From Patescibacteria group bacterium (GTDB taxonomy: Bacteria > Patescibacteriota > Patescibacteriia > 2-12-FULL-60-25), in NCBI GenBank assembly GCA_029004215.1, contig JAQULH010000005.1, positions 1 to 52,394 of the forward strand: 52,394 bases of DNA, read 5' to 3'. Within the stretch, counting starts at the first letter, position 1. Each line of letters starts with the position of its first letter. A program made the translations under genes and the position numbers. Shown one piece after another: positions 1-52,394 of the stretch. The notes under the pieces were generated by a model that made no database searches, was not told the origin of the DNA, and saw only the letters and a program-made list of their open reading frames with translations.

Positions 1-86
1 GGGCGCTTGCGCACCGGCTCCAAGCCCTCCAGGACTGATATCTGTTCTGCGCCGTAAGCGCCTGCTTTGCTGGTTGTTTTTGCCAT
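1..86 (-). CDS. gyrB: DNA gyrase subunit B, N-terminal fragment (cut by window edge)
   Basis: Only the first 28 codons are inside the window, read on the minus strand from an ATG at 86. Residues 15-28 give EQISVLEGLEPVRK, the signature at the very N-terminus of GyrB/ParE, just before the ATP-binding GHKL domain. GyrB hydrolyses ATP to drive negative supercoiling with GyrA. ParE (topoisomerase IV) has almost the same N-terminus and cannot be excluded from this fragment. The gene has a consensus promoter immediately upstream and is divergent from the histidine phosphatase gene. Confidence 0.9.
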   Translation of the reverse strand, partial: MAKTTSKAGAYGAEQISVLEGLEPVRKR

Positions 87-99
87 AGATTGCGGGGAA

Positions 100-128
100 A
101 TTATACCAAGCTGAACGAGCAGCGTCAA
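100..128 (-). promoter_or_regulatory. Sigma-70 type promoter of gyrB
   Basis: On the minus strand TTGACG (128-123), a 17-base spacer and a perfect TATAAT (105-100) lie upstream of the gyrB ATG at 86. Only 13 bases separate the -10 box from the ATG, so the transcript would have a leader of about six bases and no room for a Shine-Dalgarno site. Confidence 0.8.
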
Positions 129-201
129 TCGTAAAAAGCAAGCCCTACATGTGTCATTCCGAGGCTTGCCACATAGTCTCCTGCATAGGACAATAAGCAG
201 C

Positions 202-795
202 ATGCAAACAACGATTTACCTTTTGCGCCACGGCGAAGTGTCTGATCCTGAAAAGATTGAATACGGGCGTTTGGCCGGTTTTCACATGACACAAAACGGA
301 ATTCAGCAAGTCCAAGCCACTGCCCAAAAATTTTTGAGCCTAGGTATCAAGCCTTGCGTGATTGAGACTTCGCCCTTGGAAAGGGCAAGAGAAACAGCCC
401 AGATCGTGTCTCAAGTTTTAGGTAACTTGCCAATCAAAGTCGACGAACGCCTGACAGAATGGGACCAGGGGCCATGGGAAGGGAAGTTGACGGAAGATTT
501 TTATAAAAATTCAGGTTATTACGCAGTGCCCATGAAAATGGAAGGCTTGGAACCTCATGACCAGGCAGCTGACCGCGTCATTAACGTCGTCCATGATTTA
601 GTGGCGGAATGTCATGGCCAGCCAATTTTCATAATTTCGCATCGCGAGAGCATGGCTTCAGCCATCCTCAAGCTCCAAGGCAGAGATTTCTCAACCATCC
701 ATGATCTGCCGATGCACGTGGCCAGCGTCTGGGAACTCAAATTTGAAGACAACCAGTTCGTGTCAGCTGAACTGAAGTGGGATACGCCCAACTAG
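202..795 (+). CDS. Histidine phosphatase superfamily protein (phosphoglycerate mutase-like)
   Basis: This 197-residue protein begins with the family signature LLRHGE, in which His10 would be the phosphorylated nucleophile. Arg61 in PLERARET and His147 in IISHRES complete the usual phosphate pocket. The family includes cofactor-dependent phosphoglycerate mutases, GpmB/CobC-like phosphatases and broad phosphomonoesterases; the sequence does not tell which substrate is used. A gene for the cofactor-independent mutase (gpmI) at the other end of the window makes a glycolytic role less likely. The start was placed at 202 because homologues begin two to six residues before the RHG motif; the upstream in-frame stretch is not protein-like. 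The stop codon lies at the edge of a palindromic repeat. Confidence 0.88.
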   Translation: MQTTIYLLRHGEVSDPEKIEYGRLAGFHMTQNGIQQVQATAQKFLSLGIKPCVIETSPLERARETAQIVSQVLGNLPIKVDERLTEWDQGPWEGKLTEDFYKNSGYYAVPMKMEGLEPHDQAADRVINVVHDLVAECHGQPIFIISHRESMASAILKLQGRDFSTIHDLPMHVASVWELKFEDNQFVSAELKWDTPN

Positions 796-858
796 TAACG
801 AGTAACGAGTAAAAAGTAGCGAGTCCGGCTAGTTACTAGTTACTCGTCACTAGTTACT
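791..858 (+). repeat. Palindromic repeat, type A (AGTAACGAGT family), copy 1
   Basis: The left half repeats the unit TAACGAG and the right half carries its complement, CTAGTTACTAGTTACTCGT, so the whole folds on itself. A second copy with the same AGTAACGAGTAAAAAGTA core is at 11366-11439. The element begins at the stop codon of the histidine phosphatase gene and ends next to the -10 box of the following gene. Confidence 0.75.
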
Positions 859-859
859 G

Positions 860-865
860 TATAAT
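860..865 (+). promoter_or_regulatory. -10 box for a probably leaderless gene
   Basis: A perfect TATAAT ends eight bases before the ATG at 874, so transcription would start at or within a few bases of the start codon. No good -35 box is visible; the position where it should lie is inside the palindromic repeat. Confidence 0.5.
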
Positions 866-873
866 AGCTCCGT

Positions 874-1755
874 ATGGAAACCTATTCGGGTTTCACAAAC
901 GGCGACCTGCAAGCAGCCAACTGGTGGGTCAGGAATAAGAGGCGCATCACATTTTGGTCGCGCTTAATTTTGATTGCTTCAAATGTCCTGGTCTGGGGCT
1001 ATACTTTTTGGGGTTTGCTGGATGCTTATGCCATATCTTACCCGCGCGAATCCCGTTTGACCCAGGAAATTGCCACCAACCAACAGATATTGGATCGCAT
1101 CGAGCAAGACCGGCCGCGCAATGTCGGTACTTCGCAAGTCTTAGTTTTTGCGGCTACTGAGAACCGGCTCGATATCATGGTTGATCTGGAAAACCCCAAT
1201 GACCAGTGGTGGATGGAATTTGTTTACCGTTTCAATGTCTCAGGCGAGCAAACGCCGACCCACCAGGGTTTTATCCTGCCGGCTTCGCAAACGACTTTGA
1301 CTGAATTGGGATTTACTCCCAAAGCCAAAGGAGGCCGTTCAGCCCAACTAGTCGTCGAAAATATCCGCTGGCACCGCGTCAGGCCAGACCAAGTTGAAAA
1401 CAACTACGACCAATTTATACGCAAGCGTTTTGGCGGGGTAACTGTGGAACATGTTAATTTTGATTATGCTTCGCCGGTTGAAGGGGAGACCTTAAGCCGG
1501 ACCACTTTAGATGTGGCCAACAGGGGAGCCTTTGGCTATTGGTCGATTGATTATGTTATCAAGCTTTTGCGCGGGACAACTGTCGTGGGAGTCAACCGCA
1601 TTAACATCCAAAACCTTAAGCCGGGCGAGACCAGGCCGATCGAGTTTTATTGGTTTGATAAGATCCCGAGTGTCAGCAAGACCCAAGTCATCCCAATCAT
1701 CAATTTATTGGATCCCAGCGTCTACCTCCCGTCCGCCCGCCTGACAACTCCGTAG
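874..1755 (+). CDS. Hypothetical protein with one N-terminal membrane segment
   Basis: I do not recognise a named family. The 293-residue product has a basic stretch (residues 21-26) followed by one hydrophobic segment at about 28-52, then a soluble domain rich in beta-type sequence with alternating hydrophobic residues (about 85-290). The two halves of this region, beginning near LDIMVDLENP and near TTLDVANRG, look like two Ig-like or FxLD/CARDB-like sandwiches, a weak inference. It is probably anchored in the membrane with most of the protein outside the cell. It precedes rodA in the same direction but a palindromic repeat separates them. Confidence 0.75.
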   Translation: METYSGFTNGDLQAANWWVRNKRRITFWSRLILIASNVLVWGYTFWGLLDAYAISYPRESRLTQEIATNQQILDRIEQDRPRNVGTSQVLVFAATENRLDIMVDLENPNDQWWMEFVYRFNVSGEQTPTHQGFILPASQTTLTELGFTPKAKGGRSAQLVVENIRWHRVRPDQVENNYDQFIRKRFGGVTVEHVNFDYASPVEGETLSRTTLDVANRGAFGYWSIDYVIKLLRGTTVVGVNRINIQNLKPGETRPIEFYWFDKIPSVSKTQVIPIINLLDPSVYLPSARLTTP

Positions 1756-1759
1756 CCTC

Positions 1760-1836
1760 TGTCATTGCGAGCGAAGTTCGACGTAGCGCGGCAATCTCCG
1801 GAGATTGCTTCGTCGCTGCTGCTTCTCGCAATGACA
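1760..1836 (+). repeat. Palindromic repeat, type B (TGTCATTGCGAG family)
   Basis: The element opens with TGTCATTGCGAG and closes with CTCGCAATGACA; the inner arms GGCAATCTC and GAGATTGC also pair. Elements with these ends occur scattered through many bacterial genomes. It starts five bases after the preceding stop codon. A half copy lies at 8043-8076, before prmC. Confidence 0.8.
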
Positions 1837-1882
1837 AAGTTTTCAGTTGACATCCGTGTCCTAAAGACAGAAGATTGTTGCC

Positions 1883-2998
1883 ATGCGCAGGCTTTGGTTT
1901 GACATGCTGTGGAAGACGGATTGGATCCTTTTCGGGTCCATGTTGGCGTTGACTGTCATTGGCCTGCTTATGGTTTACAGCATTGGCGCCTCCAACGAGG
2001 TTGGCAACCTGTTGCAATTCAAGAAGCAGGTCATTGCCGTCATGATCGGCTTGATTGCTTTCATATTGTTGGCCATTGTTGATTATCGCCAGATAAAAAG
2101 TTTAGGCACTGTCATCTATGCCCTTGGTCTGTCCCTTTTGGTCAGCGTCTTGATCTTCGGTTCGACCGTGCGCGGCACGCAGGGCTGGTTTAAGTTTGGT
2201 TCAATCGCCATCCAGCCAGTGGAAATTGCCAAAGTCACCTTTGCGATTTTTTTGGCTTCGTATTTTGCCAAGCATGTTTACCATCGCCTGAACTGGGTCA
2301 CGTTTTTTGGCAGCCTGTTTGCCATGCTGGGTTATGTGGCGCCCATCCTTTTGCAGCCGGATTTTGGTTCGGCCATGGTTATCGTTGCCATGTGGCTGGT
2401 GGGCGTGGCTTTTGCCGGCTTGCGTCCCCGCGCCTGGATGCTTTTGCTTTTAGTGGGAGTCGTCAGCTCTTTGCTGGTCTGGCAATACGCTTTTAAACCA
2501 TATCAAAAAGATAGGTTAATGGCTTTCATTAATCCGCAAATGGATCCATTGGGTGCCGGTTATAATGTTATACAAGCACAGACTGCCATTGGGTCAGGCG
2601 GCATCCTAGGCAAAGGCATTGGCCAAGGCAGCCAATCGCGTTTGCGTTTTTTGCCAGAAGCCTCGACTGACTTTATGTTTGCGGTTATGGGCGAAGAACT
2701 GGGGCTGTTGGGCATTTGTTTGATTTTGGGATTGTTTGGCGTCATCTTATTGCGTTTGTTGCTTTTAGGTAGTCGCATAGCTGATCCTTTTGTGGGTATT
2801 TACTGCGGCATGATAACCGGCATGTTAGGCCTGCACGTACTGATTAACGCCGGCATGAACATGGGTGTCATGCCAGTGACCGGCATACCCTTGCCTTTTG
2901 CTTCGGCCGCGGCCACAGCCCTGGTCGGCGGATACTTGGCTTTAGGTGTAGCGGAAAGCGCGGCCATCCATGGCAAGAGCCAGGCAGCAGAGCGTTGA
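1883..2998 (+). CDS. rodA: Rod-shape-determining peptidoglycan glycosyltransferase RodA
   Basis: A 371-residue polytopic membrane protein of the SEDS family (RodA/FtsW), which polymerises lipid II into glycan strands and works with a class B penicillin-binding protein. Family marks are LLQPDFGSAM (157-166), the QTAIGSGGILGKG stretch (233-245) and FLPEASTDFMFAV (256-268); Asp263 matches the catalytic Asp of E. coli RodA. About ten hydrophobic segments are visible. The usual C-terminal motif PLPFxSYGGS is here PLPFASAAAT (337-346), which is unusual. RodA is preferred to FtsW because of length and similarity in the Asp263 region. No Shine-Dalgarno site is seen before the chosen ATG. Confidence 0.93.
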   Translation: MRRLWFDMLWKTDWILFGSMLALTVIGLLMVYSIGASNEVGNLLQFKKQVIAVMIGLIAFILLAIVDYRQIKSLGTVIYALGLSLLVSVLIFGSTVRGTQGWFKFGSIAIQPVEIAKVTFAIFLASYFAKHVYHRLNWVTFFGSLFAMLGYVAPILLQPDFGSAMVIVAMWLVGVAFAGLRPRAWMLLLLVGVVSSLLVWQYAFKPYQKDRLMAFINPQMDPLGAGYNVIQAQTAIGSGGILGKGIGQGSQSRLRFLPEASTDFMFAVMGEELGLLGICLILGLFGVILLRLLLLGSRIADPFVGIYCGMITGMLGLHVLINAGMNMGVMPVTGIPLPFASAAATALVGGYLALGVAESAAIHGKSQAAER

Positions 2999-3029
2999 CC
3001 CGCTAAGCCATGCACGATATCTTAACTTT

Positions 3030-3371
3030 ATGTCTAACCTCAATTCATATCCTTTGCTTAACCACTGCCCGATTTGCCATGCATTGTATGCCAAGGAAGA
3101 TGTCAGGCTGGTTGAGGAAAAGGACCGGGCAAAACTCTACCATTCTTATTGCCAAGCTTGTTGCCATGGCCTGTTAGCCTACGTGCTTGAGGTGGCCGGA
3201 GGGGTCAGTTCTTTGGGCTTAATTACCGATGCTTCAGGGGTAGATATGGCCCGTTTAGCCAATGACCCATTGGTTACGGCTGAGGAATGCGTGGCTGCCC
3301 ACCGCCTAATCCTGGAAAACAGCCGCGACCTTTGCCAGCGACTTCTTGACATGTCAGGCAAGTTGGCCTAA
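3030..3371 (+). CDS. Small zinc-ribbon-like hypothetical protein
   Basis: The 113-residue product has two CxxC pairs, Cys13/Cys16 (HCPICH) and Cys41/Cys44 (YCQACC), 25 residues apart, which would bind one zinc ion. The rest is helical and acidic, with no membrane segment. Function is unknown; position just before the L25 gene suggests, but does not show, a role near translation. The start at 3030 was chosen over an in-frame start at 2970 because the latter overlaps rodA by 29 bases and codes a low-complexity extension. Confidence 0.72.
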   Translation: MSNLNSYPLLNHCPICHALYAKEDVRLVEEKDRAKLYHSYCQACCHGLLAYVLEVAGGVSSLGLITDASGVDMARLANDPLVTAEECVAAHRLILENSRDLCQRLLDMSGKLA

Positions 3372-3390
3372 TATTCAGGCACCCAAAATA

Positions 3391-3509
3391 GACTTTCGCT
3401 TTTGGCGCATATCTTCGTCAGAACCTGTGTTTTCCGCTCAACGTACCAAACAGTACGTCTCGCGGAAAGCCTCGTTTCTTCCTCGATCTGCATCCAAAAC
3501 GCAAAAGTC
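3391..3509 (+). repeat. Large imperfect palindrome, type C
   Basis: The outer arms GACTTTCGCTTTTGG and CCAAAACGCAAAAGTC pair with few mismatches, and the centre ACGTAC-CAAACA-GTACGT followed by GCGGAAA forms a second perfect hairpin. Total length is about 119 bases, starting 20 bases after the zinc-ribbon gene and ending 12 bases before the L25 start codon. It could act as a terminator or processing site between the two genes. Confidence 0.7.
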
Positions 3510-3520
3510 ATAAAATATTT

Positions 3521-4207
3521 ATGACTACCACATTGCAGGCGCAGTTGCGTCAAAAAAAGGAAGCCGGAACCCAGGAAAACCCGAGCGTTACGCTCAAGGC
3601 CATAGTTTATGGCCATGGCTTGCCCAGCCGTTCCATCCAAGTCGCAACGAGCGATTTTCTTAAGCTTTTCCGCGAAGTTAAGCACTCCAGCCTCTTTGAT
3701 TTGGCCGTTGGCAGCGAAAGCCCGGTTAAGGTCCTGGTAGGCGAGGTCCAAGTAAACCCAATCAACATGCAGCCTGTGCACGTTGATTTCCGCCAAATTC
3801 GTATGGACGAGGCGGTTACGATTTCCGTGCCCCTGTCGTTTGTCGGCGAAGCGCCGGCTGTCAAAGCTTTGGGTGGCACCTTGGTTAAATCTTTGGATGA
3901 ATTGGAAGTTGAATGTTTGCCAGGCAACTTGCCTAAGGAAATTGTGGTTGACTTAAGCAAACTCGTAACTTTTGACGACATGATTACTGTGGGTTCACTG
4001 GTTTTGCCACAGGGTGTAAAATCAACCCATGCTTTGGAAGATGCTGTAGCCACGGTTGAAGCCCCGCTCACCGAAGATGAAATCAAGAAGATGGAAGCTG
4101 CTGAAGTTGGTGATGTGACGGCCGTTAAGACAGAAGCTGAAGAAAAGAAGGAAAAGGAAGCAACAGCTGAAGCCGAAGAGGCAGCCGCTGAAAAACCTAA
4201 AGAATGA
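3521..4207 (+). CDS. rplY: 50S ribosomal protein L25 (Ctc family)
   Basis: A 228-residue protein of the TL5/Ctc type of L25, which binds 5S rRNA in the large ribosomal subunit. The N-terminal domain (about 1-95) shows the family marks KAIVYGHGL, SSLFDLAVG and NPINMQPVHVDFRQI. The second beta domain follows with VPLSFVGEAPAVK and LEVECLPGNLPKEIVVDLS. The C-terminus (185-228) is a charged Lys/Glu/Ala tail, probably disordered, common in long Ctc proteins. The stop overlaps the next start in ATGA, so the DUF3048 gene is probably translationally coupled. Confidence 0.95.
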   Translation: MTTTLQAQLRQKKEAGTQENPSVTLKAIVYGHGLPSRSIQVATSDFLKLFREVKHSSLFDLAVGSESPVKVLVGEVQVNPINMQPVHVDFRQIRMDEAVTISVPLSFVGEAPAVKALGGTLVKSLDELEVECLPGNLPKEIVVDLSKLVTFDDMITVGSLVLPQGVKSTHALEDAVATVEAPLTEDEIKKMEAAEVGDVTAVKTEAEEKKEKEATAEAEEAAAEKPKE

Positions 4208-5358
4208 TCTATAGGAACAAGGAGGTAACTCCTACCAAACCAAAAGTGGTAAACCCGACCGAAGCGAAGTTTGACCCGACACTGTTCTTGAAGCGCTATT
4301 GGCCTTACCTGGCAGGCGGGGCGGTCTTGGTTTTATTGGTTAGTTTTGGTTTGTTCAAGTTCGCTGTCAGCGGCCGCAATAATGTTCAGGCCGAAAACAA
4401 TTTGACTGCCAAAACAGATCTGGCTGCCACTTCGACCACGGAACTCGTGTCACGCAAGTTGGATGGAGTTTTGGTCAAACCCGAAGATGCCGAGCTCTTG
4501 CCTTGGGCCGTAATGGTGGAAATGCACCCGGACGCCAGGCCTCTTTCCGGTATTTCCAAGGCCAACTTGGTTTTTGAAGCGCCGGTGGAAGGCGGTATCA
4601 CGCGTTTGATGGTTGTTTATGATGCAACCACCACAGTAGCCAGCGTTGGCCCTGTCCGCAGCGCCCGTCCTTATTTTGTAGAATGGGCTGATGCCTTGCA
4701 TGCTGCTTATGCCCATGTGGGCGGCAGCCCGGAAGCTTTGAATCGGATTGGCGGCCTGTTGAAGTTCCGCAATTTGGACGAGTTTACCAGCGGCAAATAT
4801 TTTTGGCGCGACAGTAACCGCGCGGCGCCGCATAATACCTACATCAGCCAGAAACTCGTAACCTCAGCAGTCCAAGCTAAATCCTGGAGGCCGGAAGATT
4901 TTAGCAGCTGGACATATGATGACAGCACGAGCACTGACCGTGGTGATTATAATATCGTCGAAATCCCTTATGGCGGTTCGTATAATGTTCGTTGGCAGTA
5001 TGACAAAGACAGGGGTGTTTATGTGAGATACCAGGGCGGCAGGATATTTAGGGATGCCGACGGTTCGGCCATTGAGGCCAAGAATATCTTGGTCATGGTG
5101 ACAGAACAAAGGGTCTTGGATGATGTTGGACGGCTTTATATCCGCACGGCTGGCTCAGGCAAGGCCGAGCTATATAGGAGCGGATTTAAATCAGAAGTGC
5201 GTTGGAGCCGCTCGCCAGGGGAAAATTTACGTATTGAAACGACCGATGGCAGGGCAGTGGCCATAAACCGTGGTACAACTTGGATTGAAGTAGTTACTCT
5301 GGCTGAGCAGATGCCTAAGGCTTCGCTTGCGTCATCCGCCACGAGCACTAACCGTTAG
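4204..5358 (+). CDS. DUF3048 (YerB-like) membrane-anchored protein
   Basis: A 384-residue protein with one membrane segment at about 35-55 and the rest outside the cell. The region from about residue 80 matches the DUF3048 family: LPWAVMVEMHPDARPLSG, EGGITRLMVVYD, VGPVRSARPYFVEWA and HVGGSPEAL, with the C-terminal half carrying PYGGSYNVRWQYD and TTWIEVV. Bacillus YerB is a lipoprotein of this family; its biochemical role is not settled. Here the anchor is an uncleaved helix rather than a lipobox. It lies between L25 and murA, six bases from murA, which suggests a shared transcript. Confidence 0.88.
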   Translation: MIYRNKEVTPTKPKVVNPTEAKFDPTLFLKRYWPYLAGGAVLVLLVSFGLFKFAVSGRNNVQAENNLTAKTDLAATSTTELVSRKLDGVLVKPEDAELLPWAVMVEMHPDARPLSGISKANLVFEAPVEGGITRLMVVYDATTTVASVGPVRSARPYFVEWADALHAAYAHVGGSPEALNRIGGLLKFRNLDEFTSGKYFWRDSNRAAPHNTYISQKLVTSAVQAKSWRPEDFSSWTYDDSTSTDRGDYNIVEIPYGGSYNVRWQYDKDRGVYVRYQGGRIFRDADGSAIEAKNILVMVTEQRVLDDVGRLYIRTAGSGKAELYRSGFKSEVRWSRSPGENLRIETTDGRAVAINRGTTWIEVVTLAEQMPKASLASSATSTNR

Positions 5359-5363
5359 GTGGT

Positions 5364-6677
5364 GTGACTATGCCAGACAAAACAAACGCTTATTTGGTGC
5401 AAGGCGGCCATTCGCTTAAGGGCGAAGTGCTTGTCAGCGGCGCCAAAAACGCAGCCACCAAGCAGTTAGTGGCAGCCCTACTCTCCGATGAGCCGGTGAT
5501 TTTGCATAATGTACCGCAAATTGGCGATGTTTCAGCCACTATTGAGATGTTAGAGGGCTTGGGGGTCAAGGTCACTGTTGACGGCTCGACCGTCACTGTT
5601 GACCCGCGGACTTTGAATACCAGCCAGGTTTCAGAAGCCTTGAGCCGTAAAAACCGCATCCCGGTTTTGCTCATGGGCCCGTTAATCCACCGCTTTGGCG
5701 AAGCCAGCATCCCGGCATTGGGCGGTTGTAAGATCGGCCCCAGGCCAATTGATATTCATTTGGCAGGTTTGGAAAAGATGGGGGCAGAGGTCAGCGAAGG
5801 TGACGGCTATTATAAGGCCAAATGCAAGAAATTAAAGGCGGCCATGATCGAGCTCCGCTTTCCGTCCGTCATGGCGACCGAGACTTTAATTCTGGCAGCT
5901 GCCAAGGCCAAAGGCACGACTGTCATCACCAATGCAGCTGTTGAGCCGGAAATTTTAGATACTGCCAAGCTTTTGCAATCAATGGGTGCTATCATCAATT
6001 TGGAAACTAACCGCACTTGGGTTATCCAGGGCGTGGAAAGATTAGGCGGTGCTGAACATTCGGTTATTCCTGACAGGATCGAAGCCGCGTCTTTTGGTAT
6101 CGCAGCTGCTTTGACCAAGGGCTCGATTTTTGTGCGTGATGCGCGCCAGGATGATTTGCTTTCATTCTTGAACGCCATTCGTCGCGTCGGCGTGCCGTTC
6201 AAAGTTGAAAAAGATGGCATCTTGTTTGGCCATGCTGATGAATATCAACCCGTTGTGCTGGAAACAGATACGCATCCCGGATTCATGACTGATTGGCAAC
6301 AGCCGTTCGTCATGTTACTCACCCAGGCCAAGGGTGTCTCGATTGTCCACGAAACTATTTTTGAAGATCGTTTTGGCTACACCGAGGCATTGGTAAAAAT
6401 GGGCGCCAACATCCAACTGCACTCTGACTGCTTGGGCAGCAAAGAATGTCGCTTTAAACATCAAAACTTTTTGCATTCCTGCATTATTTCCGGCCCAACG
6501 CCGCTCAAGTCCGCTGATATCTGCATCCCAGATTTGCGCGCCGGCTTTTCCTATCTGCTTGCGGCCTTGATGGCCACCGGAGAATCCAAAGTCACGGGCG
6601 TGGAGATTATTGAACGCGGCTACGAGAACATCATCGGCAAACTCGGCGCCTTGGGTGCGGATATCAAGGCCATCTAA
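5364..6677 (+). CDS. murA: UDP-N-acetylglucosamine 1-carboxyvinyltransferase MurA
   Basis: MurA transfers enolpyruvate from PEP to UDP-GlcNAc, the first committed step of peptidoglycan synthesis in the cytoplasm. The 437-residue protein has the family length and the substrate-binding SGAKNAATK (25-33) with Lys28 and Asn29. The catalytic loop is ALGGCKIGPRP, with Cys122 as the catalytic cysteine, so the enzyme should be fosfomycin-sensitive. VMATETLILAAA and HPGFMTDWQQP are typical of the two domains. The late segment around 375-400 contains three further Cys residues in a short insertion not usual in the family. Start at 5364; an in-frame ATG two codons later is equally possible. Confidence 0.96.
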   Translation: MTMPDKTNAYLVQGGHSLKGEVLVSGAKNAATKQLVAALLSDEPVILHNVPQIGDVSATIEMLEGLGVKVTVDGSTVTVDPRTLNTSQVSEALSRKNRIPVLLMGPLIHRFGEASIPALGGCKIGPRPIDIHLAGLEKMGAEVSEGDGYYKAKCKKLKAAMIELRFPSVMATETLILAAAKAKGTTVITNAAVEPEILDTAKLLQSMGAIINLETNRTWVIQGVERLGGAEHSVIPDRIEAASFGIAAALTKGSIFVRDARQDDLLSFLNAIRRVGVPFKVEKDGILFGHADEYQPVVLETDTHPGFMTDWQQPFVMLLTQAKGVSIVHETIFEDRFGYTEALVKMGANIQLHSDCLGSKECRFKHQNFLHSCIISGPTPLKSADICIPDLRAGFSYLLAALMATGESKVTGVEIIERGYENIIGKLGALGADIKAI

Positions 6678-6683
6678 GATGCT

Positions 6684-7091
6684 ATGAAGATGCCTTGGCT
6701 ATTCATGGGGTTGATCGCCGCGGCCATTGTTGGTTGGGCGGCTTTGACCGCGGTTATAATTTATTTTTTTCCGCCAGTGGGTTTGTTGTTTTTTTCCGCC
6801 AGCATTTTTGGCCTTTGCGATCCAGGTCGGCGAGTCAAACATAATTTGATTTTCGTCAAACGCGAAACCAGTGAGAGTGTAGCATCTACGTTGTCGTTCT
6901 TTACGCCAAAAGTGCTTTGGAAGCCGAGGTTGTTCGCGGCCATTGTTTTTTTGTTCGCATTTTTCGGAATTCGTTGGGCGCAATCCAAATTTTCCGATGT
7001 CGGCATCGCGTATTTTGATGGGTTATTTTTATTTTTGTTTGCAGTCAGCGTGGTACTGGCGGTCAGCGCCTGGAAAGAGTCTAAACGATAA
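6684..7091 (+). CDS. Small hypothetical membrane protein
   Basis: A 135-residue product with hydrophobic segments at about 5-28, 30-44, 83-98 and 108-126 and a basic loop between the second and third. No family is recognised. It starts six bases after murA on the same strand and its last 11 bases overlap the end of prmC on the other strand. The coding character is less certain than for its neighbours, but hydrophobic segments and a basic C-terminal end (KESKR) look natural. Confidence 0.6.
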   Translation: MKMPWLFMGLIAAAIVGWAALTAVIIYFFPPVGLLFFSASIFGLCDPGRRVKHNLIFVKRETSESVASTLSFFTPKVLWKPRLFAAIVFLFAFFGIRWAQSKFSDVGIAYFDGLFLFLFAVSVVLAVSAWKESKR

Positions 7092-8031
7092 TCAAAAACC
7101 TCTCACGTCCACACAGGTCTTGTTTGATTAAAATATTGTGCTTTGGAAAAAGTTGGTGAGCTAAGGCCGCCAACTTTTTTGTTTGTCGAGGGTCAACCTC
7201 AAGGAATACAGCAATTCTGTCATTTCGACCGAAGGAGCGAAGGCGACGAAGTGGAGAAATCTTAGTTAACGAAGATTCCTCGACTCGTCGAACTCCCTCG
7301 GAATGACAGAGGGAAGAGATCTGTTGCAGCAGTTTCACGACCAGCGACGATCCGTCACGGCCCGCAAACAGAGCCTTGGCTGGTTCATATTTAGCTACGT
7401 CAGGCATCATGGTTTTTTTATCTGATGATGGCAGGTAGGGGAGATTGGCAACAAAACATAACTCACCCCGCCTTCGGCACCCCTCTCTTAATTTAAGAGA
7501 GGGGAGGGGGTGAGTTAGGGTCTGAATCAGTTTCTTACCCAACAAATCGTCTTTCACAAACTCAACATCAGCTCCGAGACGTTCGGTATTTTGCTGTGCG
7601 ACTTTGAGTGCAGCGCTCGAAACATCTGAGGCAACGACTTTCGCATTCGGACATTCGAGGGCTAGCGTCGCTGCCAAGCAACCGGAGCCAGTGCCTACGT
7701 CGATAATCGTGACACGTGACATGTGACACGTTCGATGTTTAACGAGTTCAACCAGTATTTCCGTCTCAGGTCGTGGGATCAAAGTGTGACGGTTAACAAG
7801 AAAGTCACGTCCAAAAAAAGGTTGCTCGCCTGTCAGATAGGCAATTGGCTCGTGTTTTTTGCGCCGCTGCACCAAACTCAAAAAAGTTTTAGCAACCTTT
7901 GAGTCAACTTTGTCCTTGGCATACGCTATGATATAAGGCCAGTCTTTTTTTAAAACAAATGCCAAAAGCAATTCTGCTTCGCGCGGATCAATGGTTGTTT
8001 TGTGCAATAACTCGGAAATGATGATCGGCAT
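7081..8031 (-). CDS. prmC: Peptide chain release factor N5-glutamine methyltransferase PrmC, with repeat-encoded insertions
   Basis: PrmC (HemK) methylates the Gln of the GGQ motif in release factors RF1 and RF2 using S-adenosylmethionine. The 316-residue protein has the helical N-terminal domain, the linker motif RHTLIPRPETE, the SAM-binding IIDVGTGSGCLA and the catalytic motif FVANLPYLPSS. The usual (D/N)PPY is here NLPY. Three segments absent from normal PrmC are read in frame through palindromic repeats: at 7708-7736 (RTCHMSRVT, just before the SAM motif), 7460-7518 (PLPSLKLREGCRRRGE, before NLPY) and 7217-7309 (about 30 Arg/Ser-rich residues before the last strand). The ATG at 8031 was chosen because the longer form starts with GTG inside another repeat. 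Confidence 0.88.
   Translation of the reverse strand: MPIIISELLHKTTIDPREAELLLAFVLKKDWPYIIAYAKDKVDSKVAKTFLSLVQRRKKHEPIAYLTGEQPFFGRDFLVNRHTLIPRPETEILVELVKHRTCHMSRVTIIDVGTGSGCLAATLALECPNAKVVASDVSSAALKVAQQNTERLGADVEFVKDDLLGKKLIQTLTHPLPSLKLREGCRRRGELCFVANLPYLPSSDKKTMMPDVAKYEPAKALFAGRDGSSLVVKLLQQISSLCHSEGVRRVEESSLTKISPLRRLRSFGRNDRIAVFLEVDPRQTKKLAALAHQLFPKHNILIKQDLCGRERFLIIV
7217..7309 (+). repeat. Palindromic repeat, type D (TGTCATTTCGACCGAAG family), inside prmC
   Basis: The ends CTGTCATTTCGACCGAAGG and CCCTCGGAATGACAG pair, as do AGAAATCTT and GAAGATTCCT inside. The length, 93 bases, is a multiple of three, and on the minus strand it reads as an open stretch within PrmC (SEGVRRVEESSLTK onward). 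Elements with this consensus are scattered through many bacterial genomes, normally between genes. Confidence 0.8.
7460..7518 (+). repeat. Palindromic repeat, type E (AACTCACCCC family), inside prmC
   Basis: Outer arms AACTCACCCC and GGGGTGAGTT enclose a perfect inner palindrome, CCCTCTCTTAA and TTAAGAGAGGG. On the minus strand it is read in frame as part of PrmC just upstream of the catalytic NLPY motif. Confidence 0.8.
7708..7736 (+). repeat. Short palindrome ACACGTGACATGTGACACGT inside prmC
   Basis: The segment is built from repeats of GTGACAC/GTGACAT around a central ACATGT and is nearly self-complementary. It encodes RTCHMSRVT in PrmC, directly before the SAM-binding motif where normal PrmC proteins have a short loop. 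Its status as a mobile or dispersed element is inferred; only one copy is in the window. Confidence 0.5.
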
Positions 8032-8042
8032 GTTTATTCTGT

Positions 8043-8076
8043 AGATTGCCACGTCGTCTGACTCCTCGCAATGACA
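8043..8076 (+). repeat. Half copy of type B repeat
   Basis: GATTGCCACGTCG followed by CCTCGCAATGACA matches the right half of the element at 1760-1836, with a few changes. It lies between the prmC start codon and the divergent gene at 8111. Confidence 0.6.
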
Positions 8077-8095
8077 GACTGTGTGATGGCTATTA

Positions 8096-8104
8096 TGGTA
8101 TACT
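8096..8104 (+). promoter_or_regulatory. Extended -10 promoter, leaderless start
   Basis: TGGTATACT is an extended -10 motif (TGn-TATACT) ending six bases before the ATG at 8111. The transcript would therefore begin at or next to the start codon. Confidence 0.5.
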
Positions 8105-8110
8105 TATCAC

Positions 8111-9334
8111 ATGAACGTGGGTGGTCTTTGGGAGGGTGTAAAAGGCCAAGGGCAAGATACGGATTGGACTGTAATCCAAGCGCCGTCGGTTTTGGCGTCG
8201 AATGCAAATTTGCCGTTGGAATTAAAATATGTTTTGTCTTTGCGTCCTTCGCGCCAGGCCTTAGTCAACCAAATGCTGGAGCGTGGTTGCGGTTTAGGCA
8301 TATCCAAGCAGACGCGTGTGCCGGAAAGGACTAGCCAAGCAGTTGAAAGGATAGCCAACCTGACACACGAAGGCTTGACCTATTGTTGGTTAGAAAATTT
8401 GGTCAGGCTAAACCAAGAGCCCGTCTGGAATCAGGCAGAACAGGATGCAGCTTCAGCCCAAGGCATCAATCTTAAAGAGGAAATAGATTTGTTGAAAGAT
8501 TTGCGCGAGACGCATTGTCGTTTTGCGTTATTAAAATTTCCCGGCATCCAAACCACCCAACAAGATGAGGCTTGCATCAAAGAAATGAACCAAGACTTGT
8601 CAGCTGTTTCCGCTGCCAGGCTTTTGAATTTGTTGAGGGGCCAAGTCTCTGCCTGGAAGTTGCCATGGTTTTTACCTCTGCTGTTAGCCGCCTTGATTGT
8701 CGGACCCTTGGCTCAGTGGGCTGAGTCTCTTTTGTCTGGAAGTGGTTTGCTGATAGCCATCTTGATGCCAAGTGTTTATTTGATTGCCTTGGATTGGTAC
8801 AAAGCTTATGCCAAAGCCAAAGCCCCTTGGCTGATGCGACGTCTGGTTATCTGGGACTTGGTTGCTCTGGCCGGAGCTGTTTTATGCTTTATTGTTGGAT
8901 ATTTATTTGTCCAAGGCAGCCACTGGTATTTAGCCGGGATGGCGCTTGGTGTCAGCGCAATGCTTATCCCGATGTATTATGTTTTGCGCCATATCAAACG
9001 GTCTTGGGTTGGCTTACAGAGATTAATGGCCATCGGCAAGATCAGCCCTAGCCTGGAGCAAGCCATTTGGCCGCAATCATTACTGGAACAGGAAAGGGGA
9101 TCTGTGGCCCGGGTTACTGGTTTGTTAATCTCGATCATTATCATGGGTTGGTTATTTGGCACATACCCATCAATCGACGGTAAGATTTGGTTACTCGCGA
9201 TTTTGGCTGGCCTGCCGTTGGTTATAGCTGAGCTGAACGCCCATTTTGAACTATGGCTTGACAAATGGTTTTATACTCGCAAGCTCAAGAAACTGTGGCA
9301 ACAGGCCATTATTTTGACCTCAGATGCCTGGTAA
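8111..9334 (+). CDS. Hypothetical polytopic membrane protein
   Basis: A 407-residue product of unknown family. The first 190 residues are soluble, mostly helical and contain no recognised motif. From about 193 there are six hydrophobic segments (roughly 193-225, 229-245, 262-282, 285-303, 342-358 and 363-380), then a basic tail (YTRKLKKLW). Trp-rich stretches are frequent. It is transcribed divergently from prmC and its own promoter overlaps the start. A role cannot be assigned. Confidence 0.75.
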   Translation: MNVGGLWEGVKGQGQDTDWTVIQAPSVLASNANLPLELKYVLSLRPSRQALVNQMLERGCGLGISKQTRVPERTSQAVERIANLTHEGLTYCWLENLVRLNQEPVWNQAEQDAASAQGINLKEEIDLLKDLRETHCRFALLKFPGIQTTQQDEACIKEMNQDLSAVSAARLLNLLRGQVSAWKLPWFLPLLLAALIVGPLAQWAESLLSGSGLLIAILMPSVYLIALDWYKAYAKAKAPWLMRRLVIWDLVALAGAVLCFIVGYLFVQGSHWYLAGMALGVSAMLIPMYYVLRHIKRSWVGLQRLMAIGKISPSLEQAIWPQSLLEQERGSVARVTGLLISIIIMGWLFGTYPSIDGKIWLLAILAGLPLVIAELNAHFELWLDKWFYTRKLKKLWQQAIILTSDAW

Positions 9335-9414
9335 ATAGGCTAGAATTAGGAGTAGACAGGAGAAGTTTTTTCGGTTAACATAGCTAAACCTCAATAAGAT
9401 TTTTACCGACAAAT

Positions 9415-10023
9415 ATGGATTTTTTCCCAAAGCCAAAAACCAACGAACCCGACGTACCCGCCACTTCATCGCGGCTGGCTTTGAAGTTCTTTCTGGAACT
9501 GGTGCAGGTCGTGGCTATTTCGTTGGCCATCATCATCCCGGTCAGGTATTTTCTGGTCCAGCCGTTTTACGTTAAAGGCGCTTCCATGGAGCCTAATTTT
9601 TTTGACCATGAATATTTGGTGATTGATGAGCTTTCATATCGCTTCCACCAACCTCAGCGCGGCGACATTGTGGTTTTCCATTACCCGAACGATCCTAAAA
9701 ATTATTTCATCAAGCGGGTGATCGGTCTGCCCGGCGAAACGATTGAGATAGCTGAAGGGCAAGTCAAGATTTACAACGACAAATATCCCAACGGTATTGT
9801 TTTGGATGAACATGTTTACCTGGATGATGTTTATACTGCCCAGACCAGGCGCGAGACCCTAAAAGCCAATGAATATTTTGTCTTGGGCGACAACCGTCCA
9901 TCCAGCCTTGATTCGCGTTACTTTGGTCCGATTTCGGACAAAGTTATCGTGGGTCGCGTGTGGGTGCGCGGCTGGCCTTTAGACCGTTGGAAAATTTTTT
10001 CCTCACCAACCTATAACTTGTAA
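9415..10023 (+). CDS. lepB: Signal peptidase I
   Basis: Signal peptidase I removes signal peptides from exported proteins on the outer face of the membrane. The 202-residue protein has one N-terminal membrane segment (about 27-48), the nucleophile box GASMEP with Ser57, RGDIVVFHYP, and the general-base box YFIKRVIGLPGE with Lys100. The box with GDNRPSSLDSR matches the conserved C-terminal motif GDNRxxSxDSR. It would process the signal peptides of the large surface proteins encoded at 12-25 kb. It starts 80 bases after the preceding membrane-protein gene and is followed five bases later by hisS. Confidence 0.96.
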   Translation: MDFFPKPKTNEPDVPATSSRLALKFFLELVQVVAISLAIIIPVRYFLVQPFYVKGASMEPNFFDHEYLVIDELSYRFHQPQRGDIVVFHYPNDPKNYFIKRVIGLPGETIEIAEGQVKIYNDKYPNGIVLDEHVYLDDVYTAQTRRETLKANEYFVLGDNRPSSLDSRYFGPISDKVIVGRVWVRGWPLDRWKIFSSPTYNL

Positions 10024-10028
10024 AAATT

Positions 10029-11384
10029 ATGCCACTCACAAAAAAAACAGCGCCCGCACCCAAGAAGCCGGAAGGTCCAAGCAAGAAAGCCCCCCAGCCT
10101 TTTAGCTTGGTGCGCGGGGTGCGCGATATTCTGCCGGCTGACCAGCCTTATTGGCGCCAGGCTTTCGAAATGGCTCAGAGCCTTTGTGATGCTTATAGCG
10201 TAGATCGGATTGAGACACCGGTGCTTGAGGAGACTGGTTTATTTGTGCGTAGTGTTGGCAAGCAAACTGATATTGTCGAGAAAGAGATGTTCAGCTTCGA
10301 GACAACCGGTAATGAGCATGTGACTTTGCGTCCGGAAAACACGGCTAGCATTTGTCGGTCTTATATCCACCATGGCATGCTTAATTTGCCGCAACCCGTC
10401 AAACTTTGGTATTGGGGCCCGCAGTTCCGCCACGAGCGTCCGCAATCAGGCCGTTATCGCCAGTTCTGGCAATATGGGGTTGAGATGATTGGCGAGAGTG
10501 ATGCGGTGATTGATGCCCAGTTGGCCTTGATTGCCTGGCGTTTCCTGAAAGATTTGGGCATTGATACGGTGGTCCGCATCAACTCGATCGGCACGCCCGA
10601 GTCGCGCATCAATTATCGCAATGCTTTGGTGGCTTATTTCCGCCCCAAGCGCAACCGCCTTTCAGAAGAAGATAAAAAACGTCTGCTCAAAAATCCTTTG
10701 CGTTTGTTAGATTCGAAAGATCCGGCCATGGCAGAACTCAAAGCCGAAGCCCCGCAAATTGTTGATTGGCTGGACGAACCTTCCAAGAACCATTTTATGC
10801 GCGTGCTGGAATATCTTGATGAGGTCGGAGTGCCTTATCAGCTCGATCCGTTTTTGGTGCGTGGCTTGGATTACTATACACAAACTGTTTTTGAGTTGTA
10901 TGACACATCGGAAACCGACGAAACCGCCCAATCAGCCTTGGGTGGTGGCGGCCGGTATGATGGTTTGATGGAAATTTTAGGCGGGCGCCCGACCCCGGCG
11001 GCCGGCTTCGCATTGGGCATTGACCGCATAATCAGTAAGCTTAAGGCTTTAAAGCCAACTTTGCCGGAAAAGAAAGTGGAAGTTTTTGTGGCGCAACTGG
11101 GCGAAGCCGGCCGCAAGCGGGCCTTGGCTTTGTTCGAGGAATTGAGGCTGGCTAACATCAAAACAGCTGAGGCTTTTGCCAAAGGTTCAATCAAGGTGCA
11201 GATGGAGATCGCCAACCGTTTAGGTGCCAGGTGGGCAATCATTGTCGGCCAAAAAGAAGTTTTGGATGGCACGGCCATTATCCGCGATATGGATGCCGGA
11301 ACGCAGGAGATTGTGGATGGCCGCAAAGTGGTCCATGAACTGCAGAAGAAGATGACGCAGGTGCCAGTAGCGAGTAACGAGTAA
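10029..11384 (+). CDS. hisS: Histidine-tRNA ligase
   Basis: A class II aminoacyl-tRNA synthetase of 451 residues that charges tRNA-His. After a 25-residue Lys/Pro-rich extension come VRGVRDILPAD, motif 2 (FRHERPQSGRYRQFWQYG), the histidine-specific LVRGLDYYTQTVFE, motif 3 (AAGFALGIDRII) and the C-terminal anticodon-binding domain. The last residues VASNE and the stop codon are read from a palindromic repeat that begins at 11366, so the original C-terminus has probably been replaced or extended by a few residues. The start was taken at 10029, five bases after the signal peptidase gene. Confidence 0.96.
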   Translation: MPLTKKTAPAPKKPEGPSKKAPQPFSLVRGVRDILPADQPYWRQAFEMAQSLCDAYSVDRIETPVLEETGLFVRSVGKQTDIVEKEMFSFETTGNEHVTLRPENTASICRSYIHHGMLNLPQPVKLWYWGPQFRHERPQSGRYRQFWQYGVEMIGESDAVIDAQLALIAWRFLKDLGIDTVVRINSIGTPESRINYRNALVAYFRPKRNRLSEEDKKRLLKNPLRLLDSKDPAMAELKAEAPQIVDWLDEPSKNHFMRVLEYLDEVGVPYQLDPFLVRGLDYYTQTVFELYDTSETDETAQSALGGGGRYDGLMEILGGRPTPAAGFALGIDRIISKLKALKPTLPEKKVEVFVAQLGEAGRKRALALFEELRLANIKTAEAFAKGSIKVQMEIANRLGARWAIIVGQKEVLDGTAIIRDMDAGTQEIVDGRKVVHELQKKMTQVPVASNE

Positions 11385-11439
11385 AAAGTATCGAGTGGAT
11401 GGCTTTGACTAGTTACCAGTTACTAGTTACTTTTTACTG
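11366..11439 (+). repeat. Palindromic repeat, type A, copy 2 (overlaps end of hisS)
   Basis: AGTAACGAGTAAAAAGTA on the left pairs with TACTAGTTACTTTTTACT on the right. The left arm contains the last five sense codons and the stop of hisS. The same family is at 791-858. Confidence 0.78.
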
Positions 11440-11451
11440 TTTTTCGCTCCA

Positions 11452-11480
11452 TTGACGCATGGTTACGCATGTTGTATCTT
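11452..11480 (+). promoter_or_regulatory. Promoter of rpsU
   Basis: TTGACG (11452-11457), a 17-base spacer and TATCTT (11475-11480) precede rpsU by 55 bases. This is one of the few genes in the window with a normal leader and Shine-Dalgarno site. Confidence 0.65.
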
Positions 11481-11486
11481 ATTGTG

Positions 11487-11501
11487 GACATCTCGGATGT
11501 C
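11487..11501 (+). promoter_or_regulatory. Hairpin in the rpsU leader
   Basis: GACATC-TCG-GATGTC is a perfect six-base-pair stem with a three-base loop, lying at the expected 5' end of the rpsU transcript. It could protect the message or serve as a binding site; no function is shown. Confidence 0.45.
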
Positions 11502-11535
11502 ATAAATCTTATCTTTATAGAAAGGAGTGTTTTCC

Positions 11536-11781
11536 ATGGTTGAAGTCAAGAAGAAGAAGGGCGAGACATTTGATTCTTTGTTGCGCCGATTCCAACGCCG
11601 CATGCAACAGGGCGGTATTGCGTTAGAAGCTCGTAAACAACGTTTCCACGAACACGAGCCTAACCGCAACAAATCCCGTGAGAGTGCCTTGAGGCGTGAA
11701 ACCAAACGCCAGCAGTACGAGTACTTGCTCAAGACAGGCCAGCTTAAGGAAGAAGCCCCACGTCGTCCTCCACGAAGTTAA
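11536..11781 (+). CDS. rpsU: 30S ribosomal protein S21
   Basis: The 81-residue basic protein fits bS21 of the small subunit, which helps base pairing between the anti-Shine-Dalgarno end of 16S rRNA and mRNA. Family marks are GETFDSLLRRFQRR at residues 9-22 and KQRFHEHEPNRNKSRES. The ATG at 11536 is preceded at normal distance by AAAGGAG (11521-11527), which decides the start against an in-frame GTG nine bases upstream. It is notable that the S21 gene has a strong ribosome binding site while most genes here have none. Confidence 0.95.
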   Translation: MVEVKKKKGETFDSLLRRFQRRMQQGGIALEARKQRFHEHEPNRNKSRESALRRETKRQQYEYLLKTGQLKEEAPRRPPRS

Positions 11782-11790
11782 AATCGAAGA

Positions 11791-11877
11791 CGCCGGAGGG
11801 AAAGGTGCTGAACGCCGCGAGGACTGTTTGAGCGAAGCGAGTTCCGCAGCAAGAGAAGTACCTTTCCCTCAGGCGGC
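11791..11877 (+). repeat. Palindromic repeat, type F (CGCCGGAGGGAAAGGT family)
   Basis: CGCCGGAGGGAAAGGTGCT on the left pairs with AGTACCTTTCCCTCAGGCGG on the right; the centre contains GAGCGAAGCGAG. It starts ten bases after the rpsU stop codon and ends 11 bases before the YqeY gene, so it may terminate or protect the rpsU transcript. Confidence 0.72.
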
Positions 11878-11888
11878 AAACTACTTAC

Positions 11889-12341
11889 ATGAACATCTCT
11901 GAAAAAATAAATGCTGATCTGAAGGAAGCAATGAAGAGCAAGAACGAGTTGGGGCTCGCAGTGCTTCGGCTTATGCGGACAGCCATGAAAAATAAAGAGA
12001 TAGAGGTCATGCACCCGTTAAGCGAGGAAGAGACGCAGGCCGTAATCCGTTCCATGATCAAGCAAGGCAAGGATGCACTCACGGATTTTACGACTGCAGG
12101 CAGGCAAGATTTAATCGAAAGGCAAACAGGCGAGATTGCGATTTTGGAACGCTATCTTCCACCAGCCATGCCCGAAGCCGAACTTGAGGCGATTTGCCAA
12201 AAAGTCATTACTGAGATGGGAGCAGTCTCACCTTCGGATATCGGCAAGGTCATGGGTTCTGTCATGAAAGTCGTGGGCGGCCGCGCGGACGGTTCTGCTG
12301 TCCGTACGATCGTCCAGAGACTATTGTCCGGAAACCAATAG
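11889..12341 (+). CDS. YqeY-like protein (GatB/YqeY domain)
   Basis: A 150-residue helical protein that matches the YqeY family over its whole length: ADLKEAMKSKNELGLAVLR at the N-terminus, EEETQAVIRSMIKQGKDAL in the middle, and the conserved LERYLPPAMPEAEL and PSDIGKVMGSVMK. The family resembles the tail domain of the GatB subunit of Asp/Glu-tRNA amidotransferase; the cellular role of free-standing YqeY is uncertain. In many bacteria yqeY directly follows rpsU, as it does here, which supports the assignment of both genes. Confidence 0.93.
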   Translation: MNISEKINADLKEAMKSKNELGLAVLRLMRTAMKNKEIEVMHPLSEEETQAVIRSMIKQGKDALTDFTTAGRQDLIERQTGEIAILERYLPPAMPEAELEAICQKVITEMGAVSPSDIGKVMGSVMKVVGGRADGSAVRTIVQRLLSGNQ

Positions 12342-12389
12342 TAAAACTCAGGAGGGCGATCTTTTCATTCTTTAAGGGCTATCTCTTCC

Positions 12390-14354
12390 ATGCTGGAGAA
12401 ACGCCGTTTTCAAATAAAATTTCAGAACCTTTTTGGCAAGGTACTTTTGTCATTGGTTTTGGTTGCCTTGGTTGGCCTGGCATCATTGCCTTTCGTCAAC
12501 TCAGCCCATGCCCAGCTCAACCAGAGCCAGACTGTAGTTAACACAACCGCCCAATCAGCCGGCCTGGCCAATACCTCGACGGATTTGCCGACCATCATTG
12601 GCCGGATAATTTACGTTGTCTTGGGCACGGTCGGTGTCATCTTTTTGGCCCTGATGCTTTTTTCGGGTTACCAATACATGACAGCCGGCGGTGACCCGGA
12701 AAAGATCAAATCAGCCATCTCCAGGATCAGGAACGCTGTCATCGGTCTGCTGATAATCGCTTTTTCTTTCGTTATCGTTAACTTCATCTTGAGTTGGCTG
12801 ACAGGACAGACGAACCTTTTTGGAACAGGCGGCGGCACTGGACCGGGTGGCGGTTTTGGCCAGTGGGGCAATACTGGCGGCTTGGGCAATGCCCAAATTA
12901 TCGAATACCACTATCCGGAACCGGGCCAGATGAATGTGCCAAGGAATACGGCCATTGTAATTACTTTTGTGCCTAACATTGATCCAGCTTCTTTTATCAG
13001 CGGTTGGACCCAGGGCCAGCCCACATCAGGTAAGCTCAACGATGCCATGGTGCGTATCCATCCGGAAGGCAGCGCCAGCCAAAACCTTTCGCCTGATATG
13101 GCCTTGGCAGCTGTTTCGCCTGATGGCAAGACAGTCATGATTAAACCCAATGATCCTTTGGGCAATGCGCAAAAGCCGACTTGGTACGAGGTCGTGCTTG
13201 ATCCCGGCATATTGAATGCTTCAGGCACTAAGATTTTTGGAGGCAGTTTTTCCACGGGTTATAACTGGAGGTTCCAAGTATCCACGCAAATCGACAACAC
13301 GCCGCCCCAAGTCCTTTCCGTCATTCCCATGGCCGGTGGGCCATATGCCAGGAACATTGTCATCCAAATCAATTTTAACGAGCCCATGTTCCCGAATGGC
13401 GTGGCAGGCATATACAATAACGGCGGTTTCCAAAACGTCCAGATCTACCAAAGCGACGGCGGCAAGAACGAACAGCAGATTAACGGGGAGTTCCGCCTTT
13501 CAAACGGTTATCGGACAGTTGAGTTTATAACCAACGACGATTGCGGGGTGAATTCCTGTTTGGTCAAGATGCGTTGTTTGCCGGCCGATAAGACTATCCG
13601 AGGCATCATCAAAGCGGCCAGTTTGTTGAACAATGAGTCTGCATTGGCGGCCGGTTATAAGACTGGAATTTTTAACGGGGCGGTTGACATGGCTTTTAAT
13701 TCTTTGGATGGCGATGCCGATGGCAAGGCTACTGGCCCGAAAGACGATCCGGCCGGCGGCTATGACGATTTTCCGTCTTCCAAACCCAAAACGCCGCCTT
13801 TTGCTTTCCTGACCAACGCGCAAATCAATCGCGACCCGCCGTTCATTAAGACGATTGATCCCGGAGTTAAGGCGGATAAAATTCCCCTCGATAAGAATAT
13901 CGACATAGCCTGGCTCTCAGACCCTAACGACATGAACGGCGTGCTTATGGCGCAAACTGTCACGTCCAGGGGTTTTAGGATCTATACTGAAGGCCCGCAA
14001 GAAACGGATCCCAACACCTGGTGGTTCTTTACTAAAATGATAAACGTCGATGACAACGGACAGGAGGCCAGCTCGACCAGTAAGCATGTCCAATCTTTGG
14101 CAACCATCTACCACCGGCCTTTCATCAATTCAGACATTCCCAAGCAAGGCCAGGACTTGAATAATTATTATGACCCTTATGTCCGGCACTATGTGATGAA
14201 TATTTACCAAAACTGTTTTAATCCGGCAGCTAAGGTCAAGAACGGCATAAAGACAACTTCAGCTCCCAAACCGAATTTTTGCAATGACACCGCGGCCCTG
14301 GGAACTGATTTGGGCGGAGGTAACTTTTATTGCGACTTTATCAAGAAGCCATGA
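12390..14354 (+). CDS. Exported T4SS pilin-domain fusion with Ig-like ectodomain, 654 aa
   Basis: A signal peptide ends near residue 41 (NSAHA). Two hydrophobic helices at about 68-94 and 111-135, around GYQYMTAGGDPEKIKSAIS, match the TrbC/VirB2-like T4SS pilin fold common in CPR surface proteins. A Gly-rich linker (about 144-171) leads to an ectodomain of SbsA-type Ig-like modules; PEPGQMNVPRNTAIVITF and INFNEPMFPNG resemble their edge strands. It contains a few Cys residues. The protein probably sits in the membrane through the pilin part and displays the rest outside. Its stop overlaps the start of the giant gene in ATGA. Whether the pilin part polymerises is unknown. Confidence 0.85.
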   Translation: MLEKRRFQIKFQNLFGKVLLSLVLVALVGLASLPFVNSAHAQLNQSQTVVNTTAQSAGLANTSTDLPTIIGRIIYVVLGTVGVIFLALMLFSGYQYMTAGGDPEKIKSAISRIRNAVIGLLIIAFSFVIVNFILSWLTGQTNLFGTGGGTGPGGGFGQWGNTGGLGNAQIIEYHYPEPGQMNVPRNTAIVITFVPNIDPASFISGWTQGQPTSGKLNDAMVRIHPEGSASQNLSPDMALAAVSPDGKTVMIKPNDPLGNAQKPTWYEVVLDPGILNASGTKIFGGSFSTGYNWRFQVSTQIDNTPPQVLSVIPMAGGPYARNIVIQINFNEPMFPNGVAGIYNNGGFQNVQIYQSDGGKNEQQINGEFRLSNGYRTVEFITNDDCGVNSCLVKMRCLPADKTIRGIIKAASLLNNESALAAGYKTGIFNGAVDMAFNSLDGDADGKATGPKDDPAGGYDDFPSSKPKTPPFAFLTNAQINRDPPFIKTIDPGVKADKIPLDKNIDIAWLSDPNDMNGVLMAQTVTSRGFRIYTEGPQETDPNTWWFFTKMINVDDNGQEASSTSKHVQSLATIYHRPFINSDIPKQGQDLNNYYDPYVRHYVMNIYQNCFNPAAKVKNGIKTTSAPKPNFCNDTAALGTDLGGGNFYCDFIKKP

Positions 14355-17300
14355 AGCTGCGCCTTTTCTTTGCGGCCTTGGCCGTCTCAACGCTCTGTAT
14401 CACGACAGGGGCTTTGGTTACTCCGGCCCATGCCCAGCTTAACACCGGTTTGAACGAGATAGGGAATACTATCAAGCTGACGGGGACTGATCCGCGCATC
14501 ATAGCCGGCCGCATCATCAACGTGGCCTTGGGCGTGATAGGCATCATCTTACTGACCCTGATCCTTTACGCAGGTTTCCTTTGGATGACTTCGGGCGGCG
14601 ATGCAGCCAAAGTCGAGAAGGCACAACATATCATCCGCAATGCCATTATCGGGTTGATTATCATCCTCATGTCGTGGGCCATTGCTTATTATGTAATTAA
14701 TGTACTGCTTAATGTGACAGGCGGTGGTGGAGGCGGAGGAGGCGGGGGCGGTGGTGGAGGCGGAGGAGGTTTAGGGGGTGGGGGAGCCGTGTCGTTTAGG
14801 ATTACGGCTGCCAGCCCGCAAGGCGACCAAAGCAATCCGTATAACATGAACGCCAAGATTAATGTCACTTTTAGCCAGGACATTAATCCTGACATTCCAA
14901 AAAATTGGCAAAACTACGTTAAAGTCACTGATCAGGCCGGCGTGAACGTAAATGGCGCATGGGAATTGATGAACGGCAATGCCAAATGGATGAGGTTTAC
15001 GCCGCCCGACAATTGCCAACAAGATCCCAGCCAAAAATGTTTTGCCAAAAATACTTTGTTCCTGGTCTCGATTGATAAAGGCAAGTTCACTTCGGCTACC
15101 AAGGAGGCCTTGGCATGCGGCGGTTTTTATCCGGCCTGTAACTTTAAGTTTTACATTGGCGACAAGATGGACACTACGCCGCCCAATGTCACAATCACTG
15201 ATTTATACGATTACCAAAGTTTTTGCGATGACAAACCATACATCAGCATACCGGCCAAGGCAGTGGATGATTTTGGAGTCTCGATCATGCAATGGCTGGA
15301 AGATGAAGTCCAATGGGACTCTGACGGTCCGACCACAATACCCACGCCCAAGGAATTCAGTTCAGCCATGGATTGGTCAACGGTCGGTAAGATCTTGAAG
15401 CAGCCTTACCTCATTTCGGTTAAAGCTACTGACACTGACAACAACACCGGGTCGCAAAGCCTGCATTTAATCGTGCTCAAGAACCATTGCTGCAACAAGA
15501 CCAAAGATGCTGATGAGTTGGATGTTGATTGCGGCGGCAAGGATTGTTTGGGCTGTTCAAATGCCCCATGTTCGGACAATGCACAATGCGCCAGCGGATT
15601 TTGTGAGAATGGTGTTTGTATCGACAAGCCGGTGATTACCAATGTCAGCCCGACCAGCGGCAAGGACGGCACGTTCGTGTCAATTTGGGGAGCAAACTTC
15701 GGAGAGTCCGGCACCACGACTTTTATGGGTCCGCCGGCCCTCCAAGCCCACGCCCCGCAAGCCTGCGTGGCCTTGGGCGTAAAAACTTGGACTAATAATT
15801 ACATTTTGGTTGAGGTCCCCAAAGAAGCCAAGGCCGGCCCGATCCAGGTTTATAATGCACAGAGCAAGTTGTCCGACCGGACGGATAAGGATCCGGGGCC
15901 AATCCTGCCTGACTTTGATGTCAACAACGTGACCAGACCGGGTATTTGTCTGATCAAACCGGATACAGGCAAGTCGGGGATTGATGCCACTCTCATCGGC
16001 GGAGGATTCGGCCCGACCCAAGGTGACAGGGTTATTGGTTTTGGCGCCAAGACACTTATTCCGCAAACCAAAAGTTGGAATAATGAGAATGTCATTTTTG
16101 TAATTCCTGAATTATACGCCGGTTATTTCAGCGTGGGCATTAAGAACAAAGCCGGCGACCCTATTTCCAATAACGTGCCGTTTAACTTGCAGGCTGAACC
16201 GCCTGAAGTGGCGCCGACCATTTCAGCCATAACTCCCAACCATGGTCCGACCGGGCAATACATGACAATCATTGGTCAACATTTCGGTTCCAGCCAAGGC
16301 TTGGTTAAATTTGTTGATGTCGCCACTAATAGCGAAATTTCGGGTGATACTAACTTCCCGCAAGCCTGCGGCTCGGGCTGGTGGACTGACACCCAGATAG
16401 TTGTCAAAGTCCCGATCATGACGGATCAGGCTGGCAAGGCAATCCAGCCGCTCAATCCGGGAAGCACTCCAAACTTTAAAGTTTATGTTTTGCGCAGCAA
16501 AGACAACAAGCCATCAAACCAAGTTGATTTCCTGTTTTCCAACGAGGCTTTAGGCCCGGGCATTTGCCGCATTAACCCGACAGCCGGGCCAACCAAAACA
16601 GTAGTCCAAATTTACGGTGAGCGTTTTGGCGCCAGCAAAGGCCCATCAGACAAAGTCGTGTTTGCGAACAATGCAGTTGCTGACACTTATAATAATTGGG
16701 GGCCAGAAGAGATTGATGTTGTAGTACCGAGTGCAGCCGTGACCGGTAAGATGTTCATCAGCCCGGGAGCCCCGCCACCTTCGAATGAAGTGCAGTTTTT
16801 GGTTGGTGATTGCCGCGACATTCCAGAGCTATGCAGTGCCGGCCAGATCTGTTGCCCGGGCGGTTCATGCGCCAGCGACAAATGTCCCTCGGCCTCGTAC
16901 CAAGCCATGTACGGCTGGCAAATGACGACCGGCATAATCCCCCGGGCGCCGAGCGTGGTCCAAAATTGCACACTCAATCCCGCGACTACGACGTCTTTGA
17001 TCCCGCCCTCGCCCTCGCCTTCGAGCCAGTGGCCGGGTGGTGACAGCGTTTGCACGGGCCAAGCTAAGATCGGAGTCATGTTCGACATGCCCGTGTCCGG
17101 CGATTCGGCTGCCTTACAAAGCCTATTCAAACTCATGCAGTGTACCGGCAGTGGCGCTGACCCGTGTTTGGAGAGGACGCCGGTTGATATTGCTAATTTT
17201 ACAAAACAACCAACTATCCACCTGAACGGCAATGTCATCTGTTCGCAGCCGCCGGATGTGGCTGATTGCCGGGATTACATCACCTTCGAGCCCAAGAGCA

Positions 17301-20300
17301 AGCTGCCGACCAATACGACTTTTGAAGTTTATGTTTCACAAGACGTGACGAGCGTGGGCCAGTTTGGCGATAAGATGCAGGAAGACCAGTCTTGTGCAGA
17401 ACCAGGGTCAGGGGCTTGTTTTAGGTTCAAGACACGCAATGATGACAATACTTGCGACGTGGGCTTTGTCTATGTCTCACCGTATTCAACGGCCGTTGAA
17501 GGTGCCCAACCCACACCCCTGCCTTATGAAGCTTTGCCGGTTACCAAGGACGCGGTCTGTAACCTTTTAAGCTGCAAAGGATTTAATTGGTCGTGGTCAA
17601 CAAGGTTAAATGGGCCGACGACTCTGGCCAGCATAGCCACTCCTTTGCAGACCGAGCTTTATAACGGCCAGACTTATGTTTCGTGTCATCAGGGCGTAGT
17701 GCCCGGAGATCAGGAGGCGACCAATCCGCCGGTCGAGGTAGTGGCTAAGGAGATCATCTCTGCCAAGGAAGGCATCGGCGATCTTTTCATCGGGCGCGTC
17801 ATCCCCCAGGTCATTGACCATTCACCGGATTGCAACCAGGCCTGTTTGAATGCTTATATCTGGGCCAGGTTCAACACTTCGCTCAAGCTTTCGACTATTA
17901 ATACCAAGAACATCCAAGTCTATAAATGCAAGAATGAGAACTGTTTGGAAAACGATTTGATCGGGGCCGAGAATTTAAGTGAAAAATATAATTTCCAAAT
18001 CAAGCTTTGGCCTGACAAGTTGAATCTTGATTCGAGCCTCTTAAGCGACTTCTTTGGCACGAGCACCGTCAGAACCAACAGCTTCATCTTGGTGGACCCG
18101 CGTGATTACAAGACAGATCCGAACAATCCCAAACCGCCTTTGGTGTTGGAAGCGGGCCAATTTTATACGGTGCGCCTCAAGGGCGGGGTGTCCGGAGCCA
18201 TTGCCAGTAAATATGATACTTTGATGCCGCAAGATTTTGTTTGGAAGTTTAGGACAGCCACAGGCGACAGGGCCTATTGCCAACCCGATCACTTGCTGGT
18301 TTATCCTTCCAGGGCCATTGAGAATCGCGTAGGCGACCGCGAGCTTTTCCAGTCAAAAGCCTTTAGCGCACCCGACGAATGCCGGGCCGATGGCCAGATG
18401 CTGTTGTTGACCAAGGATTTCACTTGGAATTTTGTTGACCAGAACCACAAACCTGATTTGACGCAACAGGTGGCCAAGTATGCGCCTTATTCTAATGGCA
18501 TTGATGCCGATGGGACGCTGCCTAAAGGATGCTCGTCTGATTGCAGGGCGACCGGTTCAGACGGCGTATTCGGGTTAACTGCCAGATGTGGTAATGGAAT
18601 AGTTGAAACTACTGATGACATTTATTGTGATCCGTTGACTAAGCTGACCAAGGCGGGTCAACCTTGTAAACTCATGCCACCCATCTCGGGGGCAGGTGAG
18701 GAGTGCGACGGCAATTTGCCCAACGATCCTACGGCGGCCAAATGCAATACGGCCAGTTGTCTTTGGATGGATACGCCGACCATCAACCAATCCGGCACTT
18801 GCGGCAATTTTCTGAAGGATTCAAATAAGGGCGAGATGTGCGATCCTGGTTTGCGTTGTTTCGACACTACGACTTCAACTGTGGCTTCAGGCACGCCTTG
18901 CGATTCTCCGGGCCAAACAGACAATATTACGTCAGCCGTATGCCAAGCAGCGGGTGGCAAGTGTGAAATCCGCAATTATCTCGGATGTTCCACTGGTTGT
19001 AAAAATTTAGGCGCCTCATCTGTCCAAAGCTCGGAGTGCGGCAATGGCAGTGTGGGTTATGGCGAGGATTGTGATCAAGGATCGAATAATGGAACCGGTG
19101 GTTGCTCGATGGATTGCTTACACATCGGTTCAAGCAGTGATGTCGGGGCGCTTTGCCATAACGGTATTTTGGAACAGGGTGAAACCTGTGAATCTCCGGG
19201 CCTTGGCGAACCTTTGCCGCCGTATTGCGATCCGATTAAATGCGTTACGCTCGGCAACCAAGATTTCGGTCCAGCGCTTGGCCAGTGCGGCAATGGCGTG
19301 ATCGATGCCAACAAGGGCGAAGAGTGTGATGATGGCAATCACCTGAACGGCGACGGTTGCAGTGCGGTTTGTCTGAACGAAGGCTCTTCTTGGAGGTATA
19401 CCCCCCCAAGTCTGTGCGGCAATGGCATTATAGAGAAAGGTGAGACTTGTGAAGCCCAAAAAGGCAATGGCCTGGTTGATCCCATGCAGATTGCTGAAAT
19501 CATTGGCAAGGGAGTGTTAGACCAGGACAAGATTAAAAAGACACAAATCGGTGTTGAATACTCAGGCGTAAAAGCCGAGGCTACTTTTGGCGTACGCTGC
19601 GGATTCTTAAGCGAGGCGGCCTGCGGGTTAAATGGGACATTCATTGACCCGGATTACGGCCTGGACAAGGATGGTTGCTGCAATTTACGTCCCAAAAAGA
19701 TCGAAAGTTATCCGGCCAGCGGCAGCCAGGACGTTTGCCGCAATACCATGATCTCGGTTAAATTCAACTCTGAGATGGATGTGCCAACAGTCTTGAATAA
19801 TTTTGTGGTGGCTAAAGAGATAAGCGATGCAAAATGCCCGACCGGCACCATCCAGCTGACTGATGCTACGCCGCAGGTTAAGGGTTTATGGGGTTGGATA
19901 GTTGCCAAGTGGCATTCTTTGGTCAAATGGTTAAAAGGCCAACCAGCTTATGCCGGTATTTGGTGCGGCAACATGGTGGCAGGCAATCTCCAAGCATCAA
20001 CCAGCACCAAAGAATTTTATTACACGCTGGGCGAGGCGCTGGATGCCAATACGCGCTATATCGTCAGGCTGAACGGGACGCCGTATGTTGATTTAAATGA
20101 TTTGTCCAAGCACGTAGGCATCAAGACAAAAGATGGCGTCGTGGCCTTCCAAGACGTGGGTGACTTGAATTCTCCTCCGCCGCAGAATTGGAATTACACT
20201 TGGTGGTTCCAGACAGGCAAGGATATTTGCCGCATCAACAGTATCTTGGTGGAAGACTTGGATCCCGACCACCCCGCCTATTTCCAAACGGCCAATGAAC

Positions 20301-23300
20301 AGCATCCCTTCCGCGGGACAGCTTTGGCCTTGCATAACGGAAAAGTGGAAAAACTTTCACCGGTTGATCAGTACCAATGGAAGTGGTGGGGTTGGACTTC
20401 AAATAATTTGCTAATCGCTGATATTGTGATAGGCAGTGATGTTGAACAGGGGTCAGTCACTGAAGCGACGGTCGCGGCCAAAACTCAAAACGGAAGCGCC
20501 ATAATTTCGGCCGGCCTGGAAGTGACCAGCGATACGATTGACGGCGAGCAGAAGCTCAGCCAGCCGCAAGTCATCTTCGGTGCCTTGCCCATCATGGTTT
20601 TCATTTGCGAAAATCCTTGGCCCGAGTTGTCCAAAGCTCCGTTCAGGGACATGGATCCAATCAAAGATTCTACCAAATCATTGGCTAAGACGATTTTTGT
20701 AAAAGGGCCATTTTTCAACTTCCAGACAATGTATTGCCGTGACAGTGACGCGGGATTATTACCCGAACTCGAAGTCCATCCCGTGCCACCTGCTGGTGTT
20801 GATCAGTTGCAAGGCATCCTGCGCCAGTATTTGTTAACCTTTAAAGAACCGACTTTTAAGCATGATGGCATCGGTATCCGCGTCATGAGCAACCTTTACC
20901 ATGATACTTTGCGCGATTGGTATAGGCGCCAAGGCTTTACCGGATCACCGCAGTCAATCAAAGTGGATGGCTATGAAGCCCTGAAAGATTCTGGCACGGT
21001 TTATGTGGGTTTTGCCAATACCGAAACCGTCGGCCAGAATATCTATCAAAACATTTTGGTCATTTCCCACAATCTGGACTCGTTCGCGGAAACTACCAAA
21101 ATTTTTAACCAAATGGTCGAGAGCCTGGCCTTTAACATCAATTTTGAAAAAGACAATACCAACACCTGTCTTGACGACATAGGTTTACCAACCAAGTATG
21201 TTTTTGATTCCAAGACAACCCAACTTGGCGCAGTTTTAACCAAAGGCAGGCCGATAACTTGTTCGGCTGATTTTGATTGTGTCACGGCCAGCACCAGCAC
21301 GCATTGCGCCAGTTACAAATATAAATTGCAAAGAGATTTGCTGCGCTTGCAGGATTTCAGTATTTTTAAGTCATCCTTAAAATCTTATTACACGAATAAG
21401 GGCTATTACCCGCAGCTGGCCGAAGGCACCTTCCTTTACGGCCGGACCAATTCCCGCTGGCCGTCCTGGCAAGAAACTTTTGCCCAAGCCCTAGGTTTAG
21501 GCAACTCCATCCCGACTGATCCGGTCAACCGTTATTTGTCATGCGGCTTTTGTTTGCGGAAGTCTGATGGCCAGTTAATGAATAACCTGCCATGTACAGT
21601 GGCTACAGATTGTCCTTCAGATGCCTATAGTTGCGAACCTGATAAGGGTTTTGACCCGCAAACCTGTTGGAATGTCACGCAACGCCAGTTCTTGTGTCCG
21701 GATATTTATCCCGGCAATTATGCGCAGGTGCCTCATTCAAATTTCTACTCTTATCGTGCTTCAGATGGCGGGCGGAGGTTTGAGCTTGGTTCGAACTTTG
21801 AAATCCCGCCGCCCAGCCCCGATAACTTCAAGAATTGGTGGTATCCGGAGTATGCACCCAACATCAAAGTTTGTTATACCTCTTCGACTATTTCGGACGG
21901 CCGCGAGTGCCAGGCTGATGCTGATTGTAAGCCTTGTGCTAACCCTTACGACACCAATAACTGCAAGGTAGCTAACGGGCCGGTTGGTTCTTGCCGGACA
22001 TTAGGGACTTTCAAGTACCGAGATATTTGTAACAACGGGACTTTTGGCGAAGGCGGAGTTTGCGGTGATGGGATTATCGGCCAGGTCTGCCAAGGCGGCA
22101 GCCAGAACGGCCAGGGTTGCAAGGCTGCCAGTGATTGTCCGGGCGGCCAATGCGTGGATGAAACTTGCGAACTTGGCCAGACGCACGTTGCCTCATGTTT
22201 TCTGGGTGCTAAACAAGGGACAAAGCTCCAGGTTTGCGATGCTTGCACGGGATGGAATGATGATCCAAAGGTTTCGGTTTGCCGTGAAACTGCAGTTTGT
22301 GGCAATGGCCGCATTGATAAATGGTGCAGCGGCGGTGTCTATGGACATCTTGCCTGCAGTTCAGGCAATGATTGCACTGACAGCAACGGTTCATATGCTT
22401 GTGTGCCGGCCCTGGTCGGTTCGCCACCCCACACCGAAGCATGCGACGATGGCGTGTTAAACGGCACTTATGGCCATTGCAACACTGATTGCACTGGCAT
22501 CGATAAATATTGCGGCAACGGCAAGCTTGATCCGGGTGAAAATTGTGACAGGGGAGTCGGGCCTGGAGGCAACGGTATTTGGTGCAAGGACAAAACCAAT
22601 TGTTATGGCTATCTGGGCATTCCGGGCGTCACTTATGGCCAAAGCTGCAGTTCGAATTGCCAGGATAAGGCGGCTTATTGCGGCGACGGACAAGTTTATC
22701 CTGACCCAGCTTTTGAAGAATGTGATGGTACTGTTTTGACCATGGCAGGAGCGACATGCAACTCGGGTCCACTAACAAATCAGCCATGCAAGGAAGATAA
22801 GGATTGTAATCTGGGCCAGACGCCCAACGTTTGCGGCGGTGACATATACCATCAATCATGCGCTAACGTCAAAATCGGCCGTTGCGCCACTGATGTGATG
22901 GTTTGCGTGGACAATGGACAGATGCCTTTTTACCTTTCAAAGGGTTGGTTCGTTACAGCGCATACATATACCCAATGCAATAAATTGAGCGATTGCGCCA
23001 ACGGCCAAGTTTGCGTGGCCTTGGCCAATGCCGGCGGGCCAGAAGGCGGCTGTACCAGCGACAACCAGTGCACAGTGGGCAACCTGCTCGGTAAATGCGT
23101 CCAATATGATACGGCGCATATCCGCCAGTGCAATGCGCCCGGCACGCCTAACCAATGCAAGTATGAGTCGTCTTGGAGCGAGTGCCGACCCCAGCATCTT
23201 TGCGGCGATGGCGTGATTGATCCTGGTGAGGAGTGCGACGATGGATCAAACAACACGGTCTTTAATGCCTGCCTCCCGACTTGTAAGAAAAACACATGCG

Positions 23301-24604
23301 GTGACGGCAACCTGTGGAACAATGTTGAAGAATGCGACAACGGAACTAACAATGGCAAAAAAGTTTGTAAGGCCCAATACCAGTCAACCTGCAATGACTG
23401 CACTTTGCAATGCAAGAACATGACAGCCTCAGGCGGTTATTGCGGCAATAATATTATTGAGACAAATGAACAATGCGATGGCAATGATGTGATTGCATCC
23501 AAGGTCTATGACCCGTCGGCCCAGTTAGTCGGGCTTTACACCAAGCAACACTATATTCTCCAGCCGGATTTGACAGCCACCTGGGCCCAACCTCAAGCAA
23601 AATCTTACGTTGGCACTTTGAATCCACTCACAGACAATGTAAAAGTCATGAAAAATTCCGGTTCCATCAACTGCCAGGCCTTGGGTTATGATTTTGCTGT
23701 CGACAGCTGGGCTAATGCAGCGATTCTGGTCAACAAACCGTCCATTACTTTGGACAGCGGCCCCAATGGTTTGTTTGTCAATTACTGGGGAAGCGAGGCT
23801 AACACCATACATAACCAAATTCTTAATGGGAAACCACCCAGAATTTTGAACCTAGTCAAGACCACCAACGACCCTGTATTTATCAATAGGTTCCAAGACA
23901 ATGCTTTGCTTAACACGATCTTTGATGTCTGTGGCCTGATTAGGAAGGAGAAGGCCAGTGATGGGATATATGATTTTTATTGGATTGATCCGAGCCTGTG
24001 GCCGACAAGGCAAGGATTTTGGAACTGCGTTAACAGCTTTGGTTCCAAGTACGGTTTCCAGGTCGTAGGCGAGGCCAATGACAAGCCATTATGCGAAGTC
24101 AACTGCCAGATTGCAGGCTGCGGCCGCTGCATAGATGAAAGCGGCAATACGAAAATTTCCGGGTATGTGATCGGTAAGGATAAGGCGCTCGATACCGACT
24201 CGCCGGGTTGGGAATTGGATACCATAGCCGGAGCCCGTGTGACCTTGCAATACAACGGCTTGAACATCACTCAAGTCTTCTCGGATGATAAAGGTTATTT
24301 TGAATTTGATAATCTGAACAATCGTAAAGAATGTTCCAACTACAGGTTGGTGTTGGAGAAGTCCAATTATGAAAGAAGTATTGCCGGATTGTATGATCCC
24401 AACGATACGAACAAAACAACAAGCCTGACGAGTATTTGCGAGTGTGGTTATATAACGCAGACGACGGATGCCTTCTCAGCCGCTAATTTTGTAAACGGGA
24501 GCAAGGTGTGGATCGAAGTTGATACCAAAGCCTGTCCCCAGAATTTTGTATGGCCTCCGCCGGATAACTGTAAATTTGTAAAAACTTCATCCCTACCGCA
24601 ATAA
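14351..24604 (+). CDS. Giant exported surface protein, 3417 aa: T4SS pilin domain, IPT/TIG domains, Cys-rich repeats
   Basis: Start at the ATGA overlap (14351). A signal peptide ends near residue 28 (PAHA). Two pilin-type helices follow at about 53-80 and 93-120, then a Gly tract (about 123-145). The ectodomain has, in order: an Ig-like module; about four IPT/TIG domains (425-820; for example PVITNVSPTSGKDGT and ITPNHGPTGQYMTIIG); Ig-like modules near 1140-1300; a first cluster of DUF4215-type Cys repeats (about 1410-1720; CGNGVIDANKGEECDDG); SbsA-like modules (about 1780-2100); a second Cys cluster (about 2570-3045; CGDGVIDPGEECDDG, CGNGKLDPGENC); and a carboxypeptidase-regulatory-like beta domain (about 3265-3350). 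It probably serves attachment to a host or neighbour cell or a surface, by analogy with multi-domain adhesins. Nothing in it shows enzymatic activity. Confidence 0.92.
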   Translation: MKLRLFFAALAVSTLCITTGALVTPAHAQLNTGLNEIGNTIKLTGTDPRIIAGRIINVALGVIGIILLTLILYAGFLWMTSGGDAAKVEKAQHIIRNAIIGLIIILMSWAIAYYVINVLLNVTGGGGGGGGGGGGGGGGGLGGGGAVSFRITAASPQGDQSNPYNMNAKINVTFSQDINPDIPKNWQNYVKVTDQAGVNVNGAWELMNGNAKWMRFTPPDNCQQDPSQKCFAKNTLFLVSIDKGKFTSATKEALACGGFYPACNFKFYIGDKMDTTPPNVTITDLYDYQSFCDDKPYISIPAKAVDDFGVSIMQWLEDEVQWDSDGPTTIPTPKEFSSAMDWSTVGKILKQPYLISVKATDTDNNTGSQSLHLIVLKNHCCNKTKDADELDVDCGGKDCLGCSNAPCSDNAQCASGFCENGVCIDKPVITNVSPTSGKDGTFVSIWGANFGESGTTTFMGPPALQAHAPQACVALGVKTWTNNYILVEVPKEAKAGPIQVYNAQSKLSDRTDKDPGPILPDFDVNNVTRPGICLIKPDTGKSGIDATLIGGGFGPTQGDRVIGFGAKTLIPQTKSWNNENVIFVIPELYAGYFSVGIKNKAGDPISNNVPFNLQAEPPEVAPTISAITPNHGPTGQYMTIIGQHFGSSQGLVKFVDVATNSEISGDTNFPQACGSGWWTDTQIVVKVPIMTDQAGKAIQPLNPGSTPNFKVYVLRSKDNKPSNQVDFLFSNEALGPGICRINPTAGPTKTVVQIYGERFGASKGPSDKVVFANNAVADTYNNWGPEEIDVVVPSAAVTGKMFISPGAPPPSNEVQFLVGDCRDIPELCSAGQICCPGGSCASDKCPSASYQAMYGWQMTTGIIPRAPSVVQNCTLNPATTTSLIPPSPSPSSQWPGGDSVCTGQAKIGVMFDMPVSGDSAALQSLFKLMQCTGSGADPCLERTPVDIANFTKQPTIHLNGNVICSQPPDVADCRDYITFEPKSKLPTNTTFEVYVSQDVTSVGQFGDKMQEDQSCAEPGSGACFRFKTRNDDNTCDVGFVYVSPYSTAVEGAQPTPLPYEALPVTKDAVCNLLSCKGFNWSWSTRLNGPTTLASIATPLQTELYNGQTYVSCHQGVVPGDQEATNPPVEVVAKEIISAKEGIGDLFIGRVIPQVIDHSPDCNQACLNAYIWARFNTSLKLSTINTKNIQVYKCKNENCLENDLIGAENLSEKYNFQIKLWPDKLNLDSSLLSDFFGTSTVRTNSFILVDPRDYKTDPNNPKPPLVLEAGQFYTVRLKGGVSGAIASKYDTLMPQDFVWKFRTATGDRAYCQPDHLLVYPSRAIENRVGDRELFQSKAFSAPDECRADGQMLLLTKDFTWNFVDQNHKPDLTQQVAKYAPYSNGIDADGTLPKGCSSDCRATGSDGVFGLTARCGNGIVETTDDIYCDPLTKLTKAGQPCKLMPPISGAGEECDGNLPNDPTAAKCNTASCLWMDTPTINQSGTCGNFLKDSNKGEMCDPGLRCFDTTTSTVASGTPCDSPGQTDNITSAVCQAAGGKCEIRNYLGCSTGCKNLGASSVQSSECGNGSVGYGEDCDQGSNNGTGGCSMDCLHIGSSSDVGALCHNGILEQGETCESPGLGEPLPPYCDPIKCVTLGNQDFGPALGQCGNGVIDANKGEECDDGNHLNGDGCSAVCLNEGSSWRYTPPSLCGNGIIEKGETCEAQKGNGLVDPMQIAEIIGKGVLDQDKIKKTQIGVEYSGVKAEATFGVRCGFLSEAACGLNGTFIDPDYGLDKDGCCNLRPKKIESYPASGSQDVCRNTMISVKFNSEMDVPTVLNNFVVAKEISDAKCPTGTIQLTDATPQVKGLWGWIVAKWHSLVKWLKGQPAYAGIWCGNMVAGNLQASTSTKEFYYTLGEALDANTRYIVRLNGTPYVDLNDLSKHVGIKTKDGVVAFQDVGDLNSPPPQNWNYTWWFQTGKDICRINSILVEDLDPDHPAYFQTANEQHPFRGTALALHNGKVEKLSPVDQYQWKWWGWTSNNLLIADIVIGSDVEQGSVTEATVAAKTQNGSAIISAGLEVTSDTIDGEQKLSQPQVIFGALPIMVFICENPWPELSKAPFRDMDPIKDSTKSLAKTIFVKGPFFNFQTMYCRDSDAGLLPELEVHPVPPAGVDQLQGILRQYLLTFKEPTFKHDGIGIRVMSNLYHDTLRDWYRRQGFTGSPQSIKVDGYEALKDSGTVYVGFANTETVGQNIYQNILVISHNLDSFAETTKIFNQMVESLAFNINFEKDNTNTCLDDIGLPTKYVFDSKTTQLGAVLTKGRPITCSADFDCVTASTSTHCASYKYKLQRDLLRLQDFSIFKSSLKSYYTNKGYYPQLAEGTFLYGRTNSRWPSWQETFAQALGLGNSIPTDPVNRYLSCGFCLRKSDGQLMNNLPCTVATDCPSDAYSCEPDKGFDPQTCWNVTQRQFLCPDIYPGNYAQVPHSNFYSYRASDGGRRFELGSNFEIPPPSPDNFKNWWYPEYAPNIKVCYTSSTISDGRECQADADCKPCANPYDTNNCKVANGPVGSCRTLGTFKYRDICNNGTFGEGGVCGDGIIGQVCQGGSQNGQGCKAASDCPGGQCVDETCELGQTHVASCFLGAKQGTKLQVCDACTGWNDDPKVSVCRETAVCGNGRIDKWCSGGVYGHLACSSGNDCTDSNGSYACVPALVGSPPHTEACDDGVLNGTYGHCNTDCTGIDKYCGNGKLDPGENCDRGVGPGGNGIWCKDKTNCYGYLGIPGVTYGQSCSSNCQDKAAYCGDGQVYPDPAFEECDGTVLTMAGATCNSGPLTNQPCKEDKDCNLGQTPNVCGGDIYHQSCANVKIGRCATDVMVCVDNGQMPFYLSKGWFVTAHTYTQCNKLSDCANGQVCVALANAGGPEGGCTSDNQCTVGNLLGKCVQYDTAHIRQCNAPGTPNQCKYESSWSECRPQHLCGDGVIDPGEECDDGSNNTVFNACLPTCKKNTCGDGNLWNNVEECDNGTNNGKKVCKAQYQSTCNDCTLQCKNMTASGGYCGNNIIETNEQCDGNDVIASKVYDPSAQLVGLYTKQHYILQPDLTATWAQPQAKSYVGTLNPLTDNVKVMKNSGSINCQALGYDFAVDSWANAAILVNKPSITLDSGPNGLFVNYWGSEANTIHNQILNGKPPRILNLVKTTNDPVFINRFQDNALLNTIFDVCGLIRKEKASDGIYDFYWIDPSLWPTRQGFWNCVNSFGSKYGFQVVGEANDKPLCEVNCQIAGCGRCIDESGNTKISGYVIGKDKALDTDSPGWELDTIAGARVTLQYNGLNITQVFSDDKGYFEFDNLNNRKECSNYRLVLEKSNYERSIAGLYDPNDTNKTTSLTSICECGYITQTTDAFSAANFVNGSKVWIEVDTKACPQNFVWPPPDNCKFVKTSSLPQ
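14719..14784 (+). repeat. Poly-glycine coding tract
   Basis: This run of GGN codons encodes 17 consecutive Gly residues, then a Leu and more Gly, joining the pilin domain of the giant protein to its ectodomain. It is almost pure G with scattered C, T and A, and is the most repetitive coding stretch in the window. Confidence 0.9.
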
Positions 24605-24607
24605 ACT

Positions 24608-25780
24608 ATGTTTGATTCTTCACCACCAAACTTACCAGTCGAGCCGGCACCCAAAGCCTCGCCTACAGGAGCGCCTGTCCAAGGCGGCATCAACCAAACG
24701 GGCATCAAGGAGCCCGAGGATATTTTTGCTGACATCAAAGAACCGGAACTTGAACAGACAAAAGCTGCAATGCCCATGCAGAGTACGCCGACTGTCAAAG
24801 GTTTCCCCTGGAAAGTGGTTTTTGGGATAGGCATCCCCTTGGTGGTGGTAGGATTAGGCGTCAGCGGTTGGTATGTTTACACCAGCTATCAATCGGCGAC
24901 CAAGACAGTTAAGCCGCCGACCAACGGGGCCGTCGCTCCATCCAGTGTCCCGGTTACGGCCATGCCGGATAATACGCAGGCTATTCCAAACCCAATAAAA
25001 CAACCCGATGAAACCCAGTTGGCAGCCTCACAGGCTGCTACGGCCTTGATGCAAGCCCAGGCTGCCAAAGGATACCAAGAAGGGACAACTTCAACTTTAT
25101 CCGAAGCTACTTCCACCCAGGTACAAGAACTGACAGCGACCGCTACATCAGAAGTCACTAGCCCTCCGGTCGCCCCTCCTAACATCCCTTTGCCTGAATC
25201 GGTTTCGCCCACAGCTCCGACTGAACTTAGCCCGGGATTGGATTCTGACCAAGATGGGCTGACTAATTCGGAGGAAGCCTTATTGGGCACTGACCCGAAT
25301 AAGGCCGACTCTGACGGTGATGGTTTTGCTGACGGGAGTGAGGTCAAGAGCGGTTATGATCCGGCAAAGAAGAATGGCAAGTTAATTGACTCACAGTATC
25401 TTAAAAAGGAAACAGTGAGCACATTGGATGTATTGATTCCTACTATTTGGGAAAGAAAGCCCGGGTTAGGAGGTTCTGTCCAAATATTAACTGGGACTCC
25501 GGCTGTAATTACAATTGACCTCCAGCCCTATGCCACGCAGCAGACTTTATTGGATTGGGTGGTTGCCCAAAACATGGGAGCCAATGCTCAGGATTTTTCG
25601 TCTGATAAGACTGCTTCTGGCATAGATGTGGTATACTCAAAAGACAGGATGACAGCCTGGCTATTGGCAGGCAATACGGTTTATAAATTCCATTACAACA
25701 CAAATAGCGCTTTGACTAAGGATTTTGGGATGATTTTTGAATACATCATGGTTAAGCAAGCGCAAACTGTTCTTCCTTGA
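24608..25780 (+). CDS. Membrane-anchored protein with calcium-binding type 3 repeats, 390 aa
   Basis: The N-terminal 65 residues are Pro-rich and probably cytoplasmic; a single membrane helix lies at 68-91. A Thr/Ser/Pro-rich stalk (about 95-208) precedes two thrombospondin type 3-like units, DSDQDGLTNSEEALLGTDP and DSDGDGFADGSEVKSGYDP, whose Asp residues would bind calcium. The C-terminal 130 residues form a domain also seen in the next gene (compare LLDWVVAQN here with VVDWFMAKY there). The start lies three bases after the giant gene, so it is in the same operon. Role is unknown; a calcium-stabilised surface spacer or partner of the giant protein is a reasonable guess. Confidence 0.85.
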   Translation: MFDSSPPNLPVEPAPKASPTGAPVQGGINQTGIKEPEDIFADIKEPELEQTKAAMPMQSTPTVKGFPWKVVFGIGIPLVVVGLGVSGWYVYTSYQSATKTVKPPTNGAVAPSSVPVTAMPDNTQAIPNPIKQPDETQLAASQAATALMQAQAAKGYQEGTTSTLSEATSTQVQELTATATSEVTSPPVAPPNIPLPESVSPTAPTELSPGLDSDQDGLTNSEEALLGTDPNKADSDGDGFADGSEVKSGYDPAKKNGKLIDSQYLKKETVSTLDVLIPTIWERKPGLGGSVQILTGTPAVITIDLQPYATQQTLLDWVVAQNMGANAQDFSSDKTASGIDVVYSKDRMTAWLLAGNTVYKFHYNTNSALTKDFGMIFEYIMVKQAQTVLP

Positions 25781-25793
25781 ACAAATTTAAGCT

Positions 25794-27194
25794 ATGGCAG
25801 ACGACCAATTGGCAAATAACCAAACTCAGCCGCCGGCGCAAACCGTTCCGCGCCAAGCAGAGGCATCAAGCGGACCAGCTCCTGCGCCCGAGATTCATGT
25901 CATACCAGACCAGTTTTATGGTGCGGCTTTGAAAACCAAGATTAAGCCGACTTCAACCGGACAGGGAGAAGGCGCTGGGCCCATGCCAGCTAAAAAAAGT
26001 AAGTTACCAATCGTCATCGTGGTAGTTTTGTTGTTGGCTGTTTTGGGCGGGGGAGCGGCTTTTGCTTATTTGAACCGCGAAGCTCTGTTCGGCAGGCCAA
26101 CACCGGCCGTCGTTGTCCAGCCGACTACGACCCAGCCAACCAAACCAACACCTCCTCCTCCACCACCTCCGCCCAGCGCTCCGGCTAACCTAGCAGCTAC
26201 CTCAACCAGCCCACAGAGCGTATCTTTAACTTGGACTGACACGGCTATCAACGAATCAGCTTACCGTGTCGAACGCAGGACGGTCGACAGAACAATTTAT
26301 GACAGTTTGACTGACTTGCCGCCAAACAGCACCAGCTTTTTAGATAATTCCGTCCAAGCCAGTTCAACGTATTTTTATCGAGTCTTAGCGCGCAACGATT
26401 CGGGCGAAGCAATAAGTAACGAAGTCCAAGTTACGACTCGAGCCCTGCCTCCTCCTCCGCCTAAACAAGAACCATTGCCGCCGGCTGGTTTAGATACGGA
26501 TTCGGACGGCTTGTCTGATGTTGAGGAAGTGCTTTACGGCACAGATCCCAGAAATCCTGACACGGATGGTGATGGCTATCTTGATGGCAACGAGGTGTTT
26601 AACCTTTATAACCCTAATGGCAAGGCCCCGTCTAAACTTTTGGGTAGCGGTTTAGTTAAACAGGTCAGCGCCTCCATCGGTTGGACCATGCTTATACCGA
26701 CCAAATGGACTTTGACCCTGGACGCGACTGACGGTTCCACGGCCACTATCGAGTCTGACCATGGTGAAAGCTTCCAGGTAACCATTGAGAAGAATGACAA
26801 TAATCTGCCAGTCGTGGATTGGTTCATGGCCAAGTATCCGGGCACGGATAAGTCACTCATCATGCAATATAAGTCCAAAGGTGGTTATGAAGGCATTATC
26901 GGGCCTGATCTGCTAACCACATATATACCTTGGGGCAACAAAGTCTTTGTCTTCCATTATGACATGAAGAAACAGCCTTTCATCAACTACCGGACGACTT
27001 ATTCCTTGATGCTGAACTCTTTGGTTCTGAAAGGCCTGCCTCAGGAAATGGTACCTGCCGGCACAGGGCAACTGCCTTTTGAACCGGCTGCCACCCAGCC
27101 AGGCTCTGTAACTCAACCTGTTCCGGTTATTGCTACTTCGACCCAACTCGAGTCAGCTACGAGCACTACGGCCACGTCGACTTCAAATCCATGA
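25794..27194 (+). CDS. Membrane-anchored protein with fibronectin type III and calcium-binding repeats, 466 aa
   Basis: Built like its upstream neighbour: a Pro-rich N-terminus, one membrane helix at about 72-94, a Pro-rich linker with ten consecutive Pro residues, one fibronectin type III domain (about 124-212; PPSAPANLAATS, SVSLTWTD, YFYRVLARNDSGEA), two type 3-like units (DTDSDGLSDVEEVLYGTDP and DTDGDGYLDGNEV, about 234-270) and the shared C-terminal domain. The two genes look like a duplicated pair that diverged by gain of the fibronectin domain. Its stop codon overlaps the ybeY start in ATGA. Confidence 0.86.
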   Translation: MADDQLANNQTQPPAQTVPRQAEASSGPAPAPEIHVIPDQFYGAALKTKIKPTSTGQGEGAGPMPAKKSKLPIVIVVVLLLAVLGGGAAFAYLNREALFGRPTPAVVVQPTTTQPTKPTPPPPPPPPSAPANLAATSTSPQSVSLTWTDTAINESAYRVERRTVDRTIYDSLTDLPPNSTSFLDNSVQASSTYFYRVLARNDSGEAISNEVQVTTRALPPPPPKQEPLPPAGLDTDSDGLSDVEEVLYGTDPRNPDTDGDGYLDGNEVFNLYNPNGKAPSKLLGSGLVKQVSASIGWTMLIPTKWTLTLDATDGSTATIESDHGESFQVTIEKNDNNLPVVDWFMAKYPGTDKSLIMQYKSKGGYEGIIGPDLLTTYIPWGNKVFVFHYDMKKQPFINYRTTYSLMLNSLVLKGLPQEMVPAGTGQLPFEPAATQPGSVTQPVPVIATSTQLESATSTTATSTSNP

Positions 27195-27622
27195 GCAAGG
27201 TGAATTTAGATCTAGTTATTTCGGGGAAGATCCCTCCTTCCTTGTCAGCGCCCAAAATTCGCCGGCTGATCCTTAGAGTTTTTCAATCTCTTAAGTTGAA
27301 ATCAGCGGTTTTAGGGGTAGCCTTTTTGTCTGAGAGCCAGATGGCGCGGAAAAACAAAACATATAGGCGCAAGTCAGGGCCGACAGATGTCCTGTCCTTT
27401 GCCTATCCTTTACCTAAAAAAGGCAAGATGCTTTTAGGGGATATCCTCGTCTGCCCTAAATATGCAGCTCGCCAGGCCAAACAAGCCTCAGTCCCTCTAG
27501 ACGAGGAACTGAAGAGGCTATTGATTCACGGTTTGTTACATTTGGCAGGTTATGACCATGTCATTAAGGCCCAGGCTAAACGTATGTTCTCACTCCAAGA
27601 GCGCATCCTTAAATCGCTATGA
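27191..27622 (+). CDS. ybeY: Endoribonuclease YbeY (rRNA maturation factor)
   Basis: YbeY is a zinc-dependent endoribonuclease involved in 16S rRNA 3'-end maturation and ribosome quality control. The 143-residue protein carries the metal motif HGLLHLAGYDH with His113, His117 and His123 as ligands, and the preceding family mark TDVLSFAYPLP (65-75), with GDILVCP after it. It overlaps the surface-protein gene upstream and dgkA downstream by four bases each, so it is probably translated from a long polycistronic transcript. Confidence 0.95.
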   Translation: MSKVNLDLVISGKIPPSLSAPKIRRLILRVFQSLKLKSAVLGVAFLSESQMARKNKTYRRKSGPTDVLSFAYPLPKKGKMLLGDILVCPKYAARQAKQASVPLDEELKRLLIHGLLHLAGYDHVIKAQAKRMFSLQERILKSL

Positions 27623-27990
27623 CCAAATGGCAATCCATTAAGGCGAGTTTTTTGCATGCCGGCCAAGGCTTGCTTTTGGCTTTTAAGCGTGAACAAAGTT
27701 TTAGGTTACAATTAATGGCCGCCCTACTGGTTCTTATCCTGCTTTTTCTCTTACCGCTTGAGCGCTGGGAGCGCAGCTTGCTCATCCTGGCCTCAGGTGC
27801 GGTTCTTGTGTTAGAATTGTTGAACAGCGTGGTCGAAAGGTTCGTAGACATGGTAAAACCCCGTGTCCATGAGTATGCCAAGGAAATCAAAGATCTCGCT
27901 GCCGCTGCCGTCTTTGTCATGGCTTGCACGGCGGTTATAATTGCTTTAATTATTTTTTGGCCGTATATGCCGCTTTTAACCCGACTATGA
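27619..27990 (+). CDS. dgkA: Diacylglycerol/undecaprenol kinase family protein
   Basis: A 123-residue membrane protein with three hydrophobic helices (about 33-48, 52-70 and 95-115). The family signature is ELLNSVVERFVDMV followed by HEYAKEIKDLAAAAVF (65-100). In Gram-positive bacteria members of this family phosphorylate undecaprenol to recycle the lipid carrier of cell-wall synthesis, while the E. coli enzyme uses diacylglycerol; the close link to ftsA suggests the wall-related role here, an inference. Both ends overlap neighbours by four bases. Confidence 0.93.
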   Translation: MTKWQSIKASFLHAGQGLLLAFKREQSFRLQLMAALLVLILLFLLPLERWERSLLILASGAVLVLELLNSVVERFVDMVKPRVHEYAKEIKDLAAAAVFVMACTAVIIALIIFWPYMPLLTRL

Positions 27991-29255
27991 AGGGAAGGCT
28001 AATTACGGGGCTAGACCTCGGCTCTTCAGCTATCCGCATTGCGGTTGGCCAGGTTAGCATGGGCCAAGACCACCAGGCGCAGCTGACCTTGATCGGGGCG
28101 GCTGAAACAAAGTCAGAAGGCATTGCCAAAGCTTCCATTACATCCCTGGAAGATGCCGTTAGCTCCATATCAGCCTGCTTGGACCAGGCAGAACGCATGG
28201 TCGGACTGCCTTTGCAGGATGTTTATGTGGCTGTTGGCGGGTCGCAGATCACCGTCCAAGAGGCTAAAGGCATAATTGGTGTCAGCCGGGGCGACCAGGA
28301 TGTTAAGCGGGAAGATGTAGCCAGGGTCTTGGAGGCAGCCAGGACTTTTGCCCAGACGCCAAATTACGAGATTTTGCATGTCCTGCCCGTCAGTTTTACG
28401 GTAGATAGCCAAAAAGACATCAAAGATCCCATTGGCATGCAGGGAATCAGGCTGGAAGTTACTGCCAAAGTCATCCAAGGCCTGTCTAACCACCTAAAAA
28501 ATGTCACCAAAACTGTTTTTCGCACAAATGTTGATATTGCCGAGCTGGTTTATGCGCCTTTGGCAGCTGCTGAAGCAGTCAGCAATAAGCGCCAAAAAGA
28601 ATTGGGTGTTTGCATCGTCAACATGGGGGCAGCTACTACTGGCATGGCTGTCTATGAGAACGGCGAATTGGTGCACGCGGCGACTTTCTTGATTGGCGCA
28701 GATCACATTACATCTGACATAGCCATTACCTTAAGGACCTCGATCGAAGTGGCGGAGAAAATCAAACGGACCAAGGGGCATGCGCTCCCATCCTTTTTTG
28801 GTAAACAAGATATGGTTGACCTGAAAGAATACGGCTCGGATATCCAAGAGGCGGTGCAACTTTCTTTTATCTCCGAAGTCATCGAGGCGCGCTTGGAAGA
28901 AATTTTTGAGAAGGTGGAAGATGAGTTGAAAAAAATAGACCGTTCTGGTTTATTGCCGGCCGGCGTTGTCTTGACTGGCGGCGGAAGTAAGTTGCCGGGC
29001 GTGGTTGAAGTGGCTAAGCAAGTTTTGCACCTGCCAGCTAGCATTGGAGTTACCAGCCTTGAGAGTTCCATGCCCGAACTGATCAAGGACCCGGCTTTTT
29101 CAACAGCCGTCGGTTTAGTGGAATGGGGCTTTGAGGCAGAGAGGCAGGGCGACCAGACGGGTGGATTGTACAACCGGTCCCTAAAGCAAGCGTCGGGTGT
29201 TTTCACGAGATTATCCGATCCGATAAAGAAAATCTTTAAGAGCTTCATGCCTTAA
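27987..29255 (+). CDS. ftsA: Cell division protein FtsA
   Basis: FtsA is the actin-like ATPase that tethers FtsZ to the membrane. The 422-residue protein begins with the phosphate-binding GLDLGSSAIRIAVG, followed by the 1C region; VCIVNMGAATTGMAVYENG is phosphate 2 and VVLTGGGSKLPG the adenosine motif. The C-terminus DPIKKIFKSFMP is an amphipathic helix expected to bind the membrane. The start was placed at the ATGA overlap with dgkA, because an earlier in-frame start lies inside dgkA and adds unrelated residues. ftsZ follows after 160 bases. Confidence 0.95.
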   Translation: MKGRLITGLDLGSSAIRIAVGQVSMGQDHQAQLTLIGAAETKSEGIAKASITSLEDAVSSISACLDQAERMVGLPLQDVYVAVGGSQITVQEAKGIIGVSRGDQDVKREDVARVLEAARTFAQTPNYEILHVLPVSFTVDSQKDIKDPIGMQGIRLEVTAKVIQGLSNHLKNVTKTVFRTNVDIAELVYAPLAAAEAVSNKRQKELGVCIVNMGAATTGMAVYENGELVHAATFLIGADHITSDIAITLRTSIEVAEKIKRTKGHALPSFFGKQDMVDLKEYGSDIQEAVQLSFISEVIEARLEEIFEKVEDELKKIDRSGLLPAGVVLTGGGSKLPGVVEVAKQVLHLPASIGVTSLESSMPELIKDPAFSTAVGLVEWGFEAERQGDQTGGLYNRSLKQASGVFTRLSDPIKKIFKSFMP

Positions 29256-29365
29256 AGGGCAAAGAGTTTAACCCATAGCCCATAGAGCCAGGAAGGCTTT
29301 GTGGACTTTTTTGGGTTAGCTTGACTGGCTGTGCCGGAGTGGTTAAGGTATGTTCATGACAAATC

Positions 29366-29405
29366 AAAAAAAGGTTCATTGTTAAGCCATTTGTTCACCT
29401 TTTTT
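29366..29405 (+). terminator. Terminator-like hairpin between ftsA and ftsZ
   Basis: AAAAAAGGT and ACCTTTTTT form a perfect nine-base-pair stem around a loop of about 20 bases, ending in a T run. It stops 10 bases before the ftsZ ATG. It may limit read-through from the ftsA operon or hide the ftsZ start. A possible promoter, TTGACT-17-TAAGGT, lies at 29321-29349. Confidence 0.5.
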
Positions 29406-29415
29406 ATTCAATGTT

Positions 29416-30708
29416 ATGCCTGAGATAAAGCCCGAGATAGAGACTCTAGCCAAAATAAAAGTTCTTGGCGTTGGTGGATCAGGGGGATCGGCTATTGATC
29501 GCATGATCAACTCCAAAATTCGCGGAGTAGATTTTATTGCCATGAACACGGATGTCCAAGCCCTGCACAAGTCGTTGGCCAGCAAAAAAATCCAATTGGG
29601 TGCCACGCTTTCCCGCGGCTTGGGCGCCGGTATGAATCCCGAAGTCGGAGGGCGTGCAGCCGAAGAAAGCCAAAATGAAATCCGCGAAGCCCTTAAGGGA
29701 TCGGATATGGTTTTCATTACCTGCGGTTTGGGCGGCGGTACCGGGTCAGGAGCCAGTCCCAAGGTTGCAGAGATTGCCCGCGACATGGGCATCCTGACAG
29801 TGGCCGTCGTGACCAAGCCTTTTCAGTTTGAGGGCCACCAGAGGAAGGTGATTGCCGACCAGGCTTATGAGAGGTTGGTGCAACATGTCGATACGATCAT
29901 CACCATACCCAACGACAGGATATTGCAAATCATAGACCGCAAGACTTCCATGATGGATGCTTTTGAAATTGTGGATGATGTTTTGCGCCAAGGCGTCCAA
30001 GGCATTTCAGATATCATTTCAGTCCCGGGCCTGATCAATGTGGACTTTGCAGATGCCAGGGCCATTATGGAGAACCGCGGTTCAGCCTTGATGGGCATCG
30101 GCCGCGGGCATGGCGAGAACCGGGCAGTTGATGCAGCCAAGGCAGCTATCGCTTCGCCTTTGCTTGAAGTCTCGATTGACGGCGCTAAAGGCATTTTATT
30201 TACCGTTACCGGAGGCTCGAATTTGGGCATGTACGAGGTGACTGAAGCTGCTAAGGTAATTACCGAGTCAGCCGACCCGCAAGCCAAGATTATTTTTGGC
30301 GCCATTATCGATGAGACCTTAAAGGATGAAATTAAAGTAACAGTCATCGCCACTGGTTTTGACCAAAGGCTAACGCCCAGGTCTTCCAAGACAGTCATCG
30401 CCGGCGGAGCCTATAACCCGGTTGCTAATGAACCTCGCGCCGAGAAATTTCCATTCCGCAAACCAGCCCCGGAGGTAATGGCCACTGAGGCGCGTCGTTC
30501 GTTCAACGCACCAGTTGTTGATAAAGAACCCCAGCCGGCTGCCCACCAGCCTCATGTTCAGCCGCCGAGTTACGCGCCGGTCCACAGCTCACCACCGCCC
30601 CAACAGCCTTTACCCAGGGTATCCAACCAGCCGGCTCAAGGCAGCTCATCCAGCGTCGAAGACGAAACCGTAGAAATCCCAGCCCTCTTCCGCAAGAAAA
30701 TGATGTAG
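29416..30708 (+). CDS. ftsZ: Cell division protein FtsZ
   Basis: FtsZ is the tubulin-like GTPase that forms the division ring. The 430-residue protein has KVLGVGGSGGSAIDRM (15-30), the GTP-binding loop GGGTGSGASP (106-115, versus the usual GGGTGTGAAP), and the T7-loop region NVDFADARAIM. After the globular part (to about 330) comes a Pro-rich linker and the conserved C-terminal peptide VEIPALFRKKMM, which binds FtsA. Three Gly/Ser changes in the T4 loop (Thr to Ser, Ala to Ser) are mild. Confidence 0.97.
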   Translation: MPEIKPEIETLAKIKVLGVGGSGGSAIDRMINSKIRGVDFIAMNTDVQALHKSLASKKIQLGATLSRGLGAGMNPEVGGRAAEESQNEIREALKGSDMVFITCGLGGGTGSGASPKVAEIARDMGILTVAVVTKPFQFEGHQRKVIADQAYERLVQHVDTIITIPNDRILQIIDRKTSMMDAFEIVDDVLRQGVQGISDIISVPGLINVDFADARAIMENRGSALMGIGRGHGENRAVDAAKAAIASPLLEVSIDGAKGILFTVTGGSNLGMYEVTEAAKVITESADPQAKIIFGAIIDETLKDEIKVTVIATGFDQRLTPRSSKTVIAGGAYNPVANEPRAEKFPFRKPAPEVMATEARRSFNAPVVDKEPQPAAHQPHVQPPSYAPVHSSPPPQQPLPRVSNQPAQGSSSSVEDETVEIPALFRKKMM

Positions 30709-30718
30709 AATATCGGAT

Positions 30719-31192
30719 ATGCATTGTCCGGTCTGTAACCACGAAGAAAGCAAGGTGGTTGATTCGCGTCTCACGGCTGACGGCACGGCTATCCGCCGGC
30801 GCCGGGAGTGTGATGAATGCGGATATCGCTTCTCAACTGTCGAGGAAGTTGAGTTATTGGATGTGACGGTCGTCAAACGCGATGGCCATAGAGAAATGTA
30901 TTCGCGCGAAAAGCTTGCGGCCGGCATCCGCAAGGCGCTTGAAAAAAGGCCATTTACCCAGGAAGCCTTCAGGTCGCTTATCAACCAGATTGAAAGCGAT
31001 ATTGCCAAGAAAGGCTCGAATGAAGTGACAGCCCCCGAAATAGGGGAAGTGATCATGGAAAGGTTAAGGAGCTTTGATAAGGTGGCTTACATCCGCTTTG
31101 CCTCGGTCTACCGTTCGTTTGAAGATGTCAAAACCTTCCAACGCATTTTGGATGACCTGAAGACAAAAAAGCAAAGAAAGAATAAGAAATAG
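30719..31192 (+). CDS. nrdR: Transcriptional repressor NrdR
   Basis: NrdR represses ribonucleotide reductase genes in response to ATP/dATP. The 157-residue protein has the zinc ribbon with Cys3, Cys6, Cys31 and Cys34, the DNA-contacting VVDSRLTADGTAIRRRREC, and an ATP-cone domain (about 48-136; VVKRDGHREMYSREKL). The basic C-terminal tail is short. No ribonucleotide reductase gene is in the window, so its targets are elsewhere. It starts 10 bases after ftsZ and is followed by a clear terminator. Confidence 0.97.
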   Translation: MHCPVCNHEESKVVDSRLTADGTAIRRRRECDECGYRFSTVEEVELLDVTVVKRDGHREMYSREKLAAGIRKALEKRPFTQEAFRSLINQIESDIAKKGSNEVTAPEIGEVIMERLRSFDKVAYIRFASVYRSFEDVKTFQRILDDLKTKKQRKNKK

Positions 31193-31207
31193 CATTTAGT
31201 TGACCCA

Positions 31208-31235
31208 CACCCGCGGATGACAAGCGGGTGTTTTT
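31208..31235 (+). terminator. Rho-independent terminator after nrdR
   Basis: CACCCGC-GGATGACAA-GCGGGTG followed by TTTTT, 15 bases after the nrdR stop codon. It closes the ftsZ-nrdR unit before htrA. Confidence 0.85.
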
Positions 31236-31270
31236 AGACTATCCTAATACACAGTTATCATAGCCATCAT

Positions 31271-32479
31271 ATGCAGCTTCAACAGAAAACATCGGCTTTA
31301 ACGGTTATCCTCGCTACGGCTTGCGGGGTCGTCCTGGGAGCTTTGCTCCTGTATGGGACAATTAGTTATTATGGTTTGGATTTGGCCCCAACGTCGTCGG
31401 CTTGGGTTGAAAGGTTTCCGGTTATAACCAGAACGCCGCCCACCCAGGAAATGCGGGTCATTGCTGCCATCGAAAAAGTCCAACCGGCCGTTGTCACCAT
31501 AGTCATTACCAAGGATTTGCCGAAGTATGTGGCTTCGCCTGGCTTGGACCCTTTTTTCAATGGATTTTTTTCAGATCCTCCCCAAAACAATCCAACCCCG
31601 CCTCAGACAGAAAAAACGCGAATCGGCGGCGGTTCAGGTTTTTTTGTCTCGGCTGACGGTATGATAGTCACCAACCGGCATGTGGTGAGCGACGAGGAGG
31701 CTGACTATACGGTTGTCACCAGTGACGGCAAAAAATACCCAGCCAAAATCTTGGCTCGCGATGCTATTTTGGATTTGGCTATACTTAAGGTCGAGGGTAA
31801 GGATTTTAGGTTTTTGACTTTTGGTGATTCTGACAAACTTAAGTTGGGGCAAACTGTCTTGGCCATTGGCAACGCTTTGGATGAGTTTAGGAATACGGTG
31901 ACCTCAGGCATTGTCTCTGGTTTGAATCGGCGCTTAACGGCCGGCGATAACGGCGGGGCTGAGCTGATTGAAAGCGCCATCCAGACTGATGCGGCCATTA
32001 ACCCCGGCAATTCAGGCGGGCCATTGGTGGATGTTAACGGCCAGGTCATAGGCATAAACACGGCCATGGCCTTGGACGGTCAATCGGTTGGTTTTGCCTT
32101 GCCCTCAAACTCGATCAAGCGCGATGTTGAACAGGTCCAGCAAAGCGGCAAAATCATCCGCCCGTTTTTGGGCGTGCGCTATCAACTTGTGAATGATGAG
32201 CTGATCAGCAAGAACCAACTCAAGGTCACGCATGGGGCCATAGTCACGCGCGGGCAAGATGCTTCGGAACTGGCCGTACTGCCCGGGTCGCCGGCAGACA
32301 AGGCCGGGCTAAAGGAAAATGACATCATCTTGCAAGTGGATGGAGTTGATATCAATGAAGAGCATTCCTTGTCAGCCTTGATTGCGCGCCGTATGCCGGG
32401 TGACAAAATACAAATTAAAATTTCGCGCGGTGGCGAAGAGCAGGTTTTAACTGCTACGCTTGAAGAAATTAAGAAATAA
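31271..32479 (+). CDS. htrA: HtrA/DegP-type serine protease with PDZ domain
   Basis: A membrane-anchored protease that degrades or refolds damaged envelope proteins. The 402-residue protein has one N-terminal helix (about 10-32), a trypsin-like domain with the triad His137 (TNRHVV), Asp168 (LDLAIL) and Ser248 (PGNSGGP), and one PDZ domain at about 295-400 (GSPADKAGLKENDIILQVDG). One PDZ and an uncleaved anchor make it DegS/HtrA-like rather than DegP-like. pyk follows one base after the stop codon. Confidence 0.96.
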   Translation: MQLQQKTSALTVILATACGVVLGALLLYGTISYYGLDLAPTSSAWVERFPVITRTPPTQEMRVIAAIEKVQPAVVTIVITKDLPKYVASPGLDPFFNGFFSDPPQNNPTPPQTEKTRIGGGSGFFVSADGMIVTNRHVVSDEEADYTVVTSDGKKYPAKILARDAILDLAILKVEGKDFRFLTFGDSDKLKLGQTVLAIGNALDEFRNTVTSGIVSGLNRRLTAGDNGGAELIESAIQTDAAINPGNSGGPLVDVNGQVIGINTAMALDGQSVGFALPSNSIKRDVEQVQQSGKIIRPFLGVRYQLVNDELISKNQLKVTHGAIVTRGQDASELAVLPGSPADKAGLKENDIILQVDGVDINEEHSLSALIARRMPGDKIQIKISRGGEEQVLTATLEEIKK

Positions 32480-32480
32480 T

Positions 32481-33926
32481 ATGACGTCTCTGCGAAAACG
32501 CACAAAGATTGTTTGTACCATTGGCCCGGCCAGTGCCAAAGCCTCAACTCTCGCCGCCATGATGGAAGCGGGCATGAACGTGGCTCGCCTTAATTTTTCG
32601 CACGGCACATATCCTGAACATCAAAAAATGATGGACTTGATCCGCGCTGAAGCAGCCAAGCGCGATGAACCGATCGCCATCTTGCAGGACTTGCAAGGTC
32701 CTAAAATTCGCGTGGGTGAGTTGCCTGAAGCGGGCGTAACGCTTAAAGCTGGTACGGAAGTCATCTTCACAACCCAGGCCAAACCGACCAAAGGCATGAT
32801 TCCGGTCACTTATCCCAAGCTCCATTTGGACGTCCAAACCGGGCAAAAGATGTTGCTGGCCGACGGGTTGATGGATGTTCTAGTCACTAAAGTCGTTGGT
32901 CGTGACGTGCATGCCAAAGTTGTAACAGGTGGGCTCCTGACATCACATAAAGGCCTTAATTTGCCGGAAACGACCATATCCGTCAGTGCGATTTCGGATA
33001 AAGATAAAATAGACATGGCTTTTGGAGTTAAAGCCGGAGTAGACATGGTGGCTTTGTCTTTCGTGCGCTCGGCCAAGGAGATTTTGGATTTACGGTATTT
33101 GATAAAAAGTGAGGAACGCAAGCTTGGCAAGGATGCGACCAGCCAGCCGCCGATCCGCATCATCGCCAAGATAGAAAAGCGCGAGGCAGTCGATAAGATT
33201 GATGAAATTTTAGATGCAGCTGATGGCATCATGGTGGCGCGTGGCGACCTTGGCATAGAAATGCCGGCCGAGGATGTACCGCTTATCCAGAAAAAGTTGA
33301 TAGAAAAAGCGTTGGCCGCTGCCAAGCCCGTTATCGTGGCAACTCAAATGTTGGAGTCCATGATCCAAAATCCGCGTCCCACGCGGGCTGAGGTTTCTGA
33401 CGTGGCGAACGCGGTCATCGACCACACGGACGCTGTCATGCTTTCGGCCGAATCAGCGGCCGGCAAATATCCGGTCGAAGCGGTTGAGACAATGGCACGG
33501 ATTATCATACGCACTGAAAAATCAAAATTCGATGACGTGGACATGCCGCGCATGCGCACTTATGCCACCGAAGAGGAAGCTATGTCGAGCGTGGCCAGCA
33601 TGTTGGCGCGTTCCACCAAGGCCAAGCTCGTACTAGTCGCGTCGCTTTCCGGCACGGCCGGCCGCATTGTCAGCCGCTTTAGGGCAGAGCTGCCGATTTT
33701 TGTCTCAACCAACCAGGAACGTGTTTATCGCCAGCTGGCAGTTTCTTGGGGCGTCGTGCCGTTTGTCATGCCCACCTGCCAAACCATCGAAGAGCTGATC
33801 GAAAGGTCTATCTTATATCTCAAGAAGAACCGCTACGCCAAGGCAGGCGATTCAATGATCGTTATCGCCGGCGAACCGGTCGGCATCTCCGGACATATAA
33901 ACTTCGTTGAGCTGAGGACACTTTAA
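32481..33926 (+). CDS. pyk: Pyruvate kinase
   Basis: Converts phosphoenolpyruvate and ADP to pyruvate and ATP, the last step of glycolysis. The 481-residue protein shows KIVCTIGPAS, NVARLNFSHG, the active-site MVARGDLGIEMP, and PVIVATQMLESMI, with the B domain between about 70 and 170 and the C-terminal allosteric domain from about 345. The ATG at 32481 was preferred to a TTG 21 bases earlier that lies inside htrA. The next gene is ppsA, encoding the reverse reaction, three bases away. Confidence 0.97.
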   Translation: MTSLRKRTKIVCTIGPASAKASTLAAMMEAGMNVARLNFSHGTYPEHQKMMDLIRAEAAKRDEPIAILQDLQGPKIRVGELPEAGVTLKAGTEVIFTTQAKPTKGMIPVTYPKLHLDVQTGQKMLLADGLMDVLVTKVVGRDVHAKVVTGGLLTSHKGLNLPETTISVSAISDKDKIDMAFGVKAGVDMVALSFVRSAKEILDLRYLIKSEERKLGKDATSQPPIRIIAKIEKREAVDKIDEILDAADGIMVARGDLGIEMPAEDVPLIQKKLIEKALAAAKPVIVATQMLESMIQNPRPTRAEVSDVANAVIDHTDAVMLSAESAAGKYPVEAVETMARIIIRTEKSKFDDVDMPRMRTYATEEEAMSSVASMLARSTKAKLVLVASLSGTAGRIVSRFRAELPIFVSTNQERVYRQLAVSWGVVPFVMPTCQTIEELIERSILYLKKNRYAKAGDSMIVIAGEPVGISGHINFVELRTL

Positions 33927-33929
33927 AAT

Positions 33930-36323
33930 ATGAAGTCTAAAAAACAGTCTAGGCAATTTATTTTGCCTTTTAGCCGTCTACGTCTCAAACACGTTCCGTT
34001 AGTCGGAGGCAAGAACGCGAGCTTGGGTGAGATGATCCACTCGCTTGAGCCGCGCGGCATACCGATTCCTGATGGTTTCGCGACGACTGCCCAAGCTTAT
34101 TGGGAGTTTGTGGATGTTAACAAGTTGCGCCCAATCATCAAAAAAGCTTTACGCGGGTTGAACGTCAAAGATTCCAACGACGTTAATCAGCGGGCTAAGG
34201 CGATTCGTGAGGCCTTTTTAGCTGGCGAAATTACAATCAAGCTCCGCCAACAAATCGTCAAAGCCTACCATGACTTAGCTCGCAGGGCGTTGAGGGCTGA
34301 TACGATTGATGTAGCAGTTCGTTCATCCGCTACGGCTGAAGACTTACCAAGTGCTTCATTTGCCGGGCAGCAAGAATCTTACCTGCACATCCAGGGCGAA
34401 GCGGCATTGCTCGAAGCCTGGCGCAAATGTGTCGCTTCATTGTTTACTGATCGGGCAGTTGTTTATCGCGTTGAGCAAGGTTTTGACCATCTAAAAGTCG
34501 CCTTGTCAGTTGGTGTGCAACAAATGGTGCGGTCAGACGTGGGGAGCGCGGGTGTGATTTTCACTATTGACACTGAAACAGGTTTTAAGGACGTAGTCGT
34601 CATTAACGCTGCTTATGGACTCGGCGAAAGCGTTGTCCAGGGCAAGGTTAATCCTGACCAATATATTATCCATAAGCCAACGTTGAAGGATGGCTTTTGT
34701 TCGATTATTGAACACCGGGTAGGGGATAAGGCAACGCGGATTATTTATCGGGGAGCTTCGACCTTTGAAGAGAAGACGCCGGTTGCATCTCGAGTCAAGC
34801 GCGTGCTGGATGATAAGGACATCTGCAAGTTGGCGCGCTGGGCTGTTGAAATTGAAAATTATTATTCCAAACAAGCCGGGCACCACAAGCCAATGGATAT
34901 TGAATGGGCCAAGGATGGCAAGACTGGAAAGTTGTATATTGTCCAAGCGCGGCCCGAGACAGTTGCCTCTCAAAAATCCCGAAATTTCTTGGAAGTCTAC
35001 CGTCTCAAGGCTTCAACCAAACCTTGGTTGAAGGGCGTGGCAGTCGGCCATAAGATCGGAGCAGGCAAGGCCCGCATACTTTCCAACGTCAAACAAATGC
35101 AGAACTTTCGCCAAGGCGAAGTTTTAGTGGCGCACATGACTGACCCTGATTGGGTGCCGATTATGAAAAAAGCCGCGGCCATTGTCACTGAATCTGGAGG
35201 CAGGACTTGCCATGCGGCCATTGTCTCTCGTGAGTTGGGCATACCTTGCGTCGTTGGAGTACAAAACGCTACAAAGCTCATAAAGACAGGCCAGGAGATT
35301 ACTGTCAGCGCAGCGCAGGGTGAGGAGGGTTTTGTGTACAAGGGTAAGCTGTTATTCGAGATTTCTCATCAGGCACTTAAACGTCCCAAGAAACTTAAGA
35401 CTCAAGTCATGGCTATTGTGGGCGATCCTGATGCGGCTTTTAAGCAGGCAGCTTTACCTGTCGATGGCGTAGGCCTGGCGCGTATGGAGTTTATCCTCAA
35501 CCAGGCAGTCAAGGTCCATCCCATGGCCCTGCTTCGCCCGGATAAGGTTAAAGACCCCAAAGTCCGCGCCGAGATAGCTAGACTAACGGCAGGCTTTAAG
35601 AACAGACAGGAATATTTTGTTTCGACTCTATCCGAAGGCATCGGCAAACTGGCCGCTGCTTTTTATCCGCGGCCGGTTATTGTGCGGACTTCTGATTTTA
35701 AGACAAACGAATACGCCAACTTGTTGGGTGGCTCGTGTTTCGAACCAAAAGAAGATAATCCAATGATTGGTTGGCGCGGTGCATCACGTTATTATGACCC
35801 CAATTACGAACCGGCTTTTAAGCTTGAGTGCGAGGCTATCAAGCGAGTGAGGAAGGAAATGGGACTTAAGAATCTTTTAGTCATGATCCCGTTTTGTCGC
35901 ACGGTGGCCGAAGGCCAGAAAGTCTTGAAGACAATGAGCAAGTACGGACTCAGGAGGGGACAGGATGGGCTGGAGGTTTATATGATGGTTGAGATTCCGT
36001 CCAATGTCATTTTAGCCAGGGAGTTTGCCAAGTTGTTTGATGGGTTTAGCATCGGATCAAATGATTTAACGCAACTCACTCTTGGCGTTGATCGCGACTC
36101 TTCGCTTGTCAGCCACTTATATGATGAACGCAACGAGGCAGTCACTTCGCTCATCAAGTCAGTTATTGCCGTAGCCAAACAGACTAAAACCAAGATTGGG
36201 CTTTGCGGCCAAGCGCCATCTGATTATCCCGATTTTGCGCGCTTCTTGATTAAACAAAAAATCGACTCGATCTCATTGAATCCGGACAGCGTGATCAAGA
36301 CGATGAAAAATTTAAGCAGGTAG
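33930..36323 (+). CDS. ppsA: Phosphoenolpyruvate synthase
   Basis: Makes phosphoenolpyruvate from pyruvate and ATP through a phosphohistidine, releasing AMP and phosphate. The 797-residue protein has the N-terminal ATP-grasp domain (GGKNASLGEM near 25; VRSSATAEDLPSASFAGQQ near 130), the swivelling domain with the phospho-His motif ESGGRTCHAAIVSRELG (about 422-438), and the PEP-binding TIM barrel at the C-terminus (FSIGSNDLTQLTLG and GLCGQAPSD). Its place directly after pyk puts opposite reactions in one operon; some CPR and archaea use PpsA in the glycolytic direction. The last 12 bases overlap the EVE gene on the other strand. Confidence 0.96.
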   Translation: MKSKKQSRQFILPFSRLRLKHVPLVGGKNASLGEMIHSLEPRGIPIPDGFATTAQAYWEFVDVNKLRPIIKKALRGLNVKDSNDVNQRAKAIREAFLAGEITIKLRQQIVKAYHDLARRALRADTIDVAVRSSATAEDLPSASFAGQQESYLHIQGEAALLEAWRKCVASLFTDRAVVYRVEQGFDHLKVALSVGVQQMVRSDVGSAGVIFTIDTETGFKDVVVINAAYGLGESVVQGKVNPDQYIIHKPTLKDGFCSIIEHRVGDKATRIIYRGASTFEEKTPVASRVKRVLDDKDICKLARWAVEIENYYSKQAGHHKPMDIEWAKDGKTGKLYIVQARPETVASQKSRNFLEVYRLKASTKPWLKGVAVGHKIGAGKARILSNVKQMQNFRQGEVLVAHMTDPDWVPIMKKAAAIVTESGGRTCHAAIVSRELGIPCVVGVQNATKLIKTGQEITVSAAQGEEGFVYKGKLLFEISHQALKRPKKLKTQVMAIVGDPDAAFKQAALPVDGVGLARMEFILNQAVKVHPMALLRPDKVKDPKVRAEIARLTAGFKNRQEYFVSTLSEGIGKLAAAFYPRPVIVRTSDFKTNEYANLLGGSCFEPKEDNPMIGWRGASRYYDPNYEPAFKLECEAIKRVRKEMGLKNLLVMIPFCRTVAEGQKVLKTMSKYGLRRGQDGLEVYMMVEIPSNVILAREFAKLFDGFSIGSNDLTQLTLGVDRDSSLVSHLYDERNEAVTSLIKSVIAVAKQTKTKIGLCGQAPSDYPDFARFLIKQKIDSISLNPDSVIKTMKNLSR

Positions 36324-36731
36324 AGTAGTCTTGCCGATTCTAAGCAGCAGTTCCCATTGGGCGTTAGTGACCGGCATGACGCTCAACTTTGGTTGGTTAA
36401 AAAGCTGCAAGACATTCAAGACGGGGGTATAGCGGATTTCGTCCGAGCTGACGGCGCGCGTCAGTTTAATGACCGGTTCAATGTCGATGACTGACCAGTT
36501 GCCTTCTTCAGTCGTAGGATCGTCGTAAGGTTCAGAAACTACTTTGGCAATGCCAACCACTCCCGGTTCATCGCCATGGTGATAAATCAAAACCAAATCA
36601 CCGGGTTTCATTTCCCGCATGTAATTGCGCGCTTGGTAATTGCGCACCCCATCCCAACGTGTTTTGCCGCGTTCAGCCAGCATTTCCCAGCCAAATACTT
36701 CGGGTGAGGCTTTCATTAGCCAATAGGCCAT
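36312..36731 (-). CDS. EVE domain protein
   Basis: A 139-residue single-domain protein of the EVE (PUA-like) family. It starts AYWLMKASPEVFGWEML and has the family marks TRWDGVRNYQARNYMREMKPGDLVLIYHH, here split as WDGVRNYQARN and MKPGDLVLIYHH, and GVVGIAKVV. EVE domains bind modified bases in DNA or RNA; some are linked to restriction of modified DNA, but no nuclease gene is nearby. Length fits the family. It converges with ppsA and is divergent from tRNA-Asp. Confidence 0.92.
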   Translation of the reverse strand: MAYWLMKASPEVFGWEMLAERGKTRWDGVRNYQARNYMREMKPGDLVLIYHHGDEPGVVGIAKVVSEPYDDPTTEEGNWSVIDIEPVIKLTRAVSSDEIRYTPVLNVLQLFNQPKLSVMPVTNAQWELLLRIGKTTLPA

Positions 36732-36836
36732 AAGATATTAACAGCGTAGCATATAGGTTAAATTTGGCTAGTTTTGGTGTATTCGAGGCTTGCGTGGGTA
36801 AAATCAATATGTTAAGCTCTCACGGCAAATAAAGAT

Positions 36837-36914
36837 GGGTTCGTGGTGTAGCCTGGTTAACACGTCTCCCTGTCACGGAGAAGATCGAGGGTTCAAATCC
36901 CTTCGGACCCGCCA
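36837..36914 (+). tRNA. tRNA-Asp (GTC)
   Basis: A full cloverleaf can be drawn: acceptor GGGTTCG pairs with CGGACCC, D-arm GTGTAGCCTGGTTAACAC, anticodon stem TCTCC/GGAGA around loop CTGTCAC with anticodon GTC, and T-arm GAGGGTTCAAATCCCTT. The discriminator G is followed by an encoded CCA (36912-36914). Confidence 0.97.
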
Positions 36915-36916
36915 TG

Positions 36917-36952
36917 AAAAAATCGTCTTGCCGCAAGGTAAGGCGATTTTTT
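36917..36952 (+). terminator. Terminator after tRNA-Asp
   Basis: AAAAAATCG and CGATTTTTT form the outer stem, continued inward by CTTGCC/GGTAAG around GCAA. It begins three bases after the tRNA CCA. Confidence 0.85.
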
Positions 36953-36962
36953 CGTTAGAATT

Positions 36963-36971
36963 TGCTATAAT
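36963..36971 (+). promoter_or_regulatory. Extended -10 promoter
   Basis: TTGCTATAAT contains the extended -10 motif TGC-TATAAT; the -10 box ends ten bases before the ATG at 36982, so the leader would be very short. Confidence 0.5.
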
Positions 36972-36981
36972 TAAAGTTAAT

Positions 36982-37905
36982 ATGTCCAAACGCCCTTTAA
37001 CCAACGGATCAGGCGAGAAGCGCCTTCCGTCAAAAATTGATGCAGGCTATGTTATAAAAACCATAGTTTGCGTCCTGTTATTTTTAGCCGCAGTAGCTTT
37101 CTTTGCCTACGTCTGCCGCCAGCTGTCAGACAATTACATGCTCCTGTTAATGCCGACCACGTACGCCACCGTCACTTGGCTCATCAATTTTGGCGTGGCG
37201 ATTTTAGTCTTTGCGATTATGGCCGGCGTGGTGGCTATCTTGGTACGTCCGTACTGGATAGTCATTGTCGCCTTTCTTTTGTCAGCGTTGTTATATCCTT
37301 TAATTGTTGGAATGAATTTAGCGACGTGGATCGTAGCGGGGGTTTTTGCAATCCTCATGTGCATCTATTTATTGTATATCGCCAGGCAGCTGAAAAACCA
37401 AATCAATTTCTCGGCCCACCCTCTTTCAGATATGAAGCTGCTGCTCCTATCTCTTTTGGTAGCGCAAGTCTGTGTGGCTTTTGGGTTGGGATACATCCAA
37501 GACTCAGCACGCCGGAACTATGTGTTGCCGCCAGAAATAAAAGCGCCGATTGCCAGCGGGTTATTAAGCCAAGCAACAGCCAATATCAATCAAGCGAAAG
37601 CCACCGATGCCCAGAAAAAGGTTGCCGTGGAAGCAGCGAATAAACAGGTTAAGACCACAGTGGATGACTTGGAAAAGCAGTTTCAAGCAATAAAGTACAT
37701 GATACCTTATGTGCTTGGCGTACTCTTGTTCTTCTTGCTGCAGACAATACTTTTAGTTTTGGGGTTCTTGCCGATTGCGATTGCCAGGTTGCTTTTCATG
37801 CTTTTGAAAGTGACTCGCTTTGCCAATGTGACTGTCGAGACAAGGGAGATCAAACACTTAACGCTCAAGCCCGTTCCTCTGGCATCGTCCGGCAAATCAA
37901 AATAA
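36982..37905 (+). CDS. Hypothetical polytopic membrane protein
   Basis: A 307-residue product of unknown family with hydrophobic segments at about 26-48, 60-85, 88-106, 108-128, 148-166 and 235-265. A Gln/Ala-rich helical stretch (about 190-230) with coiled-coil character lies before the last segment. The start at 36982 follows a -10 box and lies after the tRNA; a longer in-frame reading runs through the tRNA gene and is not real. No function can be assigned. Confidence 0.75.
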   Translation: MSKRPLTNGSGEKRLPSKIDAGYVIKTIVCVLLFLAAVAFFAYVCRQLSDNYMLLLMPTTYATVTWLINFGVAILVFAIMAGVVAILVRPYWIVIVAFLLSALLYPLIVGMNLATWIVAGVFAILMCIYLLYIARQLKNQINFSAHPLSDMKLLLLSLLVAQVCVAFGLGYIQDSARRNYVLPPEIKAPIASGLLSQATANINQAKATDAQKKVAVEAANKQVKTTVDDLEKQFQAIKYMIPYVLGVLLFFLLQTILLVLGFLPIAIARLLFMLLKVTRFANVTVETREIKHLTLKPVPLASSGKSK

Positions 37906-37915
37906 TAAGTTTAAA

Positions 37916-37949
37916 AAAGTAGAGACGTCCCAAGGGACGTCTCTACTTT
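37916..37949. terminator. Bidirectional terminator between convergent genes
   Basis: AAAGTAGAGACGTCCC and GGGACGTCTCTACTTT form a perfect 16-base-pair stem with two bases between, flanked by A and T runs on either side, between the 3' ends of the genes at 36982 and 37961. Confidence 0.88.
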
Positions 37950-37960
37950 ATATTTGTTAT

Positions 37961-38860
37961 TTATTGGACGTAATTAACCAATTGCATGAATTCGTTGGCG
38001 CCGGTTTTGGCATCAACACTCGTGGCCTTGGTCGGGATTGTAACCTTGGCATCCTTGCTGCCATAAGAAAATTGGCAAGTCCTGATTAAAGGGAAAGTCA
38101 CACTTCCCGTGTTGACTGTTATGACAGCCTCCATCTTGTTCCAAGTCTTGGTTGTTTTGTCGATATATATCGTGGCCTCATTTTGGTTCGAATCATCGGC
38201 AAAAGTTTTGCCGATAGAGTCTGTGATTACGCCCTGGATGCCATCTCCGGAAAGCTTACCCTTGTAGACAGCTAAAGCTGGCTTGCCTCCTCTCCAGGAG
38301 TCAAAATGCATACTTTTTTGATCAACCGCGGATGTTATGGCGCTTGATGTCCAGTTTTCCAGCATGCTATTAGCCAGGTCTTTTGATTTGATCAGCTTCC
38401 ATGGGTCGGTCGGTTTGGCGTGGTAATATAGGCCCTGCGAATTGACTGCAAATTGGATGCTGAATTGTGGAGTTGTTTCCGTGTAGCTTTGTGCCTGTTC
38501 GTAAGTCAGGCTGTTGCCAACGTAGGCTAAGTAAGGGAGCAAGGAAGGTGTCTTTTCCCGTGTGGCGGATGCTTTCTTGTCTTTTCCCATCACAATGTCG
38601 GTTTCTTTTTGCGCCAGGCGAGTGACGGCTGAGATCAACAAGTCGGCGTTTGCCTGTTGGGCATCTGTCAGGTAACCGTTTTTAATGACCGTACCAGGCA
38701 TAGTGGTACAGACAGCTTTATATGACGTTGTGTCGTTCATCTTCTTCCAGCTCTGGTTAAAGAAGTCAACAGGAGGCGGCACGTTAACCGCAGGTGTGTT
38801 GGCGGCAGCCGTCAGAAATATGCTGCTGGCCAAGGCCACGGCAAGCGAGGCTTGGATCAT
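37961..38860 (-). CDS. Hypothetical exported protein
   Basis: A 299-residue protein with a short signal-like N-terminus (SLAVALASSIFLTAAANT) and no lipobox. The body is beta-rich with VYKGKLSGDGIQGVI and an ATIYIDKTTKTWNKM segment, reminiscent of secreted lipoprotein-like beta folds (LppX/LolA type), a weak inference. Two Cys residues (in AVCTTMPG and RTCQFSYG) could form a disulfide. A minus-strand extended -10 box TGATATACT lies at about 38903-38895, 34 bases upstream of the ATG. It is divergent from pepT. Confidence 0.75.
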   Translation of the reverse strand: MIQASLAVALASSIFLTAAANTPAVNVPPPVDFFNQSWKKMNDTTSYKAVCTTMPGTVIKNGYLTDAQQANADLLISAVTRLAQKETDIVMGKDKKASATREKTPSLLPYLAYVGNSLTYEQAQSYTETTPQFSIQFAVNSQGLYYHAKPTDPWKLIKSKDLANSMLENWTSSAITSAVDQKSMHFDSWRGGKPALAVYKGKLSGDGIQGVITDSIGKTFADDSNQNEATIYIDKTTKTWNKMEAVITVNTGSVTFPLIRTCQFSYGSKDAKVTIPTKATSVDAKTGANEFMQLVNYVQ

Positions 38861-38931
38861 ATATTGTTAAGATATTAAAAAGATTAATGGGGAAAGTATA
38901 TCATAATGGGTTAAATTATGGGTAAACGCCC

Positions 38932-38959
38932 TTGACAGACAAGGATTTTTGACTAAGAT
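38932..38959 (+). promoter_or_regulatory. Possible pepT promoter
   Basis: TTGACA (38932-38937), 16 bases, then TAAGAT (38954-38959). A second -10-like TATAAT lies closer to the gene (38982-38987) but has no -35 box at a good distance. Confidence 0.45.
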
Positions 38960-39008
38960 ATGGCCGTCGGAGTGAACGCTGTATAATTTTCAGCCGGAGG
39001 AAGTCTCA

Positions 39009-40274
39009 ATGAAGCAAAGTGCCATTCTGCAGCGGTTCCTGGGATACGTTCAGATCAACACCAGGTCAGTTTTGCCCAAGTCAGGCGAGGAGCGCGTGAA
39101 GCCGAGTTCCAACGGCCAGAAAGAGCTGGCCAGCGTCATTCGGAGCGAGATAGCCGGTATGGGCTCAGCCTGGACAGGGCAAATCACCGAGTTCACTGAC
39201 GGGTCATTCCTGGCTTGTTTGCCGGCGACCAAGGGTTGCGAGCAAGCCCCGCATGTGGCCTTTGCGGCCCATATGGATACGTACTTCGGTGTTCCCGGAG
39301 ACGCCAAGCCAATTGTCCATGCCTACGAGGGCGGCGATATCAAGCTGCCGAACGACGGGGTCGTGATCCCGACGGCAGATCTGGTCGGCCTCGAGGGCAA
39401 ACATATTGTCACGAGTGACGGCACAAGCCTGCTCGGGGGTGATGACAAGGCTGGCGTAGCCGCGATGGTCACGACCATCCATGAGATTCTCACCTCAGGC
39501 ATGGCGCACGGCCCGCTCTCGTTCTGGTTCTGCGTGGACGAGGAGATAGGATCTATCGATATCACGGTCGTGGACGAGGAGATCGTCAAGTCATGGGACG
39601 TCTTCTGGAACGTGGATGGCGAGCGCGTCGGCAATGTCGATGTGGGCTGTTTCGTATGCCGCTTCGTGGATGTCATCTTCAAGGGCAGTGACGCCCATCC
39701 CGGAGTGCAAGGCGACAAGCTCTGCCCGGCGCATTATGCCGCCGCTTCATTCATGACCAATCTCGTGGATGAGAAGCCTGCCCCGTGGGATACGGACGAG
39801 TCCACCTCGTTCTACTACGTCACCAAGATCGAGGGTAATGCCAGCCAGGCGATCGCATATTGCGCGCCACGCACCTTTGACCTCAATGAGTCCGAGCGGA
39901 TGCTTGGGACGATCAAGGAGTTTGCCGAATCCAGCGCGTGGGATTTCGATTGCACCTACGAGGTCAAGGATCGCCTGATCTGCATCAATGCACGGGCCGC
40001 TATCGAGCCGCGTATGGCGCTGATCGAGCCCGGAATCTTGGCCCACCGCAAGCATGGCTTCTCGGGTGACTTGCATGACGTTCGCGGCGGCACGGACGGG
40101 GCCATGGTCAACATGGTCTATCCCAACCTGCCGGCGCCGAATATGGGCACGGGCGCCAAGAACCTCCATGGCCTGCAGGAATTCCTGGTGGTCGAGGAGC
40201 TGGAGACCGTCCCATTGATCCTTCTCGATATGATCGCCGAGTATGCCAAGATGCCCGGCCGGTCGTCTCTCTAA
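39009..40274 (+). CDS. pepT: Peptidase T-like tripeptidase (M20 family)
   Basis: A zinc aminopeptidase that releases N-terminal residues from tripeptides in the cytoplasm. The 421-residue protein follows PepT over its length: FAAHMDTYFGV with the first metal ligand, GGDIKLPNDG, SLLGGDDKAGVAAM with the bridging Asp, CVDEEIGSIDI with the catalytic Glu pair, DAHPGVQGDK, and RGGTDGAMVN. A strong Shine-Dalgarno site (GGAGG, 38997-39001) precedes the ATG, unlike most neighbours. Its codon use is much richer in GC (GTC, ATC, GAG, CTG) than the genes on either side, which suggests acquisition from another lineage. Confidence 0.9.
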   Translation: MKQSAILQRFLGYVQINTRSVLPKSGEERVKPSSNGQKELASVIRSEIAGMGSAWTGQITEFTDGSFLACLPATKGCEQAPHVAFAAHMDTYFGVPGDAKPIVHAYEGGDIKLPNDGVVIPTADLVGLEGKHIVTSDGTSLLGGDDKAGVAAMVTTIHEILTSGMAHGPLSFWFCVDEEIGSIDITVVDEEIVKSWDVFWNVDGERVGNVDVGCFVCRFVDVIFKGSDAHPGVQGDKLCPAHYAAASFMTNLVDEKPAPWDTDESTSFYYVTKIEGNASQAIAYCAPRTFDLNESERMLGTIKEFAESSAWDFDCTYEVKDRLICINARAAIEPRMALIEPGILAHRKHGFSGDLHDVRGGTDGAMVNMVYPNLPAPNMGTGAKNLHGLQEFLVVEELETVPLILLDMIAEYAKMPGRSSL

Positions 40275-40275
40275 C

Positions 40276-40305
40276 ACGCAATCATAGGGTTGCGTCTTTT
40301 TTTTT
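40276..40305 (+). terminator. Terminator after pepT
   Basis: ACGCAA-TCATAGGG-TTGCGT followed by a run of nine T. It isolates pepT from the signalling genes downstream. Confidence 0.82.
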
Positions 40306-40332
40306 GGAGCTATAAAATATTGGATTGACACT

Positions 40333-40998
40333 ATGAATTTGTTGATTGTAGAGGATGAAAAGGAAATAATAGATTTTTTAAGATTATCTTTAGAAGAAGA
40401 GGGATTTGTAGTTGACACGGCCGAAGACGGTGAAATTGGCTCTTATAAGGCGCGGACCAACAAATACGATTTGATTCTCTTAGATAACAATTTGCCTCAA
40501 AAAGACGGTCGGCAGATATGCTTTGAGATAAGGAGCCGAGGCGACGAAGTGCCGATCATCATGTTATCCGTACAATCGGAAATCGATTCCAAAGTTGACC
40601 TTCTAAATATCGGAGTCGATGATTATGTTACAAAGCCGTTTTCTTTTGAAGAGCTTTTAGCCCGTATTAAAGCGCTTTTGCGCCGGCCCCAAAAAATGGA
40701 ACACAGGATTTTAAAAATCGACGATTTAGTTTTGGATACTGACAGTCATTCGGCCCAACGCGGGTCAAAAAAAGTGCATTTAGCCCTCAAGGAATTTGTC
40801 TTATTAGAATACCTAATGAGAAACCAGGGGCAAGTTTTGTCTAGGTCAACAATCCTGGAGCATGTCTGGGATATGAACGCTGACCCTTTTACTAATACGA
40901 TTGAGACTCATATTTTGAACTTACGAAGAAAGATTGAATGTAATAATAAAAGAAAACTTATCCACACCGTGTCTGGCGTGGGCTATAAAATTGAATAA
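40333..40998 (+). CDS. OmpR-family response regulator
   Basis: A 221-residue two-domain regulator. The receiver domain (1-118) has the acidic pair Glu7/Asp8, the phosphoacceptor Asp51 (LILLDNNLP), Ser79 and Lys101 (YVTKPFSF). The C-terminal winged helix (125-221) has KEFVLLEYLMRNQGQVLSR and TIETHILNLRRKI, typical of OmpR/PhoB DNA-binding domains. It lies just upstream of a small peptide ORF and a histidine kinase, its likely partner. Base composition is AT-rich compared with pepT. In Bacillus ComQXPA the regulator ComA is of the NarL type instead, a clear difference. Confidence 0.95.
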   Translation: MNLLIVEDEKEIIDFLRLSLEEEGFVVDTAEDGEIGSYKARTNKYDLILLDNNLPQKDGRQICFEIRSRGDEVPIIMLSVQSEIDSKVDLLNIGVDDYVTKPFSFEELLARIKALLRRPQKMEHRILKIDDLVLDTDSHSAQRGSKKVHLALKEFVLLEYLMRNQGQVLSRSTILEHVWDMNADPFTNTIETHILNLRRKIECNNKRKLIHTVSGVGYKIE

Positions 40999-41001
40999 TT
41001 G

Positions 41002-41010
41002 TGCTATAAT
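41002..41010 (+). promoter_or_regulatory. Extended -10 promoter before the peptide ORF
   Basis: TGCTATAAT is a perfect extended -10 motif, four bases after the response regulator stop codon and 48 bases before the peptide ATG. It would give the peptide gene its own transcript start. Confidence 0.55.
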
Positions 41011-41058
41011 AAACCACAGAATACCTCAGAGTATCCAAATAATTCACTAAGCTTAAAT

Positions 41059-41169
41059 ATGAATAAGCTTATTAAAGAGGTCCTAACGAATAAGGATGCT
41101 CGAAATGGCGCAGCTCTGATTGCTTTGGTGGCAACGGTAATGGATGGGGGGATGCCGTGGTTTGGGTAA
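41059..41169 (+). CDS. Candidate prenylated signal-peptide precursor, 36 aa (ComX-like)
   Basis: A 36-codon ORF between the regulator and kinase genes. It starts MNKLIKEVLTNKDA, has a hydrophobic middle (AALIALVATVM) and ends DGGMPWFG. ComX precursors of Bacillus are small, start with a similar pattern (strain 168: MQDLINYFLNYPEA) and carry the Trp that ComQ prenylates; in strain 168 (QWGD) and in RO-E-2 (FWEQ) this Trp is third from the end, as it is here (WFG). The Gly-Gly could alternatively be a double-glycine leader cleavage site. No Shine-Dalgarno site is seen and the ORF is short enough to be chance; the context is the main support. Whether it is made and modified is unknown. Confidence 0.5.
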   Translation: MNKLIKEVLTNKDARNGAALIALVATVMDGGMPWFG

Positions 41170-41187
41170 AAACCCGCGGGAGTTTCA

Positions 41188-41219
41188 CAACTTTTTACCG
41201 CAAAAAAGTTGGATTTTTT
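41188..41219 (+). terminator. Possible attenuator between peptide ORF and kinase gene
   Basis: CAACTTTTT-ACCGCA-AAAAAGTTG forms a nine-base-pair stem followed by GATTTTTTG. It lies 18 bases after the peptide stop and ends four bases before the kinase ATG. The AU-rich stem would be a weak, leaky terminator, fitting more transcript for the peptide than for the kinase. Confidence 0.5.
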
Positions 41220-41223
41220 GTGT

Positions 41224-42699
41224 ATGACATTCGAACTGTTAGGCTCGGTCTCTAAATTTTTTAGCATACTCAAAAATTCCGTTTTACCAAAATCAAAAGA
41301 ATCCGATTCTGCTCGGAAAGAATTTATTTTAAACATTCTTTTAGTGGCAATATTAGCTGTTATTTTAACAAGCCTCGCGATCCATATAACTTTTTGGAAC
41401 ATGCTGCACTCGATTGATAGTGCAGCATACGATAACAACACCCTTTCATTAGGCGTCCTCTTAGGCCTACTTGCTTTCTTTTCATTATTATATTTTTTAT
41501 CTCGTAAAGGATTTTTCAGTCTCGCATCTTATTTATTACTGGCATCTCTTTTTTTATTCGCGTCGTATATGGGGTATCGATGGGGAACTGAGCTCCCACC
41601 GGTACTATTATTTCTTGTATTAATTATTGTCATGTCCGGTGTACTAATCAGTACACGTTTTGCATTTTTAATGACTACCATGTCGGCTTTGGCTATTTTT
41701 ACAATGGGGTATGCTCAAATAAATAACCTAACCCATCCTAACTTGTATTGGAAGGCAGGAACTATAAGAACCACCGATATTATAATGTTCGTAGTAATAT
41801 TTTTGGTTATTGCCATTGTCTCCTGGCTCTCTAACCGCGAAATAGAGAAGTCGCTGGCCCGAGCGAGAGGCTCAGAAGCGGAGCTTAAAAAGGAACGCGA
41901 CTCCTTGGAAGTAATCGTTGAAGAAAGAACGAAAGAATTGAAGGAAGCCCAGTTTGAGCAAATGGCTCAGCTTTACCGCTTTGCGGAGTTTGGCCGACTT
42001 TCGTCTGGGCTTTTCCATGATCTGATAAACCCATTGAATGCCGTGGCTCTCAATATGGAAAAGGTAAAATGTCAGGATGAACACGGGGTCACTTTAAACG
42101 AAACCAGAATGTATTTGGATAAGGCTCTTAAAGCCACTAAAAAAATGGAGAATTTTGTTTTAGCGGTTCGCAAACAGATGACGAGGCAAGGAGACAATAT
42201 CGTGTTTTCTTTGACCGATGAAGTTAAGCAAGTTATTGATGTGCTTTCGTATAAGGCATTAAAAGCTAACACTGAGCTGAATTTTTATTCATCTGGCAAT
42301 ATAGAAACCTTCGGTGACGCAATTAAATTTAGCCAGGTCGCACTTAACTTAATAGCTAATGCGATTGACGCCAATGGCCCACCTGACCAGAGAACGGTGA
42401 TGACGAGCGATAAAATAATTGAAGAATATAATCGCAAGGTAGATGTATTTTTAACAGAAGAAGATAGCTTGATCAGCTTAATAGTTAGAGATTACGGCAA
42501 AGGTATACCAAAAGAATATCTTGATAAAATTTTTGATCAATTTTTTACCACCAAGGGTAGTAGGGGTCTTGGGATTGGTCTTTGCATGGTCAAAAGAATT
42601 ATAGAAAAGGATTTTCATGGCACGATTCGGGTTGAAAGTGAGGAAAATAAAGGTACAACATTTACAATCAAATTTTTAAAAATCAATAACTATGGATAA
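41224..42699 (+). CDS. Sensor histidine kinase with six membrane helices
   Basis: A 491-residue membrane kinase. Six hydrophobic helices lie at about 35-57, 73-93, 97-117, 125-145, 147-165 and 183-203 with only short outside loops, as in peptide-pheromone sensors. A coiled coil (204-248) leads to the dimerisation helix with His265 (LFHDLINPLNAV), N-box QVALNLIANAIDA (Asn375), VRDYGKGIP, FDQFFTTKG and the GLGIGLCMVKRI lid. The order of motifs is that of an HPK4-like kinase. It should phosphorylate the regulator at 40333. The stop overlaps the next start by eight bases, so it is coupled to the isoprenoid-synthase-like gene. The ATG at 41224 was preferred to a TTG at 41209. Confidence 0.94.
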   Translation: MTFELLGSVSKFFSILKNSVLPKSKESDSARKEFILNILLVAILAVILTSLAIHITFWNMLHSIDSAAYDNNTLSLGVLLGLLAFFSLLYFLSRKGFFSLASYLLLASLFLFASYMGYRWGTELPPVLLFLVLIIVMSGVLISTRFAFLMTTMSALAIFTMGYAQINNLTHPNLYWKAGTIRTTDIIMFVVIFLVIAIVSWLSNREIEKSLARARGSEAELKKERDSLEVIVEERTKELKEAQFEQMAQLYRFAEFGRLSSGLFHDLINPLNAVALNMEKVKCQDEHGVTLNETRMYLDKALKATKKMENFVLAVRKQMTRQGDNIVFSLTDEVKQVIDVLSYKALKANTELNFYSSGNIETFGDAIKFSQVALNLIANAIDANGPPDQRTVMTSDKIIEEYNRKVDVFLTEEDSLISLIVRDYGKGIPKEYLDKIFDQFFTTKGSRGLGIGLCMVKRIIEKDFHGTIRVESEENKGTTFTIKFLKINNYG

Positions 42700-44305
42700 A
42701 TTCATTAATCAGATAATAGATCAACAGCAAAGAGATGGTAGTTTTTTAGACTCCACCGGATCGCCATCCATACTCTATACCTCTTTGGTCCTTTCTTGCC
42801 TTAATCGTTATAAGGATGCGCCTTTGGCCGCAGAGGTTGAGCGGGCGGGAGGTGAGTTAAGAGATATCAAAGAAAAAGCTGCAAATTTTTTATTGTCACA
42901 GAAAAATGAAGATGGAATGCTTGGGGATGACATGGGGGTTAACTATTATGCCTTGGGTACGCTGGCGGAATTTGATAAAGACATCATTGACGGGGCGGAT
43001 CTGGCCAAGATTTTAACTGGATTAATTGCATTGGAGAGCCAGGAAGGAGGCCCGTATTATTCGTCAAGCATAGCCGATAAGATCATTGATCCCGTAACGA
43101 ATGCATGCATAGCGCGTTTTTTATCGTTTTATGAGGTGGAACTGCCCAATTTGGGACAATTTTGCGGCCTGCTTGATACGTCCGGCAAGGCTATCGATGC
43201 GTTTCGCCTCATGTTTACACCGGCGCTTTCTGCGGCAGTGTCTCTTGAGGATCTATTCTTTACCTTGAAATCAAACGAAAGAGAGATGCGCCAAGGAGAT
43301 CAGGACATGAGTTTTAATGCATCAGAACAAAGAGTGATTGATAAGATCATGGAAGCGGCTGAGCGAAGGTTTAGAGGTTTATCCGGTGAGTTTCTAACTT
43401 TAGCCACACAAAAAATACAAAAAACCATCAAAGGCAACCGAGACAAACAGATGTCTCTAATGGCTGCCTACATGAGGCAGGCCCTGGGCAAGAAGGCAAA
43501 TACGATTTCCGACGAAACGGTGGCCCAAATGGGATTGGCTAATATTTTTTTCTGGACGGCTTTTATTATTTACGATGATTTTTGGGATGAGGACGAAGCT
43601 GCCGACCCGCGCATCCTGCCAACTGCCAATTTATATGCCAGGCATTACGTTGACTATTTTGGTTCGTTACTGCCTGAGTCAACGGGTTTTCGGGCTTTCT
43701 TCCATTCGCTCATGGATAAACTGGACGAAGCCAATACTTGGGAGACTATGCATTGCCGTACGGAGGTCAAAGGTTCAAAGTTTATTATTCCGGATTATCT
43801 GCCGGAATACGGCGATTATGAGTTTAAATATCGGCCGGCTTCGGGACACATTTTGGGACCGGTAGCCATGTTGGTTCAGTTGGGCTGCGGTCTTAATTCT
43901 CAGGAAGTCAAAAATCTTATTGCTTATTTCAAAAATTATTTGATAGCCATGCAGATCAATGACGATTCGCATGATTGGGAGGAGGATCTAAGGAGGGGGC
44001 ACATTAGTACGGTTGTAGCTCTTCTTTTGAAAGATCTCAATTGGCCAAAAAAAGAAATCGATCTCGAGACTGATCTAGTCGAGTTAAAAAAAGTTTTTTG
44101 GTTTGAGACAATCACCAAAGCCGCTCACTTGGCTGTAATGCATACTGAAAGATCAAGGCAAGCTTTAGGCGCGTTGACCATCTTGGATGACAAAGCCCCG
44201 TTGGAAAGATTTATAACCATTACCGAAAACGTGGCTAAAAAAGCCCTTAAGGAGCAAAAAGAATCGTTGAATTTCTTACAGGCTTATAGAAAATTGTCGG
44301 TTTAG
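42692..44305 (+). CDS. Isoprenyl diphosphate synthase-like protein with N-terminal prenyltransferase-type repeats (ComQ-like candidate)
   Basis: A 537-residue protein with two parts. Residues 1-190 contain alpha/alpha repeats with QQQRDGSF, QKNEDGML and SQEGGPYYS, as in the squalene cyclase and protein prenyltransferase fold. Residues 210-530 fit the trans-isoprenyl diphosphate synthase fold, with the first Asp-rich motif YDDFWDED (294-301) and the second INDDSHDWEED (422-432), which bind Mg-diphosphate. ComQ of Bacillus has the equivalent DDLEDED and adds a farnesyl or geranyl group to a Trp of ComX. Here the fused repeat domain is extra. It may modify the peptide encoded at 41059, or be a terpene cyclase or prenyl synthase of unknown product. 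It is translationally coupled to the kinase gene. Confidence 0.85.
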   Translation: MDKFINQIIDQQQRDGSFLDSTGSPSILYTSLVLSCLNRYKDAPLAAEVERAGGELRDIKEKAANFLLSQKNEDGMLGDDMGVNYYALGTLAEFDKDIIDGADLAKILTGLIALESQEGGPYYSSSIADKIIDPVTNACIARFLSFYEVELPNLGQFCGLLDTSGKAIDAFRLMFTPALSAAVSLEDLFFTLKSNEREMRQGDQDMSFNASEQRVIDKIMEAAERRFRGLSGEFLTLATQKIQKTIKGNRDKQMSLMAAYMRQALGKKANTISDETVAQMGLANIFFWTAFIIYDDFWDEDEAADPRILPTANLYARHYVDYFGSLLPESTGFRAFFHSLMDKLDEANTWETMHCRTEVKGSKFIIPDYLPEYGDYEFKYRPASGHILGPVAMLVQLGCGLNSQEVKNLIAYFKNYLIAMQINDDSHDWEEDLRRGHISTVVALLLKDLNWPKKEIDLETDLVELKKVFWFETITKAAHLAVMHTERSRQALGALTILDDKAPLERFITITENVAKKALKEQKESLNFLQAYRKLSV

Positions 44306-44324
44306 CTCCGACCTGCATTTTTGA

Positions 44325-44353
44325 ACCCGACCGGTCAGTCTGGGTATTTTTTT
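44325..44353 (+). terminator. Terminator after the isoprenoid-synthase-like gene
   Basis: ACCCGAC-CGGTCA-GTCTGGGT (one bulged T) followed by seven T. It closes the signalling operon. Confidence 0.75.
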
Positions 44354-44460
44354 GTGGAATGATGCTTTAGAAATACTTTATCTTATTATTGATAAGATTA
44401 ATGCGTGCACTTTTCAACATAAAATAAAGCTCTTAGGAAGCGTTATCCGGTAAGTATGCT

Positions 44461-44934
44461 ATGGAACAGATACCTTTAAATGAATATCGCTGCGAGTGCG
44501 GGAAGCTTCTATTCAAGGGAGCGCTTTTGACGTACAAGTTGGAAATTAAATGTAAAAAGTGCGGTAAAATAACTCTATATAAAAATTTTTTCCCACGCCA
44601 AGTCCCGGTTTCTTTTGCGCTCACGGTCAATGAGTTGGGTATGATAACAGAGGCTTGCCACGACGCGGAAGCCTTATTGGAGTATCCGAGGCAGGAACTT
44701 ATTGGTAAGTCGGTAGCTGACATCTGTCCGTCGCTCCGTGACGGAGATTCACGGAAAAACATGCTCAACTCTTTAGCTGCTAATGCGCCGTATAAAATTG
44801 AAAATAATACATTCCTGATCAACGGCGGCGGGAAGATATCGCCCGAGAGCATTTTTATAAGCAGGAGTGAAAACGGCACACCCGTTGGTTATCAAGTGTT
44901 TAATTGGCTAGCTTATACAGGCAAGAATCCATAA
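44461..44934 (+). CDS. Com-like zinc finger fused to a PAS domain
   Basis: A 157-residue protein. The N-terminal 45 residues carry CECGKLLFKG and CKKCGKI with Cys11, Cys13, Cys31 and Cys34, which resembles the zinc finger of phage Mu Com, an RNA-binding translational activator. Residues 50-155 form a PAS-like domain with VNELGMITEACHDAEALLEY and ELIGKSVADICP. The domain pair suggests ligand- or redox-controlled nucleic-acid binding, an inference. It lies in its own unit 155 bases after the signalling genes; a small inverted repeat, CTTATC-TTATTATT-GATAAG, near 44379-44398 may be an operator. Confidence 0.75.
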   Translation: MEQIPLNEYRCECGKLLFKGALLTYKLEIKCKKCGKITLYKNFFPRQVPVSFALTVNELGMITEACHDAEALLEYPRQELIGKSVADICPSLRDGDSRKNMLNSLAANAPYKIENNTFLINGGGKISPESIFISRSENGTPVGYQVFNWLAYTGKNP

Positions 44935-44993
44935 TTCTTTTTTGGCGCAGGCAATTATTGCCAGGCTTTTGTCTTTATTATACTGTTGAGGCC

Positions 44994-45908
44994 ATGCTTA
45001 CATCTCAAATGCTAGTTGACCTCAGAACTTTACTCGAAGGCTGGGGCATTAAGGCTGATGATTGGTATGTGACCGGCGAGGCGGCCATGGTTTTAAGTGA
45101 CTATCCGGTTGATTATCGCGAGGGTCAGATGGATGTCTTGGTTTGCCGCAGCTCATGGCCATGGGATCGCGAAGAAGAACAAGTGTCGCTCTTCCCGGAC
45201 AAAGGCACGGTGGAGGATCAACAACTTCAAGAATTTGTCTCTAAGCATGGTGTCACGCCGGATTTCCATCCTTTACCGCACGTTGGTATCTTGGCTGAAG
45301 ACAGGTTCGAACAGTCCTATTGGCTGCCGGATGAAAACGGTGTTCGTGTCCTCAAGCCTTGGGCCGGCGTTTACCATCGCAAACTCATCATTAATTTTTA
45401 TTTGCACGAACATCCAAAAGGGCTGGAAGTTTTTGACCAGGCTAAATTCATTCGTTGGAAAAAATTTATTGAACAGATTCGCGAGCACGCCATTAGCGTC
45501 AAAGATGAAAAAACAAGCACGATGTGCGATGAAGTAATTCCAATCGTCCAACAAGCGATTAGTTATTTTAACGACAAAAAGTCCTATTCAAAGGAAACGA
45601 AAGGTGCTGTTAAAGGCATAATCGTTTACGAAGGCAAGACAATCGGGCCGGTTCAGCATTGGCAAGAGGGTGTTGACTTCATAGGCAAAGTCGCTGTTCT
45701 AACGCATATGCTCCCGTCCCAAGTTACATTCATAAAAGATGCGGCAGCTATTGTCACAGACCAAGGCGGGCTCTTGAGCCATGCCGCTACAGTGGCGCGC
45801 GAGTATAAGATTCCGACAATCATCGGCACGCAAAACGCGACAAGTCTTTATAAGGATGGGGAGATGGTTGAAGTTGATGCCAAGGCAGGTTGGGTGAGGA
45901 GATTGTAG
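44994..45908 (+). CDS. Nucleotidyltransferase-like domain fused to a phosphohistidine swivel domain
   Basis: A 304-residue protein. The N-terminal region has WYVTGEAAMVLSDYP and DYREGQMDVLV, the pattern of the nucleotidyltransferase fold, but the second Asp set is not complete, so activity is doubtful. The C-terminal 95 residues are a PEP-utilising mobile domain, TDQGGLLSHAATVARE, with His about 261 as the phosphorylated residue. The usual ATP-grasp and PEP-barrel domains are missing, so it would have to receive phosphate from another protein, perhaps PpsA. The -10-like TATACT ends nine bases before the ATG. It converges with the next gene, two bases apart. Confidence 0.8.
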   Translation: MLTSQMLVDLRTLLEGWGIKADDWYVTGEAAMVLSDYPVDYREGQMDVLVCRSSWPWDREEEQVSLFPDKGTVEDQQLQEFVSKHGVTPDFHPLPHVGILAEDRFEQSYWLPDENGVRVLKPWAGVYHRKLIINFYLHEHPKGLEVFDQAKFIRWKKFIEQIREHAISVKDEKTSTMCDEVIPIVQQAISYFNDKKSYSKETKGAVKGIIVYEGKTIGPVQHWQEGVDFIGKVAVLTHMLPSQVTFIKDAAAIVTDQGGLLSHAATVAREYKIPTIIGTQNATSLYKDGEMVEVDAKAGWVRRL

Positions 45909-45910
45909 AT

Positions 45911-47410
45911 TTATAATCCAATTTTTTTGATTGTTGTTTTGTCAGCGTTGAGCGCTAAGAGCTGTCCATCTTTAAACACCCGTGTGGCATTGGCAAAGGA
46001 AACGATGCAAGGGACGCCAAATTCCCTGGCGACTACGGCTGCATGGCAGGTCAAACCTCCTACCTCCGTCACTATAGCTGAAGCGCGTTGCATGGCAGGC
46101 AAATAGTCCACGGTTGTTGCTACTGTGACCAAGATATCGCCTTCCTGCACGCGATCGTTTTCGGCTGGAGTCAATAAGACGCGGGCTGGCCCTGAGGCTT
46201 GCCCGGGACTGGCACATACACCTCGGGCCTCCTTACTCTGTGGCGCTTGATTCAGATTTTTTTCTACGCCTTCAAACAAGTCTTTCGCAGCTTCTCCCGT
46301 AAGGTTGAAGCGTTGTCTCATGTCGGGGTCAAATCCCCATGCCACAATACCTTGTTTGCCTTTAATTGTTTGTTTAGGGTCAATCTCACCGCGTAAGGCC
46401 GATACTATTTCATCCTCAAATAATTGGCGTAACTCATCAACTGACAAAGAGAGCCTTTTAGCCATCTCTTGGTAAAGGGGTATGAGATAAAGGCCTGCAA
46501 AGCTGACGAAATATTCCGCTTCGTTGCGGACATCCAAGGTCAATCCAAAATCCATAAAGACTTGTTGGTCACGCTCTGTGAGCTTGTAGGCCTTTACTAT
46601 TCTGGAGATTTCTTTATGTCTAATGCTTTTATAATCAACCAAATTTTGGTAGTCGCGACTAAGTACAATCTCTTCTTTTTTGGCCAAACGGGCCAGTTGT
46701 TTTTCATACCATGAGGCATCCCAAGGTGTTCCGTAAGTAAAGACCGGCATCCAGCCAAATTGCTTGGTCAACTTTTTAGCCGCGGACGACAGATCTAGTT
46801 TGCCTTGTTTGATTTTGATAGCCGAAGACAGCAAGCCCTTGCGTTCCATGAGGGTTGTTGAGAGCTCCTCTGGTTTGGCTAATGCAAAAAGCGCTTGGTG
46901 ATATTCTGTCGAGCCAGGATTCAGGCCCGCTTTAACTAGCACGTCTTTCATCTTGGGTTCCCAATAATTTTCGCCGATCCATCCAAACTGGTCGAAAGCG
47001 CTTATGTGATGCACCCAATCGCGGTTAGTCTTATAAAGATTGATCAATTCTTCTGTTGAAATTTTTGATAATCGTGAGTCAGTTTTATTTATAGCGACTT
47101 GTTGGCAGGCTTGTCGCCTAATCCCATAGAAAGTCCTCAAGATTTTTTCTAAACCCTGCGGATCATTATGTGTTAAACTGTCTATCTTTGCATACAGTTT
47201 GTTGATAAACGGCGTGGGCACATAATTTTGCATGTAGCCATCATGCAAGGTGCTGATATTTAAGATTCCTTTAGGTAAACCGAATAACTCTTGGAAATAA
47301 TGCGATGTATGTTCGGTCATCCAAGTTTCAACGTCAGCGGGCAGGAGCGCCCAACGTCCCATTTTTTTCAGGGGCATTGTCAGATAGTGTTGGTAGATTT
47401 GTGTTTCCAT
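45911..47410 (-). CDS. Large protein with C-terminal phosphohistidine swivel domain, 499 aa
   Basis: The last 110 residues match the mobile domain of PEP-utilising enzymes: TEVGGLTCHAAVVAREFG, with the phospho-His in the CHAA motif. The first 390 residues are helical, with QFGWIGENYWEPK and QFGWMPVFTYGTPWD; no catalytic family is recognised, but this organisation is found in PEP synthase-like proteins lacking the PEP barrel. It is divergent from a TrmB-type regulator and convergent with the gene at 44994. It may be part of a phosphotransfer route or a substrate-specific phosphotransferase, similar in principle to rifampin phosphotransferase; this is speculation. Confidence 0.82.
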   Translation of the reverse strand: METQIYQHYLTMPLKKMGRWALLPADVETWMTEHTSHYFQELFGLPKGILNISTLHDGYMQNYVPTPFINKLYAKIDSLTHNDPQGLEKILRTFYGIRRQACQQVAINKTDSRLSKISTEELINLYKTNRDWVHHISAFDQFGWIGENYWEPKMKDVLVKAGLNPGSTEYHQALFALAKPEELSTTLMERKGLLSSAIKIKQGKLDLSSAAKKLTKQFGWMPVFTYGTPWDASWYEKQLARLAKKEEIVLSRDYQNLVDYKSIRHKEISRIVKAYKLTERDQQVFMDFGLTLDVRNEAEYFVSFAGLYLIPLYQEMAKRLSLSVDELRQLFEDEIVSALRGEIDPKQTIKGKQGIVAWGFDPDMRQRFNLTGEAAKDLFEGVEKNLNQAPQSKEARGVCASPGQASGPARVLLTPAENDRVQEGDILVTVATTVDYLPAMQRASAIVTEVGGLTCHAAVVAREFGVPCIVSFANATRVFKDGQLLALNADKTTIKKIGL

Positions 47411-47464
47411 ATAATTTAATATACTATTTATAGCGTAAATTTAGCGTTTTTTCAATTTTCTGTT

Positions 47465-47477
47465 GTCCGGAACGGAC
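47465..47477. promoter_or_regulatory. Palindrome, possible TrmB-type operator
   Basis: GTCCG-GAA-CGGAC is a perfect inverted repeat (stem extendable by two weaker pairs) nine bases before the TrmB start codon. A second near-palindrome, GCGTAAATTTAGCG, is at 47433-47446. Either could bind the regulator and control both divergent genes. Confidence 0.4.
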
Positions 47478-47485
47478 GACGCCCT

Positions 47486-48271
47486 ATGCCACAGCCATCC
47501 TTACAGCCTTTAGAATATTTAGGCCTTGATGAGTCATCAGTGAAAGTCTATTTGGCTAATTTAGCGTTAGGCAAAGCTGGAGCCAGCGAGCTCGCCAGAC
47601 GTGCCAAGCTGACCCGTACGTCAGTTTATAGATGCCTGGAGAAACTGGCAGACAAGGGTTTGGTTCACAAAGAAATATTAGAAGGAAAAAATTTTTTCAG
47701 GCCGGTCAGTCCCGATTACATACCCGAACTGATAGACCGACAAGTTTCAGAACTAAGCGCCGTGTTGCCTTGGTTGGAAAAGGTTTTTACAGCTTCAAAA
47801 CAGAAAGCGCCGAGCTTTCGTTTTTACGGCGAAGCGAGCGGCATTCGAACCGTGCTCGAGGAAGTCTTACGGTGCAAGTCCAAAAGTTATGATATTTTTG
47901 GTTCAGTCCATGATGATGAGTTCATCTACAGTGTAACAGAAAAATATCTGGCCGACTGGATGCGGCGTCGCATTAAAGCCGGTGTTTACCATCGGAGCTT
48001 ACGGCCGCAGATCGCCAAACGGATACAGGCAAAGTTCAGCAATCCGTATTTTGCTGAATCAGGCAAAAGGATGTTAAGAGAAATACGATACGCACCACCG
48101 TCAATCAAGATCCCGGTGCTCATATATCTGTTCGATGACAAAGTCGCCTTCGTTAACGGCAAGCTCGGCCGGCAATTTGCGGCAATACTTGAATCAAAAG
48201 AGATGTTTGAATCGTTAGAAAGTCTTTTTCAATATCTTTGGGAAATTTCAGAACTGGATAATGGTAAGTAG
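47486..48271 (+). CDS. TrmB-family transcriptional regulator
   Basis: A 261-residue protein with an N-terminal winged helix (about 8-75; LGLDESSVKVYLANL, ASELARRAKLTRTSVYRCLEKL, KGLVHKE) and a C-terminal domain like that of TrmB regulators (about 105-250; YDIFGSVHDDEF, IPVLIYLFDDKVAFVN). The family controls sugar or energy metabolism, mostly in archaea and some CPR. It is divergent from the 499-residue swivel protein gene. A CCCCTTA-CT-TAAGGGG hairpin (48272-48287) directly follows the stop codon. Confidence 0.88.
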   Translation: MPQPSLQPLEYLGLDESSVKVYLANLALGKAGASELARRAKLTRTSVYRCLEKLADKGLVHKEILEGKNFFRPVSPDYIPELIDRQVSELSAVLPWLEKVFTASKQKAPSFRFYGEASGIRTVLEEVLRCKSKSYDIFGSVHDDEFIYSVTEKYLADWMRRRIKAGVYHRSLRPQIAKRIQAKFSNPYFAESGKRMLREIRYAPPSIKIPVLIYLFDDKVAFVNGKLGRQFAAILESKEMFESLESLFQYLWEISELDNGK

Positions 48272-48287
48272 CCCCTTACTTAAGGGG
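48272..48287 (+). repeat. Short perfect hairpin after the TrmB gene
   Basis: CCCCTTA-CT-TAAGGGG starts one base after the stop codon. It resembles the centre of dispersed palindromes but has no T run. Confidence 0.5.
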
Positions 48288-48341
48288 GTGGCGGAGCAAG
48301 TTTGATTCCTGCCTGCTTTTAATATAAAGTTTCTCCCATAT

Positions 48342-49817
48342 ATGCCCAATAAAACGGACGAGCGGCAGGACCGCTTGGATCGCCGCCAAAAGCTGATAGA
48401 AGCAGGAATCCAACCCCATCCTGCCAAGTTTGACCGGTCCCATCTTCTTTTTGAGCTTAAGGGCTTGGCAGAAGGCGAAGAAGTCAGCGTTTGCGGGCGC
48501 ATCATGCTCCAGCGCGTGATTGGCAAGCTGGCTTTTTACCAATTGCAGGATGCCAGCGGCACGCACCAGGTCGGCGTGAAAATTGATGATGTGGGAGAGG
48601 ATAACTACAAACTTGTTGATCTATTGGATAGGGGAGACTTTTTGGGAGTGGAAGGCGTTTTGGGCACAACCAAGACCAACGAACCGACTGTCTGGGCCAC
48701 CAGCCTCAAATTGTTAGGCAAGGCAATCTCGCCCTTGCCGGAGAAATGGCACGGCGTCCAGGACATAGAAAAAATTTACCGCCATCGCGAACTGGATTTG
48801 ATCACCAACCGCGAGTCTTTCGCGAGATTCAAACTGCGCAGCACTTTCATGTCAAATTGCCGCCAATATTTGGAGTCAAATGGTTTTGTGGAAGTCGAAA
48901 CACCAATCCTGACGACCGTGGCGACAGGTGCGGCTGCCAAACCGTTCAAGACCCACCATGAGACAGATGATATGGACATGGTTTTGCGCATCTCGCCGGA
49001 AACTTATCTCAAGCGCCTGATCGGCGGCGGTTTTGATCGTGTATTTGAGACTTCCAAGTGTTTCCGCAATGAGGGCTCTGATCCTTCTCACGTCCAGGAG
49101 TTTACTCAGATTGAATATTACGTGGCTTATCAGGATTATCTGTGGAACATGGAGTTCACGGAAAACTTTTTGCGCGAAGTACTGGCCAAGACTTTCGATA
49201 AACTTGAATTTGATGTCATCGGTAAGACCGGTTCGACCCATCACATCGACATGGCACAAAAGATACCGCGCTATAAATTGACGGACTTGATCAAAGAAAA
49301 GACGGGGATCGACGTCCTTGCGTTTAGCGAGGCTAAAGACCTGCTTAAAACAATCAAAGCTAAGAAAATTGAGATTGAAGATGCGGATAAAAAAGGCTTG
49401 GGGACTTTGATTGACGAGCTTTATAAAAAGTTTGTAAGGCCAGAACTCATTTCTCCGTGTTTTATCATCAAACATACGACTGAGATGAAGCCTTTGGCGC
49501 GTCGTTGTGAAGATGAACCGCGATTAGTGGAGAGCTTCCAGCTGATCATTGCCGGTTGGGAGGTGCTCAATGCTTATTCCGAGTTGGTTGACCCGATTGA
49601 CCAGCGCGAACGCATGAAACTCCAGGCTGAGTTCCGCAAAATGGGCGATGAGGAAAGCTTTGAACTTGATGAAGATTTCTTGCAGGCCATGGAAACCGGT
49701 TTCCCGCCCATCACCGGCTGGGGAATGGGCATTGATCGTATCTTTGCGCTTTTGACTGGCCAACCAAATTTGCGAGACGTCATCTTGTTCCCAATAATGA
49801 AACCAGAGAATGCCTAG
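48342..49817 (+). CDS. lysS: Lysine-tRNA ligase, class II
   Basis: A 491-residue class II synthetase that charges tRNA-Lys. It has the N-terminal OB-fold (SVCGRIMLQRVIGKLAFYQL), the class II motif 1 region (VEVETPILTTVATGAAAKPF), motif 2 (CFRNEGSDPSHVQEFTQIE) and motif 3 (GWGMGIDRIFALLTG). The C-terminus is short, as in bacterial enzymes. Its last eight bases overlap the start of the RNHCP gene. An AT-rich -10-like stretch (AATATAAAG) precedes the start by about 17 bases. Confidence 0.96.
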   Translation: MPNKTDERQDRLDRRQKLIEAGIQPHPAKFDRSHLLFELKGLAEGEEVSVCGRIMLQRVIGKLAFYQLQDASGTHQVGVKIDDVGEDNYKLVDLLDRGDFLGVEGVLGTTKTNEPTVWATSLKLLGKAISPLPEKWHGVQDIEKIYRHRELDLITNRESFARFKLRSTFMSNCRQYLESNGFVEVETPILTTVATGAAAKPFKTHHETDDMDMVLRISPETYLKRLIGGGFDRVFETSKCFRNEGSDPSHVQEFTQIEYYVAYQDYLWNMEFTENFLREVLAKTFDKLEFDVIGKTGSTHHIDMAQKIPRYKLTDLIKEKTGIDVLAFSEAKDLLKTIKAKKIEIEDADKKGLGTLIDELYKKFVRPELISPCFIIKHTTEMKPLARRCEDEPRLVESFQLIIAGWEVLNAYSELVDPIDQRERMKLQAEFRKMGDEESFELDEDFLQAMETGFPPITGWGMGIDRIFALLTGQPNLRDVILFPIMKPENA

Positions 49818-50121
49818 ACACATTAAAATCGTAAAAGAAGATTTTACTTGCGAGCATTGCGGATTTTTCGTCAAAGGCAATGGCAGGACAAACCATTGCC
49901 CGAATTGTCTTTGGAGCAAGCATATGGATGAAGTGCCGGGTGATAGGTCGTCAACTTGCCGCGGTCAGATGAAGCCGATCGGGGTCTGGGTCAAACAGGG
50001 CGAGATCAAGCGGGTGGAACATCAATGCCAAAAATGCAATTTTCGCCGGCCGGCGCCTGTTTTACCAGAGGATAATAGGGAAGAGCTGATAAGGATTTCA
50101 GTGGCCGACATCAAAAAATAA
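49810..50121 (+). CDS. RNHCP domain protein
   Basis: A 103-residue protein with the RNHCP signature, here TNHCPNCLWSKH, and further Cys residues in FTCEHCGF, STCRGQM and HQCQKCNFRRP, giving three CxxC pairs (Cys15/Cys18, Cys31/Cys34, Cys75/Cys78). The fold probably binds zinc. The function of the family is unknown. It overlaps lysS, which suggests a shared transcript. Confidence 0.9.
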   Translation: MPRHIKIVKEDFTCEHCGFFVKGNGRTNHCPNCLWSKHMDEVPGDRSSTCRGQMKPIGVWVKQGEIKRVEHQCQKCNFRRPAPVLPEDNREELIRISVADIKK

Positions 50122-50135
50122 GTTTGTAAAACGAA

Positions 50136-50170
50136 CAAAGGCTCCGGAGAGTGAACTCACGGAGCCTTTG
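50136..50170. terminator. Bidirectional hairpin between convergent genes
   Basis: CAAAGGCTCCG and CGGAGCCTTTG form an 11-base-pair stem, with a small inner stem GAGT/ACTC. It lies between the end of the RNHCP gene and the end of the gene at 50219. The T run is weak. Confidence 0.65.
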
Positions 50171-50218
50171 AGATAGGTGGGAGCTTTCGCTTGCGCGAGA
50201 GCTTGTGTTTGGAAGGAA

Positions 50219-51496
50219 CTACTTGGACTTGGGGGACACGTACTTGATGAGGACGAAACATCCGGTCCCATCCAGCGTCCCATCGGGGTTGGCGACGGGA
50301 GTGCAGTCGACCAAGTCCACGCCGCACTTGGGGTAGCGGGGTTGTCCGCAGGGCAAGGTCGCCCAGTCAGCCTGTCGGATCTTGCTGGGGCGCTGTCCCC
50401 AGACCTGCCGAGCCACGATGTCCATCGGGATCTTCTCGCCCGGTTTGACAGCGCTCGGCAGACAGATCTCGCAGTCGCTTCCCGAGATGTCGGTCATCTT
50501 GTTCGTCTTGTCCCACTGGGGTGGGTTGTGGCAGACGACCAAATGGCTCGGGCTCGGGCTGGTCACGACTTCGTCGCGCACTTCGTTGGCAGGATAGCCG
50601 AGAATCGCACACGTGTTGTCGTCGTTGGCCGCGTAAGCTGTGTACCCCGCGGGGCACAAACTCTTGGCCTCCGCTGCCGCGTGATCCTTGCCAGCCGGAA
50701 TCACGGGTCCTGCGCTGTCGGCCGGCGCAGAGCCAGCAGCGGAGCTGTTGCCAGCACGCAGTCCCTTGATGAAGAGTACGGAGCCGGCGACGAGCGCCAT
50801 CAGGAAGAGAACCCCAATCGCTACGCCGACCACAGTGAGGATCTTCTTCCAGAGTGGGGTTCTGCCATCGGCCGGAGGAGCTTCGCCCCCAGCAGGAGCC
50901 GGAGCTGCTGCATCCGCAGGCGCTGCAGGAGGGGGATCTGCCGCCGGAGGAGCTTCGCCACCTGCCGGAGCAGGAACCGCACCAGCAACCGCTGCTGCCG
51001 GAGCAGCAGCCACGGGGGCTACGACTGCGACATCAGCTGCCGGAGCAGCAGCCACTGCAGCTACAGCGCCAGCTGCAGGATGTGCGAGGTCAGGGATGAC
51101 CGGCATCACCGCACCAGCTGCTGGCGTTCCAGGAGCTGTGGTGGCTGCTGCTGCGGGCAGAGGAGGCGGACCTGCTCCCGGTGCTGCCGTAGCAGTTTCA
51201 GGAGCTGCCGCGGCATCGGCTACCGGTGCAGCATCGCCAGCCGGAGTTTCCGTTTCCGGCTCAGGCTCTGCGCCGTCGGCTGCTGCCTCTCCGGCGTCAG
51301 CCTCATCAGGTTCAGCCGAATCCTCGTCATCGTCGTCTTCCTCTGCTCCTTCCGGTTCATCGTTCTCGTCGGCATCATCAGGAATCCCCATGGTCATCCC
51401 GATGATACCAGTGCCGAGGGTTGCGAGTGCGGTGAGCGCGACCTTGGCAAAAGGCAGGCTCACGAGTCCAATACTCAGAATCTGATGTGAAATCAT
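50219..51496 (-). CDS. Ala/Pro-rich membrane protein with Cys-rich C-terminal domain
   Basis: A 425-residue product of unknown family. A first hydrophobic segment is at about 4-36, followed by an acidic stretch (40-75), a long Ala/Pro-rich low-complexity region with the unit PAPAGGEAPPA occurring twice (about 175-210), a second membrane helix at about 219-244, and a C-terminal domain of about 170 residues with 11 Cys (CHNPPQW, DCEICLP, KCGVDLVDC). The ATG at 51496 is chosen because a Shine-Dalgarno site (GGGAGG) precedes it; a longer ORF reading exists. The gene is far richer in GC than its neighbours. The Cys domain is probably outside the cell and disulfide-bonded. Confidence 0.78.
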   Translation of the reverse strand: MISHQILSIGLVSLPFAKVALTALATLGTGIIGMTMGIPDDADENDEPEGAEEDDDDEDSAEPDEADAGEAAADGAEPEPETETPAGDAAPVADAAAAPETATAAPGAGPPPLPAAAATTAPGTPAAGAVMPVIPDLAHPAAGAVAAVAAAPAADVAVVAPVAAAPAAAVAGAVPAPAGGEAPPAADPPPAAPADAAAPAPAGGEAPPADGRTPLWKKILTVVGVAIGVLFLMALVAGSVLFIKGLRAGNSSAAGSAPADSAGPVIPAGKDHAAAEAKSLCPAGYTAYAANDDNTCAILGYPANEVRDEVVTSPSPSHLVVCHNPPQWDKTNKMTDISGSDCEICLPSAVKPGEKIPMDIVARQVWGQRPSKIRQADWATLPCGQPRYPKCGVDLVDCTPVANPDGTLDGTGCFVLIKYVSPKSK

Positions 51497-51519
51497 CGTC
51501 TTGACCTCCCGAAAGCATG

Positions 51520-51599
51520 GCCCTTTTGGGGCTTGTCTACTGATTGTCAATTCCGCTTCATGCCATAGGCAGATGAGCCTCTGGCTCAAAAAAACGGAA
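51520..51599 (-). ncRNA. Structured 5' leader RNA of the Ala/Pro-rich protein gene (candidate)
   Basis: On the minus strand the leader can fold into a three-way junction: TTCCG (51599-51595) pairs with CGGAA (51555-51551), enclosing TGAGCC-AGA-GGCTCA (51588-51574) and TGCC-TAT-GGCA (51571-51561). A further hairpin, GCCC-CAAAA-GGGC, lies at 51531-51520, between the junction and the ribosome binding site. I do not recognise a known riboswitch class. It could be a regulatory leader or a stabilising structure. Confidence 0.45.
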
Positions 51600-51644
51600 G
51601 TCCAGCAACCGGCCGCCCAAATAGCAAGCCAGTTTGAACGTGTT

Positions 51645-51673
51645 AATTTAGCATAAAATCACGATTTTGTCAA
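51645..51673 (-). promoter_or_regulatory. Promoter of the Ala/Pro-rich protein gene
   Basis: On the minus strand TTGACA (51673-51668), a 17-base spacer and TAAATT (51650-51645). The start codon is at 51496, giving a leader of about 140 bases, unusually long for this window. Confidence 0.65.
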
Positions 51674-51708
51674 TACCTCCATCCCTCGCGTTTTTTAGCT
51701 AAAATCCC

Positions 51709-51737
51709 TTGTTTAATGAGTGCAAAGGGGGTATATT
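51709..51737 (+). promoter_or_regulatory. Promoter of gpmI
   Basis: TTGTTT (51709-51714), a 17-base spacer and TATATT (51732-51737). The ATG at 51745 is only eight bases after the -10 box, so the message would be leaderless. Confidence 0.55.
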
Positions 51738-51744
51738 GGTTTTT

Positions 51745-52394
51745 ATGTTTTTTAAGCCAAAAACTAAGAAAAAGCATTGTTTTAGCCCAGTAGTCTTATT
51801 GATTTGGGACGGGTTTGGGGTATCAAAAAATAAATTTGGAAATGCTGTCATGGTAGCCAAAATGCCCAATTGGCACACTCTTTTGTCTAATCATCCCCAC
51901 ACTTTGCTCAAGGCCGATGGAGAGGCGGTCGGCCTGCCACCCAATGAAACAGGTAATAGTGAAGTCGGGCATACTGCCATTGGTGCCGGAAGGCCTGTTA
52001 AAAGCGATAAGATTAGGATTAACCAAGCTATTAGCAGCAAACATTTCGAAGATAATCCGGCTTTGGTCCAGGCAGCTCTACATGCCTTGCGTAAAGGCAG
52101 CACTTTGCATCTCATGGGTTTATTGACCAACCACCAAAGTGGACACGCTGATTTTGGGCACATCTCTGCTTTGATTGATTTTGCCAAACATCTCAAATTG
52201 CCAAAGGTGGCTTTCCATATTTTTACTGATGGCCGAGACACGGCTCCTTTCCATGCCACGAAATTGTTGATGGAATTGGAAAGACGGCTGACTCCGCAAA
52301 TGAAGATTGCCACAGTCATGGGCCGGTTTTATGCCATGGATCGTGACCGTAATTGGCAACGCACTGCCTTGGCTTATAATGCCATGACAAATAG
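51745..52394 (+). CDS. gpmI: 2,3-bisphosphoglycerate-independent phosphoglycerate mutase, N-terminal part (cut by window edge)
   Basis: Interconverts 3- and 2-phosphoglycerate in glycolysis through a phosphoserine and two manganese ions. The first 216 codons are present. LLIWDGFGVSKN near residue 20 has the first metal-binding Asp; ETGNSEVGHTAIGAGR carries the catalytic Ser (GNSEVGH); LTNHQSGHADFGH, FTDGRDTAPF and MGRFYAMDRD follow in the usual order of the inserted phosphotransferase domain. The C-terminal phosphatase part lies outside the window. The N-terminal extension FFKPKTKKKHCF is basic and somewhat longer than usual. Confidence 0.95.
   Translation, partial: MFFKPKTKKKHCFSPVVLLIWDGFGVSKNKFGNAVMVAKMPNWHTLLSNHPHTLLKADGEAVGLPPNETGNSEVGHTAIGAGRPVKSDKIRINQAISSKHFEDNPALVQAALHALRKGSTLHLMGLLTNHQSGHADFGHISALIDFAKHLKLPKVAFHIFTDGRDTAPFHATKLLMELERRLTPQMKIATVMGRFYAMDRDRNWQRTALAYNAMTN

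What the first reader, a model, noticed from the sequence alone, without database searches (positions are those of the whole stretch)
7081..8031. prmC interrupted in frame by three different palindromic repeats
Three elements of different sequence are read through as parts of PrmC: a 29-base one before the SAM motif, a 59-base one before the catalytic NLPY, and a 93-base one before the last strand. The motifs for SAM binding and catalysis remain intact, so the protein may still work. This resembles the in-frame palindromic elements of Rickettsia (RPE), but with several repeat types in one gene.
Basis: partly seen in the sequence, partly recalled or inferred. Interest (0 to 1): 0.78.

Follow-up and report, generated by a model that had tools for sequence, protein, structure and literature searches.

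The report
Repeats lodged in PrmC's tolerant loops
In a tiny uncultured bacterium, an essential translation enzyme (PrmC) carries three unrelated scraps of repetitive DNA that are read in frame as extra surface loops, and related bacteria carry other, different repeats in the very same loops, so these loops act as recurrent, harmless landing sites for repetitive DNA.

Summary
The gene is real PrmC with an intact frame and intact motifs, under purifying selection. Elements A (7213-7312) and B (7460-7521) are strong hairpins with copies elsewhere in the genome. Element C (7707-7740) belongs to a dispersed family of 7-bp units, but the copy here is not palindromic by itself and adds only about 2 residues net. 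The closest congener, G002, lacks A and B. AlphaFold puts A and B in disordered loops (pLDDT about 57) on an otherwise confident fold.

Relatives carry other repeats at the same three loops: heptamer arrays, CHSRAGGNP-type, RRQES..RLRGDD-type, GTAG..CTAC palindromes and A-type. In 199 PrmC genes I mapped 36 heptamer arrays with 34 different heptamers. 31 of them lie just before a beta strand of the Rossmann fold, opposite the active site, and 1 lies on the active-site side. Arrays are 7-fold denser in PrmC than in its flanks. TsaD is a second hot spot (13 arrays in 30 genes); MurA and LysS have none (0 in 60).

Most likely reading: neutral, repeatedly refilled permissive loops. It works like Rickettsia RPEs and intragenic REPs, but with many families and homologous sites. 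The mobilising enzyme is unknown, and no RAYT-type transposase was found.

The parts
7081..8031 (-). prmC, peptide chain release factor N5-glutamine methyltransferase, 316 aa, frame intact
   Evidence: fold match to the E. coli PrmC-RF1 structure 2b3t (TM 0.72/0.82); dN/dS about 0.13-0.14 vs G002
7213..7312 (-). Element A, about 100 bp imperfect palindrome, read as SLCHSEGVRRVEESSLTKISPLRRLRSFGRNDRI in the loop between a helix (229-244) and strand beta-5 (273-278)
   Evidence: Copies in own genome; RNA fold z -7.2; absent from G002, +28 aa net; pLDDT about 57
7460..7521 (-). Element B, hairpin with perfect 12-bp core arms (7480-7491/7493-7504) and outer arms, read as TLTHPLPSLKLREGCRRRGEL in the loop before strand beta-4 and NLPY
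   Evidence: z -6.5; absent from G002, +13 aa net; pLDDT about 57-58
7707..7740 (-). Element C, about three 7-bp units (TGTCACA/TGTCACG) of a dispersed palindromic heptamer family, read as CHMSRVT in the loop before strand beta-1 and DVGTGSG
   Evidence: Family hits 19 vs 0 in reversed control; period-7 array; this copy is not a hairpin (z -0.2)
7681..7701 (-). SAM-binding motif DVGTGSG, intact
   Evidence: G113, G115 and G117 invariant or nearly so
7435..7446 (-). catalytic motif NLPY (NPPY type), intact
   Evidence: N196, P198, Y199 invariant
8040..8080 (+). partial A-type repeat just upstream of the ATG, which creates the upstream GTG extension of the frame
   Evidence: Sequence resembles the A2 copy inside gene C1|37

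Best explanation
PrmC here is a working methyltransferase whose helix-to-strand loops, on the face of the Rossmann fold away from SAM and the active site, tolerate extra residues. Short dispersed repeats (hairpin elements A and B; 7-bp-unit elements such as C) enter or arise at many places in these genomes. Copies that keep the frame, carry no stop and fall in such loops survive and are translated as disordered loops. Over time the same loops are refilled by whatever repeat family is active in that lineage, so homologous loops hold unrelated repeats in different species. SHOWN: in-frame reading, presence/absence between congeners, dispersed copies, loop placement in the model, recurrence at homologous sites. 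INFERRED: neutrality, survivorship as the filter, normal translation. UNKNOWN: the enzyme or process that spreads the repeats.
For: Copies of A, B and C elsewhere in the genome. G002 lacks A and B, and congeners hold other repeats at those sites. Frame and motifs are intact and dN/dS is 0.13-0.14 outside the inserts. Model: mean pLDDT 90, inserts A and B about 57. 36 period-7 arrays in 199 PrmC genes, 34 different heptamers; mapped by hand, 31 precede a beta strand and 1 follows one. PrmC vs flanks: 30 arrays per 162 kb vs 11 per 433 kb, p 1e-9. Genome-wide: 17 of 43 element copies in own sample and 11 of 33 in G002 lie inside genes in frame; TsaD, a thymidylate-kinase-like gene and a glycosyltransferase are examples. 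Identical heptamers recur within the genome (14 of 21 arrays) far more than expected for random heptamers (0.3). Sister species hold different elements at one site in another gene, C1|37.
Against: No transposition event, insertion enzyme or consistent target duplication was demonstrated; one 24-bp insert in G002 has a 6-7 bp direct repeat, another clean insert has none. Density in PrmC and TsaD far exceeds MurA and LysS, so simple tolerance must differ strongly between proteins, or something targets these genes. Only four conserved genes were compared. Neither protein nor activity was measured.
Confidence: 0.75

Rival explanations
1. The heptamer arrays are not mobile: they grow in place by 7-nt polymerase slippage inside loops that are already free to vary, and only A and B are true insertions.
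For: 34 different heptamers among 36 PrmC arrays; period 7 far exceeds periods 8-12. Heptanucleotides are the commonest class of long simple repeats in many bacteria, and slippage has been proposed (Mrazek 2007, as cited in PMC4679880).
Against: Within the own genome 14 of 21 arrays share an identical heptamer with another array, vs 0.3 expected. Full C copies are large palindromes. Slippage would not copy one heptamer to many loci.
Confidence: 0.35
2. The inserts have been recruited for function, e.g. mRNA hairpins that pause ribosomes during PrmC folding, or loops that bind a partner, which is why PrmC and TsaD are hot spots.
For: A and B are very strong hairpins. PrmC is 7-fold denser in arrays than its flanks, and TsaD is also dense.
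Against: Sequence, length and structure differ between congeners, and many arrays are not hairpins. Insert-free PrmC is common. Model confidence in inserts A and B is low.
Confidence: 0.1
3. prmC is a decaying pseudogene that accumulates repeats.
For: PrmC evolves faster than most genes between these species (rank about 90 of 96 by dN/dS).
Against: Intact frame, all catalytic residues kept, dN/dS 0.13-0.14, score above the family cut-off. A PrmC-family match is present in 280 of 287 genomes of the phylum.
Confidence: 0.02
4. The inserts are removed before the protein is made or used (intron-like splicing, ribosome hopping, or excision from the protein).
For: None direct.
Against: Net lengths keep the frame and the inserts contain no stop codon; neither would be needed if they were removed. 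No splicing motif was noted.
Confidence: 0.03

Closest known systems
Rickettsia palindromic elements (RPE)
   Same: Dispersed palindromic repeats read in frame inside unrelated, apparently functional genes; nearly half of the copies lie in genes (PMC10969869).
   Different: RPEs are about 150 bp with conserved peptides and were described in Rickettsia. Here the elements are 20-100 bp, of several unrelated families, read as different peptides in different copies, and recur at homologous loops across genera and phyla. No sequence relation was tested.
Intragenic REPs (GTAG and CGTC families; PMC3733652)
   Same: Small palindromes inside ORFs, sometimes two per gene (uvrA, uvrB). Different REPs lie at about the same site of recB in two Xanthomonas species. 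G013 and G020 PrmC carry GTAG...CTAC palindromes.
   Different: A, B and C do not carry the GTAG/CGTC single-tag architecture. No Y1 transposase (RAYT family domain) was found in the genome. Hot spots here are PrmC and TsaD, over a whole phylum.
Heptanucleotide repeats (TAACTGA arrays, PMC4679880; LSSRs)
   Same: Tandem 7-bp units, dispersed in the genome, occasionally inside ORFs when the unit has no stop.
   Different: TAACTGA is one heptamer, mostly upstream of start codons. Here many heptamers occur, some as inverted arrays, and in conserved enzymes' loops.
Borg tandem repeats (PMC9879509)
   Same: Independently arising repeats create new disordered regions in proteins.
   Different: A different replicon and a different repeat type; here units of 7 bp and hairpins inside bacterial housekeeping genes.
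MITEs
   Same: Short inverted-repeat elements without coding capacity of their own, dispersed.
   Different: No parent transposon, terminal repeat/target duplication pair or transposase identified.

Membership tests
PrmC / HemK methyltransferase | Match above curated TIGR03534 cut-off, SAM motif and N-x-P-Y motif | tested here: met
   218.5 bits vs 199.1; DVGTGSG and NLPY intact; fold match 2b3t
Rickettsia palindromic element (RPE) | In-frame insertion into functional genes | tested here: met
Rickettsia palindromic element (RPE) | Sequence homology to an RPE family, about 150 bp, conserved peptide | not tested
   No RPE sequence compared; elements here are 34-100 bp and read as different peptides in different copies
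GTAG/CGTC REP | GTAG or CGTC tag at one end of a 20-40 bp palindrome | tested here: not met
   A, B and C show no such tag by inspection; GTAG-ended palindromes occur only in relatives G013 and G020
GTAG/CGTC REP | Associated Y1 transposase (RAYT) | tested here: not met
   PF01797: no match in the 95.6% complete genome; 6 of 14 control genomes positive
MITE | Terminal inverted repeats | tested here: met
   A: 13-nt ends, 92% complementary; B: 18-nt, 83%
MITE | Target-site duplication and related transposase | tested here: inconclusive
   One G002 insert has a 6-7 bp direct repeat, another clean insert has none; no search for a parent transposase apart from PF01797
Heptanucleotide repeat (LSSR) | Tandem 7-bp units in excess of other unit lengths | tested here: met
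   Own sample: 21 arrays at period 7, 0 at periods 5, 8, 10, 11; PrmC set. Element C is one

The most novel reading that the evidence does not exclude
Across Patescibacteria, and occasionally other phyla, a still unknown repeat-spreading process with a fixed 7-nt step, together with hairpin elements, repeatedly fills the same non-catalytic loops of a few translation-quality enzymes (PrmC, TsaD). Lineage-specific heptamer families turn over quickly, making these enzymes natural recorders of repeat activity and of loop tolerance; possibly these genes are preferred targets and not merely tolerant.
Probability: 0.25. Interest if true: 0.8.

Novelty: new variant of a known kind. Interest (0 to 1): 0.62.

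Why it matters
It extends in-frame repeat insertion from Rickettsia and a few REP-rich species to a huge uncultured phylum. It also shows something single genomes cannot: independent repeats converge on the same loops of the same conserved enzymes. That makes an old question testable, namely whether intragenic palindromes are tolerated junk or targeted/recruited, because each lineage is a replicate. It is also a source of naturally insertion-tested loop sites in PrmC and TsaD, and a warning for protein models and annotations of these genomes.

Tried and rejected
Pseudogene: rejected (frame, motifs, dN/dS). Splicing or bypass: no support. Element A on plasmids: no match. RAYT as mobiliser: no Y1_Tnp domain found. 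PrmC as the only affected gene: rejected, since TsaD, a thymidylate-kinase-like gene, a glycosyltransferase and others carry repeats too. A general feature of all conserved genes: rejected, MurA and LysS have 0 arrays in 60 genes. Strict hairpin search alone (arms of 12 or more) was too weak for degenerate elements. One phylum batch (L325-L344) was picked for long frames and is excluded from the density statistics. One pair of duplicate records (L078 = L342) is counted once in the placement and heptamer tallies. Literature searches found nothing on in-frame repeats in PrmC or in Patescibacteria genes; subscription papers are not held.

Full report
THE GENE. Window 8031..7081 (minus) is one open frame that scores as PrmC above the curated cut-off. 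SAM and catalytic motifs are intact, and the predicted structure (mean pLDDT 90.4) matches the E. coli PrmC-RF1 complex 2b3t best. Outside the inserts dN/dS against the sister species G002 is 0.13-0.14. That is purifying selection, although PrmC is among the faster genes (median of 96 gene pairs 0.055). The genome is a 1.2 Mb, 95.6% complete Patescibacteria-type genome; its class includes Uhrbacteria, because G233 (same class) carries the identical PrmC sequence to a named Uhrbacteria record.

THE THREE ELEMENTS. A (7213-7312) and B (7460-7521) are strong hairpins (z -7.2 and -6.5) with further copies in the genome. C (7707-7740) is a piece of a dispersed family built from 7-bp units. A complete member is a palindrome of about 70 bp (z -6.0), but the piece in prmC is not (z -0.2). 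Against G002, A adds about 28 residues, B 13 and C about 2. In the model A and B are low-confidence loops (about 57) in an otherwise confident fold.

THE SAME LOOPS HOLD OTHER REPEATS IN RELATIVES. G001 carries ATTCAGCGCAGCGGA-type repeats at the N-terminal, B and A sites. G002 has a heptamer array (NVQCSMF) at A. G016 has CHPRAGGDP..RLHGND at C, G026 has CHSRAGGNP at A, G035 has RRQES..RLRGDD at B, and G020 has an A-type element at A plus a GTAG..CTAC palindrome at B. G013 has such a palindrome at C, and G029 has three different heptamer arrays. Named Moranbacteria and Uhrbacteria, an Acidobacteriaceae and an Anaerolineae record show the same kind of insert. In most PrmC proteins outside the lineage these loops are nearly constant in length. 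The repeat nature of the relatives' inserts rests on their internal structure or resemblance to families seen here; their copy numbers in each relative's own genome were not counted.

QUANTIFICATION. In 199 PrmC genes (one duplicate removed) there are 36 period-7 arrays with 34 different heptamers. Mapped by hand onto the model, 11 precede beta-1, 4 beta-2, 1 beta-3, 9 beta-4 and 6 beta-5. 4 lie in the N-terminal domain or extension and only 1 follows a strand on the active-site side. In class I methyltransferases the loops before strands lie opposite the SAM site (established knowledge). In the 179 genes not chosen for length, arrays number 30 in 162 kb of PrmC against 11 in 433 kb of flanking DNA (7.3-fold, p 1e-9; related sequences make the p-value optimistic). 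MurA and LysS have none in 60 genes, while TsaD has 13 in 30.

GENOME-WIDE. In a 418 kb sample of the own genome, 43 element copies of the library used were found: 17 inside genes in frame, 22 intergenic, 4 at gene ends or edges. In 437 kb of G002 it is 11 of 33. Since 89% of the DNA is coding, genes are strongly depleted relative to chance, as expected if most insertions are removed by selection. The own sample shows 21 arrays of period 7 and none of periods 5, 8, 10 or 11. 14 of the 21 share an identical heptamer with another array in the genome, against 0.3 expected for random heptamers, so heptamer families spread within a genome. Sister species can hold different elements at one site in another gene (C1|37).

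A USEFUL ARITHMETIC POINT. An array of three or more 7-bp units visits all three frames, so a heptamer free of stops on one strand is free of stops in every frame. Such arrays can enter genes in any phase provided the net length is a multiple of three (inference from the sequence). 26 of the 36 consensus heptamers are open in this way, close to the 69% expected at random; the rest avoid stops by shortness or variant units.

MECHANISM. Best supported is survivorship: repeats appear widely, and the copies that remain in genes are in-frame and in loops that bear no function. Why PrmC and TsaD are so much denser than MurA and LysS is not settled; tolerance and targeting are both open. What spreads the repeats is unknown: no Y1 transposase domain and no consistent target duplication.

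KNOWN AND NEW. In-frame palindromes inside genes are known (RPE, PMC10969869; intragenic REPs, PMC3733652, including different REPs at about the same site of recB in two Xanthomonas). Heptamer repeats are known (PMC4679880). New here, as far as the held literature shows, are the occurrence in Patescibacteria, the mixture of families in one gene, and the convergence of independent repeats on homologous non-catalytic loops of PrmC and TsaD across many lineages.

Noticed in passing
G000:C6:30372-31598 (L035, L365): TsaD of the same genome carries at least three repeat inserts of different families (NVQRTTYNV, NVTRDTRHV..VTSHESQ, EIRDSAKRRFEI); TsaD of relatives has 13 heptamer arrays in 30 genes.
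   Followed up: partly
window 33930-36323 and its G002 orthologue (L274): The PEP synthase/PPDK-like gene of G002 has two in-frame inserts absent from the window; one 24-bp palindrome is flanked by a 6-7 bp direct repeat (CGCGGC).
   Followed up: partly
window 1756-1883, 789-811, 11411-11431: Intergenic A-type repeat and two intergenic heptamer arrays (AACGAGT, AGTTACT).
   Followed up: no
L020 835-2430 (G000:C1): O-antigen ligase-like protein with several repeat-like stretches (PPLKLRGG, VILSAVEGS near the end).
   Followed up: no
window 14330-24604: A 3424-aa open frame with many CGNG..EECDDG cysteine-rich repeats, apparently a giant secreted or surface protein.
   Followed up: no
G003:C5 end (67115): The G003 contig breaks inside prmC, possibly at a repeat; assembly breaks may hide more inserts.
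   Followed up: no
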